Shown: one piece after another, positions 1 through 53,425 of the stretch
Layout of the letters: every line of letters starts with the position of its first letter
Position numbering within the stretch: the first letter of the stretch is position 1
Assembly (NCBI GenBank): GCA_024636785.1
Contig: JAGXGK010000012.1
Span: forward strand, 1-53,425
DNA length: 53,425 bases
Origin: Gammaproteobacteria bacterium
GTDB taxonomy: Bacteria; Pseudomonadota; Gammaproteobacteria; SZUA-229
Direction: 5' to 3'
Position numbers and translations under genes: made by a program
The notes under the pieces: model-generated
The model's database searches: none
The model's input: the letters and a program-made list of their open reading frames with translations, nothing else
Told to the model about the DNA's origin: nothing

Positions 1-23
1 AATTGTGATCTGATCCCGGTTTT
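1..23. repeat. REP-like repeat half-copy at window edge
   Basis: The 23 bases at the edge match the right arm of the repeat pair at 502-524 at 20 of 23 positions. The shared core is AATTGT-ATCTGA-C-CGGTTTT. It overlaps the 3' end of the PGPGW reading frame. Its partner arm, if any, is outside the window. Confidence 0.55.
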
Positions 24-442
24 TCATCCAGAACAAGCGCAGGCTTTCCCCGTCTACGACGAAGATAATTGATCAGCTTCAGTGTGGAACCACGGGACAC
101 AAGCCAACGTTCAAGGCGATACTTGCCGGGAAAATTCATCAGCGCAATTCCCATCATGATCGCCAACAAACCTTGGCCCGGCAATACCAGCATGGCAATT
201 CCGAGCAGCACTAGCACGCCTCCGATCAGGTTCTTAATAACCAACAACAGCCAGGAAAGAGTCGAATCAGGACCAATCCGGTACTGCTTAGACCGTCTCC
301 GGCCCGCAAAGTAATCTTCCGGGATGCGTACCACCAGCCATGGCACCAGCACCAGTCCCGTTAGAAAGCTTACAAGCGAAAAAGCCGCTAGCCAGAAGGA
401 AACGGCCTCATGCGTTCGAATAATTTCAAGCAGGTTTGTCAT
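1..442 (-). CDS. PGPGW-type small transmembrane protein (3' end outside window)
   Basis: Reading the minus strand from the ATG at 442 gives an open frame of 147 codons that runs off the left edge. The N-terminal part has a hydrophobic segment (WLAAFSLVSFLTGLVLVPWL). A second membrane segment follows (IGGVLVLLGIAMLVLPGQGL), then MGIALMNFPGKYRLERWLVS. The LPGQG...FPGK pattern is that of the putative transmembrane PGPGW family, whose biochemical role is unknown. The last visible codons (KPGSDHN) are read from a REP-like repeat also found at 462-524, so the C-terminus has probably been extended into repeat DNA. The true stop lies outside the window. It is downstream of, and on the same strand as, the ParA gene, but the repeat pair separates them. 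Family assignment is moderately sure. Confidence 0.65.
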   Translation of the reverse strand, partial: MTNLLEIIRTHEAVSFWLAAFSLVSFLTGLVLVPWLVVRIPEDYFAGRRRSKQYRIGPDSTLSWLLLVIKNLIGGVLVLLGIAMLVLPGQGLLAIMMGIALMNFPGKYRLERWLVSRGSTLKLINYLRRRRGKPALVLDEKPGSDHN

Positions 443-461
443 ATGGATATTTGGGAAGAAT

Positions 462-524
462 AAAACCGGGTCGGATCACAGTATTCACTAATATTAGACA
501 CAATTGTTATCTGACCTCGGTTTT
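462..524. repeat. REP-like inverted repeat pair
   Basis: The left arm at 462-485 (AAAACCGGGTCGGATCACAG...) is an imperfect inverted copy of the right arm at 502-524 (AATTGTTATCTGACCTCGG...). They are separated by about 16 AT-rich bases. The arrangement can fold into a long hairpin, like REP/BIME elements mobilised by REP-associated tyrosine transposases. No such transposase gene is in the window. It lies between the end of parA and the start of the PGPGW gene and could also act as a transcription stop. Confidence 0.5.
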
Positions 525-535
525 ACCCTAAGACA

Positions 536-1552
536 CTATGTAATTTTGTTAACAATAGCGTCTATGGCATCTAGAGCTTGATTACGATATTCGTTTTTAA
601 CCTGTACCCGACGACCACCTAAGGTTAGTTTACCTGTAGGCATATTGGAGAATGGACAGCCGCGAGCAAATGCAACCACACCTGTTGTGCCAAAGTCACG
701 CACATCAATTGTTGCATTGCTTACGTCATTAAATGTAAAAAATTGTGGATACTGTTTTATTAGTGCGCGCAAGTCTTGGTCTATCCCAATCAACACAGCA
801 TGGTATGCAGACGCTGACCCCATGTACTGAGTTAGGCGATTTTTTAAAATTAGATGGATCTTTGGAAGAGTTCGTCCTGCGTCATTCAACTTTTTAGCGA
901 AAGTGTATTTAGAATAAATTTCTGAAGGTAGCTTCAGTCCATAAATAAGTGAAAATGCGTTTTGTATAGCACGACGAGACGAATCATCAGCCATTACCGG
1001 TAGAACTACACGATCCGAAGCAGCCAAGGCGATCTGGGTATACATTGAAAAGCTTGGGTTTGTATCTATGAAAACATAATCGTATTCAAGTCTTACAAGT
1101 AGCTCACGAAGCCAGTCAATAACCGCAAGCCATGCGTTGACCCCCGGGATATCAGCATTAGCAAGGGTGTTCATTGCTATTGCTTGCAACTCCAGCAAGG
1201 GGTCGCCACAAACTAAGTCAATGTTTCTAGGAATAGACTTGTTAACATCGTAGGGCTTAACTACATAGTCCGTAGCCGTAATGTTTGGGGGTGTAAATGG
1301 TGAGCTCAATCTCAGATCGAAGTAGCCTCCAATACTACTGCGTGGAGTTTTACCCTGACTGGCAAGAAGATTTGTGCTTCCGTCACCCTCTTGGCCTCCC
1401 AGTAATATTTCTGACAGGTTAGCCTGTGGGCACATATCAATAACCAGCGTTTTTTTCGTTGGATTTTGCTGGGCAAACCGCGTAACTGATTGAAATGCAA
1501 GGCTGGTTTTTCCAGTCCCACCTTTATTGTTCCAAATTGAGTATGTAATCAT
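536..1552 (-). CDS. Orphan ParA-family ATPase (Walker-type, AAA_31-like)
   Basis: This is a 338-residue Walker-type ATPase of the ParA/Soj/MinD superfamily, whose members move or position plasmids, chromosomes or protein clusters. A deviant Walker A motif, KGGTGKTS, lies near residues 9-16. A switch-like DMCPQANLSE follows, and a Walker B-like YDYVFIDTNPS is near residue 160. The ATG at 1552 is preferred over an in-frame ATG at 1606 because it has GGAGG five bases upstream, and because the 1606 start would put the palindromic operator at 1584-1604 inside the gene. No parB or centromere-like repeats are adjacent, so a partition role is not shown. It sits immediately downstream of an integron cassette array in the same orientation, and could be a terminal cassette or the flanking chromosome. 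Confidence 0.8.
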   Translation of the reverse strand: MITYSIWNNKGGTGKTSLAFQSVTRFAQQNPTKKTLVIDMCPQANLSEILLGGQEGDGSTNLLASQGKTPRSSIGGYFDLRLSSPFTPPNITATDYVVKPYDVNKSIPRNIDLVCGDPLLELQAIAMNTLANADIPGVNAWLAVIDWLRELLVRLEYDYVFIDTNPSFSMYTQIALAASDRVVLPVMADDSSRRAIQNAFSLIYGLKLPSEIYSKYTFAKKLNDAGRTLPKIHLILKNRLTQYMGSASAYHAVLIGIDQDLRALIKQYPQFFTFNDVSNATIDVRDFGTTGVVAFARGCPFSNMPTGKLTLGGRRVQVKNEYRNQALDAIDAIVNKIT

Positions 1553-1583
1553 ATTATCCTCCAAGAGTCTGTATGAGACAATA

Positions 1584-1604
1584 GCATGTCCAATACGGAC
1601 ATGC
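1584..1604. promoter_or_regulatory. Perfect palindromic operator upstream of parA
   Basis: GCATGTCC-AATAC-GGACATGC is an inverted repeat with 8-bp perfect arms, 32-52 bases upstream of the parA ATG. The 9-mer CAAGAGTCT also occurs directly repeated at 1562-1570 and 1604-1612, framing it. The position suggests binding of a dimeric repressor over the promoter. Autoregulation by the ParA product or control by an unlinked repressor are both possible. Confidence 0.5.
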
Positions 1605-1661
1605 AAGAGTCTAATCTGGACGATTTGGAATTATTTGTATGTGGTTAGCCTAAACATATCG

Positions 1662-1755
1662 AAATAACGCTGCCATAAACGGAGGCAAAAACTACGGAGG
1701 GAGGGAGGAACGAGCGGCGCAGTTTTTGACGTCCGAGTTTATGGCCTTGTTATGC
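1662..1755 (-). other. attC recombination site 1
   Basis: Outer boxes are GCATAAC (R'', minus strand) and GTTATTT (R'). Inner arms GCCATAAAC / GTTTATGGC are perfectly complementary over 9 bp, with a further AAAAACT / AGTTTTT pair. The loop is purine-rich. It follows the gene ending at 1750, whose stop codon lies inside the R'' box. Confidence 0.7.
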
Positions 1756-2451
1756 GAATGATGCAATTTTAATAGATACACTCGATTCTATATTGTTTAT
1801 TACCCAGGTAGGGGCGATCATAAATAGTAGCATTTCAAGCTTGTATGGCTCACTACCTTTCCCAAATATCAAAGGTGCCAACATGCGTATAAGCTGACAA
1901 TATTCGTGGAATGCGACATTGTAAGACCTATACGTGACTTCCTGCTTAGTCAGGCGGAATATTGTTTGCATATCATACTTTGCCAAGCTGGCGCTTCTGC
2001 CAGCAGGCTGTGGAAACAACGACTTTTCATCTGTAAGGTTGAATAGCAACCAGTTCAGTGAGTAGATCACTCTTGAGTCATAAATGACATACTTCTCTGG
2101 CTCTATAAATGATGCGACCTTCGACAATGATGAAATGCAACTGAAAGAGTCCTTTGTTAATCTCTCTTTCGGCAACTCTTGCATGAACTTATTGATGCGT
2201 TTGTCGTTCCTTACATTTTTCTTAAAAGACCCGATTCCTCCCCATTCTTGTATTACCCAATAATGGCTGCTCAAACCCTCATCGTTAGAAATATGCTGAT
2301 GAAAGTTATCTTTCAGGTACACATTCTTTTCATAACCACTAGAAGACGATAAAGGGATTTCTATAGGGCAATTTGAAGGTATCTCCCATTCGAAATCCTC
2401 TAGGTGGACCGATTCAGAAATATGATTCAGTTTTTTAACCAGCTTTTCCAT
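1750..2451 (-). CDS. Cassette-encoded hypothetical protein (233 aa)
   Basis: I do not recognise a family. The product is a soluble-looking protein without a signal peptide or clear membrane segment. It has an aromatic-rich middle (SHYWVIQEWGGIGSFKKN) and a region reading KYVIYDSRVIYSLNWLLFN. The tandem ATGs at 2454 and 2451 are the best starts: AAGAAG lies just upstream, and earlier in-frame ATGs fall inside the attC site at 2469-2543, outside the cassette body. The stop codon overlaps the R'' box of the following attC site. The gene is AT-richer than the core genes from 5 kb onward, consistent with acquisition as a mobile cassette. By its context it could be a host-adaptation or defence gene, but nothing in the sequence shows this. 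Confidence 0.65.
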   Translation of the reverse strand: MEKLVKKLNHISESVHLEDFEWEIPSNCPIEIPLSSSSGYEKNVYLKDNFHQHISNDEGLSSHYWVIQEWGGIGSFKKNVRNDKRINKFMQELPKERLTKDSFSCISSLSKVASFIEPEKYVIYDSRVIYSLNWLLFNLTDEKSLFPQPAGRSASLAKYDMQTIFRLTKQEVTYRSYNVAFHEYCQLIRMLAPLIFGKGSEPYKLEMLLFMIAPTWVINNIESSVSIKIASFA

Positions 2452-2468
2452 CATGTCTTCTTTATTCC

Positions 2469-2543
2469 GCATAACGCCCCACATCAGCGGCAAATTGCGA
2501 AGCGTAGTGCAGCAATTTGTCCGACTGCATGCGATTGTTAGTG
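2469..2543 (-). other. attC recombination site 2
   Basis: Outer boxes are CACTAAC (R'', minus strand) and GTTATGC (R'). Arms around CAAATTGC / GCAATTTG pair perfectly and flank a short loop. Total length is about 75 bp, typical of compact attC sites. Its R' is the exact complement of the R'' of site 1. Confidence 0.7.
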
Positions 2544-2546
2544 GGA

Positions 2547-3020
2547 TTAGTCTGCTGAATGCTCAATAACCTGAAAACCATTCCTGCTCCATTTGTATCG
2601 GGTGTAACTGTAATTTTTTAGCTCTAATACAAGATCGTGTCCGTTATTAGAATTTACTGACTCGACACTAAAGCCCTTAGGTTTATTACCACTAGTTCTT
2701 ATAAATATTGCCTGCGACTGATTGTAAGGCAACTCTCCTGCAAGAAGCACTACGACATACGTCTTGTACCACGGGTCACCAGTAGCATATTCTTCCGTCG
2801 GTTGCACTTCGGTAAGTACTGCTGCCACATCAACTTTTCCATCTCGGTTAAAATCGCCCACTGCAATTTGTGAACATGAATGGTTGTAAGCAGTTAAGCC
2901 CAAAATTGGGAAATGGAATTCGAGGTAGAATTTAAGGTTCTTTTCTCCTGGGCATTCACTGCTTGCTTGGGCTGAATTGATAAGAATCCAAAACAACAGC
3001 ATTGTAAGAAAGACCTTCAT
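2547..3020 (-). CDS. Cassette-encoded exported hypothetical protein (FG-GAP-like motif)
   Basis: This is a 157-residue protein with a classical signal peptide: MKVF, a hydrophobic stretch LTMLLFWILIN, then a probable cleavage near SAQAS. The mature part contains VGDFNRDGKVDVAAVL. This calcium-loop-like DxNxDGxxD pattern is seen in FG-GAP/VCBS repeats and suggests one blade of a beta-propeller-like or calcium-binding fold. Two cysteines (in SSECPGE and YNHSCSQ) could form a disulfide in the periplasm. The gene lies between attC sites 2 and 3 with only a few bases to each, so it is a cassette gene. The ATG at 3020 begins the signal sequence. Function is unknown; location in the periplasm or outside is inferred. 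Confidence 0.7.
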   Translation of the reverse strand: MKVFLTMLLFWILINSAQASSECPGEKNLKFYLEFHFPILGLTAYNHSCSQIAVGDFNRDGKVDVAAVLTEVQPTEEYATGDPWYKTYVVVLLAGELPYNQSQAIFIRTSGNKPKGFSVESVNSNNGHDLVLELKNYSYTRYKWSRNGFQVIEHSAD

Positions 3021-3031
3021 TTCACCTAACT

Positions 3032-3116
3032 AGCTAACGTAAAAATTCAGCGGCGCGCTTTAGCGCGACCGGTGGAGGGCCGAAGCCCCGGAACGAACTG
3101 GAATACCTTGTTAGGT
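3032..3116 (-). other. attC recombination site 3
   Basis: Outer boxes are ACCTAAC (R'', minus strand, at 3110-3116) and GTTAGCT (R', 3032-3038). The body contains internal hairpins (GCGCGC-TTTA-GCGCG and GGGCCGAAGCCC). The R' differs at two positions from the exact complement of site 2's R''. Orientation and position after the 3139 gene match an attC site. Confidence 0.6.
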
Positions 3117-3138
3117 GCGGCCATACCGGCGGGCACAT

Positions 3139-3384
3139 TCAATAAACTCCTGCCGATTCTTCAATGACGAATTGCGCCTTATTTTCTTTGCACCACGTTT
3201 CAAGCTCTTGCTTAAGCGTAGGATACAAGTCTCTCGCCCAAGCGGGAGCCTTTCGCTCCCAAGCTGACTCCGTTGGCAAGTAAGCAGAGAGAATCCCCAT
3301 TGGCAGTTCGAGGATGAATGAGCCGCCTGGGCCCGTTACAACAAGCTCCTCTTTCCATCTTGGCTGAAATCTAAATGTATCCAT
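3139..3384 (-). CDS. Cassette-encoded small hypothetical protein (81 aa)
   Basis: This is a short acidic cytoplasmic protein of unknown function, beginning MDTFRFQPRWKEELVVTGP and rich in Trp and Pro. It has no signal peptide and no recognised catalytic motif. The ATG at 3384 is used; an in-frame GTG at 3396 is possible, but neither has a well spaced ribosome-binding site. Expression of first cassettes usually depends on an upstream integron promoter. The gene is followed 20 bp later by attC site 3, making it the first gene of the visible array. Small proteins of this general kind are common in environmental cassettes, but I cannot name a characterised homologue. Confidence 0.6.
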   Translation of the reverse strand: MDTFRFQPRWKEELVVTGPGGSFILELPMGILSAYLPTESAWERKAPAWARDLYPTLKQELETWCKENKAQFVIEESAGVY

Positions 3385-3589
3385 TCCCGTTGACACTTAA
3401 CAGTGTATTAGACAGAAGATTGGGTTTATTGGGATAGACAGAATTCTATCTGTCCCCTGAAAAACAGGTATATTATAGAAATAATCCACAATGCACCCTC
3501 CCCGATAACCCTGTGCTTTTTTGATATGAAATTGTTTTTTACGCGATTCCATCCTGGAAGGCAAGGTTTCGTTTTTAACCCCCCTGTAC

Positions 3590-4030
3590 AACCTGCCTCA
3601 GTTTTCGACTTTGGTAGCGGCAATTTGCCATGGACGGCGACTAAATTTGACAGGATCAAATTTGAACGCGCGCAGTGCGGCCCGCAGGGAAAACCACATG
3701 GATGTGGTTTGTAATTGAGGCATGCGAGCGGAATTACAAAATACTTCCATGTATTTTGCCCTTCGGGCCAGCCATAAAACGGCTGTTCAATTTCGATCCC
3801 ATCGAAATTAGTGCGAGTCAGACCGACGCGTAGGCAAAGTTGGAAGCTGAGGCTTGCCCGACAGGGCAGGTTGTAAGGGGCGGCCTTTTTCTGGGTACTC
3901 TTTTTTGGCTGTAGAAAAAAGAGTACCACGCCCGTGGGTGCGGGAACCCACTGCCACCAAGCCTACAAATTACTACGAGATTTTGTAATTACGCAAAAGC
4001 CCAAACGTGGATACCGGCCTTCGCCGGTAT
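3590..4030. repeat. Dense array of perfect hairpins, no gene
   Basis: The 684-bp gap 3397-4080 has no convincing gene. From about 3640 it holds a run of perfect inverted repeats. These are AAATTTGA arms (3643-3663), AAACCACAT arms (3691-3710), TTTGTAATT arms (3708-3740) and CAAAATAC arms (3737-3758). Next come GCCC-TTC-GGGC (3758-3768), AATTTCGAT-CCC-ATCGAAATT (3789-3809) and TGCCC arms (3855-3868). The last are 13-bp GGTACTCTTTTTT arms (3894-3927), GTGGGT arms (3934-3951) and ATACCGGC-CTTC-GCCGGTAT (4011-4030). Open frames crossing the block are low-complexity by-products of the repeats. The 4011-4030 hairpin resembles short dispersed hairpins seen between genes in many proteobacteria. The whole may be a composite dispersed repeat or a structured RNA. 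Confidence 0.6.
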
Positions 4031-4080
4031 GACAACTTATATGTCTGCGTGGGAATGACGGACAAGGATAAACCCACACC

Positions 4081-5184
4081 CTACCGTATATTCAAATACT
4101 CCCTCTCCGAAATATCATCCCAGGCAATGACCTGCTTACGAAACTTTGCGTATGATTCATATATCCGTTTTGCCGCTGGATTTTTACCGGCCAGTTCCAG
4201 TACAACTTCGTCGGAGAGGGCTTTTAGTTTTTCCAGTACGTCATCGGGCAGGCGGCGGACGTCGACGTTGTGTTCGTTGATGAGGGTGTCGAGGGCGGCG
4301 TTATTTTTTGCGGTGAATTCGGTGGACATGTCCTGATTAACCACTTTGCAGGCGTACATGACGATGCTCTGTAAATCTTTCGGTAATGATTCCAGCGCTT
4401 CTTTGTTGATGATGGCTTCGAGGGTGGTGCCGGGTTCGTGCCAGCCGGGGTAATAATAATATTTAGCGGCTTTATAAAAACCGAAAGCAAGATCGTTGTA
4501 GGGGCCGACCCATTCGGTGGCGTCGATGGCGCCGGATTTTAACGAGGTGAACAATTCGGCACCGGGCAGGTTTACCGGGGTGCCGCCGGCGCGGCGTAGC
4601 ACTTCGCCACCCAGACCGGGGATGCGCATTTTCAGGCCTTTCAAATCTTCCACGCTGTTGATTTCTTTGTTGAACCAGCCGGCCATTTGCACCATGGTGT
4701 TACCGGCGGCAGCGGGCACGACGCCAAACGGGGCGTAGGTTTCGGTCCACAGTTCCATGCCGCCGCCGTGGTACAACCAGGCGTTCATTTCCTGTGCATT
4801 TAAACCGAACGGTACGGTGGAGAAAAACTGCGCCTCTTCGACTTTGCCTTTCCAGTAGTAGGCGGAGCCGTGGCCCATTTGTGCGGTGCCGCGTGAGACT
4901 GCGTCGAACACTTCCATGGCGGGCACCAGTTCACCGCCGCCGTAGACTTTGATCTTGATGCGCCCGCCGGACATTTCTTCGATGACTTCGGCCAGTTTGT
5001 TGGCGCTGGTGCCGAGGACGGGAAAGTTTTTCGGCCAGGTGGTGACCATTTTCCATTCTATGGCGTCCTTCTCTTCTGCTTTACACTCTATGACGTCCTT
5101 CTCTTCGGCGATGGCGGGTGCGGTAAATGCGCTGGCGGCGACGCTGCCGAGGGCGGCGGTTTTTATAAAGTCACGACGTTTCAT
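4081..5184 (-). CDS. TRAP transporter substrate-binding protein, DctP/TakP-like
   Basis: This is a 367-residue periplasmic solute receptor of tripartite ATP-independent transporters. Residues 1-26 form a Tat signal (MKRRDFIKTAALGS, cleavage near APAIA). The mature chain carries family blocks WKMVTTWPKNFPVLGTSA, FFSTVPFGLNAQEMNAW, RIPGLGGEVLRRAGG and ATEWVGPYNDLAFGF. These place it near the TakP/alpha-keto-acid group, so a small carboxylate ligand is likely but unproven. Just after the signal there is a tandem 10-residue duplication (EEKDVIECKA, then EEKDAIEWKM) from a 30-bp DNA repeat at 5051-5110. No DctQ or DctM membrane subunit is adjacent, so it is an orphan receptor that must pair with an unlinked transporter. 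It lies 68 bp downstream of uvrD on the same strand and next to the repeat-rich accessory end. Confidence 0.9.
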   Translation of the reverse strand: MKRRDFIKTAALGSVAASAFTAPAIAEEKDVIECKAEEKDAIEWKMVTTWPKNFPVLGTSANKLAEVIEEMSGGRIKIKVYGGGELVPAMEVFDAVSRGTAQMGHGSAYYWKGKVEEAQFFSTVPFGLNAQEMNAWLYHGGGMELWTETYAPFGVVPAAAGNTMVQMAGWFNKEINSVEDLKGLKMRIPGLGGEVLRRAGGTPVNLPGAELFTSLKSGAIDATEWVGPYNDLAFGFYKAAKYYYYPGWHEPGTTLEAIINKEALESLPKDLQSIVMYACKVVNQDMSTEFTAKNNAALDTLINEHNVDVRRLPDDVLEKLKALSDEVVLELAGKNPAAKRIYESYAKFRKQVIAWDDISEREYLNIR

Positions 5185-5252
5185 GTTTTTTCCTTTTTGT
5201 ATTCACCACAGATATGGCATAGAAAATTTTAATATTTTTGAATCTTTATTTA

Positions 5253-7481
5253 TCAGGCTGGTTGCAGGTTGGCGTAACTCATCACCAGCCACTTGCTGCC
5301 TTTGTATTCGAAATTTACTTCAACCCGTGCGTGTGCGCCACTGCCTTCTAGATTGATGATGATGCCTTCGCCAAACTTGCCGTGCGTTACGCGCTGGCCG
5401 ATGCGCAGGCCATTGATCGATTCGGTTTCTTTCGAGGCCATCGCCGAGGGTGAATACAGCGGCTGGCTGATGGTGGGTTTGGCGCGCACTTCGGTGAGCA
5501 GATGCTGAGGGATTTCGCTGATGAAGCGCGAGGGTTCAGGGTATAGATCCTGTCCGTAGAGGCGTCGATGTTCGGCGCAGGTCATCACCAGTTTCTGGCG
5601 CGCGCGGGTGATGCCGACGTAACACAGCCGACGCTCTTCTTCGAGCTTGCCCTCTTCTTCCAGCGAGCGCTGGCTGGGGAACAGCCCCTCTTCCAGCCCG
5701 ACCAGAAACACCAGTGGAAACTCCAGACCTTTGGCGCTGTGCAGGGTCATCATCTGCACGCAGTCCTGCCAGGCATCGCCCTGACTTTCGCCCGCTTCGA
5801 GAGCGGCGTGGGTGAGAAAGGCGGTGAGTTCGTCCATGCCGGCCAGCTCTTCGGCGTTGGCATCAAACTCGAATCCCCGACCGGCGCTGATCAGCTCTTC
5901 AAGGTTTTCCACCTTGGCCTCGGCCTTTTCAGTTTTCTCCTTGCCGTAATGGGCGATTAAACCGCTGTGGTGAATGACGTGATCGATGCGCTCGAACAGC
6001 GGCAGCGATTCGGTATCGGCCGCCATGGTGTCGATCAGGGTCATGAATCCGCTCAGTGCATTGGCGGCGCGGGCGGTGAGTGCGTTTGTGTCGATCAGGC
6101 TTTGCGCCGCCTGCCACAGGGCCACGTCCTGATCGCGGGCGATTTCGCGAATGCGTTCGACGGTGCGATCACCGATGCCGCGCGTGGGCGTGTTCACCAC
6201 CCGTTCGAACGAGGCCATGTCGTTGCGGTTGTTGATCAGGCGCAGGTAGGCCAGCGCATCCTTGATTTCGGCGCGGTCGAAATAGCGCAGACCACCGTAG
6301 ACCCGATAGGGAATGCCTTCGCTGACAAAGCGTTCCTCGAACACGCGTGACTGTGCGTTGGAGCGGTAGAGAATGGCGATGTCCGAGCGCGCCCCGCCCT
6401 GTTCGATCCACTGTTTGATGTGGTCGAGAACATAGCGGGCTTCGTCATATTCGTGGAAGGCCCGGTAATAAAGGATGGGTTCGCCATCTTCGCCGCTGCT
6501 CCAGAGTTTTTTGCCCAGGCGGCCGCTGTTGTTGTCGATGATGGCGTTGGCCGCCGACAGGATGGTGGTAGTGGAGCGGTAGTTCTGTTCCAGACGCACG
6601 ATGTCGGTGGTCTGGAAGTGTTTCTGGAACAGCTGGATGTTTTCCACACGCGCGCCGCGCCAGCCGTAAATGGCCTGGTCGTCATCGCCGACGATGAAGA
6701 CGTGGTTTTTGCTACCCGCCAGCAAGCGGATGAGGGCGTACTGGATGGTGTTGGTATCCTGAAACTCGTCGACCAGGATGTGGCGGAAACGCTGCTGATA
6801 ATGCTGCTGCAGAATGGGGTTATCACGCACCAGTTCCAGGGTGCGCAGCAGCAGTTCGGCAAAGTCGACCGCACCGGCTTTTTCGCAGGCCGCTTCGTAA
6901 GCGCTGTAGATGCGCACGAGTTGCACGTACAGCGGGTTGCGTCCAGTGTCGATATGTTTGGGTCGCAGGCCTTCGTCCTTGCGGGCATTGATGAAGGCCT
7001 GCGCCTGTTTGGGCGGCCATTTGGCTTCGTCCAGACTCAGGCCTTTGAGGATGCGGCGGATCATGCGGTACTGGTCATCGGAATCGAGAATCTGGAAGGC
7101 CTGCGGCAATCCGGCCTCCTGCCAGTGCGAGCGCAGGAAGCGGTGCGCCAGTCCATGGAAGGTGCCCACCCACATGCCGGAGAGCGGAATGCCCTGGAGT
7201 TTCTCCACGCGCTTGCGCATTTCTGCGGCTGCCTTGTTGGTAAAGGTCACTGCGAAAATGTTGTAGGCAGAGATGTTTTCCACCTGATTCAGCCAGGCGA
7301 TGCGGTGCACCAGCACGCGGGTTTTACCGCTGCCCGCCCCCGCCAGCACCAGCACGTGACCCGGCGCAACCGTGACCGCTTCGCGTTGCGCGGCGTTCAG
7401 CCCGTCGAGAATATGTGACACGTCGGTGCTGTCGCACCGGATAAAGTCTGAAGGCATAACACCGCTATCGACTTCACTCAT
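5253..7481 (-). CDS. uvrD: DNA helicase II UvrD (SF1A, 3'-5')
   Basis: At 742 residues this is close to the usual length of about 720. The enzyme unwinds DNA 3' to 5' in nucleotide-excision and mismatch repair and clears RecA filaments. Walker A AGAGSGKT is at residues 47-54, preceded by the Q-motif LNAAQREAV. VDEFQDTN (Walker B), GDDDQAIYGWRGA and QNYRST follow, as do TLHSAKGLEFPLVFLVGLEE and VGITRARQKL. The C-terminal tail ends in the UvrD Tudor-like domain (GQRVTHGKFGEGIIINLEG). The start at 7481 has GGGGA upstream; an ATG eight codons later is an alternative. It ends a minus-strand run with the ubi genes, 59 bp after ubiB. Confidence 0.97.
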   Translation of the reverse strand: MSEVDSGVMPSDFIRCDSTDVSHILDGLNAAQREAVTVAPGHVLVLAGAGSGKTRVLVHRIAWLNQVENISAYNIFAVTFTNKAAAEMRKRVEKLQGIPLSGMWVGTFHGLAHRFLRSHWQEAGLPQAFQILDSDDQYRMIRRILKGLSLDEAKWPPKQAQAFINARKDEGLRPKHIDTGRNPLYVQLVRIYSAYEAACEKAGAVDFAELLLRTLELVRDNPILQQHYQQRFRHILVDEFQDTNTIQYALIRLLAGSKNHVFIVGDDDQAIYGWRGARVENIQLFQKHFQTTDIVRLEQNYRSTTTILSAANAIIDNNSGRLGKKLWSSGEDGEPILYYRAFHEYDEARYVLDHIKQWIEQGGARSDIAILYRSNAQSRVFEERFVSEGIPYRVYGGLRYFDRAEIKDALAYLRLINNRNDMASFERVVNTPTRGIGDRTVERIREIARDQDVALWQAAQSLIDTNALTARAANALSGFMTLIDTMAADTESLPLFERIDHVIHHSGLIAHYGKEKTEKAEAKVENLEELISAGRGFEFDANAEELAGMDELTAFLTHAALEAGESQGDAWQDCVQMMTLHSAKGLEFPLVFLVGLEEGLFPSQRSLEEEGKLEEERRLCYVGITRARQKLVMTCAEHRRLYGQDLYPEPSRFISEIPQHLLTEVRAKPTISQPLYSPSAMASKETESINGLRIGQRVTHGKFGEGIIINLEGSGAHARVEVNFEYKGSKWLVMSYANLQPA

Positions 7482-7540
7482 TAAACTATTTCCCCGTTAT
7501 TTATTACTAACTCTGCGGCCCGATGGCTGAAAAACTCAGC

Positions 7541-9205
7541 CTAATCCTGAAAGGCGAACAATAAAAAGAAGCCGCCGATGCCGCCCAGTATCCAGGAGAT
7601 TACGGGCGCGCCCATGAAGGTGACGGGCGCATAACCGTCCAGCCCGAAAACAATGAATGCGCTCAGCAGCAGACTGGCGCCGCCGATGGCGATGACATTA
7701 CGCTGATTGCCGCGCTTGATTTCGGCGCGGATTTTTCTGATCTCCTGCAACTGCGCTTCCTGATCCTGGCCTTCGGCTGAATTTTTCAATGTCTGGTAGA
7801 TCAGCATCGGCAGCTCGGGCATTTTTTCCACCATGTAGGGCAGATTTTCCTTAAAGCCGCGCAGCATGGCCTTGGTGCCGATCTGCTCATCCATCCAGCG
7901 TTCGAGGAAGGGTTTGGCGGTGGTCCAGAGATCGAGATCGGGATACAGCTGCCGGCCCAGGCCTTCGATATTGAGCAGGGTTTTCTGTAACAGCACCAGC
8001 TGCGGCTGCACCTCCATGTTGAAGCGCCGCGCGGTCTGGAACAGTCTCAGCAGCAATTGCCCGAATGAGATATCTTTGAGTGGGCGTTCGAAAATTGGTT
8101 CACATACACTGCGAATGGCCGATTCAAACTCTTCCACGCGGGTGCCCGCGGGCACCCAGCCGGACTCCACGTGCAGGCGTGCCACCTTGTTGTAATCGCG
8201 GCGGAAGAAAGCCAGAAAATTTTCCGCCAGATAGCGTTTATCCACCTGACTAAGCGAACCCATGATGCCGAAATCGACTGCGATATATTGCGGCGACTCC
8301 GGGTTCTCGGTATCCACGAAGATATTACCGGGGTGCATGTCGGCATGGAAAAAGTTGTGCGTGAACACCTGTCTGAAAAAGATTTCCACGCCCAGCTCGG
8401 CCAGCCTTTTCATGTTGGTGTTCTTGTGCTTCAGCGCTTCGGTGTGGCGTATCGGTGTGCCGTAAATGCGCTCCATCACCAGCACATTTTTGCGCGTGTA
8501 GTCCCAGTAGATTTCGGGCACGTACAGCTCTTGCGAGTCTGCAAAATTCCTGCGCAACTGGCTGGCGTTGGCGGCTTCCCGCATCAGGTCCAGCTCATCG
8601 ACGATGGTTTTTTCGTATTCCGCCACCACCTCGACCGGACGCAGGCGGCGAACATCTGATGAATAGCGCGCCGCCCATTCGGCAATGATGTACAGCAGGG
8701 AAATATCACGACTGATCACGGGCAGGATATCGGGGCGCAGTATTTTAACCACCACGTCTTCGCCACTTTTCAGGCGCGCCACGTGAACCTGCGCCACCGA
8801 AGCCGAGGCCAAAGGCGCTGCTTCAAACATCTCAAACAGCTCTTCCAGCGACTCGCCAAAAGCTTTCTCCACAATGGCGCGCGCTTTTGCATTGCTGAAT
8901 GGCGGCACGGCATCCTGTAGCAGCTCCAGTTCGTCGGCGATGTCGTCGGCGAGCAGGTCTCTGCGCGTGGACAGCATCTGCCCGAATTTTATGAACACCG
9001 GGCCGAGGTCTTCCAGTGCGCGGCGGATGCGTGCGCCCCGGGGAGCACGCTTGGGTCGAAACCAGTTCCAGGGCAGAAAGTAGATCAGAAAACGAAACGG
9101 GCGCAGCAGATGGGTGGCGAAAATAATTTCATCCAGCCCGTGCCGCGCCAGTACGTAATTGATGCGCAGCAGTCGAACAAATTGTTTCGGTCCAATTAAT
9201 CTCAT
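7541..9205 (-). CDS. ubiB: Ubiquinone biosynthesis accessory ATPase/kinase-like protein UbiB
   Basis: UbiB is an atypical protein-kinase-like (ABC1/ADCK) membrane protein needed for aerobic coenzyme Q biosynthesis. This 554-residue copy shows the UbiB-specific KFGQ motif (73-76). It also has the alanine-rich nucleotide loop [14 protein letters not shown], the invariant lysine in VVVKILRP, catalytic [11 protein letters not shown] and metal-binding VDFGIMG. The C-terminal end has two membrane helices ([16 protein letters not shown] and [18 protein letters not shown]) that anchor it in the inner membrane. It follows ubiE and ubiJ in the same order as in other gammaproteobacteria, 52 bp after ubiJ across an A-rich spacer. 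A short GGCTGA-AAAAC-TCAGCC hairpin overlaps the stop codon (7525-7541) but lacks a T-tract. Confidence 0.97.
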
Positions 9206-9257
9206 TATTTTTCAGGTCTGAATTCGGGTCGTTGAAGTTATTTTTTTATTTGTTTTT

Positions 9258-9881
9258 TTACTGTTTTTTGTTATTGATTTTCAGCGCATCGAATCGCGCC
9301 TGCGCCCGATCAAGCCGGGTTCGCAGCGCATCGACCTCTTCATAAAATATTTCCAGCTCGGGTTTGCTGACGACATCCCGGCTCTCTTCCTGTAGATATT
9401 CAGAGATATCCGAGGCGACATCAGTGCCCGCCTGCTGCGCCCAGTTTATTATTATTTTGGCCATGCTGAACAGGTGATGCGCCGGTGCATCACCGATGAC
9501 CCGGGCGAGGTATTCCTCCCAGTCCACATCTATCTCAGTGAGTATTTTCTTGAAGCGGCGACCCAGGCGGACATCGCCTTCGATCTCAACTTCGCCCTTG
9601 AGCATGAGCGCGGCGACATCCCGGCTCAGGCTCATTTTCAGCAGGGCGAGCGGTGAGCCTTTCAGTGTGGTGTCGGCCTCACCCTGATACTGCTCGGCCA
9701 CGTTCATGCCCGCCTGATGCGGAAAAAAGTACAGGGTCTGGTTCAACCCGGTGATCTGTACCGCGATGACCTGGCCTTCGAGCGCGGCCAGCTTTTCCTG
9801 CACTTCGGGATCCAGTGACAGATACCGGTTGATCGCAGCGTCGAGCCAGGCGATGGCGGTTTCGGTCATTGAGCCTTGCAT
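9258..9881 (-). CDS. ubiJ: Ubiquinone biosynthesis accessory factor UbiJ (SCP2 domain)
   Basis: This is a 207-residue soluble protein with an N-terminal sterol-carrier-protein-2 (SCP2) domain (about residues 10-125) that binds lipid intermediates in the cytosolic Ubi metabolon. A charged C-terminal helix follows (EIFYEEVDALRTRLDRAQAR). The length matches UbiJ (YigP). Its first ATG directly abuts the ubiE stop codon (TAG-ATG), so the two are translationally coupled. A second ATG four codons later, with AAGG upstream, is an alternative start (9869). The order ubiE-ubiJ-ubiB is the conserved gammaproteobacterial one and gives the identification most of its strength. Confidence 0.93.
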   Translation of the reverse strand: MQGSMTETAIAWLDAAINRYLSLDPEVQEKLAALEGQVIAVQITGLNQTLYFFPHQAGMNVAEQYQGEADTTLKGSPLALLKMSLSRDVAALMLKGEVEIEGDVRLGRRFKKILTEIDVDWEEYLARVIGDAPAHHLFSMAKIIINWAQQAGTDVASDISEYLQEESRDVVSKPELEIFYEEVDALRTRLDRAQARFDALKINNKKQ

Positions 9882-10628
9882 CTAGAGCTTAAAACCTTTG
9901 TGCAGAGCGACGATGCCGCCACTCATGTTGGAATATGTGCAGCGCTCGAAACCGGCGTTGACCATCATCTCTTTCAGCGTGGCCTGATCGGGGTGCATGC
10001 GGATGGATTCGGCCAGATAACGGTAACTCTCTTCATCGTTGGCGATCAGCTTGCCCATCATGGGCAGCACCTTGAACGAATAGATGTCATAAATTTTATC
10101 CAGCCCCGGCAGCACCGGTTTGGAGAACTCCAGTACCAGCAGACGTCCGCCCGGTTTAAGCACCCGATACATGTCTTTCAGCGCCTTATCCTTGTCGGTA
10201 ACATTGCGCAGGCCAAAGGCGATGGTGACGCAGTCAAAGCTGTTGTCTTCGAAGGGCAGCTCTTCGGCATTGGCTTCGACAAATTTGACGTTGCCGACCA
10301 CGCCTTTGTCGATCAGCCGACGCCGCCCCTGCTCCAGCATCGCCGGGTTGATGTCGGAAATAATCACCTCGCCCGTAGCCCCGACCTGCTCTGCCATATA
10401 TAAGGTGAGGTCGCCGGTGCCACCGGCCACATCCAGTGCGCGCTGGCCCTTTTTCAGGCCGGTGTGCATCATGGCAATTTTTTTCCAGATGCGGTGCACG
10501 CCCATAGACATGACATCGTTCATGATGTCGTACTTGCCCGCCACCGAGCTGAACACGTCGGCCACCAGCGCGGCTTTTTTGTCCGCCTCTACCTGCTTGA
10601 AACCAAAATGGGTTTTCTTTCCGCTCAT
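9882..10628 (-). CDS. ubiE: Demethylmenaquinone/2-methoxy-6-polyprenyl-1,4-benzoquinol methyltransferase
   Basis: UbiE is the SAM-dependent C-methyltransferase of ubiquinone (and menaquinone) biosynthesis. The 248-residue chain begins [13 protein letters not shown]. It carries [19 protein letters not shown], the SAM-binding motif LDVAGGTGD (65-73), [14 protein letters not shown] and [10 protein letters not shown], all typical of UbiE. The ATG at 10628 is chosen because AGGA lies upstream and homologues start here. The in-frame extension to 10706 would overlap the DUF971 gene. Located between the DUF971 gene and ubiJ. Confidence 0.97.
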
Positions 10629-10651
10629 GTTATTTCCTGGCTTGTATGCGC

Positions 10652-11005
10652 TTAAGCCTTGCGTTCGTGCCCGGCTTTGCTCAGGCGATCCAAATAGTCC
10701 TGCCACTTTTCTTCGTACTTTGAGCCCAGCTCATAGAGGTAGTCCCAGGTATACAGGCCGGTATCGTGCTGGTCGTCAAACACCAGCTTGATGGCATAGT
10801 TGCCCTGCGGCTCGATGCCGGTAATGTTGACCTCTTCCTTGTTGAGTTGCAGCACTTCCTGCCCCGGTCCATGGCCGGTGACGGCCGCTGAGGGCGAATA
10901 GACTCTGAGGTATTCGCAAGGCAGTTCAAAATGGACGCCGTCGTCATAAGTCAGTTCAAGTATCCGGCTGTTTTGATGCAGGTTGATGTCAGTTGGTTTT
11001 GCCAT
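10652..11005 (-). CDS. DUF971 / gamma-butyrobetaine hydroxylase N-terminal-like domain protein
   Basis: This is a 117-residue single-domain protein. The fold corresponds to the N-terminal zinc-binding-like domain of gamma-butyrobetaine hydroxylase (DUF971), with [20 protein letters not shown] and a later [20 protein letters not shown]. Stand-alone copies commonly sit between hslU and ubiE in gammaproteobacteria, as here. Their role is unresolved; proposals include iron-sulfur protein maturation. The ATG at 11005 has GAGAAAAG upstream. Spacing is 24 bp from hslU and 23 bp to ubiE, consistent with one transcript. Confidence 0.9.
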
Positions 11006-11029
11006 AATCTTTTCTCGTTAATGCGTGTT

Positions 11030-12358
11030 TTATAAAATGTAGCGGCTCAGGTCTTCATCCTTGGCCAGCTCGCCCAGGCTGTTTTCAACATAGGCCGCGT
11101 CAATGATGATTTTTGAGCCGGACTTGTCGGGGGCGTCGTAGGAGATTTCATCCAGCAATCTTTCCATCACGGTGTGCAGCCGGCGCGCGCCGATATTCTC
11201 GGCGCTTTCATTCACGCTGAAGGCGATTTCAGCAATCCGCCTGACGCCATCGGCGGCAAATTCCAGCTCCACGCCTTCGGTCTGCATCAGCGCACTGTAT
11301 TGCAGGGTTAAGGCTGCATCCGGTTCGGTCAGGATGCGCTGGAAATCCTCAGCATTGAGGGCATCCAGTTCGACCCGGATGGGCAGGCGCCCCTGCAACT
11401 CAGGAATCAGGTCGGAGGGTTTGGTGAGATGAAAAGAGCCCGAAGCGATGAACAGAATATGGTCGGTTTTGACCATGCCGTATTTTGTGCTCACCGTGCA
11501 GCCTTCAACCAGCGGCAATAGATCGCGCTGCACGCCTTCGCGTGAGACGTCACCACCGCTGCCGGAATCGGCGCGCTTGGTCACTTTGTCAATCTCGTCG
11601 ATAAAGACGATGCCGTTCTGTTCTGCATTTTCGACCGCGCGATTTTTTATGTCCTCCTCCTTGAGCAGCTTGCCCGCCTCCTCTTCAAGCAGTATTTTGT
11701 ACGCCTGATCGACGCGCATCTTGCTGGTTTTTTTGCGCTCTTTTGCCATATTCTGAAACATGCCCTGCAACTGGCTGGTCATCTCTTCCATGCCCGGCGG
11801 TGCCATAATCTCCATGCCCATGGGCGTGGCCGCCACCTCAATTTCTATCTCTTTATCGTCCAGATCACCATTACGCAGTTTCTCCCTGAATTTCTGCCGG
11901 GTGCCTGACTCCTGCACTTCCGGCTCACCAAACTCATTGCGCGCAGGGGGCAGCAGGACATCGAGAATGCGCTCTTCGGCGGCCGTTTCCGCCAGATGCT
12001 TGACCTTTTCGATCTCCTGTTCGCGCGCTGTTTTCACCGACATTTCCACCAGATCACGGATGATGGAGTCAACCTCGCGGCCAACATAGCCCACTTCGGT
12101 GAATTTAGTCGCCTCCACCTTAATAAAGGGGGCGTTGGCGAGGTGCGCCAGTCGGCGCGCAATTTCGGTTTTTCCGACCCCGGTGGGACCGATCATCAGG
12201 ATGTTCTTGGGGGTGATTTCGTTACGCAGTTCTTCCTTAATCTGCATCCGTCGCCAGCGATTGCGTAGCGCAATGGCGACGGCACGCTTAGCCTTGTGCT
12301 GACCGATAATGTATTTATCCAGCTCTTGTGCAATTTCGCGGGGGGTCATTTCAGACAT
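11030..12358 (-). CDS. hslU: ATP-dependent protease ATPase subunit HslU (ClpY)
   Basis: HslU is the AAA+ unfoldase that forms a hexamer and feeds substrates into the HslV peptidase in the cytoplasm. This 442-residue copy has Walker A GPTGVGKT (57-64), Walker [10 protein letters not shown], the I-domain insertion between them (about 110-240) and sensor region GRLPIRVEL. The C-terminal tail, ending DLSRYIL, docks into HslV. The neighbouring upstream hslV completes the two-gene operon. The start ATG at 12358 gives the usual N-terminus ([20 protein letters not shown]). Confidence 0.98.
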
Positions 12359-12422
12359 AGTCTTAACCTGTTAATTAGTTCGTGCTCACAGCTCTGTTGC
12401 TGTGAGGGCGTCTCTCTTCACT

Positions 12423-12956
12423 TTATAGTTCTTCAAGAGTTCGATTTTGATTGGTGTAGATGCAGATGTCACCGGCGATGGCCAGACTTTTTTCTACAAT
12501 ATCACGGGCCGGCATCTCGGTGTTATCGAACAGGGCGCGTGCCGCCGACTGGGCATATGGCCCGCCCGAGCCGATAGCGATAAGATCGTCCGGAGTATCC
12601 ACCACGTCGCCGGTGCCGGAAACCAGCAGGGAGGTCTCCCTGTCGGCCACAATCAGCATGGCTTCCAGTTTTCGCAGCATGCGATCGGTGCGCCAGTCTT
12701 TGGCGAGCTCGACGGCGGCTCGCTTCAGCTGCCCGCTATGGCGCTCCAGCATGCCCTCGAATCTTTCCAGCAGGGTGAACGCATCGGCGGTGGCGCCGGC
12801 GAAGCCCACAATGACCTTGTCGTGATAAATTTTACGAACTTTTGTGGCATTGCCTTTCATGACGGTGTTGCCCAGCGTGACCTGACCATCACCGCCGATG
12901 ACTACATTGCCGCCACGACGCACTGTCACTATGGTTGTACCATGAAATGTTTCCAC
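12423..12956 (-). CDS. hslV: ATP-dependent protease peptidase subunit HslV (ClpQ)
   Basis: This is the threonine peptidase of the HslUV (bacterial proteasome-like) complex. The GTG at 12956 is selected because GGGAG lies seven bases upstream. The resulting 177-residue product starts [16 protein letters not shown], matching homologues with a short propeptide. An in-frame ATG at 12980 would add an atypical extension and has no better ribosome site. The catalytic residue is the first threonine of GTT, exposed after removal of [23 protein letters not shown] and [16 protein letters not shown] are diagnostic. It is followed by hslU after 64 bp. Confidence 0.96.
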
Positions 12957-13017
12957 GCTTTTACTCCCGATAATCTTCAAGACCGGTAATTTTACACGAA
13001 ACGCCGGCCGTAAAGAC

Positions 13018-13935
13018 CTACTTACGTGATCTCGGGTGGGCTTTGTCGTAAACCCCGGCCAGATGCTGGAAATCCAGGTGGGTGTAGATTTGCGTGGTGG
13101 TGAGGTTGGCGTGGCCCAGCAGCTCCTGCACTGCGCGCAGGTCGCCGGATGATTCCAGAATGTGCGAGGCGAATGAGTGCCTCAGCATGTGAGGGTAGGC
13201 ATTGCCGTTGAGGCCCTGTTTCAGCGCCCGGTTTTTAAGCCGCTGCTGCACGTTACGATTGCCGATGCGCAGACCGTTTTTGCTCAGAAACAGCGCTGCC
13301 TGCTCGTGCTTGAGGAACTGTGTCCGCGCTGTCATCCAGGTATTCAGGGCTTCCAGGGCTTTTTTGCCGAAGGGAACGCGCCGCTGTTTGTTGCCCTTGC
13401 CCATCACGGTCAGAACCTGCTGCTGCCAGTCGATATCCGCCAGATTCAGCCCGGTCAGCTCGGACAGGCGCAGGCCACAGCCATACAGCAACTCCATCAT
13501 GGCGTGGTCGCGGTGCGCCAACGGGTCATCATCGGGCTGCGCCAGCAGGCGGTTGAGCTGATCGACCCCAAGCGTTTCGGGCAGGCGTTTGGGCGATTTG
13601 GGCGCGGGGATACCCACCGCCGGGTTGTTTTTCAACCCATAGTGGCGGCGCAGATAGTTAAACAGGGTTCGAACCGCGGACAGCCGTCGCTGCAAACTTC
13701 GACCGGAGAGCCCCTTTCGGTGCTGGCTGGCGACAAACTGCCGGATCAATGCTTCGTCAATCTCTGCCCAGTCAGTCTGAAACTGCTGCACGCAATAAAC
13801 GGTGAAGGCCTTGATATCGCGCTGATAGGCCGAGAGGGTGTGGCTGGAATACTTGCGTTCGGATTCAAGATAGATGAAAAACCGTTCTAACGGCAGAGTC
13901 CATTCTGATGGTGCCGTATGCTCTGCCGACGGCAT
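13018..13935 (-). CDS. xerC: Tyrosine recombinase XerC
   Basis: XerC resolves chromosome dimers at dif together with XerD. The 305-residue protein has an N-terminal SAM-like core-binding domain (about 12-100) and the catalytic domain. All catalytic residues are visible: R156 (GCGLRLSEL), K180, H249 and R252 (HMLRHSF), H275 ([12 protein letters not shown]) and the nucleophile Y284. Its place directly after DUF484 and dapF is the conserved gammaproteobacterial setting and distinguishes it from XerD and from phage or integron integrases. Three bases separate it from the DUF484 stop, so translation is probably coupled. Confidence 0.96.
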
Positions 13936-13938
13936 GGC

Positions 13939-14658
13939 CTATTTTTCCAGATGCACGGCCAGCGCGGCACTGACCAGCTCACCCATCTGGCTGAGAAATT
14001 CGGTGCCCATCGAGGCCTGAAAGCGGGCGATTTCACTACTGCCCAGTCCCAGCAAGCCTAATTCGGAACCGGCCACCAGCGGGATCACGGCCGCCGAGGC
14101 CACCTGCTCGGCATTGTCGCCAAACAAAAAGGCGTTCTGCTCGGGGGAGCAGCGTCCGCACACCGGGTTTTTCTGCTTGAGCATGATGGAAAAGTTGCTC
14201 AGTGCCGGGGTGCTGGCGGTCACGAACAGGCCGGGGTGTTTTTCGATCAGTTCGCTGTCATCCGAAAACAGCCGGATGTCGGCGAACTCAGCCTTGAGCT
14301 CATTTTTCAGCTCGTCCAGCAAAACACTGATGACATCAACCAGATCGCGCGATCCGAGCAGGTTGATGGCGATACGATGCCGGCTCTCTGCCAGACGATC
14401 GTTGGTTCTGGCGATTTCCATCAGTTCGCGCAAATGGGTTTCACTGGCTTTCAGTTTACCGCGCAAAACGCTGACCTGACGCTCGATAAGCGAGGTGGCA
14501 CCGGAGGTCGGATGGGGGACTTCCAGCTCGGCTAGCAGTTCAGGGTGTTTCTGCAAAATATCCCGATGGCGCTTGAGCAAGCTGATCAACTGCTGCTCTT
14601 CGTCTTGTTTTTCTTCTTCCGGTGTCGTCGTTGAAGTCGCTTCTTTTTGTGTTATCAA
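13939..14658 (-). CDS. DUF484 family protein (GAF-like)
   Basis: This is a 239-residue cytoplasmic protein of the DUF484 (YigA) family, a conserved but poorly characterised partner of dapF and xerC. It has a charged N-terminal coiled-coil region ([20 protein letters not shown], then [20 protein letters not shown]). A GAF-like C-terminal half contains [21 protein letters not shown] and closes with [18 protein letters not shown]. No ATG is available near the expected start. TTG at 14658 overlaps the dapF stop codon (TTGA) and gives a sensible N-terminus (LITQKEAT), so I choose it. Longer readings would be buried in dapF. Confidence 0.85.
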
Positions 14659-15485
14659 AGTTCTATCTGCCCTATAAATACAGTTTCCGCGGGTCCCGTC
14701 ATCATCAGATGACTGCCTGGCCCCGGCCAATAAATGGTTAAATCGCCCCCGCGCAGTTCCACCTGTACACGCGTATCGAGCAGGTGATTTCTGATTCCCA
14801 CCGCCACCGCTGCGCAGGCACCGGTTCCGCAGGCCAGAGTTTCACCCGCGCCCCGTTCATAAACGCGCACGCGGATATTGCGCCGATCTTCAATCTCCAT
14901 AAAGCCCACATTAACCCGTTGGGGGAAACGCGGGTGACTCTCGATGGCAGGGCCCAGCGTTTTTACCGGGGCCTCGCGCAGCGAATCCACCAGCAGCACC
15001 GCGTGCGGATTGCCGATAGATACAGCACCTATAGCATATTTTTCGTCATTCACCACCAGATCGTGGTAATCCGACGCGCCTTTGGCATCGAAAGGCAGGC
15101 TTGTAGGGTTAAAATCCGGCTCGCCCATGTCCACGGTGACGCGGTCATCCTCTTCCAGTTGCAGGGTAATCAGGCCTGATTTGGTCTCCACCGGAATGAC
15201 CGTGCTTTCGGTCATGCCGGCATCGACCACGAAACGGGCAAAACAGCGCGCACCGTTGCCGCACTGCTCAACTTCACCGCCATCGGCGTTAAAAATTCGA
15301 TAGCGGAATTCGGCGTCCGCCCAGCTGCTGTTTTCGACCAGCAGCAGCTGATCGCAACCGACGCCATAATGGCGATGTGCAATATGGCGGATCTGTTCAC
15401 GGCTCAACGCGACTTTCTGGTTAATCGCGTCAATGACGACAAAGTCGTTACCGATGCCCTGCATTTTGGTGAAGTTTATCAACAT
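14655..15485 (-). CDS. dapF: Diaminopimelate epimerase
   Basis: DapF interconverts LL- and meso-diaminopimelate for lysine and peptidoglycan synthesis. At 276 residues it has the usual length. The two catalytic cysteines are C75 ([15 protein letters not shown]) and C219 ([13 protein letters not shown]), and the N-terminus [19 protein letters not shown] is typical. It heads the dapF-DUF484-xerC run, overlapping DUF484 by four bases. In this genome a two-gene insertion separates it from lysA. A bidirectional terminator lies just upstream, so dapF must have its own promoter in the short gap 15486-15536. Confidence 0.97.
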
Positions 15486-15536
15486 GCGTCTAGCATAACC
15501 ATGCGCTGCATTTTGTGCCAGCCATAAAATAAAAAA

Positions 15537-15563
15537 GGCCGCTCTGAAACAGAGCGGCCTTTT
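15537..15563 (-). terminator. Intrinsic terminator after the rhodanese gene
   Basis: GGCCGCTCTG-AAA-CAGAGCGGCC forms a 10-bp GC-rich stem flanked by six A on one side and four T on the other. Read on the minus strand it is followed by a T-run and lies 36 bp after the rhodanese stop, so it should terminate that transcript upstream of dapF. Confidence 0.85.
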
Positions 15564-15598
15564 ATCCAGTCACGTCCGGCGCTGCCGGAGCGGTGGTC

Positions 15599-16252
15599 TT
15601 ATTTACCCGGTACGGTGCTCAAACCCAGCACATTCCAGTCCTGCATACCACCACGGTACCATTTGATTTTTTCTGCAGGATAACCCATCTTCAACAGGCT
15701 CTTGATGTTGTTGGGCGACTGTCCACACCACATGCCGTTACAGAACATTACCAACGTTTTAGCACCGGAGAAGTCACGGTTTTCATCTGCGCCGCGAACA
15801 TCAAACTGTTCGTACATGATGTCGCCAATTGAAATGGGATCTGCTTTTGACGAATTCAACTTAGTCCAGGGGATGTTGATCGAACCGGGAATAGTGCCTT
15901 TCTTGGTCCAGTCCGGTGTGCGTGAATCAATCACCAGAATAGAGTCGTCGCCTGCTGCCATTTTTTTCAGATAATCGATGACTTCAAGTTCCGCAATCGT
16001 TTCTACACCCGGTGCCAGTACTGCCGGCTGAATACAGAAGGGAGGACAGGGGCGTGAAGTTTTTGAAAAATCCTGCGCAATGGTATTGCTGGTATCCTGA
16101 TTACGCTTGATTGTTGCTTTCTCACCATGATGAATAACTTCTGCACTCATCATGTCCGGGGTGATCTTTACCGGTTTGTCTTCTTTTGCAAATGCATTTA
16201 CAGAAAAGGCAAAACTTGCTGCCAGTAATGACAGTGTTACTGTTTTTATCAT
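15599..16252 (-). CDS. Exported rhodanese-domain protein
   Basis: This is a 217-residue periplasmic rhodanese-like sulfurtransferase. A signal peptide covers about residues 1-22 (MIKTVTLSLLAASFAFSVNA). The rhodanese domain spans about 90-215, with IDSRTPDWTKKGTIPGSINIPW and an active-site loop at C171 (MFCNGMWCGQS, with a second cysteine at 176). It closes with WYRGGMQDWNVLG. An additional CPPFC pair (69, 73) lies before the domain and may form a disulfide. The ATG at 16252 is preferred (AGGA eight bases upstream) over an in-frame GTG at 16267. It follows a small lipoprotein gene by 85 bp on the same strand. This pair interrupts the usual lysA-dapF adjacency. Substrate is unknown; thiosulfate or persulfide transfer is typical of the family. 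Confidence 0.9.
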   Translation of the reverse strand: MIKTVTLSLLAASFAFSVNAFAKEDKPVKITPDMMSAEVIHHGEKATIKRNQDTSNTIAQDFSKTSRPCPPFCIQPAVLAPGVETIAELEVIDYLKKMAAGDDSILVIDSRTPDWTKKGTIPGSINIPWTKLNSSKADPISIGDIMYEQFDVRGADENRDFSGAKTLVMFCNGMWCGQSPNNIKSLLKMGYPAEKIKWYRGGMQDWNVLGLSTVPGK

Positions 16253-16337
16253 CTTCTTCTTCCTCACTTTTAGTTTTGTTTTTTACTTTTTATTGACTTA
16301 CTTTATTGCTAAACATTCTCATTTACATTGGAGAGCA

Positions 16338-16511
16338 CTAATCACAATCTGGCTCTTTTTCCATGATTACACCACTTTGGGTTTTTTTATCTTCAGTCAC
16401 TTTTTCTGCTGGTTCATTCTGCTCTTTAGTGGGCATATCGGAACACGCCTGTATCTGCAAAAAAAACAGCATCGAAAAGACTGCGGCTACTAATCGAACT
16501 AGTTTATACAT
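16338..16511 (-). CDS. Small lipoprotein (57 aa)
   Basis: The ATG at 16511 is preceded by an ideal ribosome-binding site (AGGAGG, four bases before the ATG). It opens a 57-codon frame starting MYKLVRLVAAVFSMLFFLQI. A lipobox-like IQAC places the acylated cysteine at residue 23. The mature 35-residue tail is polar and charged (SDMPTKEQNEPAEKVTEDKK) and ends EKEPDCD. It is likely an inner- or outer-membrane lipoprotein. Located upstream of the exported rhodanese gene on the same strand, it probably shares its transcript and may act with it. No characterised homologue is recognised. Confidence 0.75.
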   Translation of the reverse strand: MYKLVRLVAAVFSMLFFLQIQACSDMPTKEQNEPAEKVTEDKKTQSGVIMEKEPDCD

Positions 16512-16613
16512 TTCACCTCCTGCAATATTTTTTTAATGGTTAATATCTTTTAGTAGGCCGATAGTAACCCCATTACTATTTATTTTACAAGCCTAAATTT
16601 TTTTCAATCGCGG

Positions 16614-16730
16614 ATGATGATTCCTGTCAGAAAAATTTTTCGACAAAAAAACAGGCCGGAGCTTTACGCTGTGGCGATTACTGTGATCACCGCGCTGCTG
16701 ATCAAGGATATGAAATCTTCACCTTTATAG
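16614..16730 (+). CDS. Possible 38-aa single-pass membrane peptide
   Basis: An ATG-ATG start at 16614 opens a 38-codon frame with a basic N-terminus (MMIPVRKIFRQKNRPE), one hydrophobic segment (LYAVAITVITALLI) and a short KDMKSSPL tail. This is the layout of a small inner-membrane protein. It is divergent from the small lipoprotein gene, leaving about 100 bp of AT-rich promoter space. The ribosome-binding site is poor (only GCGG close to the ATG), and there is no independent evidence of expression. It could be a chance frame in the 363-bp gap 16512-16874. Confidence 0.3.
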   Translation: MMIPVRKIFRQKNRPELYAVAITVITALLIKDMKSSPL

Positions 16731-16777
16731 CGTGCATCGAAATTAAATGCAACGCACGGGTTTATTAACGTCATTAT

Positions 16778-16803
16778 AAAAACGGCACACTCGGGCTGAG
16801 TGT
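16778..16803 (-). terminator. Likely intrinsic terminator of lptM-lysA
   Basis: On the minus strand ACACTC-AGCCC-GAGTGT is followed by GCCGTTTTT, 72 bp after the lysA stop. The stem is only six pairs, so efficiency may be modest. It is the only terminator-like structure in the gap after lysA. Confidence 0.55.
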
Positions 16804-16874
16804 CCTTTAACGGCGTTTGATTTCATTAAACAGCAACGAGCCCCGGCACTCAAATTCCTGTTTCGTATTAATTC

Positions 16875-18134
16875 TCATTCCGGACTTCCAGCCAGTATTG
16901 ATTCACTTGCAAACAACTGCTCGATGGTTTCACGCTGACGAATAACATGAGCACGGCCACCATCAACCATTATTTCGGCCGCTCTCGGGCGGCTGTTGTA
17001 ATTTGAACTCATGCCAAAGCCATAGGCACCCGAAGAACGCACTGCCAGATAATCGCCCTGATGCAGAGCCAGCTTTCTATCTTTACCCAGAAAGTCACCG
17101 GTTTCGCAAATCGGCCCGACCACATCATAGTTCTGCTTTGCTTCATTTTCTCTGGGCACCAGAGGCACAATCTCCTGCCATGCGCCGTACAGCGATGGCC
17201 GGATCAGATCGTTCATGGCGGCGTCGACAATGGCAAAATTATGTTCTTCACCCGGTTTCAGATACAGCACTTCGGTGAGCAGCACCCCGGCATTGCCGGC
17301 AATGGCCCGTCCCGGTTCAATAATAATTTCGACATCACGCCCCTGCAAATGTTCAGTCAGCGCTGCGGCCAGCTCTGCCGGTTGCGGCGGCTGCTCGTCG
17401 CGATAGCAGATGCCCAGTCCACCGCCCAGATCAAGATGCTGCAGGACGATGCCGGCATTAGCCAGTCGATCGACCAGTGCCAGCACCCGCTTCAGGGCAT
17501 CGACAAAAGGCGCGACTTCGGTCAGCTGTGAGCCAATGTGGCAGTCCACGCCGATGACATTAATAGCCGCCATGGCCTGGGCTTTTTTGTACACCTCAAA
17601 AGCCTCTTCGATGGCGATGCCGAATTTGTTTTCTTTCAGGCCGGTGGAGATATAGGGGTGGGTTTTGGCGTCGACATCCGGATTCACACGCAGGGAGACC
17701 GGGGCCTGGATTTTTTTCTGTGCCGCAATACTCGCAATCACTTCCAGCTCGGCTTCCGATTCCACATTAAAGCAGCGAATACCCACGTCCATAGCGTGCT
17801 CGATTTCATCTTTTCTTTTGCCTACACCGGAAAAAACGATTTTACTCGCCTCACCCCCGGCATGGAGTACGCGTTCCAGCTCGCCGATGGAGACGATATC
17901 AAAACCCGACCCCAGACGCGCTAGTACATTTAAAACCGCCAGACTGGAGTTGGCTTTTACCGCATAACAGACCAGATGCCGGCAATCCTGCAGAGCCTCA
18001 TCAAAAGCCAGCCAGTGGCGCTCGAGCGTGGCCCGTGAATAGACATAACAGGGCGTGCCCCATTCGGCAACACCTGCCTGCAAATCCACCGCTTCGGCGA
18101 ACAGACGGCCATCGCGATAATTAAAGCTATCCAT
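16875..18134 (-). CDS. lysA: Diaminopimelate decarboxylase
   Basis: LysA decarboxylates meso-diaminopimelate to L-lysine using PLP. The 419-residue protein has the fold-type III barrel with the PLP lysine K60 (LVCYAVKANSSLAVL). HIGSQLTE and the glycine-rich phosphate loop LDLGGGLGICY follow, then IIEPGRAIAGNAG and CETGDFLGKDR (catalytic cysteine from the partner subunit). The start at 18134 overlaps the end of lptM by eight bases, indicating coupled translation. In many relatives dapF follows directly; here a lipoprotein/rhodanese pair is inserted. Confidence 0.97.
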   Translation of the reverse strand: MDSFNYRDGRLFAEAVDLQAGVAEWGTPCYVYSRATLERHWLAFDEALQDCRHLVCYAVKANSSLAVLNVLARLGSGFDIVSIGELERVLHAGGEASKIVFSGVGKRKDEIEHAMDVGIRCFNVESEAELEVIASIAAQKKIQAPVSLRVNPDVDAKTHPYISTGLKENKFGIAIEEAFEVYKKAQAMAAINVIGVDCHIGSQLTEVAPFVDALKRVLALVDRLANAGIVLQHLDLGGGLGICYRDEQPPQPAELAAALTEHLQGRDVEIIIEPGRAIAGNAGVLLTEVLYLKPGEEHNFAIVDAAMNDLIRPSLYGAWQEIVPLVPRENEAKQNYDVVGPICETGDFLGKDRKLALHQGDYLAVRSSGAYGFGMSSNYNSRPRAAEIMVDGGRAHVIRQRETIEQLFASESILAGSPE

Positions 18135-18273
18135 GGTTCATCACCTCTTCCTTCATCACGGGTACCGGATGAGCATCCTTTTCATTGTCACTGTCCGGCA
18201 GGTACAGCGGGCCGGTTTTTCCGCAGCCCGAAATCAGCAGCGTGAACAACACTGGTATTAATAAACGTATCAT
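18127..18273 (-). CDS. lptM: LPS translocon maturation chaperone LptM-like lipoprotein
   Basis: This is a 48-residue lipoprotein (MIRLLIPVLFTLLISGCGKTG). The lipobox ISGC is followed by GKTGPLYLP, the hallmark of the YifL/LptM family, which assists LptD disulfide maturation in the outer membrane. The internal ATG at 18273 is chosen because it gives the canonical short signal peptide; the longer frame to 18345 adds an unrelated polar stretch. Gene order lptM-lysA(-dapF) is conserved across gammaproteobacteria, and the overlap with lysA implies one transcript. Confidence 0.9.
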   Translation of the reverse strand: MIRLLIPVLFTLLISGCGKTGPLYLPDSDNEKDAHPVPVMKEEVMNHG

Positions 18274-18411
18274 CAATTTCTTCTTCTGTTTTGTATTAAG
18301 ACGTGGATTATTGCAATATTCCACCTGCAGGCAAACCCGTAGCAAGGGGGCTTTACGCGCCAGCGGTCATTTTATACTTTATTAGCAGCAAAAACGGGAG
18401 CGTATTGCACC

Positions 18412-19068
18412 ATGCCTGAACTTGATTTTATTAAACACCAAACCGGCCCGTATCCCGATGCCGCTGTCATCTGGCTGCACGGTCTGGGTGCGAGCGGCCA
18501 TGACTTTGCCGCCATCGTGCCTCAGCTGCATTTACCGCCTGAACTGGCCATTCGTTTTATTTTCCCCCACGCCCCGGTTCGCCCCATTACCATCAATCAG
18601 GGCTACCCGATGCCCGGCTGGTACGACGTTGCCAGCCTTAAAATAGCCGATGATGAAGATGAAGCGGGTATCAAGGCCTCCAGCTCCGACGTTCGTGCCC
18701 TGTGCCAACAGCAGGAGGCAGCAGGCATCGCCTCCCGGCGTATTATTGTGGCGGGCTTTTCTCAGGGCGGTGCCATCGCGTTACACTGCGGCCTCGGTTA
18801 TCCGGCACCGCTGGGCGGTATTATGGCGCTCTCCAGCTACCTGCCCCACTGCGCTCCGCTGGGGGCTACAGCCAATCGGAACACCGAGATCTTCATGGCT
18901 CATGGTCGTCAGGATAACGTTGTTGAATTCGATTATGGGCAAAAAAGTCGCGAAGTTCTGGAAAAATACAGCTATGCAGTCAGATGGCACGAGTACGCCA
19001 TGGCGCACAGTGTCTCTGCCCAAGAGATTCAGGATATTCGCCACTGGCTGATTGATAAATTCGAATAG
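18412..19068 (+). CDS. Carboxylesterase / phospholipase-like alpha/beta hydrolase
   Basis: This is a 218-residue serine hydrolase of the phospholipase/carboxylesterase (LysoPLA-like) family. The oxyanion-hole segment is WLHGLGASGHDF. The nucleophile is S117 in GFSQGGAIALH, the acid is D168 (AHGRQDNVV) and the base is H199 (YAMAHSV). There is no signal peptide, so it is cytoplasmic, and short-chain esters are the usual substrates. GGAG lies upstream of the ATG. It is divergent from lptM and leads a short plus-strand group that converges on argH. Confidence 0.92.
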   Translation: MPELDFIKHQTGPYPDAAVIWLHGLGASGHDFAAIVPQLHLPPELAIRFIFPHAPVRPITINQGYPMPGWYDVASLKIADDEDEAGIKASSSDVRALCQQQEAAGIASRRIIVAGFSQGGAIALHCGLGYPAPLGGIMALSSYLPHCAPLGATANRNTEIFMAHGRQDNVVEFDYGQKSREVLEKYSYAVRWHEYAMAHSVSAQEIQDIRHWLIDKFE

Positions 19069-19136
19069 TTCCGCTTCAGGATTTTTTTCCGGTTCACGTG
19101 CTAATATCAGCCAATCACTGTTTTCTGGCCGTTATC

Positions 19137-19490
19137 ATGAAAGAGAAAGAGGTCACCTTAAGTCTGAGCATCAACCCTGCCGAACCGCTCTGGCGAATCG
19201 CACCCACCCGGGATAAAGCGGGCAATCGAACCAGCGACCTGTTGATGATTATTCCCCGGCTCAAATCCAAACCACGGCACCATATACAGCGGACGCTGTC
19301 TGAAATCGAAATCGCGCTCACGCCCTTCCGACAACTGATTCTGCTGGTGAATGTCGATATGAAACTGAATACTCTGTGGATTTCATTTCAGACTCAGCCC
19401 GGCCTATTTGCTAAAATAATCTCCGCCGTGAAGCTGCACGTTCCCGAAGCAGTACTGGTCGGCGAAACTATCAACCCCCTTAATAAATAA
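19137..19490 (+). CDS. Hypothetical protein (117 aa)
   Basis: I do not recognise the family. It is a small soluble protein starting MKEKEVTLSLSINPAEPLWR. A basic central part (IPRLKSKPRHHIQRTLSEIE) and a predicted beta-rich C-terminal half (ILLVNVDMKLNTLWISFQTQ) follow. The ATG at 19137 is preferred to an in-frame GTG at 19098, though neither has a strong ribosome site. It ends 15 bp before the HPt gene and is probably cotranscribed with it. A regulatory or signalling role is only guessed from that neighbour. Similar short proteins often have an ACT- or RRM-like ferredoxin fold, which could be tested by structure prediction. Confidence 0.6.
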   Translation: MKEKEVTLSLSINPAEPLWRIAPTRDKAGNRTSDLLMIIPRLKSKPRHHIQRTLSEIEIALTPFRQLILLVNVDMKLNTLWISFQTQPGLFAKIISAVKLHVPEAVLVGETINPLNK

Positions 19491-19505
19491 CTTTTAGAGA
19501 CCCTT

Positions 19506-19856
19506 ATGACTCAGCCCGCTTTAGATTCACGCGCTTATGAAGAAATGAAAGAAATTATGGAAGAGGTGCTGCCTGAGTTGCTCAACACTTTCATCGAGTA
19601 CATGCCCGAACAGCTTAACGACTTAAACCATGCCATTGATGACAACAATCCGGATCTTCTTTTCGGCATCGCACATCGCATGAAAAGCTCCTGTAATAGC
19701 CTGGGTGCGCTTGGTCTGGCCAAAATCGCCGAAAGCATCGAAATGCTCGGTCGTGCCGGCAGCATTGAAGGCGCCCGCGAAAGAAGTGCTGAGCTGGAAG
19801 CGCAGCTCAATGAGGTGATCGTGTTCTTTAAAGGAGAGCTGAAAGCCCTGGGCTAA
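19506..19856 (+). CDS. HPt (histidine phosphotransfer) domain protein
   Basis: This is a 116-residue stand-alone phosphotransfer protein. The helical HPt signature [16 protein letters not shown] places the phosphoacceptor at H57, and the acidic four-helix bundle spans nearly the whole chain. Such proteins shuttle phosphate between a hybrid kinase and a response regulator. The nearest two-component genes are algZ and algR, but AlgZ is not a hybrid kinase, so the partner is probably elsewhere. Its stop codon overlaps the argH stop on the other strand (convergent genes with no spacer). Confidence 0.88.
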
Positions 19857-21277
19857 ACCGACTCCAGCAGGCGGTTTCTGGCTTCGACCACCGCCCTGCG
19901 CACCTGCTCGGGCGCGGTGCCGCCGATATGGTTGCGTGAGGCCACCGAACCTTCCAGCGTCAGCACCTCGTAAACATCCTCGTCGATCATGGCCGAAAAG
20001 CCCCGCAGCACTTCCAGGCTTAGCTCACTGAGATCCTTCTGCTGCTCCATCGCAACCGCAACCGCACTGCCCACCGCTTCGTGAGCATCGCGGAAGGGCA
20101 GCCCTTTGCGCACCAGGTAGTCGGCCAGATCGGTGGCGGTTGAAAAGCCCTGTCTGGCGGCGGCGTACATATTGGCGTGCTTGCACTGGATGGCGGGGAT
20201 CATGTCGGCGAAGGCGCGCAGTGAGCCCAGCACGGTATCCAAGGTATCAAAAATCGGCTCCTTGTCCTCCTGATTATCCTTATTGTAGGCCAGCGGCTGC
20301 GATTTCATCAATGTCAGCAGGCTGACCAGATTGCCGTTCACCCGCCCGGTCTTGCCCCGCACCAGCTCGGGCACATCGGGGTTCTTTTTCTGCGGCATGA
20401 TCGACGAGCCGGTGCAGAAGCGATCGGGCAGCTCGATAAAATTGAACTGGATCGACGACCAGATCACCAGCTCTTCCGACATGCGCGACAGATGGGTCAT
20501 CAGCATGGCCGAGGCGGCGCAGAACTCGATGGCAAAATCCCGGTCACTGACCGAATCCAGTGAATTTGCAGTGGGCGCATCAAAGCCCAGCAGCTCGGCG
20601 GTGAACTCACGGTCGATGGGGTAGCTGGTCCCGGCCAGCGCGGCCGCACCCAGCGGGCACATGTTCATGCGCGCGCTGCAATCTTCGTAGCGGGAGACAT
20701 CGCGCGCCAGCATCTCAAACCAGGCCAGCATGTGATGCCCGAAGGTCACCGGCTGTGCCGCCTGCAGGTGGGTGAAGCCGGGCATGATAGTGTCCGCTTC
20801 GGCTTCCGCCAGCCCCAGTAAGCCATGCTGCAACCTTTTCGCTTCGTTAATCACCTGCACAATCTGTTCGCGCAGATAGAGCCGGATATCGGTCGCCACC
20901 TGGTCATTGCGCGAGCGCCCAGTATGCAGGCGTTTGCCGGCGTCACCGATGATCTCGGTCAGGCGCGCCTCGATATTCATGTGCACATCTTCACGCGCAA
21001 TCGACCATTCAAAACTGCCATTGCCTATCTCCGCTTCCACCTGATCCAGACCGTCAAGAATTGCCGCCAGGTCATCATCGGACAGTACTGCGACCTTGTT
21101 CAGCATGCGGGCATGCACACGCGAACCGGCGATATCCTGACGATACATCCTCTGATCGAATTCCACCGAGGCGGTAAAAGCTTCGACAAAGGCATCGGTC
21201 TGCTCGCTGAAACGTCCGCCCCATGACTGGTTGACCTGCGCTTTTCCGGCCTGTTTTTTCTGATCTTCTGTACTCAT
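19853..21277 (-). CDS. argH: Argininosuccinate lyase
   Basis: ArgH cleaves argininosuccinate to arginine and fumarate, the last step of arginine synthesis. The chosen ATG at 21277 gives 474 residues ([12 protein letters not shown], then [20 protein letters not shown]). An upstream in-frame ATG at 21328 adds a lysine-rich tail not typical of the family. Family blocks include [30 protein letters not shown], and the fumarase/aspartase-superfamily signature [12 protein letters not shown] bearing the catalytic serine. In pseudomonads and relatives argH lies beside algZ-algR as it does here, divergently transcribed. Confidence 0.96.
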
Positions 21278-21460
21278 AATCTCTGCACGCTTGATAGGTT
21301 TTTTTAATTTTTTCCACGTCGTACGCAATAATTCTGCGCCGCCGATTTATTGCATAAGTATATCAGGGATGCCGCTGTGAGCGCCGCCTATGACGCAACT
21401 TTCCAAAGCAAGCCGGCGTTTCACTTGCAATCCAGCGGCGCTCGACTATCTCTAGTAGCC

Positions 21461-22519
21461 ATGGAAAACAATTTACAATTTATCGACCTCAATCTCAGCG
21501 ATACCGGGCTGCTGCCCAATTTCTGTAACGTCAACGTTATTTTTATGTTGATCCTGCTGGTGGAGATGCTGGCGCTGGTGCTGACCTCTGCGCCGGCAAC
21601 GGTTAAGTTCTGGGATCAGCTCGCCTTCATTTCGATGCTTATGCTCTGGATTGGTCTGCTCAATGCCGCCGTGCTCTGCAGCGCCCGGCGCTGGTTAAAC
21701 GACCTGCCCACCCGCGCCGGCGTGAGCCTCAGCTTTGCCCTGATGATGCTGATCAGTTTCGCTTTCTGCCTGCTAATTATCGGCACCAATCGCTGGCTGG
21801 AACTGGACCCGGTGACCTCGCCGCTGGGTGATTATTTTCTGGCGCGCATCATGCTCATCAGCGCGGTAGTCTATACGGTGAGCCTGCGCTATTTCTATGT
21901 ACACCAGCAATGGAAAATCCACATCCAGGCGCAATCCAAAGCCGAAATTCAGGCTCTGCAGGCACGCATCCGTCCGCACTTCCTGTTCAACAGCATGAAC
22001 ACCATCGCCAGCCTGATTGCCTTTAACCCGGACAAGGCGGAAAAGGCGGTCGAAGACCTCTCCGATATTTTTCGCGCCAGCCTGCGCGAGCAGACCACCA
22101 ATACCCTCGCCGATGAGCTGGAGCTGACCCGCAGTTACCTCGCCATCGAAGCACTGCGCCTGGGCGAGCGTCTAAACCTTGAATGGGATATTGATAAGAG
22201 CCTGCATGCGACCGAAGTGCCCGCCTTATGCCTACAACCGCTGGTGGAGAACGCCATTTATCACGGTATCGAACCCCTGATTCAGGGCGGCGTTATCTCC
22301 ATCTCTGCGAAGCGCAAAGACCAACGGCTCGTACTCGGCGTCAGCAACCCTCTGGGCAGCGGCGCCATGAGAAATCATAAGGGTAACCAGATGGCGCAGA
22401 ATAATATCCAGCAACGCCTCGCGCTGGTGTATGGCAACAGGGCCAAATTCAACATCCATGCCGGTGACGATACCTATGCGGTCATTTTAGAAATTCCACT
22501 GGAAAGCCATAGTATTTAG
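21461..22519 (+). CDS. algZ: LytS/AlgZ-type sensor histidine kinase
   Basis: This is a 352-residue membrane sensor kinase of the LytS-like His_kinase family. Four or more hydrophobic helices occupy about residues 20-145. The unusual phosphoacceptor region is RIRPHFLFNSMNTIASLIAF with H173, and the ATPase domain starts near CLQPLVENAIYHGIEPL. In Pseudomonas AlgZ (FimS) controls alginate and type IV pili through AlgR; the same gene order argH/algZ-algR supports the name. The ATG at 21461 gives an N-terminus like homologues, although its ribosome site is weak. GTG or TTG starts further up (to 21350) cannot be excluded. Confidence 0.88.
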   Translation: MENNLQFIDLNLSDTGLLPNFCNVNVIFMLILLVEMLALVLTSAPATVKFWDQLAFISMLMLWIGLLNAAVLCSARRWLNDLPTRAGVSLSFALMMLISFAFCLLIIGTNRWLELDPVTSPLGDYFLARIMLISAVVYTVSLRYFYVHQQWKIHIQAQSKAEIQALQARIRPHFLFNSMNTIASLIAFNPDKAEKAVEDLSDIFRASLREQTTNTLADELELTRSYLAIEALRLGERLNLEWDIDKSLHATEVPALCLQPLVENAIYHGIEPLIQGGVISISAKRKDQRLVLGVSNPLGSGAMRNHKGNQMAQNNIQQRLALVYGNRAKFNIHAGDDTYAVILEIPLESHSI

Positions 22520-22566
22520 ACTCATACTCTCTGTGTATCATAGAAGCATTACGTTGCCAGGATACA

Positions 22567-22638
22567 CTGTCGGACCTGGGATAAATTGGCTGCGGAAGCG
22601 GAAGAGCGGCCCCGCTTCAATCCCGCTAAACCCGACAG
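22567..22638. repeat. MITE-like dispersed element, copy A
   Basis: This 72-bp element begins CTGTCGGACC and ends CCGACAG, so its ends are inverted repeats. Its interior (AATTGGCTGCGGAAGCGG) matches copy B at 28228-28303 in inverse orientation, at roughly four of five positions. It sits between algZ and algR within an apparent operon. Confidence 0.65.
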
Positions 22639-22676
22639 CATCCTGAACGCTGTTTCTTAATAATGGGTATACCAAT

Positions 22677-23414
22677 GTGAAAATTCTAATTGTTGATGAC
22701 GAACAGCTGGCACGCCAGCGTCTACGGCATATGCTGTCAAAGTCAGAGAAACACACCCTTGTCGGTGAAGCAGCGACAGGTGAGCAGGCGCTGGCGCTGG
22801 CACAAAACCTCAAGCCCGATCTGGTATTCATGGATATCCGCATGCCGGGCATGGATGGTCTGGAAGCGGCCAATTATCTCAGTCGGCTACCCAGACCTCC
22901 AGCCATTGTTTTCACTACCGCCTTCAGTGAACACGCCTTAAGTGCGTTCGACAGCAATGCGGTCGGCTATCTGCTGAAACCCGTTAAGCAAGAACAGCTG
23001 GATCAGGCCATCCAGTCGGCCGGCCGCCTCAATCGCGCCCAGCTCAACCAGCTGAAACAGGATGAAAACCCCAATACCCGCAGTAAGATATGCGTGAAAA
23101 TTCGGGGCACTCTGGAGCTGGTGCCGATTGAAGATATCATCTATTTCAAGGCCGACCAGAAATATGTCACCCTGCGCACCGACGAGCATGAATACCTCAT
23201 CGAAGAATCACTCAAGGCGCTGGAGTCCGAGTTCGCCAACAGCTTTATCCGTATTCATCGCAATGCGCTGGTATCCAGAGACTATATCCACGGCCTGCAA
23301 AAAAACGAGCAGGGGCATGTCTGCCTTAACTTCAAGGACATCGATGATTTACTGGAGGTGAGCCGCCGCCATCTTCCTGACATTCGAAAAATCATTAAAT
23401 CCACCCGCCGCTGA
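22677..23414 (+). CDS. algR: LytTR-family response regulator AlgR
   Basis: This is a 245-residue response regulator. The receiver domain holds D8/D9 (IVDDEQ), phosphoacceptor D53 (LVFMDIRMPGMDG) and the switch lysine in YLLKPVKQEQL. The LytTR DNA-binding domain spans about 140-240 (IIYFKADQKYVTLRT, then FIRIHRNALVSRDYI). The start is GTG (22677). Paired with AlgZ upstream; the 157-bp gap between them contains the MITE-like repeat copy A, which could influence readthrough. Confidence 0.9.
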   Translation: MKILIVDDEQLARQRLRHMLSKSEKHTLVGEAATGEQALALAQNLKPDLVFMDIRMPGMDGLEAANYLSRLPRPPAIVFTTAFSEHALSAFDSNAVGYLLKPVKQEQLDQAIQSAGRLNRAQLNQLKQDENPNTRSKICVKIRGTLELVPIEDIIYFKADQKYVTLRTDEHEYLIEESLKALESEFANSFIRIHRNALVSRDYIHGLQKNEQGHVCLNFKDIDDLLEVSRRHLPDIRKIIKSTRR

Positions 23415-23444
23415 TATTTTTAGCACTGGTAATTACCGCTCTAC

Positions 23445-24218
23445 ATGAACCCGACCCTGCCCCTTAAAGACAGAACCGTTCTGGTGACCCGGCCCGAGGA
23501 GCTGGCCGGGACTCTGCTGCGACGGATAGGCGAAGCCGGTGGCACTGCTTTGCACTATCCGGTGATACGCATCGGCGATGTTAGCGACAACCCGGCGCTG
23601 GACAATATTATCGATCACCTGTCTGATTTTGATATTGCTGTTTTCATCAGCCCGACCGCAGTGCAAAAAACGCTGGAAAAAATTACGGCATTACCGGACA
23701 AACTTACTCTGGCAGTTATCGGGCGCAGCACCGAGGCCATGCTAAAAAAACATCACCTTGCAGCCGACATCGTACCTGAGGGCTTCGATACTGAAAGCCT
23801 GCTGCAGCACCCTGCACTCCAGCCGGACAGCCTCGCGGGTAAAGTGGTGGTCATCTTTCGCGGCGAAGGTGGTCGTGATCTGCTTGCCGACACGCTGGTG
23901 GATCGTGGTGCCGAGGTCACTTATGCAGAAACCTATCGGCGCGAAAAAAACCACCTCGACTCGCTCGACCTAAGTATTCTTTTGCAACTGGATGCTCTGA
24001 CCGTGACCAGCAATCAGGGCCTGCAATTCCTGTACGAGCTGACCGACGAGGGCTGTAAATCCACGCTCACCGCTCTACCCCTGATTGTTCCGGGTAGCCG
24101 TTCTTACGCCCTCGCCCAACAACTCCGATTCCAGTGCATTATTCAGGCTGACAACGCCACCGATGACGCCTGTCTGCACGCACTCGCCGTTTTTTTTTCC
24201 CAACCTCAACACAACTAG
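23445..24218 (+). CDS. hemD: Uroporphyrinogen-III synthase
   Basis: HemD closes and inverts hydroxymethylbilane to uroporphyrinogen III, the branch point of heme, siroheme and cobalamin synthesis. The 257-residue protein shows the weakly conserved HemD pattern: VLVTRPEELAGTLLRRIGEA near the start, FISPTAVQ, AVIGRSTEAMLKKH, IFRGEGGRDLLADTLVDRGA and a C-terminal VPGSRSYALA. It starts 30 bp after algR. In relatives hemC lies between algR and hemD, but there is no room for it here. A short AGCCAC-AACC-GTGGCT-TTT hairpin (24217-24235) overlaps the stop and may attenuate hemY. Confidence 0.88.
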   Translation: MNPTLPLKDRTVLVTRPEELAGTLLRRIGEAGGTALHYPVIRIGDVSDNPALDNIIDHLSDFDIAVFISPTAVQKTLEKITALPDKLTLAVIGRSTEAMLKKHHLAADIVPEGFDTESLLQHPALQPDSLAGKVVVIFRGEGGRDLLADTLVDRGAEVTYAETYRREKNHLDSLDLSILLQLDALTVTSNQGLQFLYELTDEGCKSTLTALPLIVPGSRSYALAQQLRFQCIIQADNATDDACLHALAVFFSQPQHN

Positions 24219-24279
24219 CCACAACCGTGGCTTTTCTGAGATAATCAGTCCTTCTCTTCAGTATTATGGATAATTGACT

Positions 24280-25530
24280 ATGGCGCGCTTCATTATATTT
24301 ATCCTTGTTGCCATTGCCGCTATTTTCGGCTTTACCCTGTTCAAGATGCAGGACACTGGCTTTATCAATATCAGGCTGGGTGATTTTCAATACGAGACAA
24401 ACTTGCTGATGGCGGGCGGTGCGCTGATGGCGGGCGTTCTGGCGCTGCTGCTTCTGTTCAAGATTATTTCCCTGTTGTACAAAGCCATTGTCTATTTTGG
24501 GGCGCAGCGCAAGGAGCGTCTTATGGAAAAGGCGCGGGTTGCACTTTCCCATGGTCTGATTGAACTGGCGGAAGGGCGTTTTAAGGAGGCTGAAAAGCTG
24601 TTGCTGAAACACATCCAGTACAGCGAAAATCCCCTGCTGTCCTATCTTTCCGCCGCGCGGACAGCCCAGCGTCAGGGCGAACATGAACGCCGCGATGAAT
24701 ATCTGCGTCTGGCACACGAGGCTAATCCGGATGCCGAAATTGCCATCGGCCTAACCAAAGCGGAGCTTCAGCTCGACCACGAGCAATATGAACAGGCGCT
24801 GGCCAACCTCCGGCACCTTTACACGCTTTCCCCCAAACACGCCTATGTCATCAAGCTGCTGCTGAAAACCTATCGACGCCTTGCAGACTGGTACAACCTT
24901 CAGCTGCTGCTTCCCGAACTTAAAAAGCAGAAACTTCTGTCCCATGAAGAACTGCATGCGCTGGAGCTGGAATCCTGGCACGGCCTGCTGGATGAAAAGG
25001 CTCAGCCCAATGACACCGCTGCGCTCACCACGCTCTGGAACCACATCCCCGATAGCTTCAGGACCGATGCCGGTCTGGTACAGCATTACGCCCGGCTGCT
25101 GATCGAATTAAACGCGCTCGAACAGGCCGAGCAGGTGTTACGTCACACGCTCGATCGCCACTGGTCAGAAGCGCTGATTGTGCTCTATTCGGAACTGGAT
25201 ATGGTTATCGATAACAAGCAGCTGGAGCAGATCGAATCCTGGTGTCATCAGCACCCGCACAACGCCCATCTGCTGCTGGCGCTCGGCAAGCACTGCCTGG
25301 CCAAAAAACTGTGGGGCAAGGCGCGCGCTCATCTTGAAGCCAGTCTGGCCATTCACCCCATGCCGGAAACCTATCTGAAACTTGCACAATTGCTGGATCA
25401 GCACATGGATGACGCCGAACAGGCGCAGCATTATTATCGGCGCGGACTGGAGAGTCTGGTTGTAACTCCTCAGCATGAAGGTGAGCAGGAGCAGGCAGAA
25501 AATCCAACACCGCAACTAGAAAAAGCTTAA
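24280..25530 (+). CDS. hemY: HemY, TPR-containing inner-membrane protein
   Basis: This is a 416-residue protein of the HemY family (porphyrin operon). Two N-terminal membrane helices (about 1-22 and 40-65) precede a cytoplasmic or periplasmic helical TPR region from about 75 onward: IELAEGRFKEAEKLLLKHI, YEQALANLRHLYTLSPKHAY and QAEQVLRHTLDRHWSEAL. Its precise role in heme metabolism is unresolved. This is not the Bacillus protoporphyrinogen oxidase of the same name. The ATG at 24280 is chosen over a TTG two codons earlier. HemX, normally between hemD and hemY, is absent. Confidence 0.9.
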   Translation: MARFIIFILVAIAAIFGFTLFKMQDTGFINIRLGDFQYETNLLMAGGALMAGVLALLLLFKIISLLYKAIVYFGAQRKERLMEKARVALSHGLIELAEGRFKEAEKLLLKHIQYSENPLLSYLSAARTAQRQGEHERRDEYLRLAHEANPDAEIAIGLTKAELQLDHEQYEQALANLRHLYTLSPKHAYVIKLLLKTYRRLADWYNLQLLLPELKKQKLLSHEELHALELESWHGLLDEKAQPNDTAALTTLWNHIPDSFRTDAGLVQHYARLLIELNALEQAEQVLRHTLDRHWSEALIVLYSELDMVIDNKQLEQIESWCHQHPHNAHLLLALGKHCLAKKLWGKARAHLEASLAIHPMPETYLKLAQLLDQHMDDAEQAQHYYRRGLESLVVTPQHEGEQEQAENPTPQLEKA

Positions 25531-25656
25531 TAAAAAGTCACTGGGTCGCGAACAACGAACAACGCATATGTCTCTATCTGCATTTATCCGGGAGCCATAT
25601 TCAAAATAACTGTTTTTCAGCAAGGACGGCCATTATCTGTCCAGAGGCTATCGGGT

Positions 25657-26706
25657 TTAGGGTTTCGGTTTTTTAATTCCCATGGCACTCAAGGCATCAT
25701 CAGAATATTCAAAGGAATCGGAATAAATCTGAGTTTCAGGCAGACCTTTCGCATAAAAGGCCTCCATACCCGATTTAACCATCGGCGGCGGGCCGCTTAA
25801 ATAGATATCGTAACCGCACAGGTCGGGATACTCTTCCACCACGGCCTCGTGCACATAGCCGACTTTACCCTGCCAGTTGTCATTCTCATCCGGGTTGGAC
25901 AGCACCGGGGTATATTTCAGGTTGTCGTGCTCTTCCTCCCATGCTCTAACCATTACCTCCATATACAGATCACGTTTGGCGCGCACCCCGCAGAACAGGT
26001 GGATCGGTTTTTTGAAGCCGATTTTGAAGGCGTGTTCGAGCATGCCCTTCAAAGGCGCAAAACCGGTTCCTCCGCCCACCAGTATGACCGGGCGATCGGA
26101 CTCTTCTCGTAGATAGTAACAGCCGTGCGGCCCTTCGATTCGGAGCAGGGTTTTTTCCTTCATCTCGCTGAATACATAATCGCTGAATTGGCCGTCCGGT
26201 ACATGGCGAATATGCAGCTCAATCAAGTCGTCGTCGTGCGGGGCGTTTGCAATGGAGAATGCACGGCGTTTGCCGTCCTTGAGGATAATTTCCAGATACT
26301 GCCCGGCCAGAAACTGCATACGCTCGTTTTCCGGCAACTTTAGCTCCACTTTCATGACGTCATGGCTCAGCAGTTCCATGTTTTCAACACGACATGGCAG
26401 GGTTTTAACTTCAACTTCCTGAGCGCGGGTGATCTCCGTGACCTCTATTTCCAGATCTGAACAGGCTCTGGCCTGACAAAAAAGAGTCTTACCCTGATCG
26501 TAAAGTTGTCTGGCAGCGTCCTTCAACGCACTCTTTTCATACTGTACTTCTCCGGAGCGGAGATTACCGACGCATTTACCACAGGCGCCATTGCGACAGC
26601 CGTAAGGCAGACCAACCCCCTGTCTCAGCGCAGCATCCAGTATGGTCTCATCTTCTTCAACGCTAAACTCGTGCCCGGAAGCGGGGACTGAAACGTGGTA
26701 GCTCAT
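25657..26706 (-). CDS. 2Fe-2S ferredoxin / FAD-NAD(P)H reductase (AscD-like)
   Basis: This is a 349-residue electron-transfer protein. An N-terminal plant-type [2Fe-2S] domain has ligands C37, C42, C45 and C77 (GCRNGACGKCVG, LFCQARA). A ferredoxin-reductase module follows: the FAD site is in GKRRAFSIANAP and the NAD(P) site is VGGGTGFAPLKGMLEHA, with the C-terminal YLSGPPPMVKSGMEAF. The family is annotated as CDP-6-deoxy-delta-3,4-glucoseen reductase-like and is often found near ubiD, as in this window. It probably supplies electrons to an oxygenase or reductase. Divergent from the glutaredoxin gene. Confidence 0.9.
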   Translation of the reverse strand: MSYHVSVPASGHEFSVEEDETILDAALRQGVGLPYGCRNGACGKCVGNLRSGEVQYEKSALKDAARQLYDQGKTLFCQARACSDLEIEVTEITRAQEVEVKTLPCRVENMELLSHDVMKVELKLPENERMQFLAGQYLEIILKDGKRRAFSIANAPHDDDLIELHIRHVPDGQFSDYVFSEMKEKTLLRIEGPHGCYYLREESDRPVILVGGGTGFAPLKGMLEHAFKIGFKKPIHLFCGVRAKRDLYMEVMVRAWEEEHDNLKYTPVLSNPDENDNWQGKVGYVHEAVVEEYPDLCGYDIYLSGPPPMVKSGMEAFYAKGLPETQIYSDSFEYSDDALSAMGIKKPKP

Positions 26707-26837
26707 GTAAAATTATTGTCCAATTGGTCTAAATGAAAAAGCGTCTCATTCTACTTTTTTTAACTGATAAAAGAAAACTCTTAATCTTTTTGTTTAATAT
26801 ACTCTCTATTTTAACCACTTATACGGAAATGCATTGC

Positions 26838-27092
26838 ATGGCTCAACTCACCCTCTTCAGCACCGGCATTTGTCCGATCTGCGACAAAACCAAACAGTTA
26901 TTGCAAAAATGGGGGATTCCCTACGACGAAAAACGCATTGATCTCAATCCAGAGGCTCGCCGGGAGTTCGCCCTAAAAACCCACGGTGCCCGCACCGTGC
27001 CTCAAATCACCATTAATGGTGAATGGATTGGCGGCTTCAGTGAGCTGACCGAATTGCATATGGATGACAAACTGAACGCGTTAATGCAATAG
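26838..27092 (+). CDS. Glutaredoxin-like protein (GrxC type, CPIC active site)
   Basis: This is an 84-residue thioredoxin-fold protein: MAQLTLFSTGICPICDKTKQ carries a CPIC dithiol motif, followed by the cis-proline region TVPQITINGEWIGGFSEL. Length and motifs match single-domain glutaredoxins. The internal ATG at 26838 is used (GGAA nine bases upstream). The longer frame from 26733 would add a lysine-rich hydrophobic leader not seen in the family, though an exported form cannot be strictly excluded. It lies between the 2Fe-2S reductase (divergent) and the GGDEF gene. Confidence 0.85.
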   Translation: MAQLTLFSTGICPICDKTKQLLQKWGIPYDEKRIDLNPEARREFALKTHGARTVPQITINGEWIGGFSELTELHMDDKLNALMQ

Positions 27093-27184
27093 GCTAATGT
27101 GCTCCATGCTTTTTGTGTGCGGGTAATACAAAATTACTCTGTTCAACGCATGGTCTTAAGTTTCCAGCTGCTATACTCGATTGC

Positions 27185-28225
27185 ATGATGAAAAATAAAA
27201 TACTTCAATCGGTGGTCGAAGTGACCAGGCAGCGTGACCTCGATTCCATGGAGTCCAGTCTGGTCGCGACGCTGGCGCAATTGTTACCCGTACACGCTGT
27301 CTCTATTCTAAAATCCAGCCGTGAAAATAATGTCGTTTCCAGCGAAGTAGTGGTCTCGCTTACTATCGATAAGAGCAAGAAAGCGCCCTACTGCTGGGAC
27401 GTTGATTCTCACATTGATGTCACCCCCGAATATTTAACCGCCTGCACCCAAAACGCAACAATCACTACTTACCAGCATGGATTGGGTTATTTTCGCTATC
27501 TGTTCCCAATTTTTGAAGAATCACAGGCGACTGGATGCCTGGTCGTTGACAGCCATAAAGAGCTGTCCACGCAGATGAGCCTGATTGAAGCTTTTGCCCA
27601 AATTTATCAAAATTACCGGATTCTTTTTAACGAAAGCGAGCGAGATAAATTAACCGGTCTGTACAATCGCCGGACTTTTGATAACAAATTATCCAAACTG
27701 TTCAAAATCCAGCAGCAGCTCGATGCCAATGCCAAACTTTCCCAGCTGCAGGAGCGGCGACACTCTAAAGACCATGATAGCGCCTGGTTGGTTATCATCG
27801 ACATCGATCACTTCAAGCGGGTCAATGATATTTATGGTCACGTTTTCGGTGACGAGGTTATATTAACCGTGTCTCAAATCATGAAGTCCTGTTTCAGGAA
27901 GACCGATTTGCTTTTCCGCGTGGGTGGCGAAGAGTTTGTTATTTTGCTTGAACCAGCCACCGAAACTGTTGCGGTGGATTTGATCGAGCGTTTCCGAAAA
28001 GCCATTGCAGACCACGATTTTTCGCAGATTGGCACAGTCACGGTGAGTGCAGGTTATGCCCGGATCAACGAGAACGATTATCCGCCGGCGGTGCTGGATT
28101 TCGCAGACAAGGCGCTTTATTACAGCAAGGAGCATGGACGTAACTGTTCTCACAGCTATGAAACGCTGGTGGAACAGAGAAAAATCATTCCTTCCATAAA
28201 GGGCGGTAAGGTCGATTTTTTCTAG
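27185..28225 (+). CDS. GGDEF diguanylate cyclase with GAF-like sensor domain
   Basis: This 346-residue protein makes the second messenger c-di-GMP. The N-terminal half (about 15-150) resembles a GAF sensor domain. The GGDEF domain follows, with DKLTGLYNRRTFDNKLSKLF, IDIDHFKRVNDIYGHVFGDE, the catalytic VGGEEF and KALYYSKEHGRN. The active-site signature is intact, so it should be active; I see no clear RxxD inhibitory site just before GGEEF. It is soluble, without membrane segments. Two consecutive ATGs (27185, 27188) start it. MITE-like copy B begins three bases after the stop. Confidence 0.93.
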   Translation: MMKNKILQSVVEVTRQRDLDSMESSLVATLAQLLPVHAVSILKSSRENNVVSSEVVVSLTIDKSKKAPYCWDVDSHIDVTPEYLTACTQNATITTYQHGLGYFRYLFPIFEESQATGCLVVDSHKELSTQMSLIEAFAQIYQNYRILFNESERDKLTGLYNRRTFDNKLSKLFKIQQQLDANAKLSQLQERRHSKDHDSAWLVIIDIDHFKRVNDIYGHVFGDEVILTVSQIMKSCFRKTDLLFRVGGEEFVILLEPATETVAVDLIERFRKAIADHDFSQIGTVTVSAGYARINENDYPPAVLDFADKALYYSKEHGRNCSHSYETLVEQRKIIPSIKGGKVDFF

Positions 28226-28227
28226 GA

Positions 28228-28303
28228 GGCTGTCGTGTTTAGGGGGGTTGAAGCGAGGCCACTCTCCCACTTCCGCAGCCAATTCATCCTAAACCCGACA
28301 GCC
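28228..28303. repeat. MITE-like dispersed element, copy B
   Basis: This 76-bp element has 16-bp terminal inverted repeats with one mismatch: GGCTGTCGTGTTTAGG at the left, and CCTAAACCCGACAGCC at the right. The interior matches copy A (22567-22638) in inverse orientation. It separates the convergent GGDEF gene and ubiD, and its fold could double as a terminator for both. Confidence 0.7.
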
Positions 28304-28315
28304 TTATAGCCCGTT

Positions 28316-29782
28316 TCAGTCCAGACCCAGTTCCTGCCATATCTCATCAACACGCCGCTTTATCTTTTCATCCATGACGATGGGCGTTCCCCATTCGCGC
28401 TCGGTCTCACCCGGCCATTTATTGGTCGCATCAATGCCCACTTTTGAACCCAGTCCCGAAACGGGCGAGGCGAAATCGAGATAATCGATTGGAGTGTTTT
28501 CGATCATGGTGAAATCACGCACCGGGTCAACGCGGGTGGTCATCGCCCAGATGACATCGCTCCAGTCGCGGGCATTGATATCTTCGTCCACGACGATGAC
28601 GAACTTGGTGTACATGAACTGACGCAGAAACGACCACACCCCCATCATCACGCGTTTGGCATGACCGGGATACTGTTTCTTCATGCTCACTACCGCCAGA
28701 CGGTAGGAGCAGCCTTCGGGGGGCAGATAGAAATCGGTAATTTCCGGAAACTGTTTTTGTAATATCGGCACAAAGACTTCGTTAAGCGCCACCCCCAGCA
28801 CCGCTGGTTCATCGGAGGGGCGACCGGTATAGGTGCTGTGATAGATGGGATTTTCGCGGTGAGTCAGCCGCTCGATGGTGAACACCGGGAAGCTTTCGAC
28901 CTCATTGTAGTAACCGGTGTGATCGCCAAACGGCCCCTCCTCGGCCTTTTCACCGGGGTAGATAAAGCCCTCCAGCACATATTCGGCCGAGGCCGGCACC
29001 TGTAACTCGCTCAAGCCGCACTGCACCACTTCGGTTTTACTGCCGCGCAACAAACCGGCAAAGCCGTATTCGGAAAGGCTGTCGGGTACGGGAGTGACCG
29101 CACCTAAAATGGTTGCCGGGTCAGCGCCCAGGGCAACCGCGATGGGAAAGGGTTCACCGGGATTTTTTTTCTGCCAGTCGCGGTAATCGAGGGCACCGCC
29201 GCGCTGCGCCAGCCAGCGCATAATCACCTTGTTTTTGGCGATCACCTGTTGGCGATAGATACCCAGATTCTGCCGCTCTTTTTCCGGTCCGCGGGTCACC
29301 ACCAACCCCCAGGTAATGAGCGGAGCGACATCACCCGGCCAGCAGGTTTGCACCGGTATGCTGGCCAGATCCACCGCCTCGCCTTCGTAAACCACGTCCT
29401 GACAGGGGGCCTTTTTGACCAGCTTCGGCGCCATATTCAGCACCTGCTTAAAGATGGGCAGCTTGTCCCAGGCATCTTTCATGCCTTTGGGCGGATCGGG
29501 TTCTTTCAGAAAAGCGAGTAACTGACCGACTTCGCGCAAGGCGCTCACGTCATCCTTACCCATACCCATGGCGACGCGCCTGGGGGTGCCGAACAGGTTA
29601 GCCAGTATGGGCACCGTCGAGCCTTTTACATTTTCGAACAACAGCGCTGGGCCCTGCGCTTTCAACGTGCGGTCACAGATTTCCGTAATTTCCAGATAGG
29701 GGTCAACCTCAATCTGTATGCGCTTGAGCTCGCCCTGTGATTCCAGCTGCTGTATGAAATCGCGCAGATCGGTATAGTTCAT
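28316..29782 (-). CDS. ubiD: 4-hydroxy-3-polyprenylbenzoate decarboxylase
   Basis: UbiD decarboxylates 3-polyprenyl-4-hydroxybenzoate in ubiquinone synthesis using prenylated FMN. This copy has the normal 488 residues. Blocks include [23 protein letters not shown]-type segment [16 protein letters not shown] and [20 protein letters not shown]-terminal [20 protein letters not shown] precedes the Mn/prFMN-binding region. It ends the origin cluster on the minus strand, 15 bp after gyrB. The prFMN-forming partner ubiX is not in the window. Confidence 0.97.
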
Positions 29783-29797
29783 GCGGGTGACAACAGA

Positions 29798-32224
<2,427 letters not shown>

Positions 32225-32241
32225 TTATCAACAAAGGGTCA

Positions 32242-33321
32242 TTATATCAGGTCTTTGAGCTGACCTTGTTCCACGTGGAACATTTTTTTAGTCTCCCACC
32301 CTGACAGGTCAATCTGCTCCGCTTCAATCGCTGTTAAAAACAGCTGTATTTTCATTTTAACCAGCACTGCCAGTATTTCCCGGCGATGCCTGGCGTCCAG
32401 TTCCGCCGCAAGGTCGTCATACAGAAGAATGCAGCTGCGACCGGTACTTTCAGTAAAATGCTGTGCCTGGGCGAGGCGCAGCAGTGCAACCAATGTCTTT
32501 TGTTGCCCGCGTGAGATACCGGTCTGTGCCGACTGGCCGTCAACCCTGATTAATAGCTCTGCCCGATGCGGACCGTACTGGGTAAACCCTCTCATGCGAT
32601 CTCTGTACAACTCTGATTTAAACAGAACCTTCAGATCACTCTCTTCCGACCACCCTCGTTTATAACTAAGCTCCACATCCTGATCTTTAAAAAACCGCTG
32701 GATCAACGCCTGCAGATAGGGATAAAGCGCATTCATGTAACCATCGCGCATCTGATCAATTCGAACAGCCATGTCGACAAGCTCATGATCCCATAATGCA
32801 CAGTATTCATTATTCTGCTTTGACTTCAGCGCTGCATTGCGTTGTTGCAGTGCTTTTTTATAGCGTTGCCATATAGCAAAAAAGTTATGTTCCACGTGGA
32901 ACACTCCCCAGTCCAGATATTGCCTTCTGTAAGAAGGTCCTCCGGTAATGAGTTTATAGCTGTCAGGATGAATAGCGATGACCGGAAACAGTGCTGCAAT
33001 GTCGGCGACTCTTTTTACCGGCTGATGATTGGCGCGCACTTCCAGTTTGTTGCGGCTACGCAATATTCCCAGAGGTATCTGATGATGAGAATTAGTGTGA
33101 ATTTTAGCCACCAGCTGTAGTTGAGTGGCCTGTCGATTTATGAGATCAGTAATCTGGTGTGTTCTGAACGAACGCAGATGACTGAGATAGTAAATAGCTT
33201 CAAGTAAACTGGTTTTACCCGAAGCATTAAGTCCTGTTATAAGATTGACGCCAGCTACCGGTTCGAAATCAACTTTAGCCAAATTTCGAAAATACTGGAT
33301 CTGCAACCGCATTAAATGCAT
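32242..33321 (-). CDS. recF: DNA replication/repair protein RecF
   Basis: RecF loads RecA at gaps as part of RecFOR. It is an SMC-like ATPase of 359 residues. Walker A is LITGLNASGKTSLLEAIYYL, the ABC-type signature is GISRGQQKTLVALLRLAQ, and Walker B is ILLYDDLAAELDARHR. The N-terminal LQIQYFRNLAKVDFEP is typical. Placed between dnaN and gyrB in the conserved dnaA-dnaN-recF-gyrB order. Confidence 0.98.
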   Translation of the reverse strand: MHLMRLQIQYFRNLAKVDFEPVAGVNLITGLNASGKTSLLEAIYYLSHLRSFRTHQITDLINRQATQLQLVAKIHTNSHHQIPLGILRSRNKLEVRANHQPVKRVADIAALFPVIAIHPDSYKLITGGPSYRRQYLDWGVFHVEHNFFAIWQRYKKALQQRNAALKSKQNNEYCALWDHELVDMAVRIDQMRDGYMNALYPYLQALIQRFFKDQDVELSYKRGWSEESDLKVLFKSELYRDRMRGFTQYGPHRAELLIRVDGQSAQTGISRGQQKTLVALLRLAQAQHFTESTGRSCILLYDDLAAELDARHRREILAVLVKMKIQLFLTAIEAEQIDLSGWETKKMFHVEQGQLKDLI

Positions 33322-33347
33322 AACAGTCCTTTATAGATCCGTTATAA

Positions 33348-34448
33348 CTAAAGTCGCATTGGCATGATGACGTATTTACAATCGCCTAGATCGGGATAGC
33401 TCAGCAGACAACTACTGTTTGAGTCTCTCAGTGTTAGCTGTACCATGTTTGAATTGGCCGCATTGAGGGCATCGATCATGTAGTTGACGTTAAAGCCAAT
33501 CTCCAGGGCTTCGCCTTTGTAATTGACCTCCAGATCAACATCCGCCTCTTCCTGATCCGGGTTGTGCGCCTGCAGACGCACCAGATTATCTTCCAGAATC
33601 AATCGGATACCCCGATATTTTTCATTGGATAGGATAGAGGCGCGAATCAGAGCCTGTTTAAGGGTTTCGCGCTCGGCTGTCATTACAGAATGGCCATCAT
33701 CGGGAATTACACGGTTATAGTCCGGGAAACGGCCATCGATCAACTTGGAAGTAAAGCGAAGATTGTTAAGCTCAACCCGCAGGTGATTGCTACTCAGAAT
33801 TATTTTTACCTTATCGTCGGTGTATTCGAGCAATCGTGCCAATTCAATGACCCCTTTGCGGGGCAGGATAACCTGTTTGATTTCAGCCAGTTCACAGTCG
33901 GTCTCTTTTTCACAAAAAGCCAGGCGGTGACCATCAGTGGCGACAGCTCTGAGTACTTTGGAGCCCACTTCCAGCATCAGGCCATTCAAATAATAACGCA
34001 CATCCTGCTGAGCCATGGCAAAAGCGGTTTTATCGATAATATCCTTCAGGATTCTCTGTGGTAACTCAAAGCTAGAATTAGAGCTGATTTCATCCAGGGA
34101 GGGGAAATCACTCGCCGGCAGGGTAACTAGTGAGAAACGGCTGCGCCCTGATTGAATCATGGCTTTATCACCTTTAAGGCTGAAATTTACCTGCGAATCT
34201 ACCGGCAGTGATTTACATATATCCAGCATTTTTCTGGCTGGAACAGTAATTTCACCCGGTTCGTCAATAATCATGTCCATCTGCGTAAGAAATTCGATTT
34301 CCAGATCAGTAGCAGTGAGTGACAGAGAATTCTGATCAGCTTTGATAAGTACATTGGATAATGCTGGCATCGTCTGCCGTTTCTCAACTGCACCGATTAT
34401 CTGCTGCAATGAATTAAGCAGGTTGTCCCTTTGAATTTGAAATTTCAT
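33348..34448 (-). CDS. dnaN: DNA polymerase III beta sliding clamp
   Basis: This is the 366-residue processivity clamp that encircles DNA as a dimer and tethers polymerase and repair proteins. It begins MKFQIQRDNLLNSLQQIIGA and ends CKYVIMPMRL, the canonical C-terminus that forms part of the protein-binding cleft. Three repeated clamp domains follow the expected spacing. It lies downstream of dnaA across a 241-bp spacer with DnaA boxes, so it may have its own DnaA-regulated promoter, and 26 bp before recF. Confidence 0.99.
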   Translation of the reverse strand: MKFQIQRDNLLNSLQQIIGAVEKRQTMPALSNVLIKADQNSLSLTATDLEIEFLTQMDMIIDEPGEITVPARKMLDICKSLPVDSQVNFSLKGDKAMIQSGRSRFSLVTLPASDFPSLDEISSNSSFELPQRILKDIIDKTAFAMAQQDVRYYLNGLMLEVGSKVLRAVATDGHRLAFCEKETDCELAEIKQVILPRKGVIELARLLEYTDDKVKIILSSNHLRVELNNLRFTSKLIDGRFPDYNRVIPDDGHSVMTAERETLKQALIRASILSNEKYRGIRLILEDNLVRLQAHNPDQEEADVDLEVNYKGEALEIGFNVNYMIDALNAANSNMVQLTLRDSNSSCLLSYPDLGDCKYVIMPMRL

Positions 34449-34689
34449 GGTGTGGCCTTAATTAGTATTAGTTCTTTTATTTATATACTTATTGTTATTA
34501 TAAGTCTCGCTCAATATCAGGGATAACTCTGACATATACTTATATTTCAACAAGATGCGAAATATATTTAGCAATATTGACGGGGGTTATTCTACCCTTA
34601 TCCTGTAGATGAAATGTGGATAACTTTATCCTCTGATTTCCTCTACATGTTACACCCCAGCTGATAACAAGTTTATCCACAGCTTATTA
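34449..34689. other. Candidate oriC / DnaA-box region between dnaA and dnaN
   Basis: This 241-bp spacer has two perfect DnaA boxes (TTATCCACA on the plus strand at 34673-34681, and its complement TGTGGATAA at 34615-34623). Two weaker ones are TTATCCTGT at 34598 and TTATCCTCT at 34626. The stretch 34460-34580 is very AT-rich and could be the unwinding element. The switch in gene direction around dnaA supports an origin here or in the companion spacer 36049-36260. Which spacer fires cannot be told from sequence alone. Confidence 0.6.
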
Positions 34690-36048
34690 TCAGTTACTCA
34701 GGATGCGCATCATATTAGTGTAATCTTCGCTTATCTTCGCGTCAGAGTCTCTAAGTTCGGCTATCTTCCGGCAACCGTGTAATATTGTTGTATGATCCCG
34801 ACCCCCAAAGGCAGCACCGATTTCAGGCAGACTGTGATTGGTCAGCTCTTTGGCCAGAGCCATCGCCAGCTGTCGAGGTCGGGTAATGGAACGACTACGG
34901 CGACTGGATAACAGGTCGGAACTGCGAATTTTGTAATATTCAGCCACCGTCTTCTGAATATTTTCGATGCTGATAGCCCGGTCCTGAATCGCAATCAGGT
35001 CGCGCAGAGCATCTTTAGCCAGATCAAGCGTAATCGCACACTTGGTGAAATTGGCCGTGGCCATGACCCGGCGAAACGCTCCTTCCAGCTCGCGAATGTT
35101 TGAGCGGATGCGTTTGGCAATAAAAAAAGCCACTTCGCTGGGAAATTTGAGTTTATATTCCTCGGCCTTTTTCTGCAAAATGGCCACGCGTGTTTCCAGC
35201 TCGGGTGGTTCGATGCACACCGGCAAACCCCAGCCAAAGCGGGAGCGCAGGCGCTCTTCAAGCCCTTCGACCTCTTTCGGATAGCGATCGCAGGTTAAAA
35301 TAATCTGGCTACCCGATTCGAGCAAGGCATTGAAAGTATGGAAAAACTCCTCCTGAGAACGCTCTTTGCCGGCAAAAAACTGGATATCATCGATCAGCAG
35401 CGCATCCAGAGAGCGATAGTGCTGCTTGAATTCATCAATAGCGTTATGTTGCAAGGCCTTGACCATATTGCCGACAAAACGCTCCGAATGCAGGTAGACG
35501 ATACGGGCATCGGGGTTGTTTTGCAGCATCATATTGCCAATGGCATGGATAAGATGGGTTTTACCCAGACCAACGCCGCCATACATGAAAAGCGGGTTGT
35601 ATGCATGACCGGGGTTGTCCGCGATCTGTATCGATGCGGCCTTGGCCAGCTGGTTGGATTTACCCTCGACAAAACTGTCAAAGGTAAATGCCGGGTTGAG
35701 ATTGTGTTCGATAGGGTGCTGATTGCTACTGGAAAGCTTCTGTGGTTCGAAAATACGCGGTTGAGCCATTGTCGGAACCGCAGTAAGAGCGGCTTTCGCA
35801 GGTTTGGCCTGTGAACCAATCTCAAAATTAAGCGCCACCTCGGCAGCGCCTATTTCCACAAGAATGGTCTGAATCTGTTCCTGAAAATTCTGTTTAACCC
35901 AGTCAAGCACAAAACGATTGGGCGCCAGTAAAGTGATGGCACCCGCCTCTTCCTTAATTTGAAGCGGCCGTATCCAGGTATTTAACTGCTGATCAGAGAG
36001 TTTCTGCTCGAGTTGCTGTAAACAGTTTGGCCAAAAAACAACGCTCAA
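34690..36048 (-). CDS. dnaA: Chromosomal replication initiator DnaA
   Basis: DnaA binds oriC and melts it to start replication. The 452-residue protein has domain I ([20 protein letters not shown]) and a variable linker (about 78-110). The AAA+ domain III has Walker A GGVGLGKT (157-164) and Walker [14 protein letters not shown]. Domain IV carries the DNA-binding signature [16 protein letters not shown]. No ATG fits. TTG at 36048 yields the standard [10 protein letters not shown] start, with GGAG 11 bases upstream, so translation probably starts weakly at TTG, which is common for this dosage-sensitive gene. A DnaA box lies 74 bp upstream, consistent with autoregulation. Confidence 0.97.
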
Positions 36049-36121
36049 AGGAAGAAGGTCTCCGTGAAAAAGTGAGTTTAAATCTAAGAAGGAGCGGAGA
36101 TTCTATACCTGTTAATAGGTG

Positions 36122-36130
36122 TTATCCACA
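36122..36130 (+). promoter_or_regulatory. DnaA box upstream of dnaA
   Basis: A perfect TTATCCACA lies in the AT-rich spacer between divergent dnaA and rpmH. It may autoregulate dnaA or form part of a bipartite origin together with the cluster at 34598-34681. The 212-bp spacer holds no gene. Confidence 0.7.
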
Positions 36131-36190
36131 GGCGAAAGTTAATATAAAACGATAAACCATTAACTTGTTGAATAATAGTGGAATCAGGCT

Positions 36191-36219
36191 TTGACTAAGT
36201 GCTGCTGCATCAGTAAAAT
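36191..36219 (+). promoter_or_regulatory. Sigma-70-type promoter of rpmH operon
   Basis: TTGACT (36191-36196) and TAAAAT (36214-36219) are separated by exactly 17 bases, close to the sigma-70 consensus. Transcription would start about 35 bp before the rpmH ATG at 36261. Confidence 0.7.
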
Positions 36220-36260
36220 GCGCGGTTCGCTGAATCAATAACAGTTACAGGTTAACTACC

Positions 36261-36395
36261 ATGAAAAGAACATTCCAGCCCAGCACTCTGAAAAGGGCAA
36301 GAACACACGGTTTTAGAGCGCGCAGTCGTACTGTTGGCGGTCGTAGAATATTGAAAGCACGCCGTGCCAAAGGTCGTCATAAACTGACCGTATAA
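36261..36395 (+). CDS. rpmH: 50S ribosomal protein L34
   Basis: This is a 44-residue, very basic protein beginning [20 protein letters not shown] and ending in KGRHKLTV, the universal L34 pattern. It is the first gene of the plus-strand rpmH-rnpA-yidD-yidC-mnmE cluster that diverges from dnaA. It lies behind a good sigma-70 promoter. The middle [14 protein letters not shown] differs slightly from enteric L34 but keeps length and ends. Confidence 0.97.
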
Positions 36396-36423
36396 AGCTG
36401 GCTGATTTTCAAAGTTAGCCATT

Positions 36424-36780
36424 GTGTCGAGTGCAGGCCTACCCAAGCAAGCCAGGTTACTGAATGCCGCTGATTTTAATCGGGTTTTTGAAAAACCAAC
36501 GCGAGCAGGCGACCAATTTTTTACCGTTCTTACCCGCTCCAACGAGCTTGGCCGTCCAAGACTTGGGATGGCCATTTCAAAGCGCAGGGTAAAACTATCG
36601 GTAGGCCGAAATCGAATTAAACGTCTGGTTCGTGAAAATTTTCGTCTCTCGACACACAATTGCAATGCTGATTACGTCGTACTGGCCGGGAAGCAAGCGG
36701 CCACAGCAACCAATCAGCAATTGTGGAAGTCTCTCGAAAAGCATTGGGTAATTTTGAAAAAAAAATGCGCCGACTCTTAA
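36424..36780 (+). CDS. rnpA: Ribonuclease P protein component
   Basis: RnpA is the protein cofactor of RNase P, which trims tRNA 5' ends. The 118-residue basic protein has the RNR signature SVGRNRIKRLVRENFR and the PRLGMAISKRRVKLS strand. The start codon is GTG at 36424, giving VSSAGLPKQARLL. It overlaps the yidD start by 16 bases. The rpmH-rnpA pair is nearly universal. Confidence 0.96.
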   Translation: MSSAGLPKQARLLNAADFNRVFEKPTRAGDQFFTVLTRSNELGRPRLGMAISKRRVKLSVGRNRIKRLVRENFRLSTHNCNADYVVLAGKQAATATNQQLWKSLEKHWVILKKKCADS

Positions 36781-37088
36781 TCGCCCTTATTCGTTTTTAT
36801 CAACTTGCACTGAGTCCTTATATTGCATCGGGCTGCCGTTATACGCCTACCTGTTCCAGTTATGCGATAGAAGCCGTGCGCAGCCAGGGTGTTTTTCGGG
36901 GTAGCTGGTTAGCAATCCGTCGCCTGGGCCGCTGTCACCCCGGCTATGATGGGGGCTACGACCCTGTTCCAGGCAGTGAAGTTACTAATTGCCGCTCGAC
37001 AACGTGTAAATCTTCAGTGTGCAAGCCGGAAGATCACAAATCAATAAACTCCAACCCTGAAAACGGGAAAACCTCGGAAAGCCATTAG
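36765..37088 (+). CDS. yidD: Membrane protein insertion efficiency factor YidD
   Basis: This is a 107-residue small protein of the YidD family (haemolysin-like domain). An N-terminal amphipathic segment (MRRLLIALIRFYQLALSPYI) precedes the cysteine-rich core CRYTPTCSSYAIEAV and GRCHPGYDGGYDPVP. It assists YidC-dependent insertion of inner-membrane proteins. The C-terminal tail beyond about residue 72 is longer than in many homologues and carries two further cysteines (TNCRSTTCKSSVCKPED). The ATG at 36765 overlaps rnpA. The stop overlaps an alternative GTG of yidC. Confidence 0.93.
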   Translation: MRRLLIALIRFYQLALSPYIASGCRYTPTCSSYAIEAVRSQGVFRGSWLAIRRLGRCHPGYDGGYDPVPGSEVTNCRSTTCKSSVCKPEDHKSINSNPENGKTSESH

Positions 37089-37090
37089 TG

Positions 37091-38737
37091 ATGGAAAATC
37101 AAAGAACCCTGCTCTATTTCGCCCTATTGTTTCTGGTCTATTTACTGTGGGCACAATGGCAAAATGATTATGCACCCCGCCCCGAAGTCGCCGTAGCACC
37201 GGAAAAATCCGAACAAATCGGCAGCAGCGAGATGGACAGTGACGTGCCACCGCCCATTAATGCAGTTGCTCCCAGTGCGGAGATAGAGAACAGGCCGGCA
37301 GCTGCAAGCAGCAGTCGAGTTATAACCATCGTAACCGATGTTTTGGAAGTTGAAATCAGTACCCGCGGCGGCGATGTACGCAGGGCAACCTTAAGAAAAT
37401 ATGCGGTTAATGCGGATAAACAGGATGAGAAGGTCGATCTGCTAACCGAAGATAGAACTAATTTCCATGTCGCGCAGTCCGGGCTGGTTTCAGCCAACAA
37501 GGAGACCGCCCCTACCCATAATGCAGTTTATACCGCCGAGCAGGACAGCTATCGCCTGGCCGAAGGTATTAATGAGATAAAAGTCCCTCTCTACTGGACC
37601 GGCAAAGACGGAACAAGAGTCACCAAGGTTTATACCTTCCGCAGAAACGATTACACCATTAATGTCGATCACGCCATTGCCGCCGGTGAGAAGGGCTGGA
37701 GTGGCAGTCAGTACATGCAGCTGTATCGCACCGAGCCAGTCGATGAAAACGCATCCATGTTTATTCACACCTATACCGGTGGCGTCATATATAACGACGA
37801 AATCAAATATGAAAAAATTGATTTCGGTGATATGCAGGAAAAGAATCTAAACAGAGAGCTGGAAAACGGCTGGCTGGCGATGATTCAGCACTATTTCCTG
37901 ATCGCGTGGATCACGGACAGTAACGAAAAGCACCTCTACTTTTCCCGTTATAACTCCGACAGCGGGCGCTATATACTCGGTACGCGCTCAGAGGCAAAAC
38001 GATTACAAGCGGGTGAGCAGAGCAGTTTTAACAGTCGCCTGGTCGTCGGTCCCAAACTTCAGGACAGGCTGGCGAAAGAGCAGCCCGGTCTGGAATTAAC
38101 CGTGGATTACGGCATACTCACCATCATTGCCAAACCCCTTTTCTGGTTGCTTAATCAGTACCATAATCTATTTGGTAACTGGGGCTGGGCCATTATCTTT
38201 CTGACCATTACGGTCAAAGCGCTATTCTATAAGTTGTCAGCGATGAGTTATAAATCGATGGCGAAAATGCGCAAAGTCGCGCCGCGCATGAAACAGATGA
38301 AGGAACAGTTCGGGGATGACCGTCAGGCCATGAGCAAGGCCATGATGGAAATGTACAAGCGGGAAAAGATCAATCCCATGGGTGGCTGTCTGCCTATCCT
38401 TGTACAGATACCGGTGTTCATTTCACTCTACTGGGTGCTGCTGGAAAGCGTGGAAATGCGCCAGGCCCCGTTCATGTTATGGCTCACCAACCTGTCAGCA
38501 CGTGACCCCTATTTCATCCTGCCATTGCTGATGGGCATATCAATGTTTGTGCAGCAGAAACTGAACCCGGCACCGGTCGATCCAGTGCAGCAGAAGATCT
38601 TCCAGTTTATGCCCATTGGTTTTACCGTTATGTTCGCCTTCTTCCCCTCCGGTCTGGTGCTGTACTGGGTCGTGAATAACCTGCTGTCGATTGCACAGCA
38701 ATGGGTCATCACCCGACGCATTGAGAACGAGAAATAA
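37091..38737 (+). CDS. yidC: Membrane protein insertase YidC
   Basis: YidC inserts and folds inner-membrane proteins with or without Sec. The 548-residue protein has an N-terminal anchor (TLLYFALLFLVYLLWAQW), then a large periplasmic domain (about 60-345). The conserved five-helix insertase core follows, with NWGWAIIFLTITVKALFYKL, a cytosolic loop MKQMKEQFGDDRQAMSKAMM and NPMGGCLPILVQIPVFISLY. The ATG at 37091 follows the yidD stop by two bases; a GTG one codon earlier is possible. It precedes mnmE by 60 bp. Confidence 0.98.
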   Translation: MENQRTLLYFALLFLVYLLWAQWQNDYAPRPEVAVAPEKSEQIGSSEMDSDVPPPINAVAPSAEIENRPAAASSSRVITIVTDVLEVEISTRGGDVRRATLRKYAVNADKQDEKVDLLTEDRTNFHVAQSGLVSANKETAPTHNAVYTAEQDSYRLAEGINEIKVPLYWTGKDGTRVTKVYTFRRNDYTINVDHAIAAGEKGWSGSQYMQLYRTEPVDENASMFIHTYTGGVIYNDEIKYEKIDFGDMQEKNLNRELENGWLAMIQHYFLIAWITDSNEKHLYFSRYNSDSGRYILGTRSEAKRLQAGEQSSFNSRLVVGPKLQDRLAKEQPGLELTVDYGILTIIAKPLFWLLNQYHNLFGNWGWAIIFLTITVKALFYKLSAMSYKSMAKMRKVAPRMKQMKEQFGDDRQAMSKAMMEMYKREKINPMGGCLPILVQIPVFISLYWVLLESVEMRQAPFMLWLTNLSARDPYFILPLLMGISMFVQQKLNPAPVDPVQQKIFQFMPIGFTVMFAFFPSGLVLYWVVNNLLSIAQQWVITRRIENEK

Positions 38738-38797
38738 AGTCCGGAAGAGAAAACGCATAAACGATTTCGACAGTCGTTCAATCGAGAAGTGATAAGC

Positions 38798-40141
38798 ATG
38801 GCGGAACAAGACACCATCGCCGCAGTCGCCACGCCTCCCGGACAGGGAGGCGTGGGCATCGTTCGCGTTTCGGGTAAACAGGCGCGCCATATTGCCGGGC
38901 AGCTGCTGGCCAAAAACATCAGCCCACGTTACGCCCATTACCTGCCATTTCTCGATGCAGAAAACCAGACCATAGACAGCGGCATCGCCCTGTTTTTCGA
39001 AGGCCCCCACTCCTTTACCGGTGAAGATGTTCTGGAGCTACAGGCCCATGGCGGGCCTTTCATCCTGGACATTCTGCTCAAGCGAGTGCTCTCGCTCGGC
39101 GCCCGCCCGGCCAGAGCCGGTGAGTTCAGCGAGCGTGCTTTTCTCAATGACAAAATTGACCTGGCCCAGGCCGAAGCCATCGCCGACCTGATCGCCGCCG
39201 AAAGTCATGAAGCTGCCCGCGCCGCCATGCATTCGCTGAACGGCGAATTCTCCAGAGAGATAAATGCACTGGTCGAGCAGCTCACGCAACTGAGAATCCA
39301 CGTCGAAGCCGCGTTGGATTTCCCTGAAGAAGAGATCGATTTTCTGGCCGACAAAGCCATCGAAAACAAACTCAAAATCGTCACGGAAAAATTGCAACAG
39401 GTTAAAGCCAGCGCAAAACAGGGTCGTCTGCTGAAAGAAGGCATGACCGTAGTCATCGCCGGCAAACCCAACGCCGGCAAATCGAGCCTGCTCAACCAGC
39501 TGTCCGGTCAGGACACCGCCATCGTCACCAACATTCCCGGTACCACCCGCGACATCCTGCGCGAACACATTCAGATTGACGGCCTGCCCTTACATATTAT
39601 CGATACCGCCGGCTTGCGCGAGAGTGAAGACATCGTCGAAAAAGAAGGCATCCGCCGCGCCCTGAACGAGATTGAAAAAGCCGATCGCCTGCTCTACGTT
39701 ATGGATAGCGAATCAGCCGAGGAAGAAAAGGAGGTCATCAATAATTTTTCCGAAAAACTGGGCATCACTTTTGTGCGTAATAAGATTGATGAAAACAATC
39801 TCGCCGCCGGTGTAAAAGAAAAAAGCGAAAAAATAACAGAAATATATCTGTCGGCGAAAACCGGCGAAGGCGTCGACTTATTAAAGCAGCATCTTAAAGA
39901 ATGCATGGGTTTCGAAACTCGCGTCGAAGGAAAATACATGGCCCGGCGCAGACATCTGGAAGCGATCGAAGCCGCCGAAAAGAATCTGGCCAGTGCCGAA
40001 TTGAATTTAGAATACAGACAGGGCGAACTGGTCGCTGAAGAACTCAGTATGGCGCAGAATCAGCTGGCCGGCATCACCGGTGAATTCAGCAGTGATGATT
40101 TACTGGGACGAATCTTTTCGGATTTCTGTATAGGGAAATAG
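38798..40141 (+). CDS. mnmE: tRNA modification GTPase MnmE
   Basis: MnmE, with MnmG, installs cmnm5 groups on wobble uridines of tRNA. The 447-residue protein shows the folate-binding N-domain ([20 protein letters not shown]). The G domain has [16 protein letters not shown] (G1), PGTTRD (G2), [13 protein letters not shown] (G3) and NKID (G4). The canonical C-terminal tail FCIGK carries the functional cysteine. The ATG at 38798 is used (GAGAAG upstream); a GTG three codons earlier is less likely. mnmG is not in the window. Confidence 0.98.
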
Positions 40142-40271
40142 CCGATCAAAAATATCCTGCAAAGAAATCAGGAAAATGTTTTATATTATTTTTAAAGAGC
40201 GGTGAAGATAGATATGCGCGTACTTTCATCGAAAGCTTAAGTCAACTTTGACGCAAGCAGGTTCAACGTTA

Positions 40272-41162
40272 ATGAGCATTTCTAAATATCCTTCAAAGCT
40301 AAGCCTGCCCCAGAACAACCCCGGCGTTGAAAGTGTGCTGGAGTATCTTATTGCTAAATTCCCGGCCATTAATGCCGACGTGTGGCGGCAGCGTGTCGCT
40401 GGTGGCAAAGTGCATTGGCATGATGGCACATGCATTACTGCCGAATCACCCTTTCAGCCGCAACAACGGGTTTACTATTACCGCGAAGTCGAAAGTGAAA
40501 CAGTCATTCCCTTCGATGAGGAAATACTGTTTCAGGACAAACATATTTTAGTCGCTTATAAACCGCATTTTCTGGCGGTAACACCGGGCGGGATTTACAT
40601 AAAAGAGTGTCTGCAAAACCGGCTGCGTGACAAAACCGGGCATGATAACTTGCAGGCACTGCATCGACTGGATAGAGCCACTGCAGGTCTGGTGTTATTT
40701 TCAATCAATCCCAGTACACGCCATCTTTATCATCAGCTGTTTAAAAGCCATAAAATAGAAAAAACCTATCAGGCCATCGCCAGAATAGATGGAACTGAGA
40801 ATTTAACGGGACGATCATGGGAAATTAAAAATCGCATCGTGAAATCGGAACCGCGATTTCTCATGAAGATTGTTATCGGTGAAGCAAATAGTCATTCGAT
40901 GATACGCTGTTTGAAGCAGTGTTCCGACAAAGCATTATTTGAATTAAAACCGATTACCGGCAAAACACATCAGTTGCGACTGCACATGCAGGCAGTAGGC
41001 TATCCCCTGCTGCACGACCGCTACTATCCGAACTTACAGCCGGAATCCCCTGATGATTACGCCAGATCCTTGCAGCTGCTGGCGAAAGAGCTACGCTTTA
41101 TCGATCCGATCACACAGCAGTACAGAGTGTTTAGTAGCCGGATAAATCTGGAGATAGAGTAG
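40272..41162 (+). CDS. RluA-family pseudouridine synthase
   Basis: This 296-residue enzyme isomerises uridine to pseudouridine in RNA. An N-terminal S4-like part is suggested by VWRQRVAGGKVHWHDGT. The catalytic motif is LHRLDRATAGLVLFSINP, with the nucleophilic aspartate in RLDRA. PITGKTHQLRLHMQAVGYPL near the end binds RNA. The subfamily (rRNA versus tRNA target) is not clear; it resembles the RluA/TruC type. Preferred start is the ATG at 40272; an upstream TTG at 40248 is possible. It is followed by fabV after 89 bp. Confidence 0.9.
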   Translation: MSISKYPSKLSLPQNNPGVESVLEYLIAKFPAINADVWRQRVAGGKVHWHDGTCITAESPFQPQQRVYYYREVESETVIPFDEEILFQDKHILVAYKPHFLAVTPGGIYIKECLQNRLRDKTGHDNLQALHRLDRATAGLVLFSINPSTRHLYHQLFKSHKIEKTYQAIARIDGTENLTGRSWEIKNRIVKSEPRFLMKIVIGEANSHSMIRCLKQCSDKALFELKPITGKTHQLRLHMQAVGYPLLHDRYYPNLQPESPDDYARSLQLLAKELRFIDPITQQYRVFSSRINLEIE

Positions 41163-41251
41163 CGCCGCTTTTAGCCTGATAAAGGCATGCTAAAATAACA
41201 AAAATTCTTAATTTGACCACTCTCAATTTAACTATGGCGGAAATATATAAA

Positions 41252-42448
41252 GTGATTATCAAACCAAAAACTCGCGGCTTTATTTGCACCACCACGCACC
41301 CTACCGGCTGTGAAGCCAATGTAATGGAGCAGATAGCACGGGTAAAAGCTGATGGCGAAATGGCAGGTAGCCCGAAGAAAGTTTTAGTCATCGGCGCTTC
41401 AACCGGCTATGGTCTGGCCTCACGCATTACCGCCGCCTTTGGTGCTGGTGCAGCCACACTGGGCGTATTTCTGGAAAAACCCGCCAACGACAAAAAGCCC
41501 GGCTCTGCCGGCTGGTATAACTCAGCCGCTTTCGAGAAAGTCGCACACGCGGAAGGCCTGTACGCCAAAAGCATCAATGGCGATGCCTTCTCCAATGAAA
41601 TGCGCGCCAAAACCATCGAAATGATCAAAGCCGATCTGGGCCAGGTAGACCTGGTTGTCTACTCGTTGGCCTCGCCGGTGCGTAAACTGCCCGATAGCGG
41701 CGAATTGGTTCGCTCCGTATTAAAACCCATCGGCGAGACTTACAAAGCCACCGCGATCGATACCAGCAAAGACGTCATTATCGACGCTGAAATCGAGCCT
41801 GCGAGCGAAGCAGAGATACAGGACACCGTCACCGTTATGGGTGGAGAAGACTGGGAATTGTGGATGAGCGCGTTAAAAGAGGCCGGTGTTCTGGCCGATG
41901 GCATCAAAACGGTTTCCTACAGCTATATCGGCACCGATATTACCTGGCCCATTTACTGGCACGGCGCTCTGGGCAAAGCCAAAGAAGATATGGACCGCGC
42001 CGCCGGCGCATTACGCCAGTCACTCGCCGATATTAATGGCACCGCCAATGTCGCCGTACTGAAAAGCGTAGTCACCCAGGCCTCCGCCGCCATACCGGTT
42101 ATGCCTCTATATATCGCCATGAGCTTTAAGGTGATGAAAGAACTGGCTATTCACGAAGGCTGCATCGAACAGATCAATCGCCTGTTCCGTACCCAGTTAT
42201 ATAAGGAAGGCGGTCCGGACCTGGATGATAGCGGGCGTCTTCGTATGGACGACTGGGAACTGCGCGATGACGTACAGAACAAAGTGAAAGATCTCTGGCC
42301 CCAGGTCAACAATGAAAACATTTTTGAGCTCACCGATTATCAGGGCTATAAAGATGAATTCCTGAAACTGTTCGGCTTTGGCATCGCAGGCATTGATTAT
42401 GATATCGATGTGGATACATTGGTTGAGTTTGAGCCTGAGACGATTTAA
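41252..42448 (+). CDS. fabV: Trans-2-enoyl-ACP/CoA reductase FabV
   Basis: FabV is an NADH-dependent enoyl reductase of type II fatty-acid synthesis and is intrinsically triclosan-tolerant. The GTG at 41252 gives 398 residues and the family start (V/M)[19 protein letters not shown]. The alternatives at 41213 and 41234 add residues absent from homologues. The nucleotide site is [17 protein letters not shown]. The FabV catalytic Y-x8-K motif is in [20 protein letters not shown]. The C-terminal [19 protein letters not shown] is typical. No fabI is seen nearby, so it may be the organism's main enoyl reductase, though that needs the full genome. Confidence 0.96.
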
Positions 42449-42474
42449 AGATAACTTTCAGGATAAGGTGAACC

Positions 42475-43347
42475 GTGGATATAGGTATTATCGGCATAGG
42501 CCTGATGGGTCACGCATTTGTGGAGCGCTATCTGGCACAGGATTATACGGTCAGGGTTTTTAATCGCAGCCGGGATCATGTCAAGGATCTGGCCGAGAGC
42601 GGCGTTATTATCTGTTCAACTGTGGATGAACTGATCAGCTTATCCTCCACTATTATTATGATGGTCAGTGATGCCGACGCAATCAGTCACCTGCTCCAGC
42701 TAAATCAACCGGACGATAAACCCGCAGACCTGCACGATAAAACAATCTTACAGATGGCGACGATATCACCTTCCCAGTCCAGAGAGGTAGGTGAAGCAAT
42801 TTCATCCTGCGGCGGTCGCTATCTGGAAGCGCCGGTGCTAGGCAGTATTCCCGAAGCAAAAACGGGTGCGCTGATCATCATGGCAGGCGGATCAAAAGCA
42901 GTGTTCGAAGATGTGCTGCCGACGCTACAGGTATTGGGCAGCGCGCCGCGTTACATCGGCGAAACAGGTTCAGCCGCCGCGCTCAAGCTATCCATGAATC
43001 AGCTGATTGCCTCGCTCACCGCCGGTTTTTCACTGAGCTTAGGTTATGCCATCGAAAACGGCGTCGATACGGAACAGTTTATGGAAACCGTGCGAGAAAG
43101 TGCACTGTATGCAAAAACCTACGACAAGAAGTTGCAGAAATATATTGAGCGTGATTTCGGCACCGCCAATTTTTCAACCCGGCATCTTTTAAAAGATATA
43201 CGTTTGTTTATCGATGACGCCAAAGCCGCCGGTTTGAATACGGATGCGCTGGAAGGCATTGAAAGAATAACAGACCAGGCAGTTGAGAACGGTATGGAGA
43301 AGATGGATTATTCATCGATTTTTCAGGTGATATGCCCGAAAAAATAG
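42475..43347 (+). CDS. NAD(P)-dependent beta-hydroxyacid dehydrogenase family protein
   Basis: This is a 290-residue protein of the 3-hydroxyisobutyrate dehydrogenase / 6-phosphogluconate-like superfamily. The N-terminal Rossmann fold begins IGIIGIGLMGHAFVERYL. GGRYLEAPVLGSIPEAKTGA corresponds to the substrate loop, and the catalytic lysine is in SAAALKLSMNQLIASL. The start is GTG (42475) with AAGGTG upstream. It lies 26 bp after fabV. Substrate unknown; glyoxylate or succinic semialdehyde reductase activity is possible in this family. Confidence 0.9.
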   Translation: MDIGIIGIGLMGHAFVERYLAQDYTVRVFNRSRDHVKDLAESGVIICSTVDELISLSSTIIMMVSDADAISHLLQLNQPDDKPADLHDKTILQMATISPSQSREVGEAISSCGGRYLEAPVLGSIPEAKTGALIIMAGGSKAVFEDVLPTLQVLGSAPRYIGETGSAAALKLSMNQLIASLTAGFSLSLGYAIENGVDTEQFMETVRESALYAKTYDKKLQKYIERDFGTANFSTRHLLKDIRLFIDDAKAAGLNTDALEGIERITDQAVENGMEKMDYSSIFQVICPKK

Positions 43348-43460
43348 TTATGGCCTGATCTTTCGTTTTGGGGCGAGTTCGTCATCCCGGTATGCTTTAA
43401 CTGTTATAGTACGGTTCAAAATTTAATTTCTTCCTTCCTTTTAATTTGTAAAACAACATC

Positions 43461-45017
43461 ATGAACAGCAAAAACCCGTCAGATCTTCACCTTAAACTCC
43501 GCAATCTTGAAAAAGAAGATTATCCGCAGGTCTCAAAATTAATGGAAGAAATTTATGCTGACATTGGCGGTGCCTGGTCCCAAAGTTCGCTGTTCGCACT
43601 GATCAAGGATTTTCCCGAAGGCCAGATAGTAATCGAAGACAACGGCAAAGTTGTCGCAGTCGCGCTTACGGTAAAGTGCAGTTATGAGCGCTTCAGTCTT
43701 ACCCATACCTATGACGACTTGATCGGCCGCCGCGATCGCATTAAACATGATGAAAAAGGTGATGCACTCTACGGCATGGATATGTTTGTCAGTAAGGAGT
43801 ACCGCGACTTACGACTGGGTCGAAGATTGTATGATGCACGCAAGGAGCTTTGCCGAAACTTCAACCTGCGCGCCATTCTGGCGGGTGGCAGAATTATAAA
43901 ATATCACGAACATGCAGAGATGAAACCTGCCGACTACATAGAAGCTGTGCGTCGCAGAGAAATCCACGACCCGATTCTCAGCTTCCAGTTGGCCAATGAT
44001 TTTGAAGTCAAACGCTTAATGAAAGGCTACATGCCGGAAGACAAAATGTCACTGGGATATGCCACCCTGCTTGAGTGGAATAACATCCTCTATGAGCCGG
44101 AATCCGGTGCCGCGGATTCTATGCGAAAAACAGTAGTGCGCGTTGGCATCGTGCAATGGCAGATGCGGCTTACCGACTCATTTGAGACGTGGTTGAATCA
44201 GGTGGAATACTTTGTCGATTCCATGTCGGCCTACAAAGCGGATTTCGTCCTGTTCCCGGAATTCTTTAATGTGCCGCTGATGGGCATCGGTGATCAGCAT
44301 AACCAGTACGATGCCATACGTTTTCTCGCCACCTTTTCTGATCGAATCGTCGAATCGATTTCGCAATTTGCAGTGACTTATAACATCAACATTATTGCCG
44401 GCAGTATGCCCGCCATGTCCGGTGATAATTTATACAACAACGCATACCTATGTCGGCGTGATGGCACCGTAGACGTGCAGCCAAAAATCCACATCACCCC
44501 GCATGAACGACGAGACTGGGTTATAGAAGGCGGTGATAGTCTGCAAGTGTTTGATACCGATGCCGGGCGCATCGGCATACTGATCTGTTACGACGTCGAG
44601 TTCCCCGAGCTTTCACGACTGCTGGCAAAGCAGGAAATGGAAATACTGTTTGTACCTTTCTGGACGGATACAAAAAATGGTTTTCTACGCGTGCAACGCT
44701 GCGCCCAGGCAAGAGCCATCGAAAACGAATGTTATGTCGCTATCGGCGGCAGTGTAGGCAACCTGCCCCAGGTCGAAAATGTAGATATTCAATATGCGCA
44801 ATCAGCCGTCTATTCACCCTCAGATTTTGCTTTTCCTCACGATGCAATCATGGCGGAAAGCACACCGAATACCGAAATGGCACTGATTGCTGACCTTGAT
44901 CTGGACAAACTGGTCCAGCTGCGACATGAAGGCTCAGTCACCAACTCCAGAGACCGTCGCGATGATCTGTTTGAATTGAACTGGCTGGGAATAGAAATAG
45001 AATCAGAAGAGCGCTGA
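43461..45017 (+). CDS. Bifunctional GNAT acetyltransferase / carbon-nitrogen hydrolase fusion
   Basis: This is a 518-residue two-domain protein. Residues about 10-190 form a GNAT N-acetyltransferase domain (acetyl-CoA loop near SKEYRDLRLGRRLYDARKEL). Residues about 225-510 form a nitrilase-superfamily amidohydrolase. Its Glu-Lys-Cys triad is visible: E in VLFPEFFNVPL, K in QPKIHITPHERRDW and C in IGILICYDVEFPEL. Such fusions are known in proteobacteria, but their substrate is not established. The pairing suggests coupled acylation and amide hydrolysis of a small metabolite. It ends the core-like plus-strand region before the repeat-bearing gap at 45018-45320. Confidence 0.92.
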   Translation: MNSKNPSDLHLKLRNLEKEDYPQVSKLMEEIYADIGGAWSQSSLFALIKDFPEGQIVIEDNGKVVAVALTVKCSYERFSLTHTYDDLIGRRDRIKHDEKGDALYGMDMFVSKEYRDLRLGRRLYDARKELCRNFNLRAILAGGRIIKYHEHAEMKPADYIEAVRRREIHDPILSFQLANDFEVKRLMKGYMPEDKMSLGYATLLEWNNILYEPESGAADSMRKTVVRVGIVQWQMRLTDSFETWLNQVEYFVDSMSAYKADFVLFPEFFNVPLMGIGDQHNQYDAIRFLATFSDRIVESISQFAVTYNINIIAGSMPAMSGDNLYNNAYLCRRDGTVDVQPKIHITPHERRDWVIEGGDSLQVFDTDAGRIGILICYDVEFPELSRLLAKQEMEILFVPFWTDTKNGFLRVQRCAQARAIENECYVAIGGSVGNLPQVENVDIQYAQSAVYSPSDFAFPHDAIMAESTPNTEMALIADLDLDKLVQLRHEGSVTNSRDRRDDLFELNWLGIEIESEER

Positions 45018-45320
45018 TATTTGTTTTTATAATTCTATTTTTAGTTAAAACCAAAAGCATTCACCGCAGAGGCCGCACTAAAATGCCGTGAGCATTTAAA
45101 CGCACGTAGGGCGACCCGTAGAGCGAGTTACAGCAAGTAAAGAGCGCAGCGGAAAACAAATATTGCTTCAGTTGTTTCTGAAACAAATCCCTTATTTACG
45201 TTTACAGAAATATCGCGGTCAAGCCTTCAGCACATGCAAAACGAAAAGCCCGCCTAGTGCTTCATTGACTAACCAACCAGCACTCTCCCAGTAGCTGCAG
45301 AGTCTGCTAACATACTACTA
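45018..45320. other. Gene-free gap with direct-repeat copy 1
   Basis: This 303-bp gap has no convincing gene. It contains AAAGCATTCACCGCAGAG (45054-45071), repeated exactly at 52350-52367. The following sequence is also partly conserved between the copies (AAATATTG..., then TTTCTGAAACAA versus TTTTTGAAACAA). An 80-bp insertion in this copy holds small inverted repeats (AAATGC-CGTGA-GCATTT). The rest would hold the promoter of the binding-protein gene, which I cannot define. Confidence 0.5.
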
Positions 45321-46190
45321 ATGAAATTTCAGCTATTAAACGCATTGCGCTGTCTCAGCTTTCTATTCCTGCTCCCCACCGCCGCGCCGGTTGTGGCAGA
45401 CAAGGCGGAACTGATATTCGCCGTACATCCTTATGATACTCCCAGCCGCATCATCATTCGCTTCCAGCCGGTGTGCGATTACCTGACCGAGGTGCTGCAG
45501 CGGCCAGTGAAGCTGTACATTACCACCAGCTACGAGGAGCAGATCCGTAAAATCGCCCGGGATGAGGTGGATATCGCCTACATGGGGCCCTCTCCCTATT
45601 TAAGGGCGCATGACCGATATGCGGAAAGCGGCAAGTCAAGGGTGCAGCTTATTGCGGTGGAGCCACCCTATCAGGGTGTCATCATCGTGCGCCGCGACAG
45701 TAACATCCACAGTCTGCGCGATTTACAGGACAAGACCTTCGCCTTTGGCGCGCTCCAGTCCTTTGCCGGCCATTACATGCCACGGGTGATGATGCTGGAT
45801 GCAGGCATCACTCTGGCCGATCTCAAGGACTACAGTTTTCTCGACCGGCATGAGCGAGTGGTGCTGTCCGTGGTACACGGTGATTTCGACGCCGGCGCCA
45901 CTACTCGCGGCATTGCTGAACACTATATCGACCGCCCGCCAGGGTTGCGTATTCTGGCGCTGACCCCGCCCCTGCCGCCATTGTCCCTGGTAGCCCGCCC
46001 CGGCCTGGATGCCGACACCATGGCTCGACTGCGCCAGGCGCTGATTGAGCCGGACATCGATGGTATACAGGCCCTGAAATCATTGGGTCAGAATGTCAGT
46101 TTCAGCATCATTGACGATGCCTCCTTCGATGAGGCGCGCAAGGTGATGGAACGTATAGAACGGAGTGGTGCTGCGTCTTCCCCGCCTTGA
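45321..46190 (+). CDS. PhnD-like periplasmic phosphate/phosphonate-type binding protein
   Basis: This is a 289-residue exported solute-binding protein of the PhnD-like (PF12974-type) family. It has a signal peptide of about 26 residues (LSFLFLLPTAAPVVADKAEL). The fold blocks are FAVHPYDTPSRIIIRFQPVCDYL, YITTSYEEQIRKIARDEVDIAYMGPSPYL, and FGALQSFAGHYMPRVMM (each shown in part). There is no ABC permease or ATPase nearby, so import is not its obvious job. Lone PhnD-like proteins next to histidine kinases often serve as ligand sensors. The downstream kinase and sigma-54 activator fit that, as inference. Start has no clear Shine-Dalgarno sequence. Confidence 0.87.
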   Translation: MKFQLLNALRCLSFLFLLPTAAPVVADKAELIFAVHPYDTPSRIIIRFQPVCDYLTEVLQRPVKLYITTSYEEQIRKIARDEVDIAYMGPSPYLRAHDRYAESGKSRVQLIAVEPPYQGVIIVRRDSNIHSLRDLQDKTFAFGALQSFAGHYMPRVMMLDAGITLADLKDYSFLDRHERVVLSVVHGDFDAGATTRGIAEHYIDRPPGLRILALTPPLPPLSLVARPGLDADTMARLRQALIEPDIDGIQALKSLGQNVSFSIIDDASFDEARKVMERIERSGAASSPP

Positions 46191-46250
46191 AAGCCCCTTC
46201 TGATGCTGGTCTGATTTTGTCGCCAACCATGACTGGTCATCAGCTGTTAC

Positions 46251-46265
46251 TGGCACAATTCATGC
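46251..46265 (+). promoter_or_regulatory. Candidate sigma-54 (-24/-12) promoter of an sRNA
   Basis: TGGCAC-N5-ATGC keeps the invariant GG and GC doublets 12 bases apart, exactly as in the porin promoter at 46533. One position of the TTGC half differs. A perfect palindrome ATGAC-TG-GTCAT lies just upstream (46229-46240). No ORF with a ribosome site begins downstream before the terminator at 46371. Confidence 0.55.
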
Positions 46266-46276
46266 GTATATGGATT

Positions 46277-46396
46277 GGTGCAAGACTGTTACTAAACGCT
46301 TTGCATATTTTGTGAAATTGACTCGCAGGCTATGTGCTGCGGCGGTCGATACAAGACTCCAGCTATTTTCGGGTGCCTTATGGCACCCTTTTTTTT
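46277..46396 (+). ncRNA. Candidate sigma-54-dependent small RNA (about 120 nt)
   Basis: The segment is bounded by a -24/-12 promoter ending at 46265 and a strong intrinsic terminator ending at 46396. The start is set 12 bases after the GC doublet. No coding frame fits: the only ORF across it (from 46270) lacks a ribosome site and reads through the terminator. The motif CAAGACT occurs twice inside it, as possible seed sequences. It lies between the binding-protein gene and the porin in the 432-bp gap 46191-46622. By analogy with Qrr or GlmY RNAs it could act by antisense pairing, but no target is identified. Confidence 0.45.
46371..46396 (+). terminator. Strong intrinsic terminator
   Basis: GGGTGCC-TTAT-GGCACCC forms a 7-bp GC-rich stem with a 4-base loop, followed directly by eight T. 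It lies 180 bp after the binding-protein stop and would end either readthrough from that gene or the proposed sRNA. Confidence 0.9.
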
Positions 46397-46532
46397 GGTA
46401 TAGTCTTACAAATACCATGGCATTTTACCCTTGTGCTGACCACTACGGATGCGCCCACCTAATTGCCCATTGTTTCGATAAATAAATTGTGAAATCAATA
46501 AGATAGTGGCCTTCTTGTTGTCTGTATTCCAT

Positions 46533-46548
46533 TGGCACGTATCTTGCT
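46533..46548 (+). promoter_or_regulatory. Sigma-54 (-24/-12) promoter of the porin gene
   Basis: TGGCACG-TATC-TTGCT matches the sigma-54 consensus TGGCACG-N4-TTGCW at every defined position. Transcription should start near 46559, giving a 64-base leader before the porin ATG at 46623. The activator is probably the NtrC-type protein encoded at 50159-51553. Confidence 0.85.
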
Positions 46549-46622
46549 GAATAGGTTGTACAGCGCATCTGCAAAATGGTGACGTCTGATAAATCGATAA
46601 CAACATGTGACGGGAGTCATCA

Positions 46623-47690
46623 ATGAACAAATCCTCAACTCGAACAACAATCCGTATTCTGCCACTGACTAGTGGCGTACTGCTGGCGCTTGGCAGTCTG
46701 GTCACTCATGCGGAACCGGTGGCCGGTGCCGAAGCCGCCCAGGTGTATGGCCAGGCGCGCCTGCATGTACTTAACCGCTCCGATGATTTCGGCACCAGCG
46801 GTACCGGAACCTCGCTGCAGAGTTATTCATCTCGCCTTGGCGTGAAAGGTAATATTAAGACTAATATCGAGGGAGTAGATGCTTTCTACAAAATGGAAAT
46901 GCTTTATGACACCACCGATGCAGTTTCCGGTGATAATTTGAAGGGGCGCGATGCCCTGGCCGGTCTCAAGGGCAATTTCGGTAGCATTAAGGTGGGCCGT
47001 CTGTCTGTCGCCTACAAAGGCACCCTGACCAAAATAGACCCCTGGAACGATTCTGAAATGCAGTCTCGCGGCTTCGGTGGTAAACAGGGTTCATCAGCAC
47101 TGCATTCCAGCTACTTTAACAAGGCCCTCGAATACGTTTCACCCAAAATGGGCGGCGTGACCCTGGCGGCCTGGACTTCGCAGCAGTTCGATAACACCAC
47201 CACCTTGGGTACCTTGCACAATGCCGGTCCCATTAAGGAATTTGAAGGTGGTAGTGCCTCAGGTGTCGGCCTGAAATATGACGCAGACAACCTGTTCGTT
47301 GGTGTCGACATGATCGACATCAATGCCGATAACATCACCAACGCCAAACTGGCCAACGATTCCGGTATGCAGATCGGCGCCCGCTACAAAATGGGCAGTG
47401 TCAGCGTCGCTGGTTTCTACGAAGATGTGGAAGATATCGGCCTGGGTAAAAATACTTGGTTGAATGTCATCTACAAACAGGGCAATACCCGTTATATCGC
47501 CGGTTATGGCACCAACACCGATGCACGTCGCTTCAATAATGAAGAGTCAGCCACTTATAATGTGGGCGCGGTATATAGCCTGAACAAGACCTCCCAGTTG
47601 TTCGCTGCCTATAACAGCCGCAGCGAAGATAATTCCGGCAATGACTTCAATACCATTACTGCCGGTCTGAATCTGAAATTTGGTTATTAA
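46623..47690 (+). CDS. Outer-membrane porin (Gram-negative porin family)
   Basis: This is a 355-residue trimeric-type porin for diffusion across the outer membrane. It has a signal peptide of about 31 residues (RILPLTSGVLLALGSLVTHA). The mature chain starts with AAQVYGQARLHVLNR, contains PEFRxK-like motifs such as FGSIKVGRLSVAYKG, and alternates short strands (AVYSLNKTSQLFAAYNSRS). It ends LNLKFGY with the terminal aromatic required by the BAM machinery. A strong ribosome site (GGGAG, six bases before ATG) and a consensus sigma-54 promoter precede it, so expression should be inducible and high. A terminator follows at 47712. Confidence 0.92.
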   Translation: MNKSSTRTTIRILPLTSGVLLALGSLVTHAEPVAGAEAAQVYGQARLHVLNRSDDFGTSGTGTSLQSYSSRLGVKGNIKTNIEGVDAFYKMEMLYDTTDAVSGDNLKGRDALAGLKGNFGSIKVGRLSVAYKGTLTKIDPWNDSEMQSRGFGGKQGSSALHSSYFNKALEYVSPKMGGVTLAAWTSQQFDNTTTLGTLHNAGPIKEFEGGSASGVGLKYDADNLFVGVDMIDINADNITNAKLANDSGMQIGARYKMGSVSVAGFYEDVEDIGLGKNTWLNVIYKQGNTRYIAGYGTNTDARRFNNEESATYNVGAVYSLNKTSQLFAAYNSRSEDNSGNDFNTITAGLNLKFGY

Positions 47691-47711
47691 CAGGCATTTA
47701 GAGTTGATGTC

Positions 47712-47737
47712 GCGACCGCTCTGGGCGGTCGCTTTTT
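47712..47737 (+). terminator. Intrinsic terminator/attenuator after the porin
   Basis: GCGACCGC-TCTGG-GCGGTCGC followed by five T forms a strong hairpin 22 bp after the porin stop and only 16 bp before the sulfurtransferase start. It would make the porin the major product, with partial readthrough into the downstream gene. Confidence 0.85.
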
Positions 47738-47752
47738 ACAAGAGAAGAAGTT

Positions 47753-48679
47753 ATGAACAGGAACTTACTGAAATTATTACCTCTGGTTTTTCTACTGTTC
47801 AGCCAGATCGTTCGCGCCGATAGTCGGGACTTTCTGGTGGACACCGAATGGCTGGAGGCGCGCATTGACGATCCGGAGCTGGTGCTTCTGGAAGTGCGCT
47901 ATCACCCCCACCGCTATTTCACCATTGGCCATATACCGGGTGCGGTTCAGGTGCAGCGCTTCAAGGATCTGGGCGATAACACCGCCAGCCCGCTGATGCG
48001 TTTCCCGTCACGGGAAGATTTCCAGAACACCTTGCGCAGCTGGGGCGTGAATGATGACTCCCTGATCGTCATCTATGATGACTCCCGCACAGCCCTTGCT
48101 TCCCGGCTGTTTTTTCTGCTGGAACTGTATGGTTACGACATGCGCCAGGTCAAAGTGCTCGACGGCGGCACACTTAACTGGGGCCCGTTCAATGAGCTGA
48201 CACAGGAAACGACTACACCCAGCCCAGGTAATGTCAGCCTCAAGCAGGCCAATGCCGATCTTTATGTCGAATGGCAGCAGGTCTATGACGACGTGCTCTC
48301 CCGTCGTGATCCGAACGTAGTGCTGCTGGACGCCCGTCCCCATGACATGTACACCGGCGAGATCATCCGCCATTCCATCATGGCCGGCCATATCCCCGGT
48401 GCCGTCAACGTAGTCAGTCTCGCCGGCACTAATGCCCAGTCGCAAAAATGGCTGTCCACTGAAAGTCTGGAGCAGATGTACTGGAATATACCCAAAGACA
48501 AGCGCATTTATGTCTATTGCCACGACGGTTTTCGCATGAGCCTGGCCTGGATGCAACTCAAGTCACTGGGTTATCAGGACGTGCGCCTTTACAACGGCGG
48601 CTGGTCCCATTGGGGTAATGAGCTGACCCTGCCTACGGTTTTGGGAGAGGAACCCTATGACGAGGAGTATGCGTTGTAA
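47753..48679 (+). CDS. Exported two-domain sulfurtransferase (thiosulfate:cyanide type)
   Basis: This is a 308-residue periplasmic rhodanese with a signal peptide (LLKLLPLVFLLFSQIVRA, about residues 5-22). The N-terminal rhodanese repeat (25-150) has lost its cysteine (VIYDDSRTALASR). The C-terminal repeat (175-295) has the active-site C256 in IYVYCHDGFRMS, preceded by LLDARPHDMYTGE and HIPGAVNVVS. This inactive-plus-active pairing is standard for TST/SseA-like enzymes. Substrates are probably thiosulfate or another sulfane-sulfur donor. Its location between a sigma-54-driven porin and a two-component system suggests a sulfur-compound response, as inference. Confidence 0.92.
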   Translation: MNRNLLKLLPLVFLLFSQIVRADSRDFLVDTEWLEARIDDPELVLLEVRYHPHRYFTIGHIPGAVQVQRFKDLGDNTASPLMRFPSREDFQNTLRSWGVNDDSLIVIYDDSRTALASRLFFLLELYGYDMRQVKVLDGGTLNWGPFNELTQETTTPSPGNVSLKQANADLYVEWQQVYDDVLSRRDPNVVLLDARPHDMYTGEIIRHSIMAGHIPGAVNVVSLAGTNAQSQKWLSTESLEQMYWNIPKDKRIYVYCHDGFRMSLAWMQLKSLGYQDVRLYNGGWSHWGNELTLPTVLGEEPYDEEYAL

Positions 48680-48756
48680 TCCGTCAGGCCGAGGTATTAT
48701 CAGGAACCACCGCACCTGATGTTCAGTGATTGGCGGGCATGCTAAGGTTAGCTTGC

Positions 48757-50162
48757 ATGTATCCCCAAAGTGAAAATGAACCATCCGTTACCGTGCCGGC
48801 ACGCCAGCCTCCGACCCTGTCCATGCAGATCGGCCTCTACGCCGGTCTGGCCCTGCTGCTGGCCGGCCTGATGGTACTGGGCATGAAACGCATTCTGGAA
48901 GACAGCCTGATGGACAAGGCCAGTATGCTGGCACGGCAAATCGCCACCGTTTCCCTCGATGCGGTACTGATGCACGACTATGGAGTGCTGGAGCGTTACA
49001 GCGCTGACCTCTCCGGCGCCGATGGCCTGGTTTATCTGCGAATCCGCCGGGAAGACGGCACCATACTGGCAGAGGCCAGCGATGCGACGAATACACAGCC
49101 CCTGCTGAAAATCGAAAAACCTATTCTGCTGGCGGATCGGGTCGTCGGCGATGTCACTGTCGCTTATGAACGCAGCACCATCGATCGGGCCATTTCCCGT
49201 TTTACTTTGGTGGTGATTCTGGCGGTGGCCTTACTCTCTGTCCTGTTCTTTTTTACTCTGCGCGCCCTGTTGAAACGGCGTCTGATCGACCCCATTGAAC
49301 GGCTGGCCCGCGAGCTGCATCCGCTGCACCCTGGACGTTCCAACTTGATGCCACCAGTCCTCGGGAAGTACACGAGCTGCAACATAACTTTGAGCGGTTG
49401 CGTAGCGAAATACGCCAGCATATTGGCGAGATCGAACAGGCCAATAGCCTGGCTCGGGCCGCCACGCAACGCCTCTGTCATGGCCAGCGCATGGCTTCCA
49501 TCGGCCAGATGGCGGCCGGTCTGGCTCATAGCCTGAATACCCCCCTGGGCAATATTCTGGGTTACGCCCAGCAGGCCCGGCGCAAGGCTGGTGACGAGGA
49601 CATGCGCGCCCGCATGGAGGTCATAGAACGCCAGGCTGAAGCCTGTTCGGACATAGTACGCAATCTGCTGAGCGCTGCCCGCGGACCGGACATACGCATC
49701 CAGCCCTTCGATCTGGCGGAACTGTCCCGAGCCACAGTAAAACTGTTGCGCCCGGTGGTTCATGACCACGGCGTCGAGCTGTTACTGGATCCGGGCGTTG
49801 AGCATCTCAGCCTGAACGTACTGGGGGATGTAGGTGGCGTGGAGCAGATTCTGTTCAATTTGGTCAATAATGCGGTACAGGCCGGCGCCAAAACCATCCG
49901 TGTGCACTTGTGCAACGACAGTCAATGGGGCCGGTTACAGGTAGAAGATGATGGTCAGGGTATTGCCGACGAAATTCGCTCCCGGATATTCAAACCCCTG
50001 TTCACCACCAAGGCCGCAGGCCAGGGAACCGGGCTGGGTCTGCACCTGTGCCAGACTCTGGCCGGCAGCATGCAGGGCAGCATTGAGCTGCTGGACAGCC
50101 GCCCTGGCAACACCCGGTTTCAGCTGGATCTGCCTTTGGCAGCGCCGGGAGTGTCACCATGA
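48757..50162 (+). pseudogene. Membrane sensor histidine kinase, broken by a one-base frameshift
   Basis: The upstream frame starts at ATG 48757 (AAGG nine bases before). It encodes two membrane helices (IGLYAGLALLLAGLMVLGMK and RFTLVVILAVALLSVLFFFT) around a periplasmic sensor (about residues 48-145), then enters a HAMP-like linker (RLIDPIERLARELHPL). Near 49321-49350 the kinase continues in another frame: TFQLDATSPREVHELQHNFE, the H-box MAAGLAHSLNTPLGNILGYA, then VNNAVQAGAKTI (N-box), VEDDGQGIADEI (G1) and GTGLGLHLCQ (G2). A single-base loss explains it, and the upstream frame otherwise ends at 49536. Both halves are well conserved and overlap the regulator gene by four bases. A sequencing error or recent mutation is therefore as likely as old decay. 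Confidence 0.85.
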
Positions 50163-51553
50163 ATGATGATCGATTGTTGATTGCTGAGGATGATCTCGAC
50201 ATGGCCAGACTGCTGGCCGAAATTGCGACCGAAGCCGGCTTCAGTACACAGATGGTACACAATGGCGCTGATGCGGTTGCGGCTCTGCGCGCATCCCCGC
50301 CCGATGTGCTGCTTACCGACCTGTGCTTGCCAGCGCCGGGTGGTCTGGAATTATTACGCCTGGCGCGGGAACTGGACGGACAAACCGAAGTGATCATGAT
50401 CACCGGCTATGCCACGGTGAACGATGCGGTGGAAGGTTTTAAGGCCGGCTTGCACGATCTGGTCACCAAGCCTTTCAATACCGATCAGGTGCTGGCGCTG
50501 TTACAACGGCTGAAAACCTATCTGCTCCATCGCCGCCGTAGTGAACAGCTCAGCACCCGCCTCGCCCATCTGGAGAACGCATCACGGCAACCGGTCATGC
50601 AAAGCCACGCCGCACGCCACTGTCTGGATCTGGTACAGCAGGTCGCACCACTGGATGTGCCGGTATTGTTGCTGGGTGAATCCGGTACTGGTAAAGGAGT
50701 GCTGGCGCAGCATATCCACCAGATCAGCCCGCGCCGGGACGGCCTCTTCTTCGAGCTGAATTGCGCGGCGGTGGCGGAAACCCTGGTGGAAAACGAGCTT
50801 TTTGGCCACGAAAAAGGCGCTTATACCGGTGCCGGCGAACGCAAGCGCGGCCTGCTGGAGCTGGCCAACGGCGGTACACTGCTGCTGGACGAAATCAACA
50901 GCACCAGCCTGGAAATTCAGGCCAAGTTACTGCATTTCATGCAGAACCGCAGTTTACTGCGTGTCGGTGGCGACCGCCCCATCACGGTTGATGTCCGCCT
51001 GCTGGTGGCCAGCAATGAAGATCTCGCCGGCCTGGTGGAACAGGGCCGCTTCCGTCGGGATCTGTATTACCGGCTTAACGTGTTCCCTGTGGCCTTACCC
51101 CCACTGCGTGAACGCCGCGAGGATATACTGCCCCTGGCGGAAGGTTTTCTTGTCGACTACGCTGTGCGCTACGCCAGTCCGGCACGCCGGTTTTCCCCTG
51201 ATGCCCTGAGTCTGCTGACCAACTACGACTGGCCGGGCAATATCCGTGAACTGGAAAATATCGTACAACGCGCCGTGATCCTGGCTCATGAAGAACAGGT
51301 CGACAAGGCCCATCTGCCCCATGAACTGGCTGCCGGCGGTTCATCGCAGGCGATAGTGGCACTGGCGCTGAATGCGGATGCTTCCCTGGCCGATGTGGAG
51401 GCTTGCTGGATAAAACAAATGCTTGCGCGTTGCAGTGGGAACAAGGCAGATGCGGCACGGCGGTTGGGTATAGACGTCTCCACCCTGCATCGCAAATTAC
51501 GACAGGCAACAAACATAGATGACAAACAAACGAATATAAAAGGCCAGGTATAA
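50159..51553 (+). CDS. NtrC-family sigma-54 response regulator
   Basis: This is a 464-residue enhancer-binding activator with three intact modules. The receiver domain (1-120) has D54 in VLLTDLCLPAPGG. The AAA+ domain has Walker A GESGTGKG (173-180), the sigma-54 contact loop GAYTGA (220-225; the usual GAFTGA with Tyr for Phe), Walker B LLLDE (241-245) and DYDWPGNIRELENIVQR-type C-lid (as TNYDWPGNIRELENIV). A Fis-type helix-turn-helix ends it (NKADAARRLGIDVSTLHRKL). Its start overlaps the kinase stop by four bases (ATGA), so the two are a cognate pair. The sigma-54 promoters at 46251 and 46533 are the evident local targets. Confidence 0.95.
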   Translation: MNDDRLLIAEDDLDMARLLAEIATEAGFSTQMVHNGADAVAALRASPPDVLLTDLCLPAPGGLELLRLARELDGQTEVIMITGYATVNDAVEGFKAGLHDLVTKPFNTDQVLALLQRLKTYLLHRRRSEQLSTRLAHLENASRQPVMQSHAARHCLDLVQQVAPLDVPVLLLGESGTGKGVLAQHIHQISPRRDGLFFELNCAAVAETLVENELFGHEKGAYTGAGERKRGLLELANGGTLLLDEINSTSLEIQAKLLHFMQNRSLLRVGGDRPITVDVRLLVASNEDLAGLVEQGRFRRDLYYRLNVFPVALPPLRERREDILPLAEGFLVDYAVRYASPARRFSPDALSLLTNYDWPGNIRELENIVQRAVILAHEEQVDKAHLPHELAAGGSSQAIVALALNADASLADVEACWIKQMLARCSGNKADAARRLGIDVSTLHRKLRQATNIDDKQTNIKGQV

Positions 51554-51794
51554 TAATGGTTTGTTCAGCCTATATCACGGTTGAATTTGACTTCAAACTA
51601 CACCACAAAAAACCCGCCTGGTGTTTAATGGCATGACGATCTAGCCCCCTCTCCCACCGGGGGTAGAGGCTTTAATTACTGTTATAGAATAAGGCGTGAC
51701 ACGAACCATATCAGCTGCGTACTTTTGTCTGTAATAAATTAATTAAGGATCGATAACTTTCAATTATCGCCTGCTACATAAAAAACACGGCGCA

Positions 51795-52295
51795 TTAACC
51801 AGCAGATAAGTGCGCAATAAGCATCTGCCTTAGCTCATCAATATTATATCCCGCCTTCGCAGGCACCTGAATTAACGGCAGGCATGCCGATACACAGGCA
51901 GCGCTAAGAAATGCATCTCGAAGCTGTCTACTTTTTGAATTATGTGATTTGTCATCAAGCTCTATTACACACAAAACAGAAAGATCGTTCTTATCGCATA
52001 AAACAAAATCAAAGTGCTTGCTGTTTATTTTATTAAAAGCAATTTGCCATAACTTACAATCCGAATTTTGTTCTGGCTTAATGACATCCGCCATGCGCAC
52101 TTTGCCAAACACAAAAGCATTGCCATCAACCGCCTGACTTAATACACCGAGAAACGAACGTTCAGCAGGGCTGAAGAGAGAGTCAATTTTTTTATAGGAA
52201 TGCTCATGAGAAGAGCTACCGGATTTTTGTTTAAACTTGATAAATATTGCGAAGATTAACGCTATAACGATAAATGAAAATACGATCCAGATCAT
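51795..52295 (-). CDS. DUF2726 domain protein with N-terminal membrane anchor
   Basis: This is a 166-residue protein. One N-terminal helix (MIWIVFSFIVIALIFAIFIK) anchors it. A DUF2726 domain spans about 38-160, with SLFSPAERSFLGVLSQAV, FGKVRMADVI, HFDFVLCDKND and CVIELDDKSH. The DFVL...ELDDKSH pattern resembles PD-(D/E)xK nuclease-like folds, so a DNA-related function is suggested, but activity is unproven. It lies convergent with the sigma-54 regulator gene across a 241-bp gap without genes. The downstream gap holds a pyrimidine-rich hairpin candidate (near 51640-51670). Confidence 0.88.
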   Translation of the reverse strand: MIWIVFSFIVIALIFAIFIKFKQKSGSSSHEHSYKKIDSLFSPAERSFLGVLSQAVDGNAFVFGKVRMADVIKPEQNSDCKLWQIAFNKINSKHFDFVLCDKNDLSVLCVIELDDKSHNSKSRQLRDAFLSAACVSACLPLIQVPAKAGYNIDELRQMLIAHLSAG

Positions 52296-52349
52296 GAGTT
52301 TTCCTTGTTATGCTTGATGATGAAAAAGTGTTGGTATCCTGAATCTCTT

Positions 52350-52367
52350 AAAGCATTCACCGCAGAG
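52350..52367. repeat. Direct-repeat copy 2 flanking the sigma-54 module
   Basis: AAAGCATTCACCGCAGAG is identical to 45054-45071 in the same orientation. Flanking sequence (AAATATTTGTTAAG, then TTTTTGAAACAA) is partly conserved with copy 1. A degenerate match (ATTCACCACAGA) occurs near 5202. The copies bracket the 45.3-52.3 kb region. Confidence 0.5.
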
Positions 52368-52518
52368 AGAAAAAAATATTTGTTAAGTCATTTTTGAAAC
52401 AATAACCAATATTTATGATTATATCTGCAAAATAAACCTGACACATACCACTCCAGTCTCGAACTTTTATCCGTAATTAATATTGATTAAATATTAACGG
52501 CCTCCAATATCTCATTTA

Positions 52519-53376
52519 TTAAATCGTTTTTATAACGACAGATGAATACTGGCTCTCACGGCCGTCTGTGTCGTAGGTTGTGACAACGAAATAATAAGTG
52601 CCGGTTGGCAGGTCAGTGAAGATATAACTGACTGCGGTGCCATCGGCGATGTTAACCGTATTAGGGTACTGACCTAGCTCGCTGCCATAGTAGACGTTGT
52701 AGCCGGCGATTGCCGATAGTAATATTGGCGTGTTGTCTTCGCGTTCGCTGGGAGCAGTCCAGGCAAGGCTGATAAGAATGGTGTTGTCGGGTTCTACAGG
52801 GTCAGTGATAGTGGTAGGTGAGTCCGGTTCTACAGGGTCAGTGATAGTGGTAGGCGAGTCCGGTTCTATAGGGTCAGTGACAATGGGCGCGCTCGTATCA
52901 TCAGTTCCGTTGATATTAATCACCAGTGTATGTTCTGTACCGTCAATACTGTTGATGGTTATGTGTTCGCTCAATGATGCGCCGCTGTCCAGATTCTGGA
53001 TCACGGCCTGGTCGTTGTCAGCGCTATAGATCCAGATTCCATCAGCGCTTATGGTAAGACTGCCATAGGCACCTTCAATTGAAATTGCGACAAAGGCATC
53101 TTCTGCGGCATCGATTTCTGTAATCGTCAATGTTCCGCCGACCTTCAACAGGTTGTCACCATCCACATCAATGTCTTCGGTAACGCTACCGCTATCAACG
53201 CCGGTGATTACGGCGGCATGGTTAACGTCAGTTATACCTGGAGGGTATGGCTCGACGAGATACGCCGTGCTGGATTTAGAGGACTCGCCGGTGCTGCATG
53301 CCGATATTTGCAGGGTGATGAATAAAAACAGCAGTATTGATGTAAAACGGGTGTTCGCCAGGTGTGAGATTTTCAT
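52519..53376 (-). CDS. Lipoprotein with VCBS-like domain, repeat linker and fibronectin type III domain
   Basis: This is a 285-residue surface or periplasmic lipoprotein. A signal peptide ends in the lipobox ISAC (acylated cysteine near residue 27). A VCBS/cadherin-like beta-sandwich (about 60-160; EDIDVDGDNLLKVGGTLTI, IWIYSADNDQAVIQNLDSG) follows. A Pro/Thr/Asp linker has tandem 12-residue units (TITDPVEPDSPT), encoded by 36-bp DNA repeats at 52790-52880. The C-terminal fibronectin type III domain (ISLAWTAPSEREDNTPILLS, then GTYYFVVTTYDTDGRES) completes it. The build suggests an adhesive or scaffold role. The linker copy number probably varies between strains. No partner genes are visible at the window edge; 53377-53425 holds nothing recognisable. 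Confidence 0.85.
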   Translation of the reverse strand: MKISHLANTRFTSILLFLFITLQISACSTGESSKSSTAYLVEPYPPGITDVNHAAVITGVDSGSVTEDIDVDGDNLLKVGGTLTITEIDAAEDAFVAISIEGAYGSLTISADGIWIYSADNDQAVIQNLDSGASLSEHITINSIDGTEHTLVININGTDDTSAPIVTDPIEPDSPTTITDPVEPDSPTTITDPVEPDNTILISLAWTAPSEREDNTPILLSAIAGYNVYYGSELGQYPNTVNIADGTAVSYIFTDLPTGTYYFVVTTYDTDGRESQYSSVVIKTI

Positions 53377-53425
53377 AAACGCTCTTCAAAACTAGAGAGA
53401 CGGCACATCGAGACAGCGTGAGCCA

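Follow-up and report, generated by a model that had tools for sequence, protein, structure and literature searches.

The window analysed here, 53,425 bases long, is the entire contig C6 of the draft genome of an uncultured gammaproteobacterium (1.94 Mb on 53 contigs; completeness 72.6%). Toward its left end, three attC sites alternate with three small genes, between a lone gene for a ParA-family ATPase and a stretch of chromosome that carries a TRAP-type gene. The features of the locus are listed here with the scores that the attC sites received from two covariance models, R1 and R2:

2-442, small membrane-protein gene, between the ParA gene and the left contig end
536-1555, minus strand, lone ParA-family ATPase gene (AAA_31, E 5e-18), just past attC1
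1662-1755, minus strand, attC1, the distal site (R'' GCATAAC, R' GTTATTT; R1 17.0 bits, R2 23.4 bits)
1750-2475, minus strand, cassette 1 gene, an open reading frame of up to 241 aa with no assigned function
2469-2543, minus strand, attC2 (R'' CACTAAC, R' GTTATGC; R1 17.2 bits, R2 24.1 bits)
2547-3020, minus strand, cassette 2 gene, 157 aa, with a weak FG-GAP motif
3032-3116, minus strand, attC3, the proximal-most attC (R'' ACCTAAC, R' GTTAGCT; R1 18.2 bits, R2 25.9 bits)
3139-3396, minus strand, cassette 3 gene, an open reading frame of 85 aa with no assigned function
3396-3402, minus strand, proposed proximal core GTTAAGT, the boundary of cassette 3, not attI-like
3582-5184, native right flank, a dispersed repeat and the TRAP-type gene, syntenic in the nearest relative, G041
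4081-5184, minus strand, TRAP-type substrate-binding gene, present in 46 of 54 family genomes (E<=1e-90)

Neither covariance model contained a site from the source genome. Model R1 was built on nine attC sites: five from class 1 integrons on two plasmids, one from a cyanobacterial plasmid and three adjacent to intI in relatives. Its alignment (A4) used nine of the 17 sites collected and left out eight long-loop or misaligned rows; 16 of the 17 had entered MAFFT alignment A1 and one was added in A2, with some rows misaligned in L'' (A1-A3). The nine sites back the attC structure, with 92% of cells paired against 25-42% when it is slid, and both-side changes occur in 10 of the 16 pairs. Model R2 was built on 80 sites of relatives found by R1 at E<=0.001. 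When positions 1-6000 were searched, the three sites ranked at the top with either model, at 17.0-18.2 bits with R1 run without filters (E 0.0017-0.004; fourth match, 9.0 bits) and at 23.4-25.9 bits with R2 (next match, 5.4 bits). Over the full 53 kb they were the only R2 matches at E<=5 (E 0.00026-0.0012); with default filters, R1 reported only sites 3 and 1 in the entire window. In the genome-wide scan R2 gave site 3 an E value of 0.0097 and site 1 one of 0.043, and site 2 is absent from the listings of the genome-wide covariance scans. Sites of relatives score higher with R1, at 25.3-66.6 bits among matches listed to E 0.001. An earlier heuristic scan for attC had found sites 1 and 3, missed site 2 and produced two false matches in the window, and an Rfam scan of positions 1-6000 returned no match at E<=1, a result that is uninformative on attC sites. 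The three attC-like sites in one orientation that were originally predicted are thus borne out, all on the minus strand and as the top three of both models. Each has the R''/R' and L''/L' boxes and the AAC...GTT core, and all three lie inside 1.5 kb, where the CALIN category asks for at least two clustered attC. They are genuine integron attC sites.

The start of a cassette is expected to complement that cassette's own R'' box. Read on the cassette strand, the match is 7/7 for cassette 1 (attC1 R'' GCATAAC with attC2 R' GTTATGC), 5/7 for cassette 2 (GTTAGCT with CACTAAC) and 6/7 for cassette 3 (GTTAAGT of the proximal junction with attC3 R'' ACCTAAC). The original prediction held that the exact complementarity between sites 1 and 2 defines a true cassette. 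The complementarity is indeed exact there; as it is exact in only one of the three cassettes, it supports a cassette but does not alone define one. Folding of the bottom strands, which had been proposed as a check, gave a canonical result for one site. In site 1 the hairpin spans the full length and carries two extrahelical bases on its 3' arm (z -3.9; no shuffle of 200 was as stable). In site 2 the L stem forms, with two single extrahelical bases on its 3' arm, while the R boxes stay unpaired (z -1.5, 18/200 shuffles). For site 3 the minimum-energy structure departs from the canonical hairpin (z -2.1, 6/200 shuffles). Three attC sites of intI-linked arrays, folded for comparison, gave z scores of -2.6 to -5.6. 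Since sites 2 and 3 lack a canonical unconstrained fold, they may be worn.

Searches of Pfam, NCBIfam, PADLOC and PHROGs placed none of the three cassette genes in a family past a meaningful threshold, in agreement with the earlier description of them as uncharacterised. The first ATG of the cassette 1 gene falls within the attC2 R' box, and translation more likely starts at an ATG near 2457. Its protein has no Pfam match at E<=1 and no PADLOC, PDB or phage match; its predicted structure has a pLDDT of 32, and one plasmid protein is 28% identical to it. The cassette 2 protein matches FG-GAP at E 0.0016, under the curated cut-off; its N-terminus resembles a signal peptide by eye, and its single-sequence model, of low confidence (pLDDT 61), consists mainly of strands. 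The 53 other family genomes yielded one marginal match to it (E 0.0069) and nothing further, and a search of plasmids yielded none. For cassette 3 there are two plasmid relatives in Paraburkholderia, 46-48% identical, with no attC match near them. Neither cassette 1 nor cassette 3 has a homologue in the 368 other class genomes sampled (1/369, the source genome itself, in each case) or a match in viral contigs. These three genes join the many integron cassette genes that have no known function.

To the right of the array the chromosome continues through the TRAP-type gene to uvrD. G041 matches the window in pieces over 3582-3955 and again from 4080 on, and the sequence then diverges; this edge of synteny places the edge of the insertion between 3116 and 3582. 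We fetched 20 TRAP loci of relatives and scanned 19, L091 being without downstream sequence; neither R1 nor R2 found an attC in these 19 loci, of which L089 and L105 have only ~1.2 and ~2.5 kb downstream. The inverted-repeat-rich element at 3560-3960 is dispersed: 18 contigs contain 35 partial matches to it, some of them at contig ends, and it also occurs beside intI on contig C2 and beside the TRAP-type gene in G041. Its use as a marker of integron loci was dropped in view of that spread. Genes past the TRAP-type gene vary among the four same-genus genomes examined. At the far end of the window, the N-terminus of a lipoprotein-like open reading frame (52519-53376, minus strand) resembles open reading frames adjacent to the TRAP-type gene in G041 (L087, 4784-5566) and G044 (L090, reverse complement, 4284-5030), a likeness that suggests a repeated or mobile gene family.

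On the left, the contig ends 1.66 kb from attC1, and further array may lie past that end. The ParA protein is 59-62% identical to orphan ParA proteins of plasmids from Cryobacterium, Xanthomonas and Pantoea and of 5.9 kb Salmonella plasmids, and its gene is absent from the other 53 family genomes (1/54, its own). Four plasmid loci with relatives of this ParA (L172-L175) were fetched and gave no attC match. The idea that the ParA gene is a fourth cassette is unsupported, as there is no attC match after it in the window. We found no empty site; the spot is variable, and the ParA gene is absent in the relatives. By eye, a REP-like direct repeat of ~24 bases at 1-25 and 502-525 (AATTGTGATCTGATCCCGGTTTT and AATTGTTATCTGACCTCGGTTTT) flanks the membrane-protein gene.

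Within the window, whose left side ends at contig position 1, no integron integrase adjoins the cluster, and the expected, proximal side is free of intI as had been reported. Models of IntI gave only weak, below-cut-off matches in the window, to a resident tyrosine recombinase at 13018-13935, ~9.6 kb away. The description of the array as lacking an integrase holds for the locus but not for the genome: the search for intI elsewhere that had been proposed turned up a full-length IntI of 328 aa on contig C2 (43672-44613; TIGR02249, 427 bits against a cut-off of 265), the only one of the source genome above that cut-off. The array could therefore be served in trans. This IntI is 45% identical to IntI1, with R144, H275, R278, H301 and Y310 in register, which we take to be the tyrosine-recombinase catalytic residues, and the alignment also contains an insert, LPDALSRKYSRA, presumably the IntI-type insert. 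Its nearest named relatives belong to uncultured Gammaproteobacteria MAGs in five of seven loci; the remaining pair, from Spirochaetes and Balneolales, is only distantly related. The start of intI lies 413 bp from the end of C2, which breaks off within an open frame, the presumptive first cassette. An attI (GGTGTCCTATTAACAA-GTTATAC at C2:44909) was recognised by its likeness to the same-genus genome G043, with which it has the stretch GG[TC]GTCCTAT[TC]A[AG]CAAGTTA upstream of intI in common (two sequences only). The intI and attI that would adjoin the array of a complete integron are thus both on C2. At the proximal junction of the present array (3380-3700), likeness to this attI did not exceed that of shuffled sequence. 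By eye, about four imperfect TTAAATATCGAAATA repeats lie between intI and attI on C2 (L001, 2550-2712); they are possible regulatory or IntI-binding sites. A likeness of ~12 bases, also noticed by eye, between the attC1 flank (ATATCGAAATAA) and repeats upstream of the C2 intI was unsupported by BLAST; a short-word search with both array flanks as queries and the regions upstream of intI as targets had no match at E<=1.

Other attC sites are present in the genome. Model R2 found a second cluster of three at C53:10834-14282, between purC-like and gltB-like genes (named by eye) and 10.8 kb from a contig end, which is a second CALIN, and lone attC-like sites at C2:18853-18914 and C16:203269-203328. 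A further lone attC-like site, at C17:26677-26746 (L119, 1501-1570), is weak (R1 18.7 bits, R2 14.5 bits); it is worn and adjoins an 87-aa open reading frame between SulP-like and ClC-like transporter genes (by eye). Across the family, IntI above the cut-off occurs in 29 of 54 genomes and attC matches (R1, E<=0.5) in 36 of 54. In 16 of the 20 intI contigs fetched from relatives the array side ends no more than 1.5 kb from the contig end, two contigs have a truncated intI, and several attC clusters of relatives abut contig ends. Because intI contigs mostly end on the array side, arrays break these metagenome assemblies, and the lack of an integrase in one window should not be taken to mean that the genome lacks one. 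The authors of IntegronFinder 2.0 likewise state, in the relevant passage of PMC9024848, that draft genomes inflate CALIN counts.

The array lies in an ordinary chromosomal place, ~31 kb from the replication origin. With dnaA at 34690-36048 and dnaN at 33348-34448, both assigned by eye from their translations and the order of the genes, the measured distance agrees with the tens of kilobases (~33 kb) given before. The original prediction pointed out that mobile cassettes here lie close to oriC; that nearness may be without meaning, a second cluster and lone attC sites being present elsewhere in the genome. Genes named by eye as gyrB, recF, dnaN and dnaA occupy the minus strand (29798-36048), and after them yidD, yidC and mnmE, likewise named, have plus-strand orientation; GC skew is mainly negative from 34 kb back to ~10 kb and mixed closer to the array. 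From this gene orientation and skew, replication forks should pass the array leftwards, and the leading-strand template would therefore be the plus strand, on which the bottom strand of each attC lies. This is the orientation that passages of PMC11023631 report as preferred in sedentary integrons. As a match to that published rule, one array with a two-way choice is weak evidence.

The cluster at 1662-3402 belongs to the CALIN category, an integrase-less kind already known, and we consider it very probable that it consists of three cassettes whose attC sites are genuine and point the same way, and that its place in the chromosome has neither attI nor intI. That the sites are chance stem-loops among small open reading frames, and not an integron at all, would fit the noncanonical free folds of two of the three; it has next to no chance of being correct, given that the three are the best matches of two models, at least 8 bits above the next, on one strand and at one-gene spacing, with box complementarity of 7/7, 6/7 and 5/7. 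Nor is the array at all likely to be a piece of the main integron on C2 that was split off in assembly. The 413 bp between the C2 intI start and its contig end, the contig ends close to the array side of intI in 16 of the 20 contigs of relatives, the attC clusters that abut contig ends and the inflation of CALIN counts in drafts would all suit such a split. However, the reading direction of the cassettes is leftward, which makes the right-hand side proximal, and there the sequence is chromosome shared with G041 by 3582 and running on to the TRAP-type gene and uvrD. The junction has no attI, and a position behind the C2 attI would require an inversion or misassembly.

A stronger contender, though still an unlikely one in our judgement, is that a complete integron once occupied the spot and lost intI and attI by deletion, leaving its cassettes. 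The dispersed repeat, which lies beside both the array and the C2 intI, is a possible substrate for such a deletion; with 35 matches on 18 contigs, however, its location is not special. In addition, neither attI nor an IntI match was found at 3380-3700, and attC is absent from all 19 loci of relatives that include downstream sequence. We lean toward insertion at a non-attI site over decay of an integron because neither attI nor intI has left a trace and the sequence on the right is native.

For the CALIN's insertion route, present mobility and gene expression we infer rather than observe. A first circular cassette would have been inserted by IntI at a non-attI chromosomal site, and further circular cassettes would have been added by IntI one by one at the attC of the first. 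The array may today be a passive store, from which cassettes might still be excised or rearranged by an IntI acting in trans, at times when the enzyme is produced and the attC bottom strands are single-stranded. More speculatively, and with considerable doubt on our part, the family could habitually seed cassettes through its resident IntI at scattered non-attI chromosomal spots, as a distributed store. The near-oriC cluster, with the bottom strand of its attC sites in the leading-strand template, would then belong to that store as a member of high copy number and damped recombination. The C6 CALIN leaves the understanding of integrons unchanged; it documents the category in a little-studied gammaproteobacterial family in which IntI and attC are common.

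With the published CALIN category, the C6 array shares at least two clustered attC, the lack of a neighbouring integrase and its occurrence in a draft genome. It has three sites, compared with an average of almost six per CALIN in a published survey, and otherwise differs in nothing essential. Like this array, the Xanthomonas CALINs treated in part of PMC12444791 are chromosomal loci apart from intI, away from the ilvD/intI locus; their positions are described there as fairly conserved across species, whereas the place of the C6 array is empty of attC in 19 relatives' loci. The box architecture (R'', L'', L', R') is that of the class 1 integron arrays of LC623901.1 and NZ_CP139498.1; unlike these, the C6 array has no adjoining intI or attI and no resistance gene family. 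Chromosomal attG sites reportedly receive cassettes as well, for which PMC12901181 and PMC12444791 cite Loot et al. 2024. Insertion at an attG site would explain the non-attI proximal edge of the C6 array.

Follow-up and report, generated by a model that had tools for sequence, protein, structure and literature searches.

A consensus sigma-54 porin promoter that looks to belong to a circuit recurring in sulfur-oxidising bacteria, next to a terminator that probably ends the upstream transcript

The gap at 46191-46622 of the window (the whole stretch of DNA analysed here, 53,425 nucleotides) has a periplasmic binding protein (SBP) gene on its 5′ side and a porin gene on its 3′ side, and it probably holds one conserved regulatory unit rather than two: a sigma-54 promoter serving the porin, preceded by a terminator that ends the SBP transcript, with a second sigma-54-like element that gives rise to no stable RNA. 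The porin switch looks to be a real part of a regulatory circuit common to several sulfur-oxidising bacteria. An earlier note on this DNA had read the same gap as also encoding a sigma-54-dependent small RNA (sRNA), a claim that the data do not carry. The locus is laid out as follows.

45321-46190, plus strand: PtxB/PhnD/ArrX-like periplasmic binding protein (SBP) (Pfam Phosphonate-bd, 195 bits; TIGR01098 above cut-off; PDB matches PtxB, ArrX and AioX)
46251-46266, plus strand: site 1, a moderate sigma-54-like element TGGCACAATTCATGCG (score 12.5), without enhancer and without IHF-like site
46277-46396, plus strand: the segment proposed earlier as an sRNA, more likely part of the SBP 3′ UTR
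46371-46396, plus strand: intrinsic terminator GGGTGCCTTATGGCACCC-T8, a 7-bp stem plus T8
46407-46430, plus strand: degenerate enhancer candidate TTACAAATACCATGGCATTTTACC, resembling the degenerate enhancer of locus L099
46493-46505, plus strand: IHF-like site AATCAATAAGATA with one mismatch, starting 40 bp before site 2
46533-46548, plus strand: site 2, a consensus sigma-54 porin promoter TGGCACGTATCTTGCT, for which all 11 loci of family f54 have a counterpart
46623-47690, plus strand: porin (Porin_4), its f54-locus relatives mostly 33-39% identical
47712-47732, plus strand: second intrinsic terminator, in the porin/rhodanese interval
47753-48679, plus strand: two-domain rhodanese whose family occurs chiefly in sulfur oxidisers
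48730-50162, plus strand: histidine kinase, with a frameshift near 49310-49400 that interrupts it
50159-51553, plus strand: NtrC-type sigma-54 activator (response regulator) with a GAYTGA loop

The two sigma-54 elements were scored with a matrix approximated from the published consensus, so that the scores are rough, and were compared with dinucleotide-preserving shuffles of the gap. Site 2 reaches the maximum score of 19.1, which is matched in 0.025% of the shuffles on the plus strand, and thus bears out its earlier description as a full consensus match in front of the porin. Site 1 scores 12.5, matched in 3.1% of plus-strand shuffles; its −24 box is perfect and its −12 box weaker, and its GG/GC spacing equals that of site 2, as had been reported for the pair. 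Two good plus-strand sites occur together in 0.1% of the gap shuffles, and over the whole window four sites scoring at least 12.4 were seen against 5.2 expected by chance. No sigma-70-like site was found on the plus strand. A duplication origin for the two sites was considered and rejected, just a 14-nt repeat being found. The NtrC-type activator that had been placed 4 kb downstream is indeed present, about 3.5 kb away, and RpoN is encoded in the genome. Judged from sequence, site 2 looks to be a real sigma-54 promoter that serves the porin within a wider circuit, and site 1 is most likely a moderate match that drives no stable RNA.

Relatives of the SBP, the kinase and the regulator are grouped together in genomes of several families. 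Comparisons were made with 11 loci of family f54 and with four to five further genomes containing the same SBP-kinase-regulator system, the genomes being a sample. The closest regulators are 48-57% identical to that of the window, whose recognition region GNKADAARRLGIDVSTLHRKLR is nearly identical in L061, L099 and L145. Downstream of the regulator gene or before the porin gene, the relatives carry the palindrome TTGCANNNTGCAA or a close variant of it, and in several loci another copy, often a weaker one, follows at exactly 18 bp. This enhancer lies 74-76, 86-88 or 97 bp upstream of the sigma-54 element, about one helical turn per step. In most loci the promoter is preceded by an IHF-like site WATCAANNNNTTR, the start of which is 17/18 bp upstream, or 27/28 bp in two of them; L061 and L147 have no IHF-like site at that position, and those of L144 and L189 have two mismatches. 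Because the enhancer model was derived first from L061, L109, L147 and L149 and only then found in the f54 set, the f54 loci provide a fair check of it. All 11 of their gaps contain exactly one sigma-54 promoter with the enhancer, and no terminator was found between promoter and porin in any of the 11 examined, a single overlapping terminator-like match in L183 coinciding with the promoter itself. The promoter-enhancer pair is also present in L061, L109, L147, L149 and, in degenerate form, L099, and the recurring unit stands before porin or rhodanese genes in L180-L190, L144, L061, L109, L147 and L149. This arrangement is conserved among the relatives, and a limited search of the literature found no description of the circuit. 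Separately, in two genomes a Crp/Fnr-type regulator gene precedes a porin-rhodanese pair, and a motif resembling ATTTCAATCATG stands in front of the porin (L061 7442-7560 in G282; L194 4300-4480 in G326); this would be another control of the same porin-rhodanese genes.

The gene set of the circuit (SBP, kinase, NtrC-type regulator, and porin or rhodanese) is complete in the window, with the kinase frameshifted, and the circuit's promoter is present directly before the porin in the form of site 2. The enhancer that relatives have 74-97 bp before this promoter does not rise above chance in the window gap, where the best enhancer score has P 0.61. The window's IHF-like site lies about two helical turns farther upstream than is usual (P 0.07 for the stretch). 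Near site 1 there is no IHF-like site with fewer than three mismatches, and no enhancer-like site was found at the right distance when this regulator's enhancer model, the only one scored, was applied. The missing enhancer at site 1 is weaker evidence because site 2 also has no clear enhancer; the contrast in IHF-like sites, one preceding site 2 but none preceding site 1, argues for a single unit. Elsewhere in the window one strong enhancer match, at 44144 within an upstream gene, was dismissed as chance (1 seen, 0.45 expected).

A 43-bp block of the gap (46458-46500), outside the segment 46277-46396, shares 91% identity (E 8e-9) with an intergenic stretch of G056, a genome from a different family in which the neighbouring genes are unrelated; in both places it ends in an IHF-like sequence. 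The block has no match in plasmids or phages, viral 16-mer matches to it do not extend, and its pattern is absent from 39 relatives.

The SBP-to-regulator block is probably accessory, an insertion, because synteny with a same-genus genome (G004; 91% identity over 35208-45126) gives way to divergence beyond that point, because the regulator and the porin have no close counterpart among 54 same-family genomes, and because GC content rises to 0.55 in 45127-51600 from 0.49-0.52 upstream and then falls to 0.44 downstream. The G004 contig stops only about 350 bases beyond the synteny break near 45126; part of its sequence past the break matches a repeat at 3570-3812 of the window. The histidine kinase frame contains a single frameshift, whereas the kinases of relatives are uninterrupted, and this may mark either a dead gene or an assembly error. 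With a frameshifted kinase and a degenerate enhancer, the system may be in decay in the window genome, unless the frameshift is an assembly error. Relatives of the rhodanese were found in 57 loci at 54-75% identity, mostly in sulfur oxidisers (Thiocapsa, Thiocystis, Lamprocystis, Sedimenticola, Thiothrix, Sulfuritalea).

According to the model that we favour, the SBP, presumed to be the sensor of a three-component system, would sense a solute and cause the kinase to phosphorylate the NtrC-type regulator. We infer that the regulator would then bind and, aided by IHF bending, activate sigma-54 polymerase at the porin and sulfurtransferase genes. Our guess, from the host range and the rhodanese, is that the signal is a sulfur compound. 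The SBP gene would be transcribed from its own promoter and its transcript ended at 46371-46396, leaving a 3′ UTR of roughly 205 nt; the terminator would thereby insulate the inducible porin promoter from read-through and shield the enhancer-IHF-sigma-54 region. The activator would induce the porin and, if the terminator at 47712-47732 is leaky, the rhodanese as well, a lower level of which is possibly set by that terminator. This second terminator is strong and ends 20 bp before the rhodanese start; the rhodanese of L109 is likewise preceded by a terminator. Several observations sit awkwardly with the model. The upstream terminator lies about 180 nt past the SBP stop, an unusually large distance for one that ends a 3′ UTR, and relatives in which SBP and porin are co-directional have no terminator there. 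Furthermore, the −24 box of site 1 is perfect, site 2 is without a clear enhancer in the window, and no promoter was identified for the SBP gene.

A competing proposal is that site 1 drives a 120-nt, sigma-54-dependent, trans-acting sRNA ending at 46396 and regulated jointly with the porin, by the porin's activator or a different one, which we consider unlikely. In its favour, the −24 box and GG/GC spacing of site 1 are intact, and a strong terminator follows at a plausible distance, just where the earlier note had placed it, with a score that 0.6% of gap shuffles reach. The searched loci, 1.2 Mb in all, contain a sigma-54 site followed by a strong terminator within 300 nt only in the window and in L109; because the naive expectation is 0.07 such units per window, the unit may plausibly, though not certainly, be due to chance. 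The fold of the segment is better than that of shuffles when the terminator is included (z −3.13) but at chance when it is removed (z −0.71), so that the RNA itself is not unusually structured. Site 1 moreover lacks the enhancer and IHF-like companions expected of such a promoter, and the conservation in relatives that the earlier note had put forward as a test did not materialise: the site-plus-terminator unit is found in 0/11 comparable porin gaps, and the segment has no DNA relatives beyond its terminator in the 58 and 369 genomes searched. Neither the segment nor any other part of the window matches an Rfam family at gathering score. Matches at a permissive threshold (PhrS, 20.3 bits; sRNA71; Atu_C8) were set aside, resting mainly on the terminator and falling far below gathering. 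Pairing of the segment with the porin, histidine kinase and response regulator starts was no better than with shuffles; pairing with the SBP start (P 0.013) and the rhodanese start (P 0.02) is not counted as evidence, these being among five tests that ignored accessibility. The segment had also been described as about 120 nt without a coding frame. Strictly this does not hold, as a 71-codon ATG frame (46270-46485) crosses both segment and terminator, but the frame is probably due to chance, since no obvious ribosome-binding site precedes it and neither Pfam nor plasmids yielded a relative, and it was rejected as a small protein. A narrower version, in which a lineage-specific sigma-54 sRNA arose recently inside this sensing locus with its porin and rhodanese and is induced along with the porin, L109 being an independent and parallel case of a leader RNA, seems to us just as doubtful. 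The unit in L109 (536-748) consists of a sigma-54 promoter (score 16.3), about 160 nt of leader and, 26 bp ahead of the rhodanese start, a terminator; it resembles an attenuated leader more than a free sRNA, and its RNA is not evidently similar to that of the window. That the segment might be only the 3′ UTR of the upstream gene had been named in advance as fatal to the sRNA, and this is now the simplest reading, the sRNA finding no support in conservation, enhancer or structure.

L109 also lends itself to a different proposal, namely that site 1 starts a long porin leader within which the terminator acts as a conditional attenuator, with site 2 as a second start. There the leader and terminator follow the only sigma-54 site of the gap, and in L144 the leader is about 200 nt. 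In the window, however, site 2 follows the terminator, so that no read-through is needed to reach the porin; an alternative antiterminator fold was not noticed, and the porin leaders of the f54 loci have no terminator. We regard this proposal as very improbable. Equally remote is the idea that site 1 is a decayed enhancer, 46251-46283 being a degenerate pair of half-sites (TTGCA/TGGCA) just past the SBP stop, the position of the enhancer in relatives (in L144, L181 and L182 it starts about 10-30 bp past this stop). The pair does score at a spacing of 20 (P 0.027 over spacings 17-21), but the spacing in relatives is 18, the inner half-sites are poor, and the distance to site 2 is 282 bp as against 74-97 in relatives. 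A precedent for such confusion is provided by L099, in which a sigma-54 match scoring 14.8 (7279-7294) overlaps the enhancer of this regulator and probably has no promoter function, the phased promoter lying at 7364. Because of this overlap, enhancer half-sites of the form TGGCA/TTGCA can, as far as sequence allows one to judge, mimic −24/−12 boxes. The 3′ UTR terminator is preferred to the sRNA as the simpler account.

If the sRNA were nevertheless true, it would add a member of a rare class, the sigma-54-driven sRNAs, to a sulfur-linked locus, and its co-induction with the porin would tie such an RNA to a sulfur-oxidiser system. The recurring circuit, with its precise enhancer TTGCANNNTGCAA, usual IHF-like site and helical phasing, yields a directly testable regulon and site model. 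It also brings a caution for promoter searches, in that the enhancer half-sites of this regulator can imitate −24/−12 boxes.

Among known systems, Qrr and CrcZ are sigma-54-dependent sRNAs lying between a −24/−12 element and an intrinsic terminator; the window, in contrast, is without any Rfam match at gathering score. The E. coli sRNA gene glmY adjoins qseE-qseG-qseF, which encode the NtrC-type two-component system that controls it; it is driven by sigma-54 with the assistance of IHF, its synteny is conserved, and three activating sites (TGT-N12-ACA) lie upstream of it (PMC6075780). The earlier note had proposed such an arrangement for the window, although site 1 has no recognisable enhancer or conservation. 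In Acidithiobacillus caldus, TspS-TspR exerts sigma-54-dependent two-component control over sulfur-compound genes, including the sox-II cluster, through the enhancer TGTCCCAAATGGGACA (PMC6335251). Both that system and the window circuit are sigma-54-dependent, but their enhancers differ (TGTCCCAAATGGGACA versus TTGCANNNTGCAA). In AioX-AioS-AioR, and with ArrX/ArxX, a PtxB/PhnD-like binding protein, a histidine kinase and an NtrC-type regulator are encoded together, and the regulator acts at an RpoN promoter (PMC5908839, PMC7533571). Cys106 is the arsenite-binding position in AioX (PMC5908839); aligned against ArrX, the window SBP has a glycine there, and because the arsenite-binding cysteine is absent it is, by this alignment, not a member of the AioX arsenic-sensing family. 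The logic of binding protein, kinase and NtrC-type regulator is nonetheless shared, and the window SBP matches the structures of ArrX and AioX; the target is arsenite oxidase in the one system and would be a porin and a rhodanese in the other.
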